Shown: positions 1 through 64,000 of the stretch, piece by piece
How the letters are laid out: each line of letters opens with the position of its first letter
How positions within the stretch are numbered: position 1 is the first letter of the stretch
Assembly (NCBI RefSeq): GCF_039555335.1
Contig: NC_092628.1
Coordinates: 29,669,409 to 29,733,408 of the forward strand
Origin: Amphiura filiformis
Taxonomy: Eukaryota; Echinodermata; Ophiuroidea; Amphilepidida; Amphiuridae
Length of the DNA: 64,000 nucleotides
Direction of reading: 5' to 3'
Translations under genes and position numbers: made by a program
The notes under the pieces: generated by a model
The model's database searches: none
Told to the model about the DNA's origin: nothing
The model's input: the letters and a program-made list of their open reading frames with translations, nothing else

Positions 1-110
1 CCCCAATACACCCTTTACATTAGTAGGACTATACAACTGGTCATTGAGCATGGCGAAACTCTCACTTCCACATCTGTTAGTGATGTCTTTTACTCCTAAC
101 AGAGGCAATC

Positions 111-487
111 ATAATTATATGGAAGAGCTTATTTCCAAACCGTGTTAAGTCCACTATCCCATGTTTCTGATTTCCCTGTGCGATATTGCAATGTGTTGTG
201 ATGCTAAGTATTATAATTTCAGTTGGATGCACCATTACAAAGCAAACAGTGGATGGACGCACAGTAACAATACTGTGTGAGGCCTTTGTTTCCCAAATGA
301 CAACAATAGTTTGCATATTGTTATGCAGCATTGTTATGGTAAATAATAGCTTGTTGATGGTACAACTCATTGTTGCTAATGTCATGAATGTCAAACTTGT
401 CAAAATTGTGATTGTATCTCACAAGTAAATGAGACATATGGGGTTGTGGACTTAACACGGTTTGGAAATAAGCTCATCATAATTATA
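111..487. repeat. Foldback/MITE-like element with ~43 bp inverted ends
   Basis: The arm at 111-154 is matched in inverted orientation by 446-487, with a few small differences (both read ataattat...gagcttatttcc...aagtccac on their own strand). The roughly 290 bp between them is open on the plus strand for about 80 codons but resembles no protein I recognise. I read it as a non-autonomous inverted-repeat element in the intron before the sulfotransferase exon. Confidence 0.6.
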
Positions 488-621
488 AACAATATCAAAA
501 TTCCTTCGGGGACTCACACGACTCCCTTGAGGAGTCACAATGCCCAAGATGGAGTCAGCCTGACTCCACGTTGGCTTTCAGTAATATACTGGTAACCTGT
601 TTCTTTTTCCCATTTCCACAG

Positions 622-1536
622 TATTCCAGTTCAAGTGATGCCTGGTTGCAATCCGAAGAGACTGGTAATGCAGCGGTGGCAGACGATGAACATGATGAAT
701 TCATGACTCAACAAGCCGAAATCCAACGCCAACGCAAACGGACATTAAGAGAAACCTGTAATCGTTATAATATCACATCCCGTATCAAACATGATCACTA
801 TTTTGTGGATGACAAATATGATTTAGTGTACTGTTACATTCCAAAAGTCGCCAGCACGAATTGGAAGTTGGTGTTTCAGAAGCTTGCCGGAGTAGTAGGA
901 GAGCATGACAATGTGAGTCAATTCAAAATCAATAGAGATTTGAAGAAGGAACTTGTTAAACTGACCGATACGCATCAGATGGAAAGTTCACTCACTTTTA
1001 TGTTCGCGCGAAACCCATTCTCCCGGATACTATCAGTATATAGGAATAAATTGGAGCCTAACACAACATTTGAAAGGGCACATGGCTGGCAAGAAGATTT
1101 AGGAAGAAGGATCATAAAGACATACCGGGACAAAGAAGAGCGACATGAAAAATATGATCTGACATTTTCAGAGTTTGTACATTACATAAGTGATAGAAGC
1201 AACAAAGGCAAGCCAGGATGGCAAAATATACATTGGAATGAATATTACAAATGGTGCTCACCATGTGACGTCAAATATGACGTCATTGGTAAACTTGAGA
1301 CCCTTCATGACGATGCTAAGTACATATTTAAATTAGCTAAAATACGTGATATTGAATTTGAAGATCCTAGTGGTAGCAGTCCAACGTTTAGTTACCAGAA
1401 TGATACGTTGAACAGGTATTTTGAGGACGTACCTATGGGGAGTATTTACGATTTGTACAATCGATATCAATTTGACTTTGAATTATTTGGTTATGACCTT
1501 CCAAAAAGTGCCGAAGCTAAATTATATGCGGGATAA
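622..1536 (+). CDS. Carbohydrate sulfotransferase (CHST8-14 / HNK-1 ST type), last exon
   Basis: This is the 3' terminal coding exon (304 codons plus stop) of a Golgi type II membrane sulfotransferase that moves sulfate from PAPS to a glycan such as chondroitin, dermatan or HNK-1-type termini. The exon starts after the acceptor ttccacag at 614-621. The frame runs about 17 codons further upstream, but that stretch reads as intron. The 5'-phosphosulfate-binding loop is PKVASTNW (exon residues 74-81). The 3'-phosphate-binding motif is RNPFSRILSVYR (from residue 130). The family motif C-x-P-C-x-x-x-Y-D-x-I-G-K-x-E-T-L starts at about residue 212, and the C-terminal ...FELFGYDLP is typical. The cytosolic tail, membrane anchor and stem must be encoded upstream of the window. 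An AATAAA at 1950-1955 is a possible poly(A) signal. The exact acceptor glycan, and CHST11, 12 or 14 orthology, cannot be decided. Confidence 0.9.
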   Translation, partial: YSSSSDAWLQSEETGNAAVADDEHDEFMTQQAEIQRQRKRTLRETCNRYNITSRIKHDHYFVDDKYDLVYCYIPKVASTNWKLVFQKLAGVVGEHDNVSQFKINRDLKKELVKLTDTHQMESSLTFMFARNPFSRILSVYRNKLEPNTTFERAHGWQEDLGRRIIKTYRDKEERHEKYDLTFSEFVHYISDRSNKGKPGWQNIHWNEYYKWCSPCDVKYDVIGKLETLHDDAKYIFKLAKIRDIEFEDPSGSSPTFSYQNDTLNRYFEDVPMGSIYDLYNRYQFDFELFGYDLPKSAEAKLYAG

Positions 1537-1654
1537 TTGAACACGGGTTACTTACTTATGGCTTGGACCTATTGATGAACACTCCACCTTCGCGTCCTTT
1601 ATCATTGGAGGAGAGCAGTATTCCGTCAGTATAATAATAGCAGTGATGTATCAT

Positions 1655-1770
1655 CGTTCGAGTCCGGACTCGAGTCCACTTTTTGTTGGACTCGGACTTG
1701 GCTCGGACTCGGACACAAAAAGACTCGGCTTGGCTCGGACTCGGATACAAAAGGACTCGGATTATAACAG
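1655..1770. repeat. Degenerate tandem repeat of a ctcggact-type unit
   Basis: Downstream of the sulfotransferase stop the sequence repeats gactcgga/ctcggactt about ten times with interruptions. It is GC-richer than its surroundings. It could be a small minisatellite in the 3' UTR or just beyond it. I see no coding potential. Confidence 0.6.
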
Positions 1771-2078
1771 TCAATGTCTGCTGACGAAACAAAGTTGGAC
1801 GTGGGCAACTAACTTGGACCGTAGACCCTTGGACCAGGCTTGGCTTGGACAGCTATTGGATACTCACAAGGAATGACAGACCGGGGCCTGATATAATTAA
1901 TTCAAGAACAACGATGAAACTGGTTTTCAGTAGGTTTACTACAGATGAAAATAAAATGTGTGAGAAACAGCAACCGTGTGCAGATGCTTTATTTTATTTT
2001 GTGTTTTTCCCATTTGTTGTTGTAGCTCGGTTCCTAAAGCTTTTCGAGCCTTAAGGGATCTAAAATGAGCGTTTATTG

Positions 2079-2703
2079 CGTTTCGACAGTATTTTTTGTG
2101 GGACATGAGAGCACCTCAGACCTATCGAATTGCATTCTGAATACGAAGCATGTCTTTCTGATATCAAATAATTTTCATTTCTTGAAAATTACAATATAAT
2201 ACAAATTTTATGACAAATTATAAAATTTTGATATTTTTCAAATTTTTGATATATAACAGTCCTCGAAGTAAATTATATAAATATAATGATATATTCTTAA
2301 AGTGTATGTAGCAGGAAGGAAAAGCCGACGATCAATTGAAAATTTTGACCTTTCATATTGAAGATATGGATTTTTTTCCCAAACAGACCCTAATTTTTTT
2401 TTTGGTGTTTTGGGGAAAAAATCCATATCTTCAATACGAAAGGTCAAAATTTTCAATTGATCGTCGGCTTTTCATCCCACCTACATACACTTTAAGTATA
2501 AATCATCAGATTTATAAAGTTTACTTCAGGTACTGTTAAATATCAAAAATATCAATTTTGAATGATTTGCCATAAAATGTGTATTAAATTGCGAATTTCA
2601 AAAATCAAAATTATTTGATATCAGAATGACATTCTTCGTATTCAGAATGCAATTCGATATGTCTGATGTGCTCTAATGTCCCAAAATAAATACTGTCCAA
2701 ACG
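2079..2703. repeat. Long palindromic element, arms ~300 bp
   Basis: The two halves are near-perfect inverted copies. Outer ends are cgtttcgacagta at 2079 and tactgtccaaacg ending at 2703, and the centre lies around 2380-2400 in an AT-rich loop. The whole could fold into one long hairpin. A single half with the same ends recurs at about 7025-7190. It interrupts the ~200 bp tandem repeat family that flanks it: the motif cggttcctaaagctttt occurs at about 2028 and again at about 2886. Confidence 0.8.
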
Positions 2704-3335
2704 TTCATACCCCAGCCCTTAAAAAGACCCAAAATATGAATGTTAACCCAGGACTTTTATTCTTTACTTTTTTTCTCTTTCATTTGACAACACTCGGGGG
2801 TCATACCTCCTTGGCATTTCGAGATACGAAAAGGGCCCATCATATGAATATTGACACGGGTCTTATGAGGAGTGTCACCCCTGCCCGGTTCCTAAAGCTT
2901 TTAGAGCCTGAAAAAGACCCAAAATATGAATATTAACCCAGGCCTTATTATGAATGTCACCCCGGCCGGGTGGGGGTAATACTTTTACTTTTTTTTCTCT
3001 TTCATTTGACAACACTCGGGGGTCATACCTCCTTGGCATCATATGAATATTGACACGGGTCTTATGAGGAGTGTCACCCCTGCTATTATTTTTTTAATAT
3101 ATTTTTTTAAACTTTTTTTTTCTCTTTCATTTGACATCACCTGGGGGTCATACCTTCTTGGTATTTTGGAGATATGAATAGGAACCATCATATGAACATG
3201 ATTCGGGTCTTATTATGAGTGTCACCCCCGGGCCGGGTGGGGGAAATATTATTATTATTCTTTACGCTTTTCTCTTTCATGTGATACCACTCGGCATGCT
3301 CGGGGATCGTCACCTTCTTGGCATTTTGAGATCAG
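2704..3335. repeat. Four diverged tandem copies of a ~130-220 bp unit
   Basis: The block ctctttcatttgacaacac...gggggtcatacctccttggcat occurs at about 2770, 2990, 3120 and 3270. Each copy is linked to a block with catatgaatattgacacggg and gtgtcacccc. Spacing is uneven and divergence is visible, so the array is old. No gene is seen here. Confidence 0.7.
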
Positions 3336-4651
3336 GAAGGTAGGCCTATATGGAAGAAGTAAGTTAGAGAAAATTAGACTGACAGCAATTCATGGTTACA
3401 CACAAATGTGTACACACAAATAGGAGATCTGAAAAAAACCAATACAAAAGGAAGCGAAGTACACACAATTGGTAAAGTTTCGTTATAAAAACAAAAATAT
3501 TTTTACACATAATATGGCATTGGTTAAAAATCCGCTTAGTTTGGAATACTCTAAATTTAAAATCTTTGCTTCATCATGATAATCTCAAAATCGAATACTT
3601 GCCGTGGGGATGATTGGAGGACTGGCAATGTTTACTACGAACGAAAACTTTTTTATTCTCCAGCGAAGTTCAAAATACTTTGTTCAACACGTACGCAGCT
3701 GAGCGCAGCAGCAGCCAATGGCCAGACAGGTCCGGAGTCTACATGTGCACATCGGAGGTTAAAGGTGAATTGATTGGGATCAAAGTTCAGATCAGAAGTT
3801 GTTTACAGAGCTCAAGCGCTGCACAGATTTAGCCCGGAGATTTAGACAGTCAGGAATTTCATATAATAGACCGGATAGGCCTATGTGTAAAGCGTATTTG
3901 TTATATCAGATCAATGGTCAAAGTGCAGGCTAGTAGTTGAAGATAAAATACAACTACTGAGTGCAACATCCACGTTCAAGTTCCAAGTTGCAAACTTCCT
4001 GTGCTGTGCGTAAGCTTATCTTTTCTCATGCCCGATTGATTTGCCACACTGACGGTGAGATTCATGAATTTGCTTGTTGCAGTTCATAGGTTATGTTTAC
4101 TGTAGCAAATCAGACCTGTAACAAATGACTGTCTGCGCCCTCATGATAATTGTACGAGTTGAATAGTTGTTGTATGTTTGTGCATGCAGGATTTTTCAGG
4201 TAAGATTTTTCTCATTGATGTTTTTTTAGTTTTAACATGTTTAAGTTTGTCAGCACATTTAATGAATTACATAAATAATGTGTATGCTTTCCCCTGCCAC
4301 GTCAGTGACATTGACCTGACCTATGTTGGTGGTATATTCTCACTACTGCATATTAATAGTAAGTTGAGTCTCAGGGGTGTACTCAAACATTAGCATGCAC
4401 ATGACTATAGCCAGTCGGGCTGGTAACTCATCCTAAAAGTTACCAGCCCAACAGAAATTGTACATGCCCGACATATAAAACCAGAGCCACACTCAATAGT
4501 ATATAAAGCAGCACAATTTTGCAAACAGCTGACTTTAATGACTGTGTTGCTTTGCATTAAATGCATGGGAGTTCAGTTCACCTACCAGGGCAGGGGTACT
4601 AGTACTAGTACCATGTGGACGTTTTTTGAATGAAAAAGTATGCTGAATACT
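3336..4651. other. Unannotated spacer; possible 5' region of gene A
   Basis: There is no convincing exon and no clear repeat pair. Gene A's first coding exon begins with a splice acceptor, so at least one non-coding first exon must lie upstream, and 3560-3900 (locally GC-richer, with a CCAAT sequence at about 3715) is one possible place. At 4300-4322 the minus strand reads AGGTCAGGTCAATGTCAC, a cluster of nuclear-receptor-like half-sites, but this could be chance. Confidence 0.3.
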
Positions 4652-5646
4652 TTAGGCCAAGTAACAAAAATAACATGTACCCCCGGTATATCGTCCCCGC
4701 CCTCACCGATTTTTTGGAGATTTTCAAATAATTTTGTTATTTTTCCTATTTGCTCCCTTACGGTACTTTATTTCTAAAATTGTTGTGATGAAAAGACATG
4801 TTCAGAAGTTCTTGGTTATCATTTATAAACACATTGCAAACACTTTCTTCAAGCTAGGGGTAGGGCTTTGGGCCCAGGGGGGCCACTCATATAAAAAGTT
4901 GTAAGCATGCGTGTGAACAAAAACGCGGAATATGGGTGGTTTTTTCTACTGCAACACGGGCCCGTGTTAAGGGTCTCAAAATCATTGATTATAGCAAATA
5001 AGGGTGTCATTTTTGACACCATGTGTCCGTGCTAAGGGTAGTTAAATCTAATCACATTCCTACAATCGTCATAATAAAATATAGGCCTACATGTACATGT
5101 ACTGCCCTAATAAATATGCAGGCGATAATTATGTTGAATAATGATAACTGAGTAGGCCTAAGCCTACCAAATCCAGTTAGGAATTATCCAATTAGAGTAT
5201 AATAATAAAGGAACTAAGAAACCTTCAAAGTTGATGTCTTTTACTTTTTTCTTCAAAATTGATCATGCATCCTTGCTAAGGGTTGGATTTAATCCACTTG
5301 TAACTTTGTCCTTGTTAAGGGTATGGTTAACAAACCATTATCCTTAAGGGTCATTTTGAAGACACAATGGTTGTCCTTGTTAAGGGTGCTTTTCTGAAGT
5401 GCATTCACACGCATGCTTACAACTTTTATATATGAGTGGCCCCCCTGGGGCTTTGGGAAAATAACAAAAATATCTGGGGGCCTCCCTGATTTGATGATGT
5501 GTTGACAAACACTTTGCAATTGCAATTTTACACAGAAATGAATGGTAAAAAAATAACACAATAATATAACAAATAATAAGGACCTCCCTCACCGATGTTT
5601 GAAAAAGTCCGGACGATATACATGTTATTTTTGTTACTTGGCCTTA
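4652..5646. repeat. 1 kb inverted-repeat element
   Basis: The left end (aggccaagtaacaaaaataac, about 4654) is matched by the inverted right end finishing at about 5646. Homology between the arms continues inward for about 250 bp, through the paired blocks ggggggccactcatata and gtaagcatgcgtgtgaa. The centre carries several repeats of ccttgttaagggt or gtgctaagggt. It has no transposase-like reading frame and is probably non-autonomous. Confidence 0.75.
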
Positions 5647-5847
5647 TCACTAAAAAGTGGACCTAGAAAAGCAAAAGACATCCGGCCCAGAGTAGCTCAG
5701 CTTTAGAACGGCAATCTTTCAGTTGATCATCTTCAATTTCTTGCCCACAATTTACCTGCCCAACAGTGCAAGTTACCTGCACCTGGCATTCGGGCTGGTG
5801 GATTGCTCATATGAGTGAGAATAGGCACACTGCATTGAGTTTTATTG

Positions 5848-6037
5848 ATTCACCCTTTGCATGGTTCATGGTTGGGTAGATAGAGCCTCAAACTGTCAAC
5901 AGACATGAAAGGAAAAATTATGTAACTTTACTGTAATTAGTTACATAACTGTTTTAAAACTGATTCAATTCCCATTCATGTATGTTGCCAGTTTGAGGCT
6001 CTACCCAAAACTTGATGACCATGCAAGGAGTGAATTG
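5848..6037. repeat. 190 bp inverted-repeat MITE
   Basis: The arms attcaccctttgcatggt...gagcctcaaactg (from about 5848) and cagtttgaggctc...ccatgcaaggagtgaat (ending about 6037) are inverted copies around an AT-rich loop. Confidence 0.65.
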
Positions 6038-6261
6038 GAAATTTGTCATGTCATGTGTAAACATATAATAAATATTATTTGATTTAGGGCATATTTTAAG
6101 CGTCGGTACATCGCTCATTTATGAATGGACTTTGCGCCTAAATATGCATTGTTAGTTCCGACTTTGCAACATCATGGTAGTACATGTACCTGCTCATTAA
6201 AGGTTTACTGCAAAATATTATATTTCCCTAAAAAGTAAATTAGGAAGCGTTATTATTAATA

Positions 6262-6775
6262 CATAAGGCCTATATAATGAAATTATTAGTTTCCTGTCAC
6301 CCGCCCGCATCACCTTTTCAATTTGACCAAAACTTTCATTATTTTCATAAAAAAAAGTAAATTATCTGAAAATTGAGATGGAAATAATCAAAATTGAAAC
6401 TCTCAAAATGTCTGACATCCCCTGCTGATTTTTCTTAGTTGTAGGGGTAGAGGATGTGGTAAATAATGGAAATTTAAAGATTACCTGATCATGTTTCTAG
6501 TGATTACAAAAATTGCAAATTTCTTTTCATTTAAATAATTTAAACAAATTCAAATCTTTTCTCAATCTGTTACAAAATGTCTGTAATGATGATCTAAGCA
6601 TTAATACCTGTTTTGAGACAGTCTTCCATCAACAATATAGGTAATAGCCATGCAAATGAAAGTTTTGACAATAATGAAATTTTCCAAAATAATGAAAAAT
6701 TAATATATGACATCATATTTTACTGAAAAAAATGTGACGGGAAACTAATCATTTCATTTCATTAGCCTACTGCCT
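6262..6775. repeat. ~510 bp inverted-repeat element
   Basis: Left block aatgaaattattagtttcctgtcac (from about 6278) and right block gtgacgggaaactaatcatttcat (ending about 6761) are inverted copies, with weaker homology continuing inward (aaaactttcatt). The ends are poorly defined. Confidence 0.55.
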
Positions 6776-7024
6776 GTACCAGTCTAAATTTGTGTACACA
6801 TATACCCAGTTCAGTCTCATATGGGTATATAAATTAAATTTTGAGCATCTAGTAATCAACCAAGAATGGAAAAACTGAAAAATTCACTAAAAAATTACAT
6901 AAAATATCAATCTGTTTAGTGAAACTTTTGGTCAAAATGAAAAGAGCCAATTTTAAGGTCATCAAGAGTCAAAACAGCTCTTATTTTTTTTGGATTAAAA
7001 ATATCAAAATGTTTTGCCAAATGA

Positions 7025-7190
7025 AACATAATCCCAATCCTTTATTATTTGCCATAAAATGTGTATTATAATAGATTGTGAATTTAAAAAAATAAAATAA
7101 AAAAATAAAAATCATTTGATATCAGAAAGACAATATGATTCAAAATGCAATTTGGTATGTGTGATGTGCTCTCATGTCCCACAAAAAATA
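7025..7190. repeat. Half copy of the 2079-2703 palindromic element
   Basis: This stretch aligns with the right half of the long palindrome: tttgccataaaatgtgtatta, atttgatatcagaa, gtgatgtgctctcatgtcc. It ends about 85 bp before the first coding exon of gene A. Confidence 0.7.
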
Positions 7191-7414
7191 TATATATACA
7201 TTTGTATATGAAAACATTGCTATCAGAGCCCTTAATCTAATAAAAAAATTAGAAATGTTTTTGTTTTCTATTTCAGAACAACACACCCAATTATTGATAG
7301 CAATGTGATCACACAACTCACATCACCCAAGTGAGTTTGGAGAAGCTACAGCTGGAAACAAAAGAAGAAAATCGACCACAGTTCTGCATAAATTGGCCAC
7401 CAAAGTATCAAAAC

Positions 7415-9775
7415 ATGGCTACTCCTACAACCATGCCACCAGATAACATCACAAACAGCACGTGTGATGCTGAGGACCCTCCAGCTGATGAGTGGTTGGA
7501 TGGTAAGATTAATGCTGGTTTCATACTTTCTTGCCGCTTTGCCACTCTGAAGATGATTTTGCTTCACTGCACAGTCACACCAGAAACGCTAGCGGTGACC
7601 AGCAGCAAGCCGATATATCGATCGCTCCACCACTTTGCCCAAGCGACAGCATCGCTGGGAGTTGAATTCAAGTCAACTCGGAGCAGTGCCTCTCTGACGT
7701 ATGAGAGACAAGTGCAAGCAGCATGATGAAGCGGCACGCCGCTCAGCGGCAAGCGGCAGAAAGTATGACACTAGCATAAGAGGAGGATCAGTGATTCGTA
7801 ATAATTTCATATTACATTGTAGTTTGTTTGTTTGTTTGTTTGTTTGTTTGTTGTATTAGAGCCACAACGCTGTGGAAAAATAATTGTTTAATGTAATAGA
7901 GATTTTTTGACCACCCCCTCCCCTGACGGGCTATTCCATTTAAAATCCACACACCCCCTGTGGAAGATTTCACTGCCATCTCATTTCCAGTTGCACCTTG
8001 TGATTGATCCAGCTGGAAATATTTGCTAATTTTATCGACTGCTCAGTGCCATAAGTGGGTAAGTGCAATAGCTGCCCTGTGAACATTTGGCAATTTACAC
8101 ACAGAATATTGTACTCATCTACACATGGCAGCTACATATGGCAGCTATTGCACTTCCCCACTTACGGCACTGAGCAGTTGTTATGTAAAATTCAAACTGA
8201 AAATGGTAATTGAAATTTATCAAATCATGTTGAATAATGCTATTGGCCTAAAAATTAAATTAGACATTTTGTTTGGAATTCCAAAAATGTTCATCAGTTT
8301 TTCTTGTTATGTGTGAAAACTGATGGTTGGACCTGGAATAATTTTAAATGTAGAATTTGGTTTGAATTCCAAAATCTTCCACAGGGGGTGTGTGGTTTTC
8401 AATTTAAATAGCCAAATGAAAGGATTTATGTGTCATCAACTTCTGGTTTGTACCCTTCTACGTGGAAAAAAGCTGGATTAGCAAAATGCAAATTTATTGT
8501 ACATATCATTGGCATAGCCAGTGAGGGTAGGTCCCTGGTGAAAAAATTAGGGATCAAAAATTATATATACTATCGTTGCCCAAATCTGCAGTTAATGGGA
8601 TTATTCCCTTTGGCCCGTTTATGTTCAAAATTATTAAACCAAATTTGCCACATTGAAGGATATTTTTATACTGTTTTAATGTTTGTTTAGATTCTTGAGT
8701 GCTCTGGGCAAACAAAATTGGGGTCAACCATTCACAATTGCTGTTGGTACAAACTATTTCCGACGGTATATTCACAAGTCACTTAATGAAAAAATTTGTG
8801 TTGGGCACTTTTTGAATGTCCTTGTATGTGGGTGATATACAACTTGAAACACCAGTGCCATCACCCCAGGCTTAAATATTGTAAGTTTAACCCTAACACC
8901 CATAGATACCACAAAATACCACAATGAAAACCAATGCGCATGCGTGAATCCCAGGGTCTGAAATTACCAATCACTCTATTGTGTTATATATGCTCACGGA
9001 ATAGCTGCCTGGGGCAGCGCTACTCGTGTGGCTACTGGTCCGTGATCGTGTGCTTGGCATGCGGGGGGTCTAAGGTTCGAATCCTGGGCTCGCCAAGTGA
9101 CTTCTTTGTTCATCTTCTCTCCTTTTTCATTTCTTCTTAAAATTCCGATAGCAAAAAGCAGGGTTTGATGTTAGGGTTAATAACGGAGATAACGGCCCTG
9201 AAGTACACCCCAATGAAATACCCCCATCACAGTTAAAGTATATGGTTTTGAATTGTGTTGTGGGCATCTATTGTGCAAATTTAAAAAAATGCACAATGCA
9301 TAAAGATAATGAACAATATACACATTTTATTGAGAGAATGACCTGATTGTTAAATAATTTTGTCATTATTGTTAATGATATTGTCATTATTTTCATTTAT
9401 AAAAATTATCTTCTTATTTCAGAGATTTTTGCAGATAGCAGTCTAACAGCGTGGTTAATTGTGATCATCGTGTGTACTATTGTTGTCTTTATATTCTATG
9501 TTGAATCTATCATACATATTGGTCTCAGAGTGTCTCACAAAGGAAGAAGACTCAGTATCTTCTGGATCTTGTCCATGTGTCCGGTAAGTTCAGGGTTGTA
9601 AATTGTATGTAGGTAGGACAGTCAACCTCCAGGTGACGTGGGGGGGGGGGCACATCATCAATTTTTGGTGGGGTATTCCAGATTCACAGAATTCATTGCT
9701 TCTTTGTTTGTTTGTCTTTTTCATGTGTTTGCGCGCTCTGAGTTCCACGGAAGATTTAGCGCTTTAAAAGAACCA

Positions 9776-9825
<50 letters not shown>

Positions 9826-12800
9826 TCATCCATCATCCATCATCCATCATCCATCATCCATCATCCATCATCCATCATCCATCATCATCATCATCAGGGT
9901 CTTTCTGGTTGAAAATCACCTGGAAAAAAAAAGAAATCTGAGGAATATTAGGGGGCTTTTACAGCTGAAATTATCAAAATCAAGTGTCTGTCAATGCTCT
10001 GTTTTGGTAAAATTGAGGAGTCTTTGGTAGCTACGCTGTCCAAAAACAGGGGTCTTTCCAAGATAAGGGTTCCCATGAGTTAGGACAAATATCTGAACGT
10101 TTAAAATGTATGCAAAAATAAAACAGATTTTTTTGTGAAAATATTTATTCGTAATTTGTAAGGTAATATTTGATATGAGGCTAAAATAATACACTGGTCA
10201 GTTGTCTATTATTTAAGGACAGTTACATACTAGATGTACCGCATTCAATCAAATGCCCCGGTTGCTTAATTCAGTCGCTCAGTACCAATGACAAGGGGGA
10301 GTAAGGGTAAATACACAGTGTTTTAGATGGCCCATAAAAAAGTAAAGGAAAAATACCTTAATGGTCCCGCAAAAGCAAAGAAAAAAGACTACATTTTTGT
10401 AGGGTACCCATAGAAATAAGCAACGATGCCTCACTTTTTAGAATCTTGAGCGCCCTAGTGAAAAGAAATTTGGGGTTCGACAATTAACAATTTTGTCAGC
10501 AAAAGAGGCCTGTGTGTTCTTTATACTTATTAAAATGATGAAATGAAAGTCAAAATTGGGGATTATTAGGAAAGGGGCACTAATTAGATCAAATATGGTA
10601 TGTGTCTGTCTGTCCTAAGGCCAAGAAAAAAAAAATGTTTGCTTGCCCTCCAGTGGGATTTTTGGGGTTGGTGGGTCGGTCGGTCAGAAAAATATTTTTT
10701 TTATGACTCACGTACTGTATATGCCTGTAGGCAACGAACATTGGTCATGTGGAAAGATACGTCAATACTTCACTTCAGATCTTCAATATAGGCCTACGCA
10801 AAATACACCATAGAAATCGATTCAGTTAGAACAACTCCATACTTACAGGCATAAAACACATGTTTATTGGAAACATTGATGCATGAATAGATAGTTATAA
10901 ATGTTATAATGAGTTTACAGTAATGATTTTCTTCGTAAGAAAAATGTTGTTGGCCAAGTTTGGCTTTGAAATGAAATTTAGACACAGAAAAAGTGAAACC
11001 AAAACATTAAAATTCTAAACTAATAAAAACTAAAAAAAAATTTTTTTTAAAGGCCGGCCCTGATTTTGGCCAATTTTGGGTCGGTCGGTGGAGGGCAAGC
11101 AAACAGGTTTTACTTTAACGCACAAAACACGCGTATTTACGCATTCAGGCACTTTTCTGACTCCTTCAAATCCATAGTCCCAAAGTCCAATGCGTACAAA
11201 ATCTTGGAAAACGTACGCGTTCAGATATTGCAAGATTTGAATAGAGAAACACCCGATATTGTGCATTTATTCTCGGCTTTTGGCATTTAGGACCTACTCC
11301 CGATATGTAGGGCCCATCACATTTTGTCAGCATCGATCCATGTATGTTTTAGTGATTGCGAGTCTCTAAAATAGTATAGTGTCAGTTTGAAATCTTGCAA
11401 ATTGGGTTCGGGTCCTTTTTTCTGTTTAAATGATGCACCAAATATGTCTTCAATTGTACTTTAATTTTGCAAAATTTTCCCTCTCAGGGGGGGAACATCA
11501 CCCTCAGACACCCCCATGCGTAGTGGATAAACAAGTGGCCATTTTCGCTTCTGCATGCTTTCGACATTTGCCAATTTAGGCCCTATGTTTAACACAATTT
11601 ATAGGTCTAATGGAGAAAATGTGACAACGAAAGGCTTTATGGACCGTCATTTCACAATTTTCGGCTTTTCAACTGTTCAAACTTAAATTTTACACAGTAA
11701 TAGTGCCAAAATGGTCCACCAAATTGCTTAAATTAGGTCTTCATTTTGCAAAATTTTCCAAGTTCTAAGGGGGGAACCTCACCCTGTGTAGTTGATAAAC
11801 AAATGGCCATTTTCACTTCTGCTTTCGACATTTGCCAATTTATGTTTAACACAATATAGAAGCCTACCATAATAGGGAAAACTTGCCGTCCACGAAAGAC
11901 TCCATGGACTGCTCATTTCACAAATGTTCAGCTTTTTTAAACTAAAATTTTACACATTAATAGTGCCAAAATGATCCACCAAATTGCTTCAATTAGGTCT
12001 TCAGTCGCTCAGTACCAATGACAAGGGGGAGTAAGGGGTAAATACACAGTGTTTTAGATGGCCCATAAAAAAGTAAAGGAAAAATACCTTAATGGTCCGG
12101 CAAAAGCAAAGAAAAAAGACTACATTTTTGTAGGGTACCCATAGAAATAAGCAAAGATGCCTCACTTTTTAGAATCTTGAGCACCCTAGTGAAAAGAAAT
12201 TTGGGGTCGACAATTAACAATTTTGTCAGCAAAAGAGGCCTGTGTGTTCTTTATACTTATTTAAAATGATGAAATGAAAGTCAAAATTGGGGATTATTAG
12301 GAAAGGGGCACTAATTAGATCAAATATGGTATGTGTCTGTCTGTCATAAGGCCAAGAAAAAAAAATATGTTTGCTTGCCCTCCAGTGGGATTTTTGCGGT
12401 CGGTCGGTCAGAAAAATATTTTTTTTTTATGACTCACTACTGTATATGCCTGTAGGCAACGAACATTGGTCATGTGGAAAGATACATCATTACTTCACTT
12501 CACATCTTCAGTATAGGCCTACGCAAAATACACCATAGAAATCGATTCAGTTGGAACAACTGCATACTTACAGGCATAAAACACATGTTTATTGGAAACA
12601 TTGATGCATGAATGGATAGTTATAAATGTTATAATGAGTTTACAGTAATGATTTTCTTCGTAAGAAAAATGTTGTTGGCCAAGTTTAGCTTTGAAATGAA
12701 ATTTAGACACAGAAAAAGTGAAACCAAAACATTAAAATTCTAAACTAATAAAAACTAAAAAAATTTTTTTTTAAAGGCCGGCCCTGATTTTGGTCAATTT

Positions 12801-15800
12801 TGGGTCGGTCGGTGGAGGGCAAGCCAACAGGGTTTACTTTAACGCACAAAACATGCGTATTTACGCGTTCAGGCACTTTTCTGACTCCTTCAAATCCATA
12901 GTCCCAAAGTCCAATGCGTACAAAATCTTGAAAACGTCGCTGCTTCAGATATTGCAAGATTTGAATAGAGAAACACCCGATATTGTGCATTTATTCTCGG
13001 CTTTTGGCATTTAGGACCTACTCCCGATATGTAGGGCCCATCACATTTTGTCAGCATCGATCCATGTATGTTTTAGTGATTGCGAGTCTCTAAAATTGTA
13101 TAGTGTCAGTTTGAAATCTTGCAAATTGGGTTCAGGTCCTTTTTTCTGTTTAAATGATGCACCAAATATGTCTTCAATTGTACTTTAATTTTGCAAAATT
13201 TTCCCTCTCGGGGGGGAACATCACCCTCAAACACCCCCATGCGTAGTGGATAAACAAGTGGCCATTTTCGCTTCTGCATGCTTTCGACATTTGCCAATTT
13301 AGGCCCTATGTTTAACACAATTTATAGGTCTAATGGGGAAAACGTGACAAAGAAAGGCTTTATGGACCGTCATTTTACAATTTTCGGCTTTTCAACTGTT
13401 CAAACTTAAATTTTACACAGTAATAGTGCCAAAATGGTCCACCAAATCGCTTAACTTAGGTCTTCATTTTGCAAAATTTTCCAAGTTCTAAGGGGGGAAC
13501 ATCACCCTGTGTAGTTGATAAACAAATGGCCATTTTCACTTCTGCTTTCGACATTTGCCAATTTATGTTTAACACAATATAGAAGCCTACCATAATAGGG
13601 AAAACTTGCCGTCCACGAAAGACTCCATGGACTGCTCATTTCACAAATGTTCAGCTTTTTTAAACTAAAATTTTACATTATTATAGTGCCAAAATGATCC
13701 ACCAAATTGCTTCAATTAGGTCTTCATTTTGCACAAGTTTCTTACTTCTCAGGGGGCATTTTTAAATATTATTATTTTCTTCTACAATTACCCCCACCCC
13801 TTCTGACTGCTCTAGATCCACCACTGCTCCATACAGTGGCGTAGATTTCTTTTTGACTCGGGGGTCTTGAATGTCTTGAAGTATAAGTCTATGGTACAAA
13901 AAATTTTGCCATTTTAAAGCTAAACTGTTGAAATATGATGCATAAATTCGTGTGAAGCACGCATAAATTTGCACTTTTGGGGCTAAGGGGCTGTGCAATA
14001 ATTATAACCCCCCCGGGGGGGGTAAATTTCCAAACGGCTCGCCAAAAATTGCTTGCCCCCCCCTCTCGGCCTGCCAAAAATCGCTTGCCCCCCCCCCTCA
14101 GCCCGCCAAAAATTCTTTGCCCCCCCCTTGAACATGCCAAATTTTTGGGATCCCAATTTGCAAACCTTAAATGGTCTATATGTAGGCCTATGTTGCGAGC
14201 GCAGCGTGCAGGAAAATTTGCATATAAGCGTTTCTGTACTGTTTTCCTAAGCCTTTTTAGAGCGTTTTATGAAAAAGCGCCCCATGAATGCGTGCAAAAT
14301 CGCTTGCCCCCCCCCCTCTTGCTCTTGGTTTGCCAAAAATTGCTTGCCCCCCCTTTCGCTCGCCAAAAATTTCTTCCCCCCAATTTTACCCTCCCCAGGG
14401 CTCATAATTATTGCACATCCCCTAAAATGGCCAAATATGAGATTAATTTGGTCAGAAACCCACATACAGGCATCAACATGGGGGATGATTGTATGGACCA
14501 CCCCTGGCAAAATATTGGGGATTTCCAACACCCCGTCCGGATCTACACCTATGGCCCCAAAAACACACATATTGTTAAAAATGTCTTTAAAAATAATATT
14601 ATAAAATACCCTTGGGCAATGTTTTGACTCCTTCAGAGGAAAAATTCACAATTGAAAGGGTCAAAAAAATTTGAAAATACCCCTTCAGCAAAATGCTTAA
14701 AGAAAACCCTGCAAGCAAATAAAAAAATTTTGCCTTAATTGATCAATGGCCAATGCAAAATTATTTTATTCTGTTGTGAGTATTTCAATATAACAAGGAA
14801 GTAGTCTAACCAATGGTCTAAATCATTCACCACATGAATAGTTTCCATGCTACTCAATCTACATGTAGTAATGGTAGGCACTTACACAAGTAGTTTCATA
14901 AGTCTATGTACAGCCGAAGTGTTTTTCCCCTCAGAAAATGATTAACTATTGTCTGTCCAATTAACTTAGACACCCACTTTTTGTTACTTATTTGAAAAAA
15001 TATACACTTTCAAAGAAAGTCATGAAAGAAAAGTGTTAACATTCGCTGAGACCTAACAGGATTTTTGTGTTTCCAAAGCATTGAGTGAGAGTTTACCAGA
15101 AATTCTATTGAAATTGGAAGGTTTTTCTCAACACTTTAAAAATAATCCGGTAGAAGTTGGGTACCATTATTTTGGAAGGTCTCATTATACAGATTTGTAG
15201 GTATGGTGATTTTGGATAGTGAATGGATGAATAGTAAATTAATTATACTCCTCACCAAAAACATTTTATAAAAATGAAAAATATAATTCAGGTCATAAAA
15301 TGCAGACAGTGTTTCTAATTGGCATATATTTATTCTTCGTGTATTAACTCAGTGATCCCAGCTGTCCCTCAACCAATTATAACAATTCGGTGCGGTATTT
15401 GAATCTTCTTCTGTGCATGCTTTTGGCTTGGCACAATTCTAAGAAAATACAAATTGTATGCCATATGAATGTTCTGATGTTATTGGTGAGGAGTATAATT
15501 CATAATACACTCCTGCAGCATAGTAACTTGCCCTATCATTTGTTATAATGCACCAACTGTGACATCTTTTGAGTTATAGAGGTTGTGCATGAAATTATTG
15601 ATTGGCTCCAAACAAAGGATTTGAACCAGTGTCCTTCACCGAAATCATGGCACAGTGTAGTCCATTCAATCAAATATTGTCATCAACCTATTTGATCGTA
15701 GTGTATTTGTTATGCGTGTGACGACCTCTCGCTGTAGATTGCAAACATGCTTTTGTTGAATGCATTTGAGTAGACCGCCATTATTGTGAATTAGTAAAAG

Positions 15801-18800
15801 GATCAAAGAAAAAAAGGGTGGAATCACTGATCAATATGCATGATTACAATGTTCAAACACCCCTAGATTATCCCATCAAAAGTTTCAAGTCATTAGGAAT
15901 ATTCGGCTGGACCCAGATATATTGCTGTAAATTGGTCAAAATTGAATAAAAGTAGACAAGGAAGAATATTTTTTTATCGCTTTACTAATAATTTCTGTTA
16001 GGTCTGACCGTGTTTAGCCACTTTTCTTTCATGACTTTTTGCCAAAGTGAAAACTTTTCGAAATATATCCTAAAAACCGGGTGTCTAAGTTATTTGGACA
16101 CACAATAGCTTTTATAACTTGCTTTTAGCTACATAGTACATACCACCCACATAGTACCCCCCCCCCACACACACACACACTTACAGGGGGTAGGTTGGGC
16201 AAAGCCCGGACAAAAATGAAAGAGAAAATAGGGAAGGCAAAGGAGCCTGTTTCCCACAAAATCACCCAGATCATGGGCCAAAATATTGTAAAATACCAAA
16301 TTTGTATGCGCTACATGTGCACACTGTCCAAACAAAGTCCGTTTTTTGGAAGCTCAAAGACTTTAACGTGTTAAAAAAAAAAGTATATTTCATATTTCCC
16401 ACAGATGATACGTACAGGGTCAAAATGCAACCAGAATTCCCCAAAAATTATTATCTTTTCCCCAAAATTATTATCCCCCCTCCCCGACCAAGACACAATA
16501 AAGGGGGGGTAATTAATTTTGGTGTATATAGATGCTTTGTTTGTACGGGTGCAAAAAATCACAGATTTGACCATGTCAGATTCTCTTGGTAGGTCATCAT
16601 ACCTTAACTGAACTTTGGACAGAGAAGACAAGTTACTCAAATTATTAAACTATCTATTTGTTCCAAAATTATTTCTGTAATAGGTAAACATTCTAACTTA
16701 ATTTTATAGTCCTGTATTATTTGCGGCTGTTGTGTAAATATTGTAAATATGTTTGCCTTGGGACCAAAGGTCTATCCATTAGTACTGTATAATTGTATAC
16801 CAGTTTGAAATATAATAAAAAGCATTTTAACCTGTGCCATCTGTTTTATTAAATTGTTTTGTTTAATTGTTTGTTATATTATTTCCAGTATTATTTTTTA
16901 TTTAGGTATTTTTGATATTTCAATAAAAGTGTCACTTACAAAAAGAGCAGTGGTGTACTAGTTGCAAGATATTTCCTAGGTCAGGGGGGGGGGAGGGGCT
17001 TACAAAATAATTATTCTACTGGCTGGCTTCAATAAACTGGAGGAGATGACTGCAAATCAAAGTTGGGTAGCCTCATTCCCCCACTTATATTCCATGAGAA
17101 TTCAGATTTATCATTTGATATTAATTTATTACATGAATATCATTAATGAAAACACTGTAGACTATATGTGCCCATCCACCACAAACTGGTCGTAAAGTCG
17201 GCATTTTCCATTTTGAGATACAATCAAAAACAGTATTGGATTTCTATGTAAGATATATAGGAATTTGACCTTTGGTGAACCATAACTTCACTTCTAGATG
17301 TCCAATGAAGCTGGTTGAGGTGTCATTGTAAAGCTGAAAGTGCATTCTTTCAAAATCTGCAATAAACAGAAAATGATCTAGGGCCGACTTTACTACCACT
17401 TCGTGGTGGATGGTCACATATTATCATGATTATCACATGGTATAAATGTCAGTAATTCCATAAGGAATTAGTCCCATTTACAAGAAACATTTACATATGT
17501 TTTTTTTTGCATGAATGCTTGAAAGAGACAACATTTTAAAGAATTCCATTCTCCACATACATGTATATCAGGTCTTCTTCAAGCTTCCTTTAAGGGGGTA
17601 CTACACCCATTGCATTTTTTGAGAATATTTTTGCATTATGATTTTGTGAAGAAATGAGAAAAAAAATTAGACAATGTGGTATGCAAAATGAAGGGGCAAA
17701 TCTTCTCATTCTATTGGTGGCATCGGTATCAATGTAGCTTACATGCTTTTAAATAGAAGCATGTAAGCTACATTGATACCAATGCCACCAATATTGATTT
17801 TTTTTTATATTGGAATGTCTTCTTTAAAGGCCTATAACTCAAAACCATGCCCACTTGTTCCGGGTTTTGTTGGAGCTGGTCACATATAATAAAACTGAAA
17901 GCTGTGCTGTTGTCATGGAATTTGTTTTACCTTGTTTCCTAATGCAGGTATACTGTATCGTATCCATGATAGGATTCATTCTACCAAGAGGCATGGTGCT
18001 ATGTAATGTGATGGCTGCTCTGTAAGTATTTTAGTTAAAATGGACTATCAAAGATTTCCTACAAAAAATATTACTTCTAACTGCACCACTAAACAGTCAA
18101 CAATTAAAGCCATGTTTGGCTAGTCCATTTAAAATCCACACTACCCCTGTGGAAGATTTTGGGAAATATCTTCCACATGGGGAGTATGAATTTTAAATGG
18201 AATGAACACATTAAGCAGCTCCATTTACATTTCATACACCCTCTGAGAAAGATTCAACCTGTATCTTCCACAGAGGGAGGGTGAGTTTCATATGGAGCTG
18301 CTAATGTGCTAATTCCATTTGAAATTCATACTCCCCTTGTGAAACATATTTCCAAAATCTTCCACAAGGGGAGTGTGGATTTTAAATGGAATAACCCATT
18401 GTACCATTTCTATCGAAATAGATAAGTATTTCTTTTCCATGAAATGTTAGCTTTTACTTTCAGATATGTTCCCTTTTAAATTTGATCCTTTGACGTGTGT
18501 GTGTCCATCCTGCACGCCATGTACCGATGTACGTACTGTGTTATGAACATTGCATACAGGCATATCTTCTTGTTCAAAACTACAGCACCTAAAGTATTGA
18601 TTTTTGTAGGGTATCTTAGTTTACTGAAGTACATTACAATTGTGAACATTATTAAACTTAGTTCTCTGGGTTCTCGCTCTCCTTAAAACATTGTCCCTGC
18701 TTTTTCATATGTGAGTATTCATATGTATAATACTTGTTATTGCAGGTTCTATGCCATAGGTCTGTACTTCTTTCTAGCACTCATATTATACTATTATGGT

Positions 18801-21800
18801 GGTGATGAAGCAGCTATTATGAAGATGACAGATACTGAAATACCACTACTATTCTGTTGCAAGAAACCATCCATCACTTTAGATGAGTAAGTTGGTCATA
18901 ATATGTAAATGTTATCAAGCTAGTGTAGGCTGTGGGGTATTTCTTTGTTGAACATGAGATACTGTCGAAATGTACATACCAGAGCCCTTAAATCTTTGGA
19001 CTCAGGCCTTTGAAACCCTTGATATATTTCCCTTCACGTATATGTGTGTGTTTTTTTTTTCAATTTCTTCAAACATTTTGCAAATACAAATAATGTTAAT
19101 AGCTCAAAAATGTGGAAAATCCTAAAAATGTTGGGGGGTTGCCCCTCTGGCTCTGCTAAGTGCTGCCCCAGGACCCTGCTGGGGGCCTATACATAAGGAC
19201 ATACTGGCATGCTCTTCTGACCCATTTTATGGCTTATCAAGTGCGAGAGAGAGAGATGAACATAAGACAGTAATTATCTGAAGCTATGGGGTGAAAATCC
19301 TTTCTTTCAGAGGTATAGTATCTTCATACAATGTCAAGGTAAAAATTATATAATGTGGTCTCAGACCATATGTATGATGTCATAATTGAACTTGAGCCCT
19401 TTTTAGCAATGTTTTTCTTTGTTTCCCACAGAAAATGTGTATTTTGGTTTAAGATAACCATTGGTCAGTTTACTGTTCTAAGATCAGGATTACTGTACTT
19501 AGAAGCTATACTATGGATGGACGGCTCACTCAACCTTAGCACGGTATGCAGATATTTTATTATTAGGCTACAAAAAAACATGTGTTCCACAGGCTAATCA
19601 GGGACTGTCTTTTGGAATTGCAGGAGAGCATTAAAAGCTCTTCTGGAGCCTTCAATCATTCATGATATATGATATATGTCGCTATCTAATGTAATCATTC
19701 TTCAATGAGAGCTGTTTAGAGCATTAGAATGTAAGGAGAGAATGGTTAACTAAGGAGAGCTAAAAATCACTCTCCTATATCAGATTTAAGGAGAGCAGTA
19801 GAGCTAAAAATCACTCCTATCAGATTTAAGGAGAGCAGTAGAGAGCGATTGCTCTTGCTCTCCTCAAAAGGCAGTCCCTGGGTCAAGTAGGGTTAGTCGG
19901 TCTTTTTTTTTGTTTTGCAAATGACCTAAAAAATCATAAAAATCTGTAAATAGAATTTTCCTGGCATTTTCTAAATTTTGGTCAGCATTTATGTGTTAAA
20001 TATACATTATAGTCGTTTATTATCATGTTTGATTGGTGTGATATTTTTTAATAGTCTTGTGGGATGTGTGAGGGTCCCAGACAAACTAGTACCTAGACCA
20101 GTGACTTTGGTTCGCGTAGTGAAGCTGACACTGCTTAGCAACGACTTTGACAAGGACGCATACCCGGACGCAAACAAACAGATATGTTCGCGTCTACGGA
20201 ACATGTTGCATTTGACGCGGGCGATAACGGCGAAGTAATCACGCAAACAAGCGCGTCAGACATGTATGCGATATTATCCGCTCATAGTAACCCCATCAAT
20301 CCGTCAATATCACCTTGGATACAGGGCTCATTGACCGATCATGTTTGTAAATTTTACTTTAGTACATGTGTAGCTCTATGTTTCTTTCTGTATGAACGTG
20401 TGGCTGGGTAGACATGTGCCGCTGATTTAAAAGCGTATGTTTGAATAAATAAATAAAATAAATGATATATGTCGCTATCTAATGTAACTTTTTACCTTAT
20501 TGTGTCTCTTGACAGATTTCATGGACAGATGCTTCATTATACATCTACGCCATCACTTTTGTGTCAGCCATTGTTGCCTTATGGGGATTACTCATGCTAC
20601 TATACGCTTCCAAGAAACACCTGTACAGCTACTATATCACACCAAAAGTCTGGATTATGGTCTTTGCCATGCTTATAAGTAACTTACAAATTGTGTTATT
20701 GGGAATTCTTGCAACTACTGGGGCTTTGCCTTGTAAGAAACCATTCCACACTGTGAGCAGAGCAAATTGTAAGTTGTAGATCTTTTGCTTGTTTGTTTGT
20801 AATGTTGTCTGCGTATCAGTGTGTCTGATATTAAAGTAGCAGAGAAAACACTTGTATGCAAAATCTAATGTGCCCATTTTGGTAATTTCAGATATAGATA
20901 AATATATATAACTGCAAAAGAAAATAAGGGAATATGTGCTACTTTTGACCATTGCTTCAAACATTTACTTAGGAATTTTTAACCCAAGAACAACATGAGC
21001 TATGTTTTGTAACACAGACTACGAAGGGGTTGTTGTTGCACCCCCCTAATTTTCAATTATAAACATCATTATACTGTTATATTTGGTACTAATGTTTAGC
21101 TATATGGGTCCCCTCTATTCAGTAATACCAAAATAACTACAAACATTACCCACATAATGTTGCTGTGACTTCATGTGAGGGCATCCATGCAAATTTGGGA
21201 AATTCTGCCTATGTACAAAAAAAAGTATTGGCAAAATTGATTTACAGCTTAAAATTCTACAAACATGCAATTTTCACTGAATTTTCTCCTAAATATAAAA
21301 GGAAATGACAATTTTTACCTAACTAACGAGTAGAAAGTCAGTAGCTCTTGGAATAATTTCACAAGAATGAAATGAAAATCATTGGGGCCTCACCAACCCT
21401 CTCTCCCTCTATGGTCATCTTTGATGGCCACTCCTACCCCCTGGGTAAGGTGCTGGGGTAAAAAATTTATCACTAAAATGAGCGCAAAGGATGGATCTAC
21501 AATTAGTTTAGGTTGTTTGGGCATAAATGCATGCATTTTTTTTTAATGACGGATAAAAAATCTTGGGGGCTTGCACCCCCTTCATAGTTCTAGGGTTAAA
21601 GAAGGATGTCAATAATATCCAGCTAGATGTTGGTGGCCAACTTAACACAGTGAACAGTTCCCACAAGTTTACGTAATATAATCTTATATTGCAAGAAAAC
21701 CTGAATTGTACACAAATTGGTTAGGGATGAGATAAAAACGTGACCAGCGGTTCCGTCCGGTTACCATTGTTTAGAACAATAGCAACCAGACGGAACCGGA

Positions 21801-22222
21801 TGGAACCAGCGGTCAACTGCGGTCGAGTTTTGATTTTGTCCCTTATGTAACAAATACTCGCATGAAACTACGTAGTTTATGATTACCTTCATCTAGCAGT
21901 ATTATGCATCTGCCTTATTTTCAGAAGTATAATTTTCTTGCCTTTTCACTACAATACAACCTAAACAGTAATGCTGTAACATTTTCATTATTTTTTGTAA
22001 TTAAAATGTACTTCTCTTTGTCATTCATTTTCAGACTGGCAGAGTCTACTCTTAACATTGGAGGCTACGGCACTATTCCCAATTGTACTTCTTTATTTCC
22101 GCACCAAGAAAGGAAACGTTGTTGGTGTACTGGAGGTCAAAGGTGAACGACCTAAGAAAAGGAGATTCTACAAGAAAGGTGGAAGTAGCTCTTCTTTGTA
22201 CAACACATACACAGTATTGTAA
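7415..22222 (+). CDS. SLC51A: Gene A: organic solute transporter alpha-like protein, 338 aa, complete coding exons
   Basis: Coding exons are 7415-7502 (the exon itself starts at 7277 after ttctatttcag), 9423-9583, 17948-18021, 18746-18886, 19432-19543, 20516-20768 and 22035-22222. Every junction is GT/AG, with intron phases 1,0,2,2,0,1. The ATG at 7415 is the first in frame after a stop at 7298. The family pairs with a single-pass beta subunit to carry bile acids and steroid conjugates across the basolateral membrane by facilitated diffusion. Seven membrane segments are predicted at about residues 37-58, 76-98, 100-125, 166-185, 198-222, 238-262 and 279-296. The N-terminus has sequons at N11 and N14 and a cysteine (C17) before the acidic DEWLDE. 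The loop after segment 3 has only two cysteines (145-146), against four in B and C. C-terminal GNVVG is shared with B and C, followed by a basic, serine-rich tail. Length matches human SLC51A (340 aa). This is the most diverged of the four. Confidence 0.88.
7821..7853. repeat. (TTTG)n microsatellite
   Basis: About eight tetranucleotide repeats of tttg in intron 1 of gene A. Confidence 0.85.
7928..8413. repeat. MITE with gggctattcc ends, copy 1
   Basis: The ends gggctattccatttaaaatc and (inverted) ggctatttaaattgaaaacc are followed by the shared block acacaccccctgtggaagat. A second inverted pair lies inside: gctcagtgccataagtgg at about 8042 and ccacttacggcactgagc at about 8158. This looks like one element inserted in another. 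Related copies lie at 18118-18397 and 23369-23553. Confidence 0.75.
9024..9095 (+). pseudogene. tRNA-Ala-like pseudo-tRNA or tRNA-derived SINE head
   Basis: The 3' half resembles a tRNA: an anticodon-loop-like CTTGGCA (GGC, Ala), a T-loop block ggttcgaatcc matching the Pol III B box, and an acceptor end gctcgcca. The 5' acceptor strand does not pair with the 3' strand, and the A box (tggctactgg) is only partial. I therefore take it as a decayed tRNA or the tRNA-related part of a SINE rather than a working gene. Confidence 0.45.
9779..9896. repeat. (ATC)n / (CATC)n compound microsatellite
   Basis: About 15 cat/atc triplets are followed by about a dozen ccat/catc tetramers and then cat again, in intron 2 of gene A. 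Confidence 0.95.
10271..13731. repeat. Tandem duplication of a ~1.73 kb unit with internal subrepeats
   Basis: Copy 1 (10271-12000) and copy 2 (12001-13731) are nearly identical, differing by scattered substitutions and small indels, so the duplication is recent. Each unit contains an inverted-repeat element (about 10630-11106, with ends around gtttgcttgccctcc and ggagggcaagcaaac). It also contains two ~280 bp subrepeats starting near 11435 and 11720, marked by cttcaattg/ttaggtcttcattttgcaaaattttcc and tggccattttc. No transporter exon is included. It lies in intron 2 of gene A and accounts for much of that intron's 8.4 kb. Confidence 0.9.
13834..14553. mobile_element. hAT-like non-autonomous element, split by a second insertion
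   Basis: The left end CAGTGGCGTAGATT and the inverted right end CATAGGTGTAGATC fit the CA..GGCGTAGAT-type ends of hAT MITEs. Flanks gctccata (13826-13833) and gccccaaa (14554-14561) look like a mutated 8 bp target duplication. A relative in the opposite orientation sits at 43986-44341. Its sequence runs uninterrupted across the point where the 13987-14422 element is inserted here. Confidence 0.6.
13987..14422. mobile_element. PIF/Harbinger-like MITE with C-rich tandem core
   Basis: The terminal inverted repeats GGGGCTGTGCAATAATTAT and (inverted) GGGGATGTGCAATAATTAT are flanked by TAA on both sides (13984-13986 and 14423-14425). That is the TWA duplication typical of PIF/Harbinger. The interior holds about six diverged units of the form cgccaaaaattgcttgccccccc, split by a non-repetitive stretch. 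The reading frames over the core are repeat artefacts (proline-rich). Confidence 0.7.
14944..16109. mobile_element. 1.17 kb element with ~120 bp terminal inverted repeats
   Basis: Left arm 14944-15065 and right arm about 15990-16109 are inverted copies: actattgtctgtccaa...cttagacaccc, then gtcatgaaagaaaagtg and agacctaacag. No transposase frame is seen, so it is non-autonomous; the superfamily is uncertain. A smaller inverted-repeat element (15241-15500) lies inside. Confidence 0.7.
15241..15500. repeat. 260 bp inverted-repeat element nested in 14944-16109
   Basis: aattatactcctcacca at the left is matched by the inverted tggtgaggagtataatt at the right. The remainder is AT-rich and non-coding. 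Confidence 0.65.
16110..17159. other. Intron 2 of gene A, low-complexity stretches only
   Basis: This holds a C-run next to (CA)n at about 16156-16184, two direct copies of ccccaaaattattatc near 16438-16480, and a G-run at about 16984. I see no exon, RNA gene or paired ends. Confidence 0.5.
17160..17424. repeat. 265 bp inverted-repeat MITE
   Basis: The arms tgtgcccatccaccac...taaagtcgg and ccgactttac...gtggtggatggtcaca are inverted copies of about 45 bp. Confidence 0.7.
17594..17830. repeat. Partial copy of the gggggtactacaccc MITE, with a strong internal hairpin
   Basis: The left end GGGGGTACTACACCC follows TTTAA, like the complete copy at 55481-55824, but no matching right end is present. 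Within it, 17713-17748 and 17757-17792 form a 36 bp stem with one mismatch around an 8 nt loop (core gtatcaatgtagcttacatg). The hairpin lies about 155 bp upstream of exon 3 of gene A, on the sense strand. Confidence 0.65.
18118..18397. repeat. MITE with gggctattcc-type ends, copy 2 (nested palindromes)
   Basis: The outer pair (ctagtccatttaaaatcc and ggattttaaatggaat) encloses a second and a third inverted pair (e.g. gcagctccatttacatttc with catatggagctgc, both around agagggaggg). All use the tccatttaaaatccacac...gtggaagat block. It sits in intron 3 of gene A. Confidence 0.7.
18410..18690. repeat. Partial relative of the 31778-32217 element
   Basis: It shares ctttcagatatgt.ccctttt, gcacgcc.tgtac, aaaactacagcacctaaagt and agtacattacaat with the TTAA-flanked element in intron 4 of gene B, but lacks its terminal repeats. 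Confidence 0.55.
19599..19880. repeat. Inverted-repeat element rich in aggagagc
   Basis: cagggactgtcttttgg (19599) is matched by the inverted ccaaaag-type end gcagtccctg (19880). The interior has two direct copies of a block containing gagagctaaaaatcactc...cagatttaa. Located in intron 5 of gene A. Confidence 0.55.
19669..20487. repeat. 26 bp exact direct repeats bracketing ~770 bp
   Basis: atgatatatgtcgctatcta followed by atgtaa occurs at 19669-19694 and 20462-20487. The DNA between ends in an aataaataaataaaataa tail directly before the second copy, and has higher GC and CpG content (20050-20300) than the rest of the intron. This fits a target-primed retroposed insertion of unknown origin. 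The inverted pair at 19599/19880 spans the first repeat, so the order of events is unclear. Confidence 0.4.
20769..21720. other. Intron 6 of gene A, no feature seen
   Basis: AT-rich sequence without recognisable exon, tRNA, tandem repeat or matching inverted ends. Confidence 0.5.
21724..21842. mobile_element. 119 bp palindromic MITE with TTA flanks, copy 1
   Basis: It starts gggatgagataaaaacgtgacc and ends with the inverted tcgagttttgattttgtccc. It is flanked by TTA at 21721-21723 and 21843-21845. The centre pairs ccgtccggtt with ccggatgg. A cleaner copy is at 39281-39410. The TWA duplication suggests PIF/Harbinger. Confidence 0.65.
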
Positions 22223-22448
22223 GAACATGAGTGGTTCCTCTCAACTCAAAAAACATCTTGCAAAAAATCAGGACATTTTATTATGATAATCATATCAGGT
22301 TATATCACAAAAATAGATAAAAACACTCAGAGAATCTGGAGTCTGTATAGATGAGTTGACCTATGAGGTCAGTCAGGGCAGGTCACATTCAGGCTGATGC
22401 CCTCTGTTGTTGCACACCTGAAAAAATAATATCTATTATCAGGCCACA

Positions 22449-23079
22449 TACCGTATTCATTTCATTAACCGCACAGGGCACTTAACAAATTTATTTTGGG
22501 TGGGTGCTTATTAATTTATTTTACATAACTGCATATTTTAAAAATGGCCCAGAATTTGGATTTTATGTGTAGATATGGTTCTGTGTTTGAAACATGTGTA
22601 TAGTTGCATGGATCTTGCACATAATGAGAGAAGATAAGGTGTGGTAAAGTCACTGGGTTGGCGCTAATAGGGGCATGGGTGCCCGGGGGGGTACTCAAGT
22701 TTGGTTTTGGTAGGGACGTGCCGATGAGATTTTGGAAAAAGACCCATAAATATTTTTCAAGAAATTTGGACCCCTTGATATACCAAAAGTCAAAATTTTC
22801 GGCCAAATTTACTCAAAATTGTCTTAGTTTTTACAAATTTTCCCAAAATTTTGGGAAAATTTTGAAAATTTTGCTAGATTAAGGAAAAATTGGGCTGTTT
22901 TCCAAAAAATTGAGAAAATTTTGAAAAAGGACCCATTCATGTACCAAAATAGGCTTTAAAAAAGGGGTCATTGATATACCAGAAGGCTGAAAATGCTACC
23001 CATGTTTGCGGCACGTCCCCCGTATGGTCATTTGTACTGAGTACCCCCGGCATGGGTGGTTAATGGAATGAATACGGTA
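22449..23079. repeat. Nested pair: outer 22449-23079, inner 22682-23050
   Basis: The outer ends taccgtattcatttcattaacc and the inverted ggttaatggaatgaatacggta bracket an inner element. The inner element's ends are CCGGGGGGGTACTCAAG and (inverted) CCGGGGGTACTCAGT, plus the inverted block gggacgtgccg/cggcacgtccc. It lies just 3' of gene A, possibly within its 3' UTR. Confidence 0.65.
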
Positions 23080-23368
23080 CAATACTCCCAAAGTTTCTCC
23101 AGTGTCTGAACAAAGATGATGGGGATTCCTGATTTTCTTTTACTGTAAAAAGTGTTAATTTACATGCTTGTAAGTTTTTACACTCTCACCAATATTTTTT
23201 ATTACTTTGCTTATTATTAACTATGCAATTTTTGAAGTTTCGTACAGAGACCTATACATGAGATAACATAATTGTAGTTTTTATTTTCACGGTGGCTGTG
23301 TTGAGCCTGAAAAGCGTGTAAATTAATGTTCCATGTCCACTTTTACATCATCTGTTTTTGTGATTAAT

Positions 23369-23553
23369 GGGCTATTCCAGTTGAAATCCATACACCCCCT
23401 ATGGATGATATTACCTTAATCTCCCACACAGGGAGTGTGGATTCCAAATGGAATCATCCATTTAGGTAACCCGTTTGAAATTCACACCCCCTGTGTGGGA
23501 GAGTAAAGCCACATCTTCCATAGGGGGTGTATGGATTTCAACTGGAATAGCCC
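23369..23553. repeat. MITE with gggctattcc ends, copy 3
   Basis: The ends gggctattccagttgaaatcc and (inverted) the same sequence are near-perfect, with an internal inverted pair around the cacacagggagtgtgg and ccctgtgtgggag blocks. At 185 bp it is the shortest and cleanest copy. Confidence 0.8.
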
Positions 23554-23819
23554 AATATTTATACAAATAAGCTGTATTTGTATTGTAAGTAGTTGAGTGA
23601 GCTGAGACCTCGGGGGATTCACTTGGGATATTATTTGGTACTCATGCTCGTCACAAAAAATGATGTTAAGGGTCACTTATTTGCAGAGATGGTTCTGGAG
23701 ATGGTTGGCCTACTCAGGTACACAAGTATACACCAAAATAAAGAAAGAATGAATATGTACAGTTCCAGTTTATTCTCTTTGCCTACTCATAATAAGTGAG
23801 AAAATTGTCATGTACACAT

Positions 23820-23940
23820 TACGCCATATAGAGGTCCGTTTTATTGTCTTACGTCATTTAGGGGGTAAAATTTCTAATATCTTACGCCAATAAGGGGTGA
23901 AATTTGCAACCCTTGAATACGCCATTTAGGGTCGAATTTT
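23820..23940. repeat. Short tandem repeat, ttacgccatttaggg unit
   Basis: Four imperfect copies of a ~30-40 bp unit (ttacgycawwtaggggtgaaattt). No gene is nearby. Confidence 0.6.
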
Positions 23941-24597
23941 GAGATGCTGTGACAAGCATGGGTACCACTTTAGTATGCGAGTGAACCCCCTAGGGCTGAG
24001 ACAAGTTATTGGAATCCTTTTACAATACATGTACTTATTGAAACATGTTTTTTGGATGTGTATAATCTGCTACAATGTGTGCCACAGATGTGCCTTAAAC
24101 ATCTCAAACCTCTCAGATCACCTCAAACCAGCGTGCATTTGTTTAAAAGGAACAAGCCTAATATTGTAAAGTCTCTGTAAATAATGACTTTTTTACCCCT
24201 AATTGAGGTTGGGTAATCAGCAAAGAGAGTATATATATGCCATACCGCGGAAGGTAGACATGTTGCCCATGGGGTCGGTCGATGATAAGTAAGGGGTGCG
24301 TTACGTCAAATAATGTGAGTGTATGCAAAAGGAAGTTTGCGCGTAAGCACTGACAAGTTGAGCACTGTTTGTGCTCAGCCTGAGCGATGTCACCAAATTT
24401 GAACATTCTACCCGCGTCTGCCGAATTCAAGCACCCTAGAGGACTCAGGCACGGAATCATCCAATCTGGAGTTTACTAATTTATGTACTCCCGGTTTCAT
24501 TTGATACAAAAATCATGCTTGTAAATTTAGGTTAAAATTAAAAAGTTCAGCCTTTTTCACATTATTATGTTTTGATGAATCCAAGTGTGTGAAAATA

Positions 24598-24765
24598 TTG
24601 GATCCAACACATAATAATGATAAAATTGGATGTTTTACGCCCAATATTTATTGGTCGAGCTATGAGTTTCAAAATATTGGACTCAACTACGTCTCGTCCA
24701 ATTTTGTAAAACTCATAGACCAATAAAAATGGGCTCAATTGATCCAATTTTATATTGGCAGTCTT
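24598..24765. repeat. Inverted-repeat element, ~170 bp
   Basis: Blocks containing tattggatccaac and aaaattggat recur inverted as ttgatccaattttatattgg. The central part pairs ctatgagttt with aaactcatag. Confidence 0.5.
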
Positions 24766-24881
24766 TAGAGTATTAACTTCGCTTGTTCATTTTTCTTGCA
24801 GGTTGGTGCATTTATTTTTGCTTGTATTGTCCAACACTTGAAATCATGAAATTTTTTCTTGTGTATGGAATAGGAAAATAG

Positions 24882-25040
24882 ATGTGTATCACTTTTTATT
24901 CGAGAAATTGTACATTGATAATAATGCACTTGTACTGAGATGTTGATGCATCTAATGCTAGATGCATATACATCAATAACTCAGTATGTGTGCATTATTT
25001 TGTACAATTTCACTCTCAACAAGTGATACGCATTTATTAA
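24882..25040. repeat. 160 bp palindrome
   Basis: gtgtatcact...gaaattgtaca...taatgcac is mirrored by gtgcattatt...tgtacaatttc...agtgatacgc, centred on tgcatctaatgctagatgca at about 24957. Confidence 0.7.
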
Positions 25041-25505
25041 CTTATAATAAGCCAAATCGGTATTGGAAATTTGCAATGCATTGTCATGGGACAGTTTTTG
25101 CAGTCTTGGGACACTTTGCCCTCTGGCCTATTGGGAAAATTCAGAAAAATTATTTTTGTGTGTACAAAATATAATATAAAATGTTTTACAAGAATTATAA
25201 CAAACGAAATTAATTATTTAAATATTTTTAATGATAACATTATGATAATCATAAATAAATAAATAATAATTACAGCAATTTTCCCAGCAAAACTGCTCTC
25301 AAAAACTGGACGTTACAATGCCAATTGGGCTTATTATAGCACATTGGGCATAAAATCATAGAAAAATTTATTCAAGAAGCTGTAATTAATATATGCTAAA
25401 AGAATATTGAATTTTAATATTTTACATATGGAAGTCATACTATATATATCCATTTTGATTGTATTTAGGTATATTAGCTCATTATAAACATAATAAAAGC
25501 ATATA

Positions 25506-25713
25506 CTGTAAAGCTATTTAAATTCGCTAGTACTTAATTTCGCTAATTGCCAATGACCACCATTTTTGTGGGTATTTAATTTCGCTAATCCAGCAATTTA
25601 TGTGTACAATTCAATGTAAAACTGTTCAATTTGCGGGTATTTAATTTCGCGAATTAAGGGTTCTAGCGAAATTAGCGAAATTAAATCCCTAGCGAAATTA
25701 AGTGGTTTTACAG
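25506..25713. mobile_element. TA-flanked MITE made of ttaatttcgcta repeats
   Basis: Ends ctgtaaagc and ggttttacag are flanked by TA. The interior is mostly direct and inverted copies of ttaatttcgcta. The TA duplication fits the Tc1/mariner group. It is intergenic, downstream of gene A. Confidence 0.65.
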
Positions 25714-26522
25714 TAACTGTATTTACTATTCTAAATTTAACTTGCTATATTGTAATTAGTAATGAAGATTTGAACAGTCATGCAGCTTTATCAGTACATA
25801 TTAAATTGTAACAAATAATGTGTATTTTTATTTAAATTGTGAAATTATATTTTTCAAAGATTGATGCAGTTGGACAATGAAATTATTTGTATATAAGACA
25901 TTTTAATTGAAATCCGTATATAGCATATTTTGATTTGTAAATAAAACGTTCATATCATTAAAACCTTTGATGCATGATTTTTGTGTGTGTTTACAAGTTG
26001 CAATTCACAAGAAGCAGAGGCACATAAGGAGTATTTCGTGATCATAGCATTCTATTTTTCAGTAGATGTCCACTAAAAATCGTATTCTCAAAATTTCAGT
26101 TGATTCCGATTTTGTGTTTGCGATTTAGGCATGATTATGCGTATTTGTTTTACACCAATTTCCGTTATTTTTAAAGCTGAAATGACACTATTTTGGTGTC
26201 ACTGAAGCTTAAACCCTTTCATACCCCCAACCTTCTCTTTCACCAGTCCATGTTGGGTATGCTAGGCGCTAATGAGCAACATTACGTGATTCAACATTGT
26301 TCGAGGGAAATGGTGGAGGCTTATTTACATTACCTCGAAGAAAGCGTCCCAAAACTTTTGACTCTAGCATTGTAGGCCTAGTTGTAATTTTGTACTATTT
26401 CTGCCCCAAATCCAAGGTTGAAAACTAAAGCTAAAAACAAGGTCCCAGCTCCAGGGCATATTCTGGTGGATTTCTGCCCGTTAGATAGAGCTGGCCAGCC
26501 CACCCCTGATACGCTAACTGTA

Positions 26523-26794
26523 TACCGTCAAAACTCTATAGTTAGCATCATGTGCTTACTATCGAGCGCTTTTAAAATTATGCAAACAGTGAAGAACCCC
26601 ATCCACAAAAGTGTAGGGTTTTTAGCAAATCATCGATGCACATAGTTAGGCCTATATACGAACAAGTAAACCTGCAAATGTGTGTCTCAACCCAATTAGC
26701 TCAGTTGGTAAAGCGCCGGACTTTGGTACAATTTCCTGTTTTCCATAGCGCTCGATAGTAAGCACATTATGCTAATTATCGAGTTTTTACGGTA
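26523..26794. mobile_element. TA-ended MITE carrying a tRNA 5' half, copy 1
   Basis: The terminal inverted repeats are taccgtcaaaactc...gtgcttactatcgagcgc and gcgctcgatagtaagcac...gagtttttacggta. Inside, 26694-26730 reads attagctcagttggtaaagc, then gccggactttggtac: an exact Pol III A box (TAGCTCAGTTGG), D arm and 5' anticodon stem, with a loop reading TTG. The tRNA likeness stops at the anticodon loop. A second copy with the tRNA part on the other strand is at 45265-45511. Confidence 0.75.
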
Positions 26795-27253
26795 ATTTAA
26801 CTTAAAATTGGAATCGGATTGTGTTGGTGATAGGCCTTTACCCCAAATCATAGATTTCAATCGATGAATTCAATATATCTGTTATAGTTCATATATTTTC
26901 GAACAAGCATGCATATATATACAACCAGAAAAGATATCTTACATCTTCTCTGTATACAACTAGTGCAAGGCAATACCAGTTAAATGCCACAATTATCAAA
27001 TTATTATGTGATTTTATTTGCATATTGATATGACAGTCTGAGGGCAAAAGTTCATTAATATCTAATAATAATGCGTGATTTGAGACCACTAAAGGGATCG
27101 GTCTTCTATCACAAAATGCATAATATGTGATAAGCCGTTCACCATTCGCTCACTATTCCACAAGTCCAAGTCCACTGATCACGATAGACTGTCCCACAGT
27201 CTTGATCCAAATCATGTCACACATAAACACAGATGCGAAATTCTGATATTGCA
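26795..27253. other. Intergenic spacer, nothing recognised
   Basis: AT-rich, with no repeat partner in the window and no convincing reading frame. Confidence 0.5.
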
Positions 27254-27543
27254 CCCAGCAAACACACAAAACGTTTTTCACAAAACGTGTCGGGCTATGT
27301 AAACATTAAAAAAACATTTTTGAAAACTTGACACAATTGTACAATAAATATTTGCCCATGAATATTTTACAATTACATTTTGCGAACATTTTAAAAATGT
27401 TGTTGTAAAGGCTTTTTCATATAAAACGTTTTATGATCTGAATTATATCCCGACATTTAAATGTTATTAAAACGTTTTGACTAAAACCAAAAGCGTTTCT
27501 AACACATTTACAACGTTTTAAGAACATTTCTGTGTTTGCTGGG
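27254..27543. repeat. MITE with cccagcaaacac ends, copy 1
   Basis: cccagcaaacacacaaaacg is matched by the inverted acatttctgtgtttgctggg. The interior is full of aacgttt/aaacgtt. A degenerate relative is at about 39450-39752 and a fragment at about 60880-60972. Confidence 0.7.
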
Positions 27544-28132
27544 CATCATCTTTACCATTATGGCCCCCGGACCGGGCCCCGGGGTTATGGCCATAAAGAC
27601 CAGTAATTGCGAAATATATATCGTGGTTTGGGTTGATTACGAAAATGGTATAGTATTCTACCTACATGTAATATCACGCGGACCCGAGGAGTGTCTAATG
27701 TACGTAATCCTTCAACAGTAACCTCTAGTAGAAATGACCAGTCCCTCAAATCGCTCATGGACAAGTTTTATTGTATTCTAAAAGAGAATTTCTGTTTCAC
27801 CCTATATGAATGTGACCTTTCCACTCTGGTTGTTTACAGGAACAGCACAATTTAATTAAAGTGACGTTCTTTTGCTTAGATGCACCAATGTTTTTTGAAT
27901 TATTATGTCGGCATATAATATAATTGTGATGTTCTACAAGTATTAACATGACTTTATATATTTTTGGTACAAAATGAACATCACATTCATGTTGTTCGCA
28001 AATATGTTTCTGCTGATGTAGCATGATAGTGCAGCCACTAATTTTCCAAATAGAACAGTGTTTACAATAATAACAACAGATCTGTTCGGGTACCCTGTTT
28101 TTGATATTCCTTGACACCGGACAAGAGGAACC

Positions 28133-29225
28133 ATGAAATTCGAAACCTATCCAAGAGCCAACTGCAGCAGCAGGTTTAACATTGATGCCAAACAGATTAT
28201 TGAAGGTAAGTACACTTTATCATTATAAAGATAGATGGCCCCATACGTGACCCTTGAGGTACACCACATTCAAAGAGTGATTACATTACAAGAAATAAAA
28301 TCAATTCGAAACCTATCCAAGACCCAACTGCAGCTGCAGTTTTAACATCGACGCCAAACAAATTCTTCAGGGTACGTACCATTTATCAATCAGGATTAGA
28401 TGGCCCCATAACTGACCGTGAGGTATAATCCAAAAAGTGATTACATTAAGAGAGATTAGGTGAATTCGTAACCCATCCAAGAATCAACTGCAGCAGCAGA
28501 TTTTATATTGACGCTAGATTCTTGAAGGTAAGCACACTTTGTCATTATAAAGATAGGTGGTCCATAACTGACCGTTGAGGTACACTACAATACAAAGAGT
28601 GATTGCATTACGAGAAATGAGGTAAATTCGAAACCTATCCAAGAACCAGCTGCTGCAGCAGGTTTAATATCGACTCCAAAATGATCCTCGAAGGTAAGTA
28701 CACTCTGTCATTATAAACATAGATGGCTCAATAACTGACCATTGAGGTACATCACAGTCCAAAAGATTGTTTGCATTATGAGAGATGAGGTAAATTCGAA
28801 ACCTATCCAACTGCAACTGCCAGCTGCAGCAGCAAGTTAACATCGACGCCAAAAAAATTATCGAGGGTACGTAAATTCTGTCATTTATATAAAGATAGAT
28901 GGTCCCATAAATGACCCTTGAGGTACACCACAACCCAAAGAAGGATTGCATTATGAGAGATGAGGCAAATTCGAAACCTATTCAGGTGCCAACTGCAGCA
29001 GCAGGTTTAACATTGACGCAAACAGATTACTGCGGGTAAGTACACTTTGTCATCATAAAGATAAGTGGTCCCATAACTGACCGTTGTGGTACGCCATAAT
29101 CCAAAGAGTATTATTGCATTACGAGAGATGAAATAAATTCGAAACCTATCTAAGAGTCAACTGCAGCAGCAGATTGAATATTGACCCTAAGCAGATTCCT
29201 GAAGATAAGTACACTTTGTCGAATT
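28133..29225 (+). repeat. Tandem array of seven exon-1 units (~165 bp each)
   Basis: Copies of the coding exon with its splice donor start at 28133 (core ttcgaaacc at 28139), 28305, 28465, 28627, 28795, 28970 and 29138. Donors are intact in copies 1-6 (GTAAGT, GTACGT, GTAAGC, GTAAGT, GTACGT, GTAAGT) and changed to ATAAGT in copy 7. The ATG in frame with the exon exists only in copy 1; later copies read ...gaggtaaattcg or similar. Copies 3, 5 and 6 have small indels in the exon; copies 2, 4 and 7 keep the frame. The linker (cactttgtcattataaagatag, ttgaggtac, ccaaagagtgattgcatta) is equally conserved, so whole units were duplicated. No AG acceptor with a pyrimidine tract precedes the later copies. 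Confidence 0.9.
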
Positions 29226-31297
29226 TGACTCATTTTGAAAATCCGAAAAATCAGTTTTAATTGCAATGTTCCCATAATGTTCGCATCATTGAATAACACC
29301 AGAACGGCAGATTGCGGTGCTGAGAAAACTGATATTGACAAATTGCATGAATTGCAAGAGATGTGAGACATCTTAGTCAACTGTGCCGGAAGATGGTGGC
29401 ATACTCGTATGTTTGAGTCTATTAGAAGTCATCATAATCACATAATGTGTGCCATGCGATATACACTGCAGGAGAAACTCACAGGATACTGGAGACTCTA
29501 CCAGGACTAAAAGAGTGTCTCTAAAGAGGGATTGTTTTTTGTTTATTTTATACCGAGAATAATATTATTCTTTAAAAGAGGTTGGAACCCATATGTGACG
29601 TGTCATGTCAAAAAGAGACACTTTTGGGCAGGATCGTAAAAAATCTGCCTAGGGGCGATTTTTTCACAATTTAGGTTTGTTGCGAATTTGTGATGTTATT
29701 AATGTTTAAAATATTGTCTGATAGTTTCAGACCAGAATATATACCTAGCATCTTGTATTTTTTGAGACATTTTTATTACATTAAGGTAATTCCTACTCTC
29801 GACATTGTCAATAATATTTTTAAAGGCCGATATCTCAATTTCCAATTTTATAATACCATAACTTACGAACTCAATATCTTCGCTTAGGAATATCCGATTT
29901 CATTGGAGAAAACGGCTTTGTGGAGCAAAATATCTCTATATTTAAGATATGTAAAAACCTCAAAATTGATAACCTGCCCAAAAGTGTATCCTTTTGACAT
30001 GACACGTCACATATTTTGATTTATCTATGTTTGAGAAAATTACGAAGTTTTTCTTTTATCAATTCACTTTTTTTTTTTTCAGACATGCTTTCACATCCGT
30101 TCATGTTAACGATGTTAATATTGTGTACTCTCATGGTCATAGCAACGGTAGCATTATGTGTAGAATCTGTTTATTATGTTTACAAGAATGTACCCCGAAG
30201 TGCAATGGCTAACCATCGGATGACTACTTGCTGGATGCTGGCTCTTTATCCGGTACGTTACTCCGCAACAGAAATAGTAACAGAGTATTCATTGGCAATT
30301 TAGCATGTGAGGCATTAAATTTAACGATAAACTTATCTTTTTATTCTTCATCTGGTTTTATCTTCATCTTCATTTCCATCTCAGTTCATCATATTCTTCT
30401 TCTTCGACTTTCTAAAGGTTCCTCTCATGTTAATTCTCATCATTGTTAACTTCATCTTCATTATCATCATTCGCTTTTTCTTCTACCTACTCTTTCCTTC
30501 TTCTTCTTTTTTTTTTTTTGTATCTTCTTCTCATCTCCTATTGTTTTCTCCATAGATGTTTGCCTTTGTACATTTACCTGGAGTGTGGATTCCTTCTGCT
30601 GCTTCCTTTTGTACAACCTGTGCAACTATGTAAGTCTTGATCAGAAATTATAATTTGTTATGCATCCAGTGCCATGTAATTACCTCTGAGCGTGATATTG
30701 CTTCGGTAACTTTGCTGTGTTTATAGAAATTATTCAAATAGCTCACCAATGTTTTTGGTGTTTGAAAGTTATCGAAGAGAATCGGTCAAACTTGGTGGTG
30801 AATTTGAATACGTTCTTACCTTAATATTTAAAGGCTTTGGTTCAAATGGTTTAGACTCGAGTACTACAAGACCTTTGAGGACCTTCTTTGGGACACTCTC
30901 TTACATCATTTTCCAGGGCCTGACATTTCAGAACATTACGTTGCACCTCTCCTTAAAAAATATGCCACATTCTCTCGTTAACTTAGAGCACCCACAATGG
31001 GATTTATTTTGCACTGACCAGCTGCATATCAACTGTTTGGAGCACAAATATGTTAATTATATGGGCTGCTTGGAGCAGAAAAAAGCCGCCTTTGTTTAAC
31101 GTTACCTTTAGCAGTTCACCTTTTTTCACCAAGCAGCCCATGCAGTTTACATTTTTGTGCTCTAAGAAGTCGATCTGTAGACAGGGGCAGTTTACAAATA
31201 TGAAAAAAAATTACTTCAAAGTGACCTTCATCTTCAGGAGCCAATAATTAGTAATCTAATGTTACCATCTTCTGACTCCAAATTTCGACGTGCATAT

Positions 31298-31385
<88 letters not shown>

Positions 31386-34300
31386 TTAATTAATTAATTA
31401 ATTAATTAATTAATTAATTAATAATTATTTATTTATTTATTTATTCCAGAATCTGCTCTCTCACATTATATAAATTCCTGGTGATACTTGTTGATTATTA
31501 CGGAGGACATCGAAAAATGATGCTGAAGGTAAATAAACATTGTCATTCATAATGTTTTGACATGAAAACAAAATAGTCCCGAATTATCTAGCAAAAGTTG
31601 TCTGAAAGCTTCCTTGCGCATTAGAAATTTCGCCCGCCTGAATTGTCAAAGAACAATTTTTGCATTTATTTTACTTCTTACCATTGAAAACATGAAACAA
31701 GGCTGCAGACGACAAATGGAATTTCCGAACAAAATAAGGTTAAATGTGCCCAATTCGTATGTCCCAACAGCATTTAAAGCCATATTATAACATTTCTGTA
31801 AAAATAGATTAGTATTTATTTTCCATAAAATGTTAATAGCTTTTCCTTTCAGATATGTCCCCTTTTAATTTTGAGCCGAACAAGTGAGAGGTAAAGCATA
31901 GAAAATTGGAATTTACTATTAGCGCCCATGCATGTTACTCCCGCGGTTGTTATACGGTACGATCATCGGGGTGTGTTTGTATGTGTATCCCGCACGCCGT
32001 GTACGTACTGTGTTCGACTAATATTTCCATCGTAATAATAAAACGCCGGTTCTATCGGGTTTTTTCTTCAAAATCTCGGATTTTGACAAAACTACAGCAC
32101 CTAAAGTCTTGATTTTTGCAGAGTATCTTTATTGACTAAAGTACATTACAATCGTGTAAAAATCAGAATTTAAATTTTTTTGAGGGCGTTCTCCTCAGCA
32201 AATGTTATAATATGGCTTTAATATAAAGGACATAAGATTCAAATCATACATTTTATATCTGTGGTTGAGTTTATAAAAATGGGTTCCCATCAGTCATAAA
32301 TCAATTATATCCAAAATGGAAAAAAAATATATTAAGAAAAATCCGCATGCCGGATTAGATTTTCATTATCTGAATCAATATTATTGAAAAATAACACTTT
32401 GGTGTTTTGCAAAAGTTCATTCTACAAATCATATACTTTGAAAACTTGCTTAATTTATTGTTGTTAATGAGTTGTGTACGTTTTACAAAAGTGAGGTTGT
32501 TTCAGCCCTCTTTATAACATAGCTCAAGAACCACAGGACCTACAAAAGTATATATGTGATATTTGAATTCTTCTACACGCTCGCTATGAGTTGAGCAATG
32601 CAAATTTTGCTAAAGCTCACTACCATTCGCAAGATGCTGAGAACTGCATTTTTTTGCTGCTTCGACCAACAATACACCGTATACCCTTAATGGGCCCGGT
32701 AGAAGTAAATGTTACAACAATATCACGTACTTGTGACGTTTGATTTATTTTTGTAATTTGTAATGTAATACTATTACTAATAGGATGCAAAAGAAATGTG
32801 GCTCTCCTTATATAGATATGAGATTATTAATTAAAATGATTTTAGTGCCCATGAAGTACAAGTCGCTTTCCTCATTTTGTTTGCATTATCGTATAATAAT
32901 GTGTGTGGTTTATTTAAATTTTTGATTTATTATTTTCCCTTGCAGATCGCAACGACTACCATCAAGTTTCCCATGACTGTGACTCCGTTATTAGCTTGTT
33001 GTTGTTGCTTCAAAAATAATTTGTTAAAACCAAGAAAGCTTACCAAGTAAGTTGTGCTTGGAAAAACAAACAGACAAACAAGCAAGCGCACACAAATATA
33101 CAAGTCATATAAACAGAAAACGAAGCCTACCAATGTAATCACTTTCTTCGACTACTACATGTTCTATACAAATTTGTAACGCACCTTTTCAATTCTCTCG
33201 ATTCACAATACGATGCGCCGCCAGCGGTTGCTCTTGCCAGTCCAATTGACCCACAGGGTCTTCATCGCGCCGTTGCAACGTTGTAACCACCATTGGATTT
33301 TCACGGAATAATGTTGAAAACTGCTCCACGAAGGATTCCGTATGATCAATAGATATCAATTGTAAATTGCTGTTTTAGTTTGCATTCTTGTGTAACATCA
33401 TTGACATTAAAACACACAATGATTATGTCCCGTTGTTCCTGTGTTGTATTCGTATTACGCGATCTTTGGTTGTTGACATTTTCCCATGATGCACTGCGTA
33501 TTTTGGCCTCTCCCCAGCAACCGCTGGAGGCGCATCTTAATGTGAATCCACCGAATTGATTAAGGTCGGCTCATATGGTATTATAATGTGATTTTCGAGT
33601 TATTTAGGCGTCGTAACATTCCACTAATATATAATAATAATTTTTTTGTCTAACAGGAAAAGCTTGTTGATACTGAAAATAGTTGTTCTTCAAGTTGCCT
33701 TTATTCGGCCTATCATCAACTTTATAATTGCAATTTTTACACTTGGCAACATAGAAAGATGGGTAAGTGAGTATTTGTGTCTCTGTTTAAAATACATCAA
33801 GTAGATATTCACAAAGAGCTACCAAAGTATCTGTATACTTTTTCATCATATAAGGCCGGGTGTAAACATGTATTGTAAAAACCATGCACCAATCCAGGGG
33901 CAACGATATCGCGTCAGGCCCAAGGGCCTTATAGAAGCTTGAGAGAATAAAGGATACGGTTTTATTTTTCATTCTCCACCGGTGGCGTAGTTAGGATTTT
34001 TGTGTAACGGGGTAAGGTCCCAAAAACCAACATTACCCAAGAACCGTACCGAGAAATGTTCTCACGCAGGATGTTTTTCGGCCAAACACCGGGACCTGTA
34101 TTGACATGCACTGTGCACAAAGGTATCTTTCAACTTAAAACAAAAAGGATTTTGTTTTATGACACTAAAAGTAAATTACCAAAAAGGGATCGATAGAGAA
34201 TTTTGTTCTGAGCATTTTGATATACTTCATTCGGCACGATGCGACTTTCAACAAAAAGAGCATTTCTAAAATTTTACATAGACTTTCCTTCGAAACACGC

Positions 34301-37035
34301 GGATTATGAACGCATCACAGTGAACTTATAATCTGTCACGATGTAATGAGACAGTTACAAAAGACGACGGGAATCTCCTTGAAGGGGGAAATATCCAAAA
34401 GTATACCACCATGTTGTTATAAATCTCATGACTTGATCGTGTTATTTCTTCTTTCTTGCAAGGACTCCCCTATAACGGGTATGACAATGGTAATGGTTGT
34501 ATCCACCCTGTCTGCGATGACGGCACTCAATATGCTATATACCGGCTCACCTCAGGAACTCAACAAGTATAACGTCAGACAAAAATTTTACCTCATCAAA
34601 ATGGGCATGATTATCGGCAATCTGCAAATGGCAATATTTCGTGTATTGTCAAATTTTTGGTTGTTTGATTGCTTTCTTCGTTTACCATTTGAAACTCGTG
34701 CGGCATGTAAGTTAAATTGCTTTTCCGCTGGCGCAGTCAGTTACGTCAGAACACATTTCACTTGACGCAATGTTGAACAATGATGGCGCTATTTATCTTA
34801 AATCTTGTTTGCATCTTTACAAGTGGTAGACACTTGTAAAATGATATTAGAACATCAGAAAAAAGACTATAAAATGGGAAGGACATTTTCAAAAAACTTT
34901 TTATCATGAAATGTTAGGAATAACTCATATTAATTGGCTAATTTAAATTTAAAATATATGTAAATAGCGCCCTCAATTTTCACACAAATGTACAGTATTT
35001 ATAATAAAAATTACAAAAAAGCGGGAAAAGATGAATGATTTGATATAGACACGAAAATCTATGTTGCAGATAGCTACAAAATATATGTGAATATCAGTGG
35101 GATAGATGTTGGTATTGTCTAGGTCAAGATTGAATATTATATAATGTTTTTTTAGAAAAAGTAATAAATGATCACATCAAACAACCGTGGGCGTTTAAAG
35201 TTAAAGATTAGGTGCGACGGTGCGAAAAGCCACCCCGCCGCGTCACATTGACGTCACTGACTGCGCTATATAGACACGAAAATCTATGTTGCAGATAGCT
35301 ACAAAATATATGTGAATATCAGTGGGATAGATGTTGGTATTGTCTAGGTCAAGAATTGAATATTATATAATGTTTTTTAGAAAAAGTAATAAATGATCAC
35401 ATCAAACAACCGTGGGCGTTTAAAGTTAAAGATTAGGTGCGACGGTGCGAAAAGCCACCTCGCCGCGTCACAATGACGTCACTGACTGCGCTATGGAGAA
35501 AAGCAGTATAGATTCTCTCCTCAGTTTGTCGCTGAAGGAATCATTTTGCTTTCATGATATTAATTAAATGCACTGACTAACTTGCTTGTCAAATACACAA
35601 TCATCTAACACCCCAGACCCACCCTACTTACGCACAAACAATAAAATACTTTGACTTACTTCTGAAAGGCCGGTGTGGCCTTTGGATTCTTCCGAGTGAT
35701 CCTCCGCTATTCTAGTATGGTTTGGGCCTGCTGTTCAGCACCCTGTAGCGGCATCTCTACGTTGTATTGTGTTGTGCTCGTTCTTTCTATTTGTTAGGTG
35801 GGCGATCTGGTGATCTGTGAAATCGTTCTTTTAGGCTTGGAGATAGAGGGGTGCGGTGGTTGGCATACGGACAATATAGCCAAACAATATTATCTGTCTG
35901 TCAGAATTGACTTTTATATTCAGTCTGCTCATGATCTTCTTCTCATTCCTCACCTTGCCCATTATTCTAAAGACCGCCGACATGTCACTTTGAATACTCT
36001 GATTTGCGCAAAGTCCGAGATTAGGATCTTCATATGTGAATGGGGAGGATAAAGGCTCTTTATTTAGATTCTCATTTTGAGTGACCTTGAGATGTATTAG
36101 TTCGATCAGAGAGTTAACTTTTAGTCTCCTTTACGCCATCCCAGTGGGCACATTACTAACTAAAACAAAACCCTTTCACTTTGTCAATTGGTGTGTCGAA
36201 ACAGAACTGCGTTTATGATTTTAAGTAAAGGCTGTCTCATCAGAAGCCCACCTGTTTTCAAAGTTTCAGCAGCCACTTTGTACCAATCACATGATTCGTT
36301 GTTTGTTCATGGTATTGATCCACCTCAATCGTCTATTGTGAAAGGCATACTTGGGGTGTTAGTAACTGCAGCCTGCAGGGTCTGGAATGTTGTGGAGAAT
36401 ATTTTCATCTTGTGGGCCATGGGAACTGAGTGTTCAGGTTCTTGCTGAAATATTACTTCCAGTTCAGGGGTTGTTTGCATTTGGTCTCTTTTATCGTGGC
36501 CTTTTCACCTTCAAAGAGTTCATGACTGTTTTTTGTTGTTGTTGTTGTTGTTGTTTTTTATGGGCAATTACCATTTCTTTTACTTCTCTTTTAAGAAACC
36601 CCACTTCACTACACACAACTTTAACACACACAAACAAGCAAAATAAACAAAAACGTACTTCAGACAAACAAAGAACAGATGTTTGGAAACCAATTTAGGT
36701 GAAAATTTGATTTTGAAAATACTTGGCGTGGTGGAAAAAGCAAATATATTTGACATTGTGACCCCTTTCTCTTCCTACTTGATTTGTTTAGCCTAATAAT
36801 TTATATGGTTTTCTTTTTTCTTATAGTTTGGCAATGCATAACAATCATCTTTGAATCGTTCTTTCTATTTCTCCTGTCACGAAAATATTACCGACACAAG
36901 AGAGGCAATGTTGTCGGCAAGCCTCCGCCACCACCTGACATCCTTGGTGAGGAAGGCGAGATTGGTACTGCTATGAAGATGCGAAACTGGATACGAAGGC
37001 ACAGCGCCAATTTGCGACGGCATACATTTGCATGA
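28133..37035 (+). CDS. SLC51A: Gene B: organic solute transporter alpha-like protein, 351 aa, eight coding exons
   Basis: Exons are 28133-28205, 30083-30252, 30556-30629, 31450-31528, 32946-33046, 33657-33762, 34463-34706 and 36827-37035, with phases 1,0,2,0,2,0,1. Exon 1 starts at the ATG at 28133 and ends ...AKQIIE plus a split codon. Like C and D it has a sequon (N10) followed by a cysteine (C11) before a conserved x-A-x-x-(L/I)-(L/I) motif that also fits the human N-terminus. The second exon contains membrane segment 1 and the family-like VPRSAMANHR. Segments 2-3 follow, then a cytoplasmic loop with four consecutive cysteines (150-153); human SLC51A has a comparable cysteine run. Exon 7 codes for segments 5-6 and the loop with a Cys and LPF. 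The last exon codes for FWQC, segment 7, GNVVGKPPPPPDIL and a basic tail. The intron between exons 4 and 5 is absent in A and C. AATAAA at 37150 is a candidate poly(A) signal. Confidence 0.9.
29226..29590. other. Intron 1 of gene B between the array and a MITE
   Basis: Unique AT-rich sequence. No exon or paired repeat is seen. Confidence 0.5.
29591..30014. repeat. 424 bp MITE with atatgtgacgtgtcatg ends, copy 1
   Basis: A ~42 bp terminal inverted repeat begins atatgtgacgtgtcatgtca and includes gacacttttgggcagg. The interior matches the second copy at 61292-61727 closely. It lies 68 bp before exon 2 of gene B; the other copy is also in intron 1, of gene D. Confidence 0.85.
30635..31292. other. 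Intron 3 of gene B, one weak hairpin
   Basis: gagcacaaatatgtt...gggctgcttgg (31040-31075) pairs with ccaagcagcccatg...tttttgtgctc (31125-31163). A 116-codon open frame spans part of it but has no family resemblance and overlaps the hairpin, so I do not call a gene. Confidence 0.4.
31293..31445. repeat. (TTTA)n / (TTAA)n microsatellite next to a splice acceptor
   Basis: About 25 tattta units are followed by about ten taat units and four more ttta. It ends directly in ttattccag, the acceptor of exon 4 of gene B, so the microsatellite supplies the polypyrimidine-like tract. Confidence 0.95.
31778..32217. mobile_element. TTAA-flanked MITE in the extra intron of gene B
   Basis: Terminal inverted repeats AGCCATATTATAACATTT / AAATGTTATAATATGGCT are flanked by TTAA on both sides (31774-31777 and 32218-32221), the duplication used by piggyBac-type elements. 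A partial relative is at 18410-18690. Confidence 0.7.
32345..32686. repeat. Partial copy of the TTAA-flanked 62208-62838 element
   Basis: It shares cattctacaaatc.tatactttg, agagggctgaaac (inverted), ctcactaccattcgcaagatg and gcttcgaccaacaatac with the complete copy, and ends accc followed by TTAA. Its left terminus is missing. It is the second transposon inside the extra intron of gene B. Confidence 0.7.
33190..33559. repeat. 370 bp inverted-repeat MITE
   Basis: caattctctcgattcac...gatgcgccgccagcggttgct is matched by the inverted agcaaccgctggaggcgcatc...gtgaatccaccgaattg. Located in intron 5 of gene B. Confidence 0.7.
34707..35043. other. Start of intron 7 of gene B, nothing recognised
   Basis: AT-rich, with no exon or repeat partner seen. 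Confidence 0.5.
35044..35493. repeat. Two near-identical 225 bp tandem units
   Basis: Units 35044-35268 and 35269-35493 differ at only a few positions. Each ends in a GC-rich block with the palindrome TGACGTCA (35249-35256 and 35474-35481), a perfect cAMP-response-element core. Found in intron 7 of gene B. Confidence 0.9.
35494..36826. other. Rest of intron 7 of gene B
   Basis: A stretch of higher GC content (about 35670-36500) stands out from the surrounding intron and could be an old retroelement or captured sequence, but no reading frame or family motif is recognisable. A (GTT)n run lies at about 36530-36556. Confidence 0.4.
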
Positions 37036-37063
37036 TAATGGAAGTTGCCATCTGACTTTGAAC

Positions 37064-37240
37064 CAGGGGCGTAGCAAGCGGGTGGACAATGTGGACGAAG
37101 TCCAGGCGGCCCCGAGGGTGCCAGGGGCCCCGAGCAAAAGCGAAAATGAAATAAAGCTGATAACGGCTGATAAAGGAGATGTTAAAAGGGCCCTGCACTG
37201 CACCTAGTCCATGGGCCCCAAGGTTCTTGCTACGCTCCTG
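37064..37240. mobile_element. 177 bp hAT-like MITE in the 3' region of gene B
   Basis: CAGGGGCGTAGCAAG and the inverted CTTGCTACGCTCCTG are flanked by an 8 bp duplication with one mismatch, ctttgaac (37056-37063) and ctctgaac (37241-37248). This is the hAT pattern. It starts 29 bp after the stop codon and contains AATAAA at 37150-37155. Confidence 0.8.
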
Positions 37241-38932
37241 CTCTGAACATTTTCAATCCTGCAACCTCACGACAATGTTATGTTTTGAAATTCAAACTTG
37301 CATGTTTCTAATACCGTAAGACGGATTTTTACCAGATAAAAAGTATTTTATGCATTGCAGTACGTGTTGTGGCAATAACTTAAGTTGAAGGGACTCCGAG
37401 AGATTTCGCAATGAGAAAACATTGTCTTATAATAATAGAATGAATACTTAAAGAGCCAGCGAGTAGTACGCTCGTATTGAATTTAGAGCCACAAAGTTGT
37501 CATATCATGAGACATTTAATTGCGAGTGCCGCGTTACGCTTATAGACCTAACTGCTATGTTGAACTATGTGGCTTCTAGAATAAGGAACCGGGTCCAGAA
37601 CTTTATTTCAACATCAAGAATTTTTAAACGAAAGACGATGAATTAATGCTGGTTAGTATTTGAACAGACTTTGCGTACATGTTCAAAACTGGACTTTGAC
37701 TGAAACTGAGGGCGCAATTTTTGCGAAATCTCACAATACCCCCTTTAAATCTAAACGTGTAAAAACTCACCATACATATTAATAAAACTCACGTAGTCGT
37801 TTTTACTATGATCATTCAAAATCTGCAGTTGACTATGACTATGATTCAAGGCAATATGTGTACAAGTTGCAACTGATCTTTGTAATGAGGGTTCATATCC
37901 TAGCTGCAGTATTTACAAAAGTGCATGTTTTTGTTGAAAAGAATTGAACTTTTTAAACAGTTAAAACTGTTTAAATTGACATTATAATAAATTGAATGAA
38001 CGGATCTTGAACCCTATTGATAATCGAATACTAAAACACCAAAGTATTTAGAAACACAAACGTATACATCCTTTTATATGCCCCGGAATTATGATTCATA
38101 ATGTAAGAACAAAATATTAAATTGATAAATGTGCCAAAAGGTGATATTTAAAACCAATATCTGATAAGAATGTTTAATATCTAAAGGCGATGCCAATAGA
38201 AAGGTGGAAACTATTATTACTAATACAAAGCAGCGAACACCGCCCTTTTTGGCTTAGATAACATAAAAACATATTATACCTGGTTGGTTTTTTTTAGTTT
38301 CAGGCTTTTTTTAGGCTTTTCCCAGGCCTCATTAAATCACATCTTTATAGAGCTTTAAAGTCATTTGGCCAAATACCAGAAATTCATTTTATAGCAAAGA
38401 ATCATGGAAACAAAGCATGCAAAGGACATTCATTTCAACGGGTATTTAAAGCACCCCTTTTGTTTACAGATCGGGCAAGTTCAAATCTAAGAGTTCATTT
38501 TGGTACCAGCTTGATCAAAAAGCACCAAAGTCCATCCATATTTGTTCAAACAAACGTAAAACTCAACCCAAACCTCGCCGTACGAATGCAAAGTCCACAT
38601 CCTCTTAATATTCATACCACTATGTGTAACTTCTGGTGGTTATAAATAATTCTCTAAGGAAAATGCAAAGTTACCTTATCTTTTGACCTAAACAATGAAA
38701 TGAATTTCATCATCTAGTGGTCGATATTAAATCACTACCGTACATCAGCTATTACGCCGATTGTCGAATCGACCTCTTCAATTTCATACCAGTGATTTAC
38801 TTCTCAATAGCTTTAAGAATTTTGAGAAGTTTTAAGATTTTAAACTTGTCTAAAATTACGGTGAAAAAAATACGTAGTAATTAAGGGAATTAAGTCCTGT
38901 TGCAGACGTAGTTTCTCTTCTAAAGGTGCATC
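37241..38932. other. Intergenic region between genes B and C
   Basis: Only 1.9 kb separates the stop of B from the ATG of C, so the promoter of C should be here. No TATA box or GC island is evident. Apart from short homopolymer runs I see no repeats or genes. Confidence 0.5.
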
Positions 38933-41900
38933 ATGTTTGAGATTTTTGTAGATCGTGGCTCCTTCGATAGAAGATGTCGACCGTTGGCAAATTCCACACC
39001 ACAAACGGCAGGAGAAGTTTTAGATGGTAAGGTTCTTTTTCATTGATTAAAATACAAATATTTTCTTATCAATTTATGGTAGATTTAAATATCGCTTTAA
39101 TGAAAGATTCAACTGGATTAGTGTTTAAATTTCAATACAATATATTGGTATGCATTCATGTCATATTTCGCATTTTTATAACATAAATCGTGCCATGAGT
39201 AAATAAGAAAAATAAATTGAAAGAAAAAAATCTTTGCAAGTATAATATCAATTTATTTCTGACGATTGCAAAGTTTCTTAGGGATCAAATCAAAACTCGA
39301 CCGGTTCACCGCCGGATCCGGGTGGAGCCGGTTTCTATTGTTCTTAACAATTAAACGCGGTCCCCCCGGGCAACCGGCGGTCGAGTTTTGATTTGATCCC
39401 TTAACATGCATACATGTATACCGGTATATCATATGGATGCGTTGCTTTATGACGTTTTATGTATATTATACGTTTTTGAAAACTTACTCAAAATATTCTA
39501 ACATAATGTTAATTGTTGACGAAATATTTGGCTAAAAATAGTTGCAAAAAATATGTTACAATAACATTTTGGCGATATTTTAAAAATGTTGTTGTAGTTT
39601 GTTGTCACACAAAACGTTTTCAAAACGTTTTTATGACCTTTAATATGACACGAATTTTGATTTTTAAAACGTTATACCAAAACCAAGACCCAAAATATAA
39701 CCCATTTGAAACGTACCAATTACAATAACGACATGATTGTTTTCGCTGGGGTGGGGGGAGGGGCAAGGGCACAATGAGATACGGGGCCGACAATATCTAA
39801 CATTTGACATTTTCCCCAAATAGTGGGATTTATTTTGGTTCTGACTTGAGGGGTCTTTTTGGTGGTGGTGGTGGGGGGGGGCACAGTGAACATCACTGCA
39901 AGATTGTCTTTACATACCGTGTTATTATTATTGTATTTGCTAATTTCTCTTGAACATGTTGAACAGGGTGTTTCAATTTAAGTCGGTCCGAACAATTGAT
40001 GAGTTCAGATGCCAAAACCGACTACAGTTTTATTCGCAAATATAAAAGTTATACAGGGTGTCCCAGAAAAAATTACCTGGCGAATAAATTTGGACGTAAG
40101 TCGAGAAATAGACATCAGAATCCAAATATCTAAAAATCAGCGTGTAGCCCATCTTATTCTGCATCTTATACGCTAATTTTAGTGGAATCGGTTGACTGAT
40201 TGCGAAGAAATGAGCGATTACATAACGTATGCGTCAATTCACTTCATTCCAAGTTTGAAAGAAAGATCATTCAACACAATGCGCACTAGTGGTTAACTGT
40301 CAATCGACTTCATATTTTGTTCGGTGAAATCCTTTTCGTTCAAACAATCTGTTTCTTGCAAAACATCTAATTAGGTTTTGTTCAAATTTAAAAACCTGCA
40401 TGATATTAAAAATGAAAGCTTGCATGTAAGATGATGCTCGGTACTTGTAAATATCTTTTTTAGTTAATGTTGATATAAATGTTACATAAAGAATTATTGC
40501 ACAGAGAATTATTTCAGCTGGCTTAAAAAGATTTTCACACACATTAATGTTGTTGGAATATTTCCAAGAAATTGCAATGCAAAGTTTAAATCATTTAAAA
40601 CTTCAACATTAATGTTGCATGGTATCAAAAATCACACATAAATCTTTAAGCACTTGACCACTGTCAGTCTTGGTTCAAATGTTCTTTGGAAAGTTACAAT
40701 ATAATATATTTGCACAACCTAAAGAATTAAAGTGGGAAAGCTTCCAATTGCAGAAATCATACTGTTATTCATCTTCAATTGAAAGCATGAATAACATAAC
40801 ACCGTCGGATTATAAAATAGATAATGTGGACTAAATTTAATGAGATACACAAACTTTAGGAAGCGGTGAGCGAGTATGAAAAAAGCGCCTGTTGATCAAA
40901 CTTGGAATGAACTGCATTGATGCACACATTATATAATCGTTAATTTCTTCGCAACCAGACAACCGAATCAAATCAAATTTTTGTATGTGATGCACAATAA
41001 AATAGGCTATGTGGTACATTTTAAATTTTCTTATTCTGATGTCTATTTCTCGACTTACGTTCAATTCTATTCACTCGGTAATTTTTTCTGGGACACCCTG
41101 TAGATATTGACATTTATCGGCGTTTGAATCCGAACTCTTCAAGTTAAAAAGATAGGCCTAATGCTTTAAGCTACCGTATCCTTGTCTTTTTTTCTTTTTC
41201 TTCTCTTCTCTCTTCCATTTTGTCTGTCATTCGTTTCCTTCTTCTTATCATTTTCTTCATTTCTTTTTCTTTCTCGTTTAATCTTAGTATTTTTTCTTGC
41301 GTATTTGCTATAATTTCCCTGTGTTTACTCCTGTGTTTATTTCTGTATTGATTCAGTTCCCTTATTGTTTGTATTTTCGTCTTTGTTTATTTCATCTTCG
41401 CTTTTCTTGTTATTGTAGACATGTTTGAGCATCCTACCATGATAGTAATATTAGCGACGACAACACTATTTACCATAGTAACTCTAGCCTTGCTTATTGA
41501 ATCTGTCCACCATGTTGCAAAGCATGTGCCTCGTTCTGGGGTAGCCAATCACAGAATTAATACAGTGTGGATGTTGGCTTTATATCCGGTAAGATGTTTT
41601 TTTATAACTTTCTTACATCTAATTTCTTTAGTTTTGCTTATCTCGCAAATATATAAACCTGAGATGTCAAGGATTCTCGAGTACTAATATACTATAGGAT
41701 AAGCCACTCGTTTGCGCAAATGAAGTCAGTCATTCAGCCAATGCACGATCATGCATGTGATGGCATTGCTGTAGGGGTGTACGTGTAGGAGTGTATTTTC
41801 TGTGGAAGAGATGATGCATGTTTACGTCATCGTTTCAACAAAAATTAAATGGCGAAAAAACGGCGAACATTTGGTCGAATCTTTCCATTACTATCATATC

Positions 41901-44900
41901 GTGAAATACCAAATATCTGAGGAGTTAGCTCAGTATGCTAGGAAAATATTCTCTTCGATGACCCCATGACGAGACTGGCTAAATAAGCTGTATTTTTGCT
42001 GGAAAGGGTCCGAATAATTGGCAGTCGATGGGCGCCATTTTGGAAAAATTTGGTGTACCAAACTCCCCAGCAACTGTCAATCAAACTACGGATAAGTCTG
42101 CTTCACTATTGAAGTAGTACGCACAACGTTGTCGTGCACATGTATGCAAATTTTAGGCTATTAAAAAAGCGTTACTATGGCGTTACTAGGTGTACCAAAC
42201 TCCTTAGGAACTGTCAGTCAAACTGCCGTAAAGTGACTTCACTTTTTATACAGGGATTGAATACGAGTGTCACGGCCCTGGAGATGTATACATTGTCATT
42301 TGACTTCACGCCGATGCGCACACCGTTTTATCGAACATTGTTACTGCGCATTTCAAAGCCGTGAAGTTCGCAGTGACGATGTGCGCATCGGCATGACGAC
42401 ATCTCATGTCTACCCCAAGGGCTTATGGGCAGCGGCGCACACCGACACCGCCTGGCTAATAATTATTTGGTGCAGAAGGGACACTAAAATGAATACACGG
42501 GATCGATACACGTGAATTGCTATGCACGATTTTGATATCAGACGAAAATCTTCTGATACCGGGTTAGAAAATGATGAATATCTCCCGTCATGATTTTTTT
42601 CTCAAGAAACCAGATTTGGTCTCATAAACTTGGAAATACGTGTTGAACAGATATGATAGTCGCTAGAATGCGCTTTGAAAATTGGCCGTGCGCTTTGAAC
42701 TCAAAATTTGACCATTTTATATTGCGTTGGTCCTCTTATGGGGTTATTCCTTATGGACTACAGCGTGCAGCGTGTAGTACAGCTGCACTCACTGTAGGCA
42801 GTATAAAAGTCGATGACCATTGACCTCAATGGGGTATACAAGCTTAATCACGCACAACCAAGATCGATTACCCGGCTATTGTGAGTAGCCTTAGTTATGT
42901 CCCTCGACTAATTATTAGTTTAAAGAGCTTTAAAGGTTTGAACCAAATGGCTAATCGTGGCTGTGGATTTAACCTACCATGGCGATTCCTGCCATGAAGA
43001 TATAGGGTCGAAGACACTGTGCGGCGCGCCCTGACTTTTCCGGGGGAGAGCAGGCGGTGATGGAAGCGATATCGCCAATTTTGAGGTCGCCATTGGATTA
43101 ACACATAATCATGAAATCTTCACAAACAATTCTAAATTTGTTATGTGGTGTCAAAACAAAATTATCTTACTCTAAAACCGTTGGGGTACGACAATGTACC
43201 ACACTGTAAGTAGGCCCTATGTTAATTTTCCATTTGTAATTGCTAACCGTTTATTTTGAATGGGGCTGTCAGCCCTGTATCTTCGCCAGCCTCGTACGTC
43301 ACGTGTTGCGCTTCCTATGCTGCCTGGGGGGGGCATTGAGGGGAAAAGTGAATTTCAGGGGGAAATCAACTAATTTTACGCAAAATTACCGCAAAAAGGT
43401 GAAATTTTCGCAATTTTGGCCGGGTTTTTACTAGGGGGGGGGGGTAACAGGGGCAAGAGTTATGGAGAATGTGGACATCTTACAAATACTATTGGGTAGT
43501 CAGTCTCGCTTGGTACTATAGAATAAATAGATTTTTGTAATAGTGGTACCAGAAAAAACCGACCGATTTATACTAAATTGACAAAGGGTTTGACCAATAT
43601 AAACTGAGCTTAAAAAGAAACTTATAATTTTTCACAAGGTCATATCTTCAAATCCTGTCCATCAAAATGAACCAAAATTACGTTTACTTCAATACTCTAC
43701 TCTTAACAAATGTCAGTAACCAAGCAGTTATCCAACTGACAAAACAGCAAAATGCACTGACATGGAACAGCTTCCTGGACCACATTCACAGCCCAATAAT
43801 TGGCACCCACTACAGGAAATCTGTGAGAATGATTACAAGATCCTTGCACATTATAATTCCCAAAGAGTAAGTGGAATAGTGTGGAACAGTGAAAAAAGTG
43901 CATGAAAAGCAGAAAGCAGCGCCGTTTTATCATCTGTGCAAGGATCTTGTGCATGTGCATTCTCACAGATTTGTTGTGCTGGGTGCATAGGCGCAGATCC
44001 CGGGGGATGGGGGATTTACCCCCCAATATTTTGCCAGGGGGGTGGTCCATACAATCATCCCCCCAAATGTTGACACCTGAATATGGGTTTCTGACCAAAT
44101 TAACCTCATATTTGCCCATTTCAGCACCAAAAGTGCATATTTTCGCGCGCTTCGCGCGCATTTATTCCACTTGTGCAGCAAATTTCATCAATTTAGCTTC
44201 AAAATAGCAAACAATTTTACACGCTTCGCGCGCATCTGTACCAGAAACTTATTTTGTCGCCAAAAGGTGCTGGATTCACTATGCTTTAAGATTTTTTTCC
44301 AACCCCATCCCCCCAATGTCAAAAAGAAATCTACGCCACTGGGCCTGGGTGCCAAATGTTGGGCTGTGAAAGAGGTCCAGGAAGCTGTCCCATGTCAGTG
44401 CATTTTGCTGTTGTGTCAGTTGGACAACTGATTGGTTACTGACATGTGTTTTGAGTAGAGTGTTGAAGTAATCCTGTGTGTAATTTTGGTTCATTTTGAT
44501 GGACAGTTTCTTTTTGAGCTCAGTTTATATTTTGGACATAATATTTCAATACAGGTATTTTCAGCACTGCATTTACCTGGAGTATGGATTCCATGGTCAT
44601 CGTCATTCTGTACCACCATAGCAACTATGTAAGTAGGCCTATATAATTATTAAATGCACTGATCACTAAAAGTATTGGGACATCTAGAAAATCATCCCAG
44701 ATACCAAAATTTTATTGAAATATATTTCACTGTACTTGATAAATATAAGTCCTTTTCATTAATAATTTATGTTTCTAGCCCTTATTTTCTTTCCAGAAAT
44801 AGAAGAAAATTATGCATCCATCTCAAATTCATATAAAATCGCCATTGGTAAAATCTAATGAAATAATATAATCAAAATATGTCAAGATCAACGTGCCTTA

Positions 44901-45827
44901 ATGGATTTTGACTTTGCTTGTGTTACCTAGGTAACGAAATATTGTAGATAATGCAATCCTATCTTTATTTGTATTGTTATATCAAAACGAACATTTTAAT
45001 ACCACTTTTGATATTTTTGACCTCATAGAGTCACAAAAAATTTGACCTTTGATCTTTTGGGAAATAATTCGAGAACAATTGCATCATAGATAGGTCAAAC
45101 TATACAGTTTCTGAATCCTTATTGACTAGAGAAATACATTGGTTGATGTGGTTATTAAAACAATTTGAAATGTGAAATTTGACCCTGTATAAAGTTTGAT
45201 TACCCTTTTCTCGCCAAAGGCTACTCCGGTTCAATTGCTATCACGTATGTCAACTACCACAAGCTACCGTAAAAACTCGATAGTTTGCATATGTGCTTAC
45301 TATCGAGCACTGTTGAAAACATGAAATTGTACCAAAGTCCGGCGCTTTACCAACTGAGCTAATGGGATTGAGGCACAAATTTGCAGGTTTACTTGTTCGT
45401 ATATAACTATGTGTATCGATGATTTGCTCAAAACCCTTTACACTTCATGTTTGCATGTTCTAAAGGCGCTCGATAGTAAGCACATATGCTAACTATCGAG
45501 TTTTTACGGTATGGTACCAGTGCAGTTTTGACCCCACCACCTTTGAACGGGTATTGGCGCTATACCTATTCGTCTCATTTTATTATTGTTATTTATTCTT
45601 TTTCAGTGTCTACTCTGTATCTCTGTACAAATTCCTGGTATTGGTAGTTGATTATTACGGAGGACATCGAAAGATGTTACTCAAACTTAAAACAACGGAA
45701 ATTCAGTTCCCGGTGACTGCAGCCCCGTTAACTGCATGCTGCTGTTGCTTCAAGAAAAATTGCATGAGACCTCGGAGACTTACTAAGTAAGTTGGGAGAA
45801 GAATGTTTTATTGTTTGACTATTCGAT

Positions 45828-45909
<82 letters not shown>

Positions 45910-47612
45910 ACATCAACATCATCATCAACATAATCATCATCCGGGTGGGCCAACGTTGGTCTAACGCTGCTGCACCATGCAAGGTAGGGCCAACATTGAA
46001 CCAACATTGGTCGTTGATCCATCCAATAGATTTTCCCTGCCAGGTTGTACCGATACGGTATTGGACCAAGGTTGGAACAACTTTTAGGCCAAAGTTGGAC
46101 AAATGTTGGTCCAAATGAGACAAAAAAGGGGCATAATGCATACCGCGATTTCATTCAAGTCTTATATCTATTTTACCTCGAACGCATATTTAGCCCAACG
46201 TTGGCTTACCGACGCATGGAGTTAAAAATGGCCCGATGTCGGTTAACCGATAATTTGCCCGGTATCGACAGAACAAAAGTGAGCCAACGTTGGATTGCCG
46301 ATGCCTACTGCAGCACTTTCTGACGTTGAACCAATGTTTGTGTCCAGTATCGGCGGTTGAGGTGGGGGTGGGGGTGGGGGTGGGTGGGTCGGGGATGATT
46401 TCGTTCTGGTTTTACTGGAACTCTTTTTTGCGCGCGCGAAAAATGCGTTTTGCTGTTTGATGGGCTCAAGATGGTGTCCCGGGGATGGTGTTTTTCGTGT
46501 TAAAAAGGAAGAAGCATGCACAGGGCAATTATTGCTTAATTTTGATTTTTCAGGCCAGATGTTGGTTAACCGATAATCGGCCCAATGTTGGCTTACCTAC
46601 GCCCACCACTAGATTTCATCTCTCCCGCTCCCCAAGCAATTATTATTATTGTTGTTATCGATCAATTAATCGATTTTTTGTTTGTTTATCATCATGATCA
46701 TTATGCTATTATTGCCGGGTACTATCATCATGGTTGTCGTTTTTTGTTGATGTTAATGTAGATATTTTGTTGTTGCTATCACAGGAAGAGTAAAATGGTG
46801 TTGAATATATTGGTTCTTCAAGTAGCTTTCATTCGGCCAGGAGTCAATTTCGTGATCGCTCTCTTCAACTTGGGAAATATTGCCAGATGGGTATGTATGA
46901 CTATTTGAATGACCCATTGACATGACCCTAGTAATTTTTGTAATTCTATTAAACCCTTCGAGCATATCTTTTGACTAATGGCGTCCGAAAGCTCTTGTGC
47001 GATTTTGGCCCGATATGGTCTTGCACCGTCCTGCACCATATGGTACAGGAGCATGTTTGACTTATAAATATTTTCAATCTACTTATAAATATTTTCAATT
47101 TAAGTACATGTTCCAGCAGTAAGTTTGAATCAGAAACTGGAGCATGTTTGTCAAACATGCTCCTGGAGCATTCTAAGTCAAACATGCTCCTGGAGCATGT
47201 ACGCTCGTACTTAAATTGAAAATGATCATGGTCCTGGACCATATTATCGGGCCAAAATCGCACAAAAACCGACCGCAAACCCCGGCGAAAACGCACTTCT
47301 AGCGATTCATATTGACCCTGTTCCCTCAGCTTAAAATCACTGAATCCTAATTTAGCATTGAGATAATTTACTTTTTTATGATCAGAATATAATCTAGATA
47401 CACAAGAATATTATTTCGCCATTATTTTACAAAGACCTAACAATTTTGAACATGTTGAAGGCTTTGGTTAAGAATATTATTCAGTATCTCTTTTACATGA
47501 TTGTATACAGTATTTAATTTGCCTTCGAAGGTAAACTTCCTTCATGGAAGTAACTCACTTACTTTTTGTCTATAACTGGTGAAATAAAACAAAAACCTGT
47601 TTGCTTAAATGA

Positions 47613-47643
<31 letters not shown>

Positions 47644-48711
47644 ATTAATTAATTCATTTATTGATTGATTGTTACAGGATTCACCCATCACAGGAATGAC
47701 TATTGTTATGGTATCTTCAACCCTCATCGCAATGACGGCACTCAACTGTTTGTACACAGGTTCGGCCGAAACGTTGACCAAATACCACCTCCGCGCTAAG
47801 TTTTACTTGATTAAGGCTGGGTTGATGTTTGGTAATCTTCAGCTTGCGGTGTTCCGTATTTTAGCTAACTACTGGGTCCTTCCATGTATCATAGTGTTGC
47901 CATTCGAACTTCGAGCTGGATGTAAGTACAAGTTAATCATCCCCACGTGATGTGATAGTTCACATTTAGCAGGTTCGCCGTCGGACAGGTTAAGAACTGC
48001 CATGTTTTGGTCAGGAGAAGCTCTGACTTCTTCAGGTCAAAGTACCTAAGTATGATGGCTCTGAAAAGAGCCGTTCTCTTAAGACTGCCCCTTGTGAACA
48101 GTGAACAAGCAGACCTAGCCTATCTGTTAAAGTTTTTGGTGGCTCTGAAAAGAGCCGTTCACTGAAGATTGCCCCGTATCTACAGAGAACAAGCAGGTCT
48201 CGCCTAGGCCTATCTGCTAATGTAAAACGGTTTGGTGGCTCTGAAAAGAGCCGTTCACAGAAGACTGCCCCTTGTGAACAGTGAACAAGCAGACCTAGCC
48301 TATCTGTTAATGTTTTAAGTTTTTGGTGGCTCTGAAAAGAGCCGTTCACTGAAGATTGCCCGTATCAACAGAGAACAAGCAGGTCTCGCCTAGGCCTATC
48401 TGCTAATGTAAAACGGTTTGGTGGCTCTGAAACGAGCCGTTTACAGAAGACTGCCCCTTGTCAACTGAGAATAAGCAGACCTCGCCTATCTGCTGATTTA
48501 ATTATTTATTTATTTATTGACAGTCTGGCAGTGCATCTGCATCATCTACGAGTCTTTCTTCCTCTTCCTCATATCAAGAAAATACTACCGTTTCGCCGAT
48601 GGCAATGTGGTGGGCAAACCAGCTCCCCTACCCGATATTCTCGACGACACAGAGAGAGGAGCAGCATTCAAACTCCGGAATATGGCGCGCCGTATCAGCT
48701 CAGCATTTTAA
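38933..48711 (+). CDS. SLC51A: Gene C: organic solute transporter alpha-like protein, 351 aa, seven coding exons
   Basis: Exons are 38933-39026, 41419-41588, 44555-44628, 45607-45786, 46785-46890, 47678-47921 and 48524-48711, with phases 1,0,2,2,0,1. The ATG at 38933 opens an N-terminus with C15, sequon N20, then P-x-T-A-x-E-V-L-D, close to the P-T-A-x-x-L-L of the human protein. Exon 2 has membrane segment 1 and HVPRSGVANHR. The loop after segment 3 has four cysteines (157-160) plus one five residues later. FIRPGVNF and DSPITGM follow in exons 5 and 6. The C-terminal exon reads FWQC, then a YYR-x3-DGNVVG stretch and a basic end. Total length and most exon lengths equal those of gene B; exon 4 (180 nt) equals the sum of B's two pieces. 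The role should be basolateral efflux/uptake of steroid or bile-salt-like solutes with an OST-beta partner, inferred from the family. Confidence 0.92.
39281..39410. mobile_element. 130 bp palindromic MITE with TTA flanks, copy 2
   Basis: gggatcaaatcaaaactcgacc and its inverted copy form nearly perfect ends, flanked by TTA at 39278-39280 and 39411-39413. It is related to 21724-21842. Found in intron 1 of gene C. Confidence 0.75.
39450..39752. repeat. Degenerate cccagcaaacac-type MITE, copy 2
   Basis: It shares ttttaaaaatgttgttgta, aaaacgtttt and aaaaccaa blocks in the same order as 27254-27543 and ends ttttcgctgggg. Its left end is too decayed to place. Confidence 0.5.
40054..41100. mobile_element. 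mariner-like non-autonomous element with cagggtgtccc ends
   Basis: CAGGGTGTCCCAGAAAAAAT and its inverted copy end at 40054 and 41100 and are flanked by TA (40052-40053 and 41101-41102). Homology extends about 90 bp inward (cgacttacgt, ctatttctcgac). No transposase frame is left. Weaker pairing of agtcgg..cgaac..atgagttcagat (about 39980) with gaatccgaactcttcaag (about 41125) suggests an older element outside it. Confidence 0.65.
41589..43592. other. First two-thirds of intron 2 of gene C
   Basis: There are local inverted matches around cgatgcgcac (42312 and 42385) and a G-run at about 43434. I found no exon, RNA gene or well-bounded element. Confidence 0.4.
43593..44534. repeat. Foldback element, one arm split by a hAT-like insertion
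   Basis: The left arm (43593 to about 43855) and right arm (about 43935-43985 plus 44344-44534) are inverted copies. Both arms encode, on opposite strands, similar peptides beginning MNQNY with QQNALTW and HSP, about 50 codons long. The right edge lies 20 bp before exon 3 of gene C. Confidence 0.7.
43986..44341. mobile_element. hAT-like element inserted in a foldback arm
   Basis: Ends CATAGGCGCAGATC and (inverted) CAGTGGCGTAGATT match 13834-14553 in reverse orientation. Flanking gctgggtg (43978-43985) and cctgggtg (44344-44351) are probably the target duplication, with two extra bases at the right end. It contains the paired block cgcgcttcgcgcgcat twice. Confidence 0.65.
44635..45264. other. 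Intron 3 of gene C, no feature seen
   Basis: AT-rich. The start (cactgatcactaaaagta) resembles a transposon end but no matching partner was found. Confidence 0.4.
45265..45511. mobile_element. TA-ended MITE carrying a tRNA 5' half, copy 2
   Basis: taccgtaaaaactcgatag and its inverted copy are the ends. Between them the minus strand (45370-45330) has tagctcagttggtaaagc, then gccggactttggtac, the same truncated tRNA as in 26523-26794. It is 25 bp shorter than copy 1. Located in intron 3 of gene C. Confidence 0.8.
45831..45940. repeat. (ATC)n microsatellite
   Basis: About 30 atc triplets, interrupted near the end by caacat. Located in intron 4 of gene C. Confidence 0.95.
45945..46615. repeat. 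Cluster of the palindrome ccaacgttgg and relatives
   Basis: ccaacgttgg occurs at about 45950, 46196 and 46283, with many one-mismatch forms (ccaacattgg, ccaatgttgg, ccaaagttgg) and a linked block ggttaaccgataat. It looks like a degenerate short-unit satellite or an element built from it. Confidence 0.6.
46997..47264. repeat. 268 bp inverted-repeat MITE
   Basis: tgtgcgattttggcccgata with its inverted partner at the right end; inner pairs use gaccatatggt-like and ctggagcatgtttga blocks. Located in intron 5 of gene C. Confidence 0.7.
47611..47672. repeat. (TTGA)n repeat at the acceptor of exon 6 of gene C
   Basis: About 14 ttga/attg-type units run into gttacag, the splice acceptor. Confidence 0.9.
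48050..48445 (-). repeat. Five tandem copies of a histone 3' stem-loop-like sequence
   Basis: On the minus strand each unit contains ACGGCTCTTTTCAGAGCCAC or a close form: the canonical histone mRNA stem (GGCTCT/AGAGCC), four-base loop TTTC, and ACC after the stem. Stem-loops are at 48057-48072, 48141-48156, 48237-48252, 48328-48343 and 48423-48438. The last has one change in the stem. Units alternate between two subtypes (linker caagcagacctagcc or caggtctcgcctagg), so the array probably grew as ~180 bp dimers. No histone coding sequence is adjacent. It lies in intron 6 of gene C, antisense to the gene. Confidence 0.8.
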
Positions 48712-49788
48712 ACAAAATCACGTGGGTGTCGTCTGGAGAGGAAATGTTAAACATTTACCACACATTTGTATAAAAATATGAAAAAAGTAAACTCATATTC
48801 ATTATGTCAGGTTTTGGAACCGAGCAATTTATTAGCTCATTTGCAAATTATACCAGTCGCAGTGATGTTAGTGTAGGCCTGTATACATTTCTCTCTATTA
48901 AAGGTGGGTGACCAGATATAGACAGCCACATCTCCCATTATTTTTCATCAAAATTGAGGTTTTGGTCAGACTAAAGCTCATATTTTTTTCTCATTACCCC
49001 AGTAAAATTTAACGCCCGAGGCTGTTTCGTTTAAATAGTAAGCACGTGAGTAGGCCTACGTGAAACAAAATACTATCCTATGGGCCATTGCTATATACGT
49101 TTTTGCTTCTTATGTCAAAACCGCTAGCAATTGCTCAATACAACTCAAAATTTGGAATCAGATTATTCGGCAAACAGAATACGAACACATCTGACCACCC
49201 ACCTTTAAGAGTGGTTTGCTTTATTTTCCACACAAGCAGTAGTTGGTTTTTGACCAATGAAGTGAATTGTACCTAAAAACAATTAATTTATCTCGATTAT
49301 TTCATTGTTACAATATATTTATACCATTACATTTTTTATCAACTAATCAGGTATAATGTCCGCACTGTATAGTCGTGCGGAAGACTATTTTCAAGCTCAT
49401 TCATCTGTAAAAAAAAATGTCCTTGAGCACCTGAGGCAAATAACAAAAAGCAAGCCTCCGAATATCTGTGTGAAAGTTATGGCGTGTAAACTGTCTCATT
49501 TGCATAACAAGGAACCACTTTCACAGCATATCAATTTAGTTGATCGCTGGTTTGTCATAGGCCTACAACATACGTTTATTTCACAACTTTTTCATAAAAT
49601 AAATTTATATCATTGATTCCGTCAATATGCATAAATTACCTTATTGTTCTCTTTTTGAAAAAAAAATGTATAATACTATATATTGTAAATAGATGAATGT
49701 ACATTTCTCATGTTCGTCATACATGTCATAAACAATGACAAGACGTGTTCTAAAATTCTAGTTTAAACGGCAAAAAGGCTGCATTAAA
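48712..49788. other. 3' flank of gene C
   Basis: No repeats are recognised. AATAAA at about 49601 could be a distal poly(A) signal, but nearer A-rich variants exist. No promoter or gene is seen. Confidence 0.4.
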
Positions 49789-50999
49789 ATCCCTGAAATT
49801 GATCAAGTTTTATAGCCAAAAAAGTACTTTTTAGAGTTTGATGCTTCAAAATGGTACATTTTCTCTCATTATATGACATTTTTGATGCAATAGTAGGCCC
49901 TACCAAAATTCATACGCACGGCTTCGGTTTTTAGTAAATAGTCGCCCTATCATATTGTAACTTTCAGCTTCGAGAGCGCACTGTCATTTTAAGGGGGTTC
50001 GAAATGATGTTTCTGGAAAACAGAAACTGAATTTAGAAACATTTGAATAGATTGAATAAGTTAAGCTAAATACACTGAGCAAAATAGTTTTTGTTTGAAG
50101 GAAATCGGACATGTATACGGTTGTCAAGATATACATGTTTTTAGTTTCTTTGTATTCTATTGTTTTTGCCAATATATTGATGAAGTTAATGAGGAAAATT
50201 GGCATAATGTGCTCATGAATATTCATGTTTGCCAATATTATACCAATATCTTATGAATAAACCTTCATACTACTTTTATTTTATATGATTTTGACATGAA
50301 ACTTTGCCAATGTGTTTCTATGGCCTAAAACATTAACATGTGATTTTCCGCCCATCTAATTTGCATATTTGCATAATTAATTAGCATTATACTTAAAGCT
50401 AATTAATTATGCAAATATGCAAATTAGATGGGCGGGAAAATCACATGTTAAAGGTTTAGGTCATAGAGACACATTGGCAAAGTTTCAGGTCAAAATTTAA
50501 AGGTAAAAGTAGTATGAAGGTTTATTCATAAAATATTGGGAAAATATTGGCAAAATTAATATTAATGAGCACATTTTGCCAATTTTCCTCATTAACTTCA
50601 TCAATATATTGGCAAAAACAATAGAATACAAAGAATCTTTCAACAGCAATATCTCAAAAACCGTTTGTCCGATTTGGCTCAAATTTTGGAATTAAGATTA
50701 TTTTGCATATCTCTCTGCAACAAGTCTATTTTAATCTCAATCAGAGCAACTTGATTTTGCCTTTCGTACCACCTTAAGGTGTTTACGGTTCAGTGCGTTA
50801 AAACAAGAAAAGTCTCAGGTCAACCTATGTTGAATTTTTGATCATTTGGCATCTAAATCATATAGTTTCACCTGATATTGGTGACATTGAACTGTGAGAG
50901 TTCTGAATATGAGAAAATTCCACCCGAAATTAGGCATTTTCCCATTGAAACACGTGTAATACATAATTAGTGGTATTTAACCTATAGAAACACTGAATT
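49789..50999. repeat. Repeat copy interrupted by a TTAA insertion
   Basis: 49789-49992 and 50774-50999 together match the uninterrupted copy at 52033-52449 almost base for base. The gap is exactly the 49993-50773 element. Confidence 0.9.
49993..50773. mobile_element. 781 bp palindromic element in a TTAA site (piggyBac-like MITE)
   Basis: Ends GGGGGTTCGAAA and (inverted) GGTGGTACGAAA are flanked by TTAA at 49989-49992 and 50774-50777. The uninterrupted sister copy has a single TTAA at 52237-52240, which proves the insertion and the duplication. The two halves pair over most of their length, centred at about 50390; the central 100 bp (atgcaaatatgcaaattaga block) is an almost perfect palindrome. 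Confidence 0.88.
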
Positions 51000-51519
51000 C
51001 TATGGATCTGATATTCGTCATGGAGACTTTTCTAGCTATATTTTGCTTACATTTCTCAATGTTTAACTGTATTTGCCCTGGCAAGAAAACGTGCATCTTC
51101 TTCGACTACTAAGGTATGTTTTTAGAACCCGTTGAGGTTGTAGGCCCCTAGCGGGTTGAGTGGGGGGGGGGGGACTTGTAGCATTAGTATTGGGTTTACG
51201 GCTGGTTTCTGTGATTTCAGGGCTTCTAAATTCAACAACCTTCGCTTGCCGGCGTATACATATAGAAAGCTTAATGATGATGAAAAATCAATGTTGATGA
51301 TCATATAGACATGCCACTTTGTTAATTAGACCCACATGCACATTTTGTTGGTGATTTCCTTGCCCTAAATAACGTACATAGGCCTATACGTGTAAATACA
51401 GTATAGGCCTAGGCTAGGCATTTTGCGTAAGCTTTAAGGCGCATGTAAGGCCTATAGTCACGGGTAAAATAAAACCTAGTCTTTGTGTACACGTTGTCTA
51501 TGGGCCTCTACAGCATCCT

Positions 51520-51745
51520 GTGTGGCCTCACTCTATCCTAACTCAAGCCGGAACCCTAACTTGATCTATAACTCTATTTTAAACCCATATCTAATCCTCG
51601 GACCTAGCCGTATCTCTATCCCTATCCAAGAGCCTAGCCCAATAAAAACCCTATTCCTAATGCGAACCTGACCCTAATCAACAATTCTAACACTAAACAG
51701 CAAGCCTAAATCGGAACACTAACCCTAAATCAATCTTAATCTGAT
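51520..51745. repeat. Degenerate cctaa/ccctaa-rich stretch
   Basis: Irregular repeats of taaccctaa, cctaatc, gaccctaatc and cctatcc on the plus strand. It resembles a decayed telomere-type (TTAGGG) tract on the minus strand, but only a few exact CCCTAA units remain. Confidence 0.4.
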
Positions 51746-51828
51746 CTGATCGTGCTAGGACAGGCTACAGATACGAATATCCCGATATAGTCCTAGGTTG
51801 AAGCAAAAACAGCGAAACAGTCATCATA

Positions 51829-53146
51829 CAGGGTGTCCGAAAATCATTGATATTTTACTCGTCATGCTGTTTTCCAGAAATTTTCTTGTTAAAACATGTA
51901 TTGCAAATGTCAATGTTTACATTCATGGCATTTACCTGAGATTGGAGCACCTTTGTGCTTATATAGGTTAAAGACCACCAATAGGCCTGGGCGATACATT
52001 GAAATACGACGAGGAACTATTTGTTTTCAAAGACTGCATTAAAATCCCTGAAATTGATCAAGTTATATAGCCAAAAAAGTACTTTTTAGAGTTTGATGCT
52101 TCAAAATGGTACATTTTCTCTCATTATATGACATTTTTGATGCAATAGTACCAAAATTCATACGCACGGCTTCGGTTTTTAGTAAATAGTCGCCCTATCA
52201 TATTGTAACTTTCAGCTTCGAGAGCGCACTGTCATTTTAAGGTGTTTACGGTTCAGTGCGTTAAAACAAGAAAAGCCTCAGGTCAACCTATGTTGAATTT
52301 TTGATCATTTGGCATCTAAATCATATAGTTTCACCTGATATTGGTGACATTGAACTGTGAGAGTTCTGAATATGAGAAAATTCCACCCGAAATTAGGCAT
52401 TTTCCCATTGAAACACGTGTAATACATAATTAGTGGTATTTAACCTATAACTCTTTTGGTCGTGTGTTGAGCTCGCCACCAAAAAAGTGGCGACGTTACA
52501 TTTTGCCAAAGTGTACTCAAAACAAATGATGATATCTCTGTCAAGCAAGAAGGTATTGTCATGTTTGTGGTATCATTTTATTGCTAAATAAAATGCACTT
52601 TCAACCCTGTAAAAAGAAATACTTCAACTTTTTTTCCCGGGCTTTTTTTAATACTGACACTGTGCTTCATAGAATTCAGAATGGGCAGGGTGGCGGTGGT
52701 GGGGGATGTGGTGGTGGGGGATGTGGTACACACAAACTCTATGGGATTGGTATTTTTAGTGCGTAATCTGCTTCTGTAAAGGCTGTAAATTGGATTTGGA
52801 CTCTATTTAGCATCTAAAACACTCATGGCCTTACAGCTAAACAATTCTACTAATTGTTTTTAATAATTTATGATTGGCTTAGTCTAGAAAATACAAACTT
52901 TTCCATACAAAACTACCCGTTGTCATATTAAACACTGTAGTAAGTAATGCAGATGTCTTCAAAATCTAAAAGTTACTGTAACATTTTTAATTACTTATCC
53001 TATCATAGTCAAAGTATAGATTTTCTGAAGGGAAATTTGACGAGGAATCTAAATATGGACATATTTTTTCTGTATGGGTTAGGGGGAAATGTTTAGGTTC
53101 AAAATATGTTGAATTGTAAAAAATCTAACATACTTTGGGACACCCT
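51829..53146. repeat. Probable mariner-like element enclosing the 52033-52449 repeat
   Basis: cagggtgtccgaaaat at 51829, after TA, is matched weakly by the inverted agggtgtcccaaag at the right. The ends resemble those of 40054-41100, but homology beyond ~15 bp is poor, so the boundaries are tentative. Confidence 0.4.
52033..52449. repeat. Uninterrupted copy of the 49789-50999 repeat
   Basis: It matches the split copy across its whole length and supplies the empty site for the TTAA insertion. It has no coding potential. Confidence 0.9.
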
Positions 53147-53481
53147 ATATTCCGAGATTACCAAACAGCTGTGATTTTGGTTTCTTCCAAAGTCAGTTGG
53201 CTCTCCATATCCTCTAACCAAATGAATGTTGTTTACTTCCAGTTTATTACTGTAAGTTGGTAATAAGCAATGCATTGAGTGATCCATTTTTTATCAAAAT
53301 CTTTTTTATTCCTGTATAACTTGCAGGTCACCCTGTATAATGAGTTGAAATGTATATATTTGAATTGCTTATGCCTTCAGCTTTCCAAAAATGTATACTT
53401 TTGCCAGTTTAGGGTTGATGATTGTCGAGATAATCTAATTAGAAACCCGATTGGTGTAAAAATTCATAATATTTGTCATGT

Positions 53482-54267
53482 AGGGGAAAGTGGGGTAGGC
53501 CTAATACCGGACTGTGGGGAATCCCGGACACATCGATTGCAGCTAAACGGAGAAGGGTGGCACTATTATACTACCTTAGGGTATTAGCTACCTCAAGGTG
53601 TACCTCACGTGTACTACTACCAGCGCTTTGGGTCTCGTCTTTCTTTGTGAAAATTACGAAAAACAGAAATTGTCATTTTTGACTTTTTATCCGAAAAGTG
53701 ATTTATTAGCTGGGTGACAGTTAATGCGACAAGGGACACAGATGAAGTATGGATGAAAATTATGTTTGATACTTGATTGTTAGCTGGATGTATGAATTTT
53801 GGTATCTTAAAAATGGATTAGTAGAACAAGCACTGAAAAATTAAATCGGGACCGTGAGGGTAATCCCGGACACACATGCGTCTCTATACAGATGGGGTAA
53901 TGCCGGACACTTGCTATTTCGAAAATATAGACAACAACAACAGCCCCCATAGTTGTATGCTTGAGGTAACAGAAGTACCTAATACATTCTAGGGGATTAT
54001 CATCCTACTCCACTTTCCCTCTTAGCAGCAATCATGTGTCCGGGATTACCCCGTGTCCGGCATTACCCCATCATTTTTTACCATTTCGTTTTTTAATTAT
54101 AACTTAGTAACTATATAAATTTTTTTATGTTGAGTTATTAAAAACTGGTTACTAGTTAGAACATTACTCCTACTTTGCATTGATATGATTTTCACTGATG
54201 AACTTTATTTAATCTTGTACCTGTGTAGCCTTAACGAAAGGTGCCCGGGATTACCCCACTTTCCCCT
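53482..54267. repeat. ~790 bp MITE with aggggaaagtgggg ends
   Basis: aggggaaagtggggta at the left is matched by the inverted taccccactttcccct at the right. Inside, the block gggtaat(c/g)ccggacac recurs several times in both orientations, suggesting growth by internal duplication. Confidence 0.75.
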
Positions 54268-55480
54268 AACGCTAAGGGTGGCAAGTTCAGGACACACGGC
54301 CTTGTAAAAAAACTCTTGTAAAAAATAGCCCATCATATATATGTCATGAATGTATAGATGATTTTTACAAATCTGTCACCACCAAACTGTAATAATCTTG
54401 TGGCTGAATTTTTGTTTTACGCGGGGGGGGTAGCCCCGGGTAAAATCAGGGGAGGCGGAAGAATAAGGAGCGGCAAGAAGAATTATTTAAGGAAAAGGGG
54501 CGACCCAGAAGGGGTGGCAAGAAGGAATGTTAATGAAAACAGGGCGGAAAAATGATTGAAAATGTTTAAATAATTGTGCAACGAATGAAACTGTAGGCTA
54601 CCTCAGAATTTGGCTGAAAGATGAGGGCTGGTGATGAGGGTGGTGGCAAAATTGACCTTTTCTGGCAACGCCCTTAGATACTGACCAAAAACATTATTGT
54701 GATCATAATTTATGGATCTGTGAGTTTTTCAAAACGGATGATACATTTACACTGAATGGAACTAACAAAATGAAAGAAAAAAGTGACACATTACCGGTCA
54801 TTAACAGAGAATTGTTTGATTGAAGCCCAAAGATTCATTCACTTGCACCCTGCCGTTTTTCCTAATTTCCTCAAAAAGTGTAAAAGTGGATAATAACTTG
54901 TTGCATTTGCACATCATAAAAGGCCACAAGTTGTCTCAGCTTTCAGCGCGCGCACGTAACATAAATTAAAACCAAGACTTAGCGGATGTTTTAAACTAAT
55001 GGTTTTTACTAATAGTAATAGTCTGAGTTTGTTTTCTTTTTTGATGTCTATTTAAAACAAATTTGGCCGCGAAGCGGCAAAAAAGGGGTCCAAAATGCAG
55101 TTGTTGGCATAACAATAAACAAACAAGACGCACCAAAACCGCGTATCACTATGGGCTTTTTGCTTAACATGCTAAAGGAAGTTGAGACAAAACCCTTTTT
55201 AGGCCAAATCAGATAATGCATTAAATTATTTTTTACAAGTATTGTTGCTGTTAAAATGTGATAATGAATATATTTATCTTGATAAGCATATATACACGCA
55301 AATAAAAATTGTGTCTTTTGTACAAATGTATTCAAACATGCATGTTTAATTAACATGTTTAATTAGCAATTGCACCGATCAAGCGTTAATTGATGATCAT
55401 ATTAATGTGAAAGGAAGTACATGTACAGTCATTGAAATTGAAAATGGATACATGGATAATGTATAATATAAATTAGTTAA
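54268..55480. other. Intergenic, nothing recognised
   Basis: A short G-rich stretch (54421-54480) and a small hairpin gccgcgaagcggc (about 55066) are the only features. No gene. Confidence 0.5.
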
Positions 55481-55824
55481 GGGGGTACTACACCCCTGAC
55501 ATTTTTGCATTTTTCTAAAAAATGATAACACATTGGTGACAAGTTAGAAATGTATATTATAGGGGCAAGGAATATACTGTACTGAAAATTCAGCAACTCA
55601 AAGCAAGTAATTATTGATTTATTGATCAAATATTGGTTTTCCCTCATTTTTGACTGTAACTCCAAAACTGTTGTCTGTGCTGAAATAAAATTTCGATCCA
55701 GTGCAGTAGTTGTAGTCCTTACCCCTATAATATACATATCTTACGTGTCCCCAATGCGCTATAATTTTGGAGAAAACTGCAAATTTAAAATAGGCACAAA
55801 ATTGGGTAGGGGTGTAGTACCCCC
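55481..55824. mobile_element. 344 bp TTAA-flanked MITE
   Basis: GGGGGTACTACACCCC with its inverted copy at the right, flanked by TTAA at 55477-55480 and 55825-55828. Arms pair further inward (tacatatctta...). The copy at 17594 is incomplete. Confidence 0.8.
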
Positions 55825-56063
55825 TTAACATTGTACTTGTATATACAATATGACGGGTCAGCCTGTGATTCAGAGCGTTATTATGTAACATTTTGTCTTT
55901 TAAATCAGTGACATTGTGTAAATGACGTGATTGGATGAAAATAAAGTTTGATTGAACGTGATAAAATAATGTTGTCAAAACTCTTGGTGTGATCCCGGGT
56001 GTGATTTACATAAGTGTCAGGATATGTCGCTGTAACAAACGATTTGTCGGGGTAAAGGCCTAA

Positions 56064-56677
56064 GGCTGAGTTCACATAGAAGTATACGGTATACGGTATT
56101 CGCTATACGAAATACGCTCATTCGTTCAGGCTGAGTTCATATAGGAGTATACTATGTGAACTCAGCCTGATCGAATGAGCGTATTTCGTATAGCGAATAC
56201 GAGTATGTCAGTTTACCCATTTTCTTCGTCTTATCAAATGCTTGTAACTTTACTTCTTGAGTTCACATTGCATTCAATGAGGTGTCATAATGTGCAGAAT
56301 TAGATAGTGCATCTATTAAAAAAATGAATTTGCCCACATATGGTTTAGGTTTTTAAAATTTGGACGGTATACGCTGCACTAAAATCGAACACGCGCGATT
56401 CCCACTATACTATTGCCTCCCATACTATACGCAGGTATACGGCCTTTTCGAATAGCTCTTATGTGACCCGGTACTATGAAATTACCTTGCTCGATTTAAT
56501 CTATACGCGTGCACCTGCAAAACGTGCATTGTATACCCGAATAGTATACTTCTATGCGATCGTAGCCTTATGTGACCCGGTACTATGAAATTGCCTTGCT
56601 CGATTTAACTATATACGCGTGTACCTGCAAAACGTGCACCGTATACCCGAATAGTATACTTCTATGTGAACGCAGCC
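56064..56677. mobile_element. ~610 bp TAA-flanked MITE with ctatgtgaa ends
   Basis: GGCTGAGTTCACATAGAAGT and the inverted ACTTCTATGTGAACGCAGCC are flanked by TAA (56061-56063 and 56678-56680), which is PIF/Harbinger-like. It contains a 50 bp stem hairpin (about 56094-56203) made of its own end sequence, and a direct ~110 bp duplication (about 56459-56568 and 56571-56677). Confidence 0.75.
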
Positions 56678-56984
56678 TAATGAAATTATTATTTAGAAGT
56701 CGAACTTTAGAACAAGACTGTCAGAGCATTGTCATTAATTTTTAGGCACTCTTTTTTTTTTAGACTACAAAATGTATCATTACTAGGTGAATGAAAAATG
56801 AAATGACTTGGCTGTAATTTATGGGGAAAATATTGTTTCAGGTCGGGTTTTAAAAACCAACGCATTGAAGAATCCAAATAATCATTATTTATATTACACT
56901 GCCAATCTGAAGCAGCTTGTTACTAATTCAACACAATGATTGACAAGCTTCCCAGAATGCAAAACGCAAATCAGGGATCGATTT

Positions 56985-57317
56985 GGCAGTTCACAGCATC
57001 TTGCGAATGGTAGTAAGCTTTGACGAAAATTGCATTGATCATTTCATAGCGAGTGTGTAGAAAAATTCAAATATCACATATATTTTTGTACGTCATGTGG
57101 TTCTTGAGTTATGGTGTAAAGAGGGCTGAAACAATAACACTTTTGTAAAACGTACATAACTCATTAACAACAATAAATCAAGCAAGTATATGATTTATAG
57201 AATGGACTTTTGCAAAACATTAAAGTGTTATTTTTCAATAATATATTGATTTAGACAATGAAAATCGATTTTTTTTTTTTGGTTGCTTCGACTAACAAAA
57301 TGTCGCGTCGCCTTAAC
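56985..57317. repeat. Partial copy of the 62208-62838 element
   Basis: It matches the right half of the complete copy (gcgaatggtagtaagctttg, gagggctgaaacaa, ggttgcttcgac) and ends next to TTAA. Confidence 0.7.
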
Positions 57318-58755
57318 CAGGGATATGAGACAAGAACACTGGGTAACAGTGATTAAAAATAAAAGCCGATTGAATAATGTTTAACCGTCTCTATTTTGAG
57401 ATTTAACTATATAAAAAGCACACCTGTAGATATGGCAAACTATTCTTTGTTTGTTCAAAGTGGAACAATAGAGACTACTTTGATCAAAATTTGATAATTT
57501 TTGTATTTTTTTACCCATGTGGAGCCAAAAAATATGACTTTTTAATCATTGCCTATAACTCAAGAACTGTACTAGTACATCGGAGATAGGTCGACTATAA
57601 TTATGATGGATATTGAAATTTGAGCCATGCTTATAAAAAAAAAGTCCATTCATTGTTTTAGGTTATGCAAATTTGCATTTTTCCCTATACTTCCTTTTTA
57701 ACCTTCTTTGATGTTGCTGCATGGTGAGGCCTTAAAAGATACTTAGTTTTTTACTAATAAACTTTGATCCAATTTTGTGTAACGGTCAAATTTGAATCGT
57801 TTATATAGGTTTACTTGGGGCTGCTAGGAAATTTTGGAGGCCAAAAAACGCACCTCGATTTTCCAAACACGCAAAAATCCGCGATTTCCTGCCCGAAACA
57901 CTAAATCTTAAAAAAGTGTTTGTTTTGTGTTTTGTTTTTGCATTTTTTAATATTTATCATTTGTGGTTAAAAAAAATGGAACAAAATTACCAAAAAGTTA
58001 CAATTTTGTATCCAAAAAATTTAAGATCTAAAAATGCATTGGTTTTGTACACAAGTCTATATCTTAAATAAATTTTGAAGTGAACACAAGTTACAAATCT
58101 GCCCCATTTGGATACAAAATTGTAATGTTTTGGCAATTTTTTCTCTTCAACTGTTCTTTGCCGAAATATAGTGGTTCAAAGAATGAAAAAAAAAACCAAA
58201 ACGATATCGCCAAGCAGCTAATTGGCTTACACATGGCACTGGTAAAATGGTAAAAAAAGCTTTTAACTGTTTCAAATCAGATTGCGTGCTATGCATTATG
58301 GGATATCAGTAATTCTTTCCACAGAGTCAACAAGAGACACGTATTATGTGGTTAAAGTTCAGTTTAGGTTTATCATCATGTTTGCCTTTTCCTATACATG
58401 TGTAGGCAAAAGGTAACAATAAGTGGGTCAGTAATGTATCGACATTTATTACGGTACTTAACTTTCTGTCTGAGTGTTATTCTATTGTATTGATACTTTG
58501 GTCATTCTTCCGGATAAGAGTAAATATATAGCTTAGGCGTTTATACAAAAACTTCTCTTTCTTTAGAAGATTATTCAATTGCAAACTGTACAGTGTTCTT
58601 TATTCACTACTTCGAGAGCTCTAGAAGAAGACCGGTGGATGTGACAGCAGTGGTATACACAAATGGACCAAAGTCTATGGGATGGATATATGTTATCTTT
58701 AACATCTGCGCCTGTTGAATTATCTACTATCTAAATTTGTAAGTATAGTACAGTC
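57318..58755. other. Intergenic region 5' of gene D; possible non-coding exon end
   Basis: A weak inverted pair lies at about 57985-58140 (tacaattttgtatcca and tggatacaaaattgta). A strong donor-like GTAAGTAT at 58740 ends a unique stretch (58540-58739) that could be a non-coding first exon of gene D. There is no further support. Confidence 0.35.
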
Positions 58756-59110
58756 TTGTTTGTAATAGCTGCTCTGATGTGCCTTTGCAAAACCCCGGCT
58801 TTGGAAATGTTACGTGGACGACATTTTAGAAATTGTAAAGGAAGATCAAGTGGGAAATCTCACTACGCATATCAATCAAACCATGGACCCCGCGGACAGT
58901 ATCAAATTTACATACGAAAAAGAGCAAGAAGGATCTATACGTTTCTGATGGTTCGGTTATTAAAGCTTCTGGTCTACAGAAAAGCCACACACACAGAGAC
59001 CAGTTGCTTCCCACCACCCTATTCATCATAAGTTGGGCGTGGTTCGCACACTGTTGAACAGAATGAATAGTGTTATCTCAGAAAAGGAGGGCACAGATCA
59101 TGAAGAATGT
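58756..59110 (+). mobile_element. Penelope-like retroelement fragment, broken
   Basis: Translated pieces resemble the region after the reverse transcriptase core of Penelope-like elements: a Y-R-K-x-T-H-T motif in one frame and H-H-P-x-x-H-K followed by GVVRTLLNRM in another. Upstream parts of the element and any endonuclease domain are not seen. It is clearly a decayed fragment, on the plus strand, about 600 bp before the start codon of gene D. Confidence 0.6.
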
Positions 59111-59130
59111 AAAATATGATCAGTTTATTG

Positions 59131-59341
59131 CACTGCAAAAACAGTATTTAGAAATTTTAACACTTTTCTGAACACAATTTTGCCTTCACTTTGTAAACAC
59201 GTTTAGAAGCTAAATATCATGTGCCCAGTTTCTGAACATTGGTCAGTGATGATGTTCACTTTCTAAACATCTGACATCCATATTCTAAACATACCGTTTA
59301 TATATTCTTGCCTTCACTTTCTAAATACTGTTTTTGCAGTG
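59131..59341. repeat. 211 bp MITE with cactgcaaaaacag ends
   Basis: cactgcaaaaacagtatttagaaa and its inverted copy form the ends; the interior repeats actttctaaac/ttctgaaca. No clear target duplication. Confidence 0.75.
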
Positions 59342-59707
59342 TATAATCGGATTGCAAACCCGGCAAAAGGCACAGAGCAGCCATTTTAGTTGTATCTTTT
59401 TCCTATGATAAAAAATACCGTGGCAGAATCAACAAACTTTTCTACCATGCATATTTACATTTATTGTAGTAACGATGCTATTTCACCCGTCTATTTGAAT
59501 ATATGAGTAGGGATTATTCTACAAATGGACTGTCTGGATGCTGATAAACGTCAAATCCATATTCAATTTCATTTTGTCTTCCAGCTTATACATTAATATG
59601 CAACTATTCTGCATGGAGCTGAAAAAGTGGACATGATCAGGGGATAAACTTGCAGTCACAGCAGATCTAAAAGTTTTAAAATAACACTTTATCAGACTTG
59701 AAAAAAA

Positions 59708-62700
59708 ATGTCGGGCGTTGAGAACCAGAGTATGGTGCCAGAGTGCTATATGAATTTAAGGCCAACTGCGGGGGAACTTCTCAGTGGTAAGTACCATCAC
59801 GTTTTCATTAAATATTCACGGATTCTGTAACGGAGGTCCCAAAAACTATTAAGTACAGGTCTAACTTTAAACCTGGTCTAACTATATGGCGATTAGAACT
59901 ATATGGTAGGAACTTTTTAGTATATATTTACATACCATATTCTATATTATAGATCCTGTTAAGGGCAACTACATATTAATTAGATGGATGCACTTTAATT
60001 AATTTTTGGACTTTGCTAGGAATAAAGGCGGAAAATAAATAATTGAAGGGATACATCAGTGCACTATAACCTCCATAGTTAGACCAGGTCTAAGTTAGAC
60101 CTGGTCTAACTTAGACCTGGTCTAACTTGTTTTATGCATACGGACCATGGGCTAAATTAATATCAGGGTGTCATTTATTACTCCATGTGTATAATTTTTC
60201 TTAAGAGGGGAAAAATGTCTAAAACTTCCGTTTTTATACATTATGATCTGTGGAAATATAAATGTGATTATTGGTTTCCTTGGCTGGTTTCTCATTTCTT
60301 GAGACAAATGTATAACTATTAAGAAGGAAATTGCAGGTTTTTTTCCCGTAAAATGGCTAGACTATGCTATAGTCGAATTTTATTAAAAATATGTTATTAT
60401 TAGTCATGATGAACCCATTTCGTTGAACTCAAAATTATACTGATGTTTATTAAAATTAAAGTATTCAATAGTAAAATGGTCATAAGGAATTAAGAATATC
60501 AGATGATTAGTGACAATAAAAGTAATTGAATGCAACATTATCTTCCATAATTATAATGGCTCACTTTAATACTGAACAATTCTGATTTTGGAATCTACCA
60601 GTTTATTGATAGCGAACCCCGAAAATTCTTACTTGGGAAGCTAACAAAGAGAGGGAGTAGGGTGACTGAAAAGATCAGATGTGAAAATCTATCAATTGTG
60701 CACACATTAATTAAATCAGAGTTTTAAGCTTAAATACAATATCCAGAGTATGCACAATGGGCAAGTGGACTACGGGGTAGTCTATAAAATGGCTAGAATT
60801 GGAAAATGGCCCCTGTCAATGTTGAAAAATTAAATAAAAGCGTCCATGAATTTGAGGTCGTTATTTGGACATTAATAGAACATGGCACATATCAACATTT
60901 AAATGTTTTTAAACGTTTGCCTATAACACGTTTATAACGTTTATAAAAACATTTTTGTGTTTCCTTGGACATCATTCTATAATGCCCCAAACGTATTTCT
61001 TATTTCATACATTATGTTAAGGGAAAAATTTACGTGGTTAAAAGTTCCTTGGTTATAATTCTCTTTTAAGTTTGTGAATTGTCTCTTTCAAAAGGGAGCC
61101 ACAAACCACAATGTGTATACTGAATTCCAACATGTTATCTACAGCGGTATACTTCCGTATCTATCTATGCATTACGTAGGCAAACCATTATGTCAATATT
61201 TCCTGTTTTTATATAGGCCTAGTTGTAAGTAGGTTTATTGTGTAACCTTTTTACACACAACTTACACAGCCACACCGACAGTTCGACACACATATGTGAC
61301 GTGTCATGTCAAAAGGAGACACTTTTGGGCAGGATCGTAAATGGAGAAATAGCCAAAAATCTGCCCGAGGGTGATTTTTTCACAATTTGGGTTTGTTGCG
61401 AATTTGTGATGTTATTAATGTTTAAAATATTGTCGGATAGTTTCAGACCGGAATATAACTGGCATCTTGTATTTTTAGAGACATTTTTCAAGGTAATTCC
61501 TACTATCAACATTGTCAATAATATTTTTAATGGCCGATATCTCAATTTCCAATTTTATAATACCATAACTTACGAACTTAATATCTTCGCTTAGGAATGT
61601 CCGATTTCATTGGGGGAAAACGATGCTGTGGAGCAAAATATCTCTATACAGTATTTCAGATATGTAAAAACCTCAAAATGTATAACCTGCCCAAAAGTGT
61701 CTCCTTTTGACATGACACGTCACATATTTATTCACACATTCGCTTTCTATAATAATATTAATTAAAAGTCATAATTATTCAATAATATTGTCACCTGGAA
61801 ATGCGCGTTTTTATACTCAAAACATACACTAATGTTTTCCATTACGTTTAGTTACCTGGAGAGATTTGATCATGTCTCATCCCCTTTTTCAACCAAATCG
61901 ACGGTAATAACTCTTGTAGTAAGGGATTTAACCACAAATTTCCTCAGGCAAAACTCACTTCTTGGGAACCAAATACCACACACGGTCATTTTTATGTAAC
62001 TCATTGACCCATTTGTGTTATATATACTGCCTCTAGCTATAATGACATCCTTGTGATCTGGTCAACTCATTGACAGATACGAACATCAGGAGGGAATTCA
62101 ATTTTTTATCATTCTCTCCAGGTAGTGAAACGTAATGTTTGTCAACAAATCAATGCAGTATTTTTTCATACAAATTCTTACGTCATTTGCGACAATTACT
62201 GCTTTAAGGGTAGACGAGGTATTGTTGGTCGAAGCAACCTAAAAATGGATTTTCACTATCTAGATCAATATATTATTAAAAATTAACACCTTGATGGTTT
62301 GCAAAAGTTCATTCTACAAATCGTATACTTTGCAAACTTGTTAATTATTGTTGTTTATGTTATATGCCCTTATAACATAACTCGTTTTACACCTAAAAAT
62401 ATATTGTTAAGCCCTTGAGCAATTTAAACATAACTCAAGAACCAGCAGCACCTTTAAAATAATTAATAACCTGAAGGTTATGAATTATTTTAAACTGTTG
62501 TGATTTGGTAGTTCGCAGCATCTTACGAATGGTAGTGAGCTTTGGCAAAAACTGCATTGCTCAATTATAGCGAGCGTGTAGAAGAATTAAAATATCACAG
62601 CTATACTTTTATAGGGGCTGCGGTTCTTGAGTTACGTTGTAAAGAGGGCTGAAACAACAACACTTTTTTAAAACGTACACAACTCATTAACAACAATAAA

Positions 62701-63057
62701 TTAAGCAATTTTGCAAAGTATACGATTTGAAGAATGAAATTTTGCAAAACATCAAGGTGCTAATTTTCAATAATATATTGATCTAGGTAATGAAAATCGA
62801 TTTTTAGGTTGCTTCGACCAACAATACCTCGTCTACCCTTAACCATAATGCTTTAACCATGTTCCTCACTTATCAATTTTCCAACAGATTTGCCCAATTA
62901 CCCAGTGACTCTCGCCGTGTATATTATAGTTACCATAGCAACATGTGTCCTGTTAGGACTTTTCTTTGAAACAGTATACTTTATTGGGAGAAAACTACCT
63001 CGTTCTTCGGTACCCAATCATCGAATGAATATCCTATGGATGGTGTCTATATATCCT
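59708..63057 (+). CDS. SLC51A: Gene D: organic solute transporter alpha-like protein, first two coding exons (partial)
   Basis: Exon 1 is 59708-59786 and exon 2 is 62888-63057, joined in phase 1; exon 2 ends in phase 0 with tatcct/gtaaga. Exon 1 has sequon N6, C13 and the N-terminal motif R-P-T-A-G-E-L-L-S, the closest of the four to the human P-T-A-A-Q-L-L. Exon 2 is 170 nt, as in B and C, with membrane segment 1 (about residues 33-55) and KLPRSSVPNHR. The remaining exons, expected from the neighbouring genes to be five or six, lie past the end of the window. No stop or frameshift is seen. The long first intron (3.1 kb) is full of MITEs. Confidence 0.85.
59850..60130. repeat. Element with ttagacctggtctaa palindromes at both ends
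   Basis: aggtctaactttaaacctggtctaac (about 59857) faces gttagaccaggtctaag and two further copies of tagacctggtctaac (60075-60130). The 15-mer is itself palindromic apart from its central base. Confidence 0.55.
60131..61291. other. Intron 1 of gene D, mostly unannotated
   Basis: About 60880-60972 is a fragment of the cccagcaaacac-type MITE (aaacgttt blocks). The rest is AT-rich without recognised features. Confidence 0.45.
61292..61727. repeat. 436 bp MITE with atatgtgacgtgtcatg ends, copy 2
   Basis: It matches 29591-30014 along its full length, with a few small indels. Both copies keep an open stretch covering fgttattaatgtttaaaat, but it reads as shared non-coding sequence. Confidence 0.85.
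61841..62136. repeat. 296 bp MITE with attacgttt..tacctggagaga ends
   Basis: attacgtttagttacctgga is matched by the inverted tccaggtagtgaaacgtaat. Located in intron 1 of gene D. Confidence 0.75.
62208..62838. mobile_element. 631 bp palindromic TTAA-flanked element, complete copy
   Basis: GGGTAGACGAGGTATTGTTG and its inverted copy are flanked by TTAA at 62204-62207 and 62839-62842. The arms pair for about 200 bp (gcaaaagttcattctacaaa etc.). It ends 49 bp before exon 2 of gene D. Partial copies lie at 32345-32686 and 56985-57317. Confidence 0.85.
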
Positions 63058-63389
63058 GTAAGATGTTATACCGTAAAACCTCGTCTACAAGCATAAATAG
63101 TGCTTTTGGTGAAAGCTAGGCGCCACCCATCGACAGAATTATAGGCCTAACATTAAGGAGTTTGAGCAAATAGATAACCGATACAAGTTTCTACAAACAA
63201 GTATTATTGTATTGGCATATTTTCGGCTGTGTGGTATTAATTTTGCTTTCATCAAAAACACAATATATGCGTGCTGACGAGGTTTTATGGTATGTTTTTT
63301 GCTTTTGATTTCCTTGAAAAAAGGGAATCTAATTTTATAGATTAAATTATCAAAAAGTTATGAAAGTTTAAAGATGCATTTGATTATTC

Positions 63390-63925
63390 TAAAATAAAAT
63401 CGCATTGATTTTTGATTGGCAAACCCAGGATATTATTAATCGCTGCTTTCGCCATCTTGATTAGCTTTGGTTCATGACTTCTTCAGAATGACCAATGGGA
63501 TCCACTTTACATATAGAGTACACTTTTTCCATTGTGGTCCTTGTGCCATAGTGAAGATTATAAAATAGTAACAAATGGATTGTACTCTACCACACACATT
63601 TTATAATAAATATAACAATATAAATATAGTATTTAAAAAAACCAAAAAAAAAAACCCCAAAAAAAAACCCAGCATCAATAATACATTTCCAGACAGTTCC
63701 AAACTTGTTTGAAGGCTATTACCCACTAATTGTTATGAACTCCCGTCGTAAAAGCCATCCCACAATCGTGACATTGGATGTTACTATCCACCATTAGTAC
63801 CTAAAAGAACCGAGGAATGCGAAAAGCGCTGGAAGAAATCATCTGCCAAGATGGCGAAAGTCTAAAAACAGTGACTAATTTTGGATTTGTCAATCAAAAA
63901 ATTAATTCGATTTTATGAAAGTTGT
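63390..63925. repeat. ~535 bp inverted-repeat element in intron 2 of gene D
   Basis: ataaaatcgcattgatttttgattggcaaa...ctttcgccatcttg on the left pairs with caagatggcgaaag...tttgtcaatcaaaa...ttcgatttta on the right. A-runs with cccc lie in the middle (about 63630-63670). Confidence 0.7.
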
Positions 63926-64000
63926 TTTTTCAAAATAATACTACATCATTTAGTGTATAAGTTCGTATATATATATACATAGGTTTCGGTTGAAACCGTG

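Follow-up and report, generated by a model that had tools for sequence, protein, structure and literature searches.

Four tandem OST-alpha-like genes, here called A, B, C and D, were found on the + strand of the window, by which we mean the whole 64-kb stretch of DNA that was analysed. Their exon-2 matches end at 9583 in gene A and lie at 30083-30252 in B, 41419-41588 in C and 62888-63057 in D. Gene B extends over 28133-37035 and gene C over 38933-48712, both with intact frames, and gene D starts at 59708 and continues beyond the window end. Gene A, with more matches at about 18717, 20552 and 22037, is more diverged, and its exon 1 was found neither by similarity with exon 1 of B nor by two patterns. 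The G+C content of the window is 31-42% in 2-kb steps and its spliced genes are of the animal type, and an Rfam search of the whole window gave 0 families at the gathering threshold. Upstream of the OST-alpha cluster, at 472-1536, lies a long open frame that belongs to the Sulfotransfer_2 family (PF03567, E 1.8e-49). Near the end of gene C, at 48056-48492, a 186-bp unit with an internal 96-bp period is repeated 2.4 times and stops some 30 nt short of that gene's last exon. The palindrome TAGGCCTA has 20 occurrences in positions 1-64000 compared with 0.45 expected, and an enrichment of this kind is known from echinoderm and hemichordate DNA.

The eight exons of gene B make up an intact OST-alpha gene with a product of 351 aa, predicted from in-frame exon joins without an internal stop, and all seven of its introns are bounded by GT and AG. 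Exon 1 (28133..28205) begins with the initiator ATG, comprises 24 codons and one base, and joins exon 2 in frame through a phase-1 donor, AAG/GTAAGT (the slash marks the exon end). Exons 2-8 follow on the same + strand at 30083-30252, 30556-30629, 31450-31528, 32946-33046, 33657-33762, 34463-34706 and 36827-37035, the last including the stop. When compared with Pfam, the predicted protein matched PF03619 (Solute_trans_a) at E 4.8e-29 over residues 36-307 of 351, and with a score of 101.9 bits against a cutoff of 24.9 it passed the gathering score, the match covering most of the protein. It was also found to match OST-alpha chains in the PDB (E 2.8e-21, residues 30-312). Judged by its domain, gene B is a member of the OST-alpha family, for which a transport activity is predicted. 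Exon 1 itself appears credible by frame, donor and constraint, and in the mRNA it would be spliced to exon 2.

The same exon opens a tandem array. By blastn self-match and alignment the array was placed at 28136..29220 of the + strand, with the form X(YX)6, in which X is an 86-nt segment made up of codons 2-24 of exon 1, the donor and 15 nt of the intron, and Y is a linker about 80 nt long, six linkers being set between seven X copies. This confirmed the proposal of the first-pass annotation that the first coding exon is present as a tandem array of seven copies. Its further description of seven units of about 165 bp, each an exon 1 copy with its linker, holds for six full units but not for the last, which is an 86-nt partial one. 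The copies start at 28136, 28302, 28462, 28624, 28792, 28967 and 29135 and are thus spaced by 166, 160, 162, 168, 175 and 168 bp (range 160-175). Pairwise identity of copies 1-7 is 0.646-0.855 and averages about 0.80 over the 15 pairs that copies 1-6 form. Since every self-match at E<=1e-3 falls within the array, and the longest off-diagonal one spans 943 columns at 78% with an E of 0.0, the array cannot be put down to chance. TRF did not report it at a minimum score of 50 nor at 30, and a standard tandem-repeat finder can therefore miss arrays this diverged. The array is a head-to-tail tandem repeat, as a minisatellite / VNTR would be, and, as a set of adjacent copies of a credible exon in one gene, it would also class as a tandem exon duplication.

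Copy 1 has its initiator ATG at 28133-28135, immediately before the repeat and not part of it. Neither side of the array was found to be related to the linkers. In a local test against the 300 nt that precede exon 1, the linkers gave no sign of kinship (p 0.26-0.96 in 6/6), an end-anchored test gave no sign of derivation from the upstream side (the fraction of random windows scoring as high was 0.15-1.0), and no kinship with the right flank was detected, the lowest p of six being 0.078.

The copies differ in what they have kept. Copy 2 (28302..28461, + strand, as are all the copies) has an open frame without an ATG, the donor AGG/GTACGT and a linker without TATAAA. In copy 3 (28462..28623) the frame is broken by a 4-nt deletion and the donor is AAG/GTAAGC. 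Copy 4 (28624..28791) has an open frame with an internal in-frame ATG at 28681, as well as the donor AAG/GTAAGT, which is that of copy 1. Copy 5 (28792..28966) carries a 6-nt insertion, a 1-nt deletion and the donor AGG/GTACGT, copy 6 (28967..29134) carries a 1-nt deletion and the donor CGG/GTAAGT, and the partial copy 7 (29135..29220, 86 nt) retains the frame but has lost the donor, with AT in place of GT. Frameshifts are therefore present in 3/6 extra copies (3, 5 and 6), and copies 2 and 4 alone among the extra copies retain both frame and donor. The first-pass annotation was right that six copies keep a GT donor (6/7), and that the frame persists in copies 2, 4 and 7, for which the alignment contains no frame-breaking gap in the exon part. 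It was mistaken in giving an in-frame ATG to copy 1 alone, as the ATG at 28681 in copy 4 demonstrates.

Mutually exclusive cassettes would each have to be in frame, and the frameshifts in copies 3, 5 and 6 do not agree with such an arrangement. As to acceptors, which the first-pass annotation saw before none of the other copies, the highest-ranking AG close to each of the 6 extra copies is preceded by 55-65% pyrimidines, compared with 50-85% at 14 gene acceptors (15 gene acceptors less one of gene A that was set one base off), so that the ranges overlap. The donor of copy 1 agrees with the consensus at 9/9 positions and is the first donor met in the array. Read-through past it gives seven codons and then a stop (...IIEGKYTLSL-stop), so that a first exon extended to any of donors 2-6 would cut short the protein begun at the normal ATG.

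Whether the exon or the array came first can be approached through the paralogues. Genes C and D each have a single-copy exon 1 on the + strand, that of C at 38933..39026, joining C exon 2 at 41419 in frame, and that of D at 59708..59786; both were found by reading the sequence, and each is a short coding exon that ends in a phase-1 donor, MFEIFVDRGSFDRRCRPLANSTPQTAGEVLD and MSGVENQSMVPECYMNLRPTAGELLS respectively. The gene C protein has 351 residues and aligns with that of B over its whole length, weakly in exon 1, and the cysteine-to-junction distance is 13 residues in D as in B. Exon 1 of C with 54 nt of its intron matched itself alone in the window at E<=1, and exon 1 of D gave, besides itself, one 28-nt match (E 0.026), which is located in the intron flank. 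In a similarity scan with exon 1 of B, the true exon of C came last of the 12 candidates listed and that of D was not among the candidates listed. A pattern written after these exons had been seen, C...[TSDA]A-x-[QEKR]-[LIVM]-[LIVMF] before a phase-1 GT, was scanned over the DNA preceding exon 2 in genes B, C and D and matched only exon 1 of B, C and D and three more array sites; for gene A the same pattern gave no match. An exact 20-nt pattern from the exon core had 0 matches in viral_contigs, which says little. Since C and D carry a single exon 1 with a phase-1 donor, exon 1 is most likely older than the array, which would have grown from the exon; the case is built on position, phase and a short motif and not on strong identity.

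The extent to which the copies are constrained was assessed by comparing exon and linker parts. The sample is small (70 exon columns and 6 extra copies) and the power of these tests is low, so that a copy in weak or recent use, copy 4 in particular, would escape notice. In copies 2-6 the exon columns have a pairwise difference of 142/677=0.210 and the linker columns one of 200/928=0.216, which a permutation test does not separate (p=0.89); adding copy 1 changes the values to 0.188 and 0.211 (p=0.54). An excess of change at third codon positions was not significant in copies 2-7 (p=0.26) nor in copies 1-7 (p=0.18). Second positions are numerically the least variable in copies 2-7 (0.159 vs 0.237 and 0.239). 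When each copy was scored against the majority base of the remaining copies, the exon of copy 1 had 2/69 changes and the exon parts of copies 2-7 together had 53/408 (p=0.013), while the linker of copy 1, at 12/90, is close to the 56/442 of the linkers of copies 2-6 (p=0.86). The exon-linker contrast inside copy 1 is a modest one (p=0.024, among six tests of this kind), and the tendency in copy 3 is the opposite (exon 9/65, linker 5/89, p=0.09). Taken together, constraint looks confined to the exon of copy 1, with its linker ordinary, and the exon parts of copies 2-6 appear to drift at about the linker rate, without detectable constraint on the extra copies. That a satellite grew from a coding exon, one of the two readings offered previously, is supported by the single-copy exon 1 of C and D, by the constraint on the exon of copy 1 and by the linker-like rate of copies 2-6.

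Transcription start in the linkers is the only productive use that we can see for the extra copies. Copies 2-6 would then be alternative first exons, with starts in the linkers below a TATA-like motif and with each copy using its own donor to join exon 2. Translation from the in-frame ATG of exon 2, or from 28681 in copy 4, would yield an OST-alpha without the N-terminal tail. If this were true, one OST-alpha gene would give a full-length form from copy 1 and tail-less forms from the linkers, and a promoter cluster would have grown from a coding exon and its intron, not from a promoter. Tandem initial exons with their own starts have a precedent in PMC9013439, GT is present in 5/6 extra copies, and copy 4 joins an open frame and an internal ATG to a donor identical to that of copy 1. 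Linkers 1, 3, 4 and 5 contain TATAAA, which puts the motif about 80 nt ahead of copies 2, 4, 5 and 6. However, these occurrences go back to one inherited motif (at its frequency in the window, 0.08 would be expected in 96 nt), 2/6 linkers lack it, and it spans the boundary between two blocks whose mean differences are 0.18 and 0.28, with four of the six bases in the latter, the most variable block of the linker. If a leader of 50 nt is assumed, no ATG precedes the in-frame one of exon 2 in copies 2 and 3, but copies 4-7 have other ATGs in such a leader, out of frame or soon stopped, and in copy 4 the in-frame ATG at 28681 is preceded by a two-codon ATG frame. Furthermore, the upstream side of exon 1 is absent from the repeat unit, the exon columns of copies 2-6 show no constraint and half of the extra copies are frameshifted. 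Alternative first exons are therefore considered improbable.

The extra donors might also act without being joined to exon 2, as decoys or as U1-binding sites which tune splicing or protect the intron 1 transcript. The GT kept in donors 2-6 and the identity of donor 4 to donor 1 would agree with such a role. Yet retention of GT fits neutral decay, since 4.6 of 6 are expected to keep it at the linker rate and the probability of 5 or more is 0.56, and over the 7-nt donor region of copies 2-7 4/42 bases are off the majority, near the linker rate of 56/442. We regard a role for the donors alone as quite improbable. With the upstream side of exon 1 outside the repeat, three of six extra copies frameshifted and GT retention at its neutral level, the earlier suggestion that the units act as alternative starts or decoy donors received no positive support.

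Repeated units in a first intron could carry repeated binding sites, and the array might on this account be a regulatory element of intron 1, an enhancer or a cluster of binding sites. Such a reading seems highly improbable, as linkers and exon parts are equally diverged and the variation in 10-column blocks, 0.09-0.31, leaves, by inspection, no clearly protected linker block. An assembly artefact, in favour of which no evidence was found, is extremely unlikely because the copies are 15-35% different and bear private indels.

The history of the array can be partly read from the copies. A tree of copies 1-6, from which the partial copy 7 was left out, is star-like, with internal branches making up 7.7% of the total length and bootstraps of 32, 40 and 53. 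A tree this close to a star suggests a single burst followed by independent decay. A MITE-like inverted-repeat element with 42-nt arms, 95% and 100% complementary, is present in intron 1 of B (29591-30014) and of D (61292-61727), the two being 87% identical. Since the array copies are about 80% alike and the element 87%, the array probably predates the spread of the inverted-repeat element, assuming equal neutral rates. The 64-kb window has three more tandem duplications, their units 110-225 bp long, and duplication of such a size therefore seems ordinary here. In intron 7 of gene B, at 35043-35494, a 225-bp unit occurs twice at 98%, a tandem duplication much younger than the exon array.

On the sequence evidence, the array is most likely an old tandem duplication of the first coding exon which has decayed neutrally in the gene's own intron 1. 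The duplicated segment, about 166 bp long, would have held the greater part of exon 1 with the beginning of intron 1, and its tandem duplication would be an ancient event, probably a single burst. Copy 1, being nearest to the 5' end and the sole neighbour of the initiator ATG, would have remained the working exon, and copies 2-7 would have become intron-1 sequence subject to neutral decay, not serving as transcription starts and being removed with intron 1. Because the initiator codon and the upstream side lie outside the unit, the extra copies are expected to have been useless from the outset. The array offers a small clean case of the fate of duplicated first exons, in which the sequence fits the uselessness of the extras.

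Tandem exon duplication is already well known, and the array is a further example of it. No report of this array was found among the titles and abstract openings listed from the openly licensed literature; PMC2812944 is concerned with tandem repeats altering human gene structure. Like the class of tandem exon duplications treated in PMC9013439, the array consists of adjacent homologous exon copies in one gene that arose by local duplication; unlike that class, the array involves a first coding exon, leaves the initiator ATG unduplicated and shows decay rather than alternative use. PMC9013439 also describes Drosophila hydra, in which there are nine initial exons, at least four of them able to act as transcription starts, and in which seven initial exon copies are flanked by DINE-1. 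Repeated duplication of an initial exon is common to both, with nine copies in hydra and seven in the array, whereas the linkers of the array are not a known element, its copies 2-6 are without detectable constraint and its extra copies would probably not act as starts. Human UGT1A, also treated in PMC9013439, has tandem homologous first exons before common exons, each with a promoter and encoding a functional domain. The array shares with it the tandem homologous first exons placed before common exons, but its unit excludes the ATG and the upstream side of exon 1. Like an intronic minisatellite, finally, the array is made of head-to-tail units of about 165 bp within an intron, and it differs from one in that its unit derives from a coding exon and its copies are strongly diverged.
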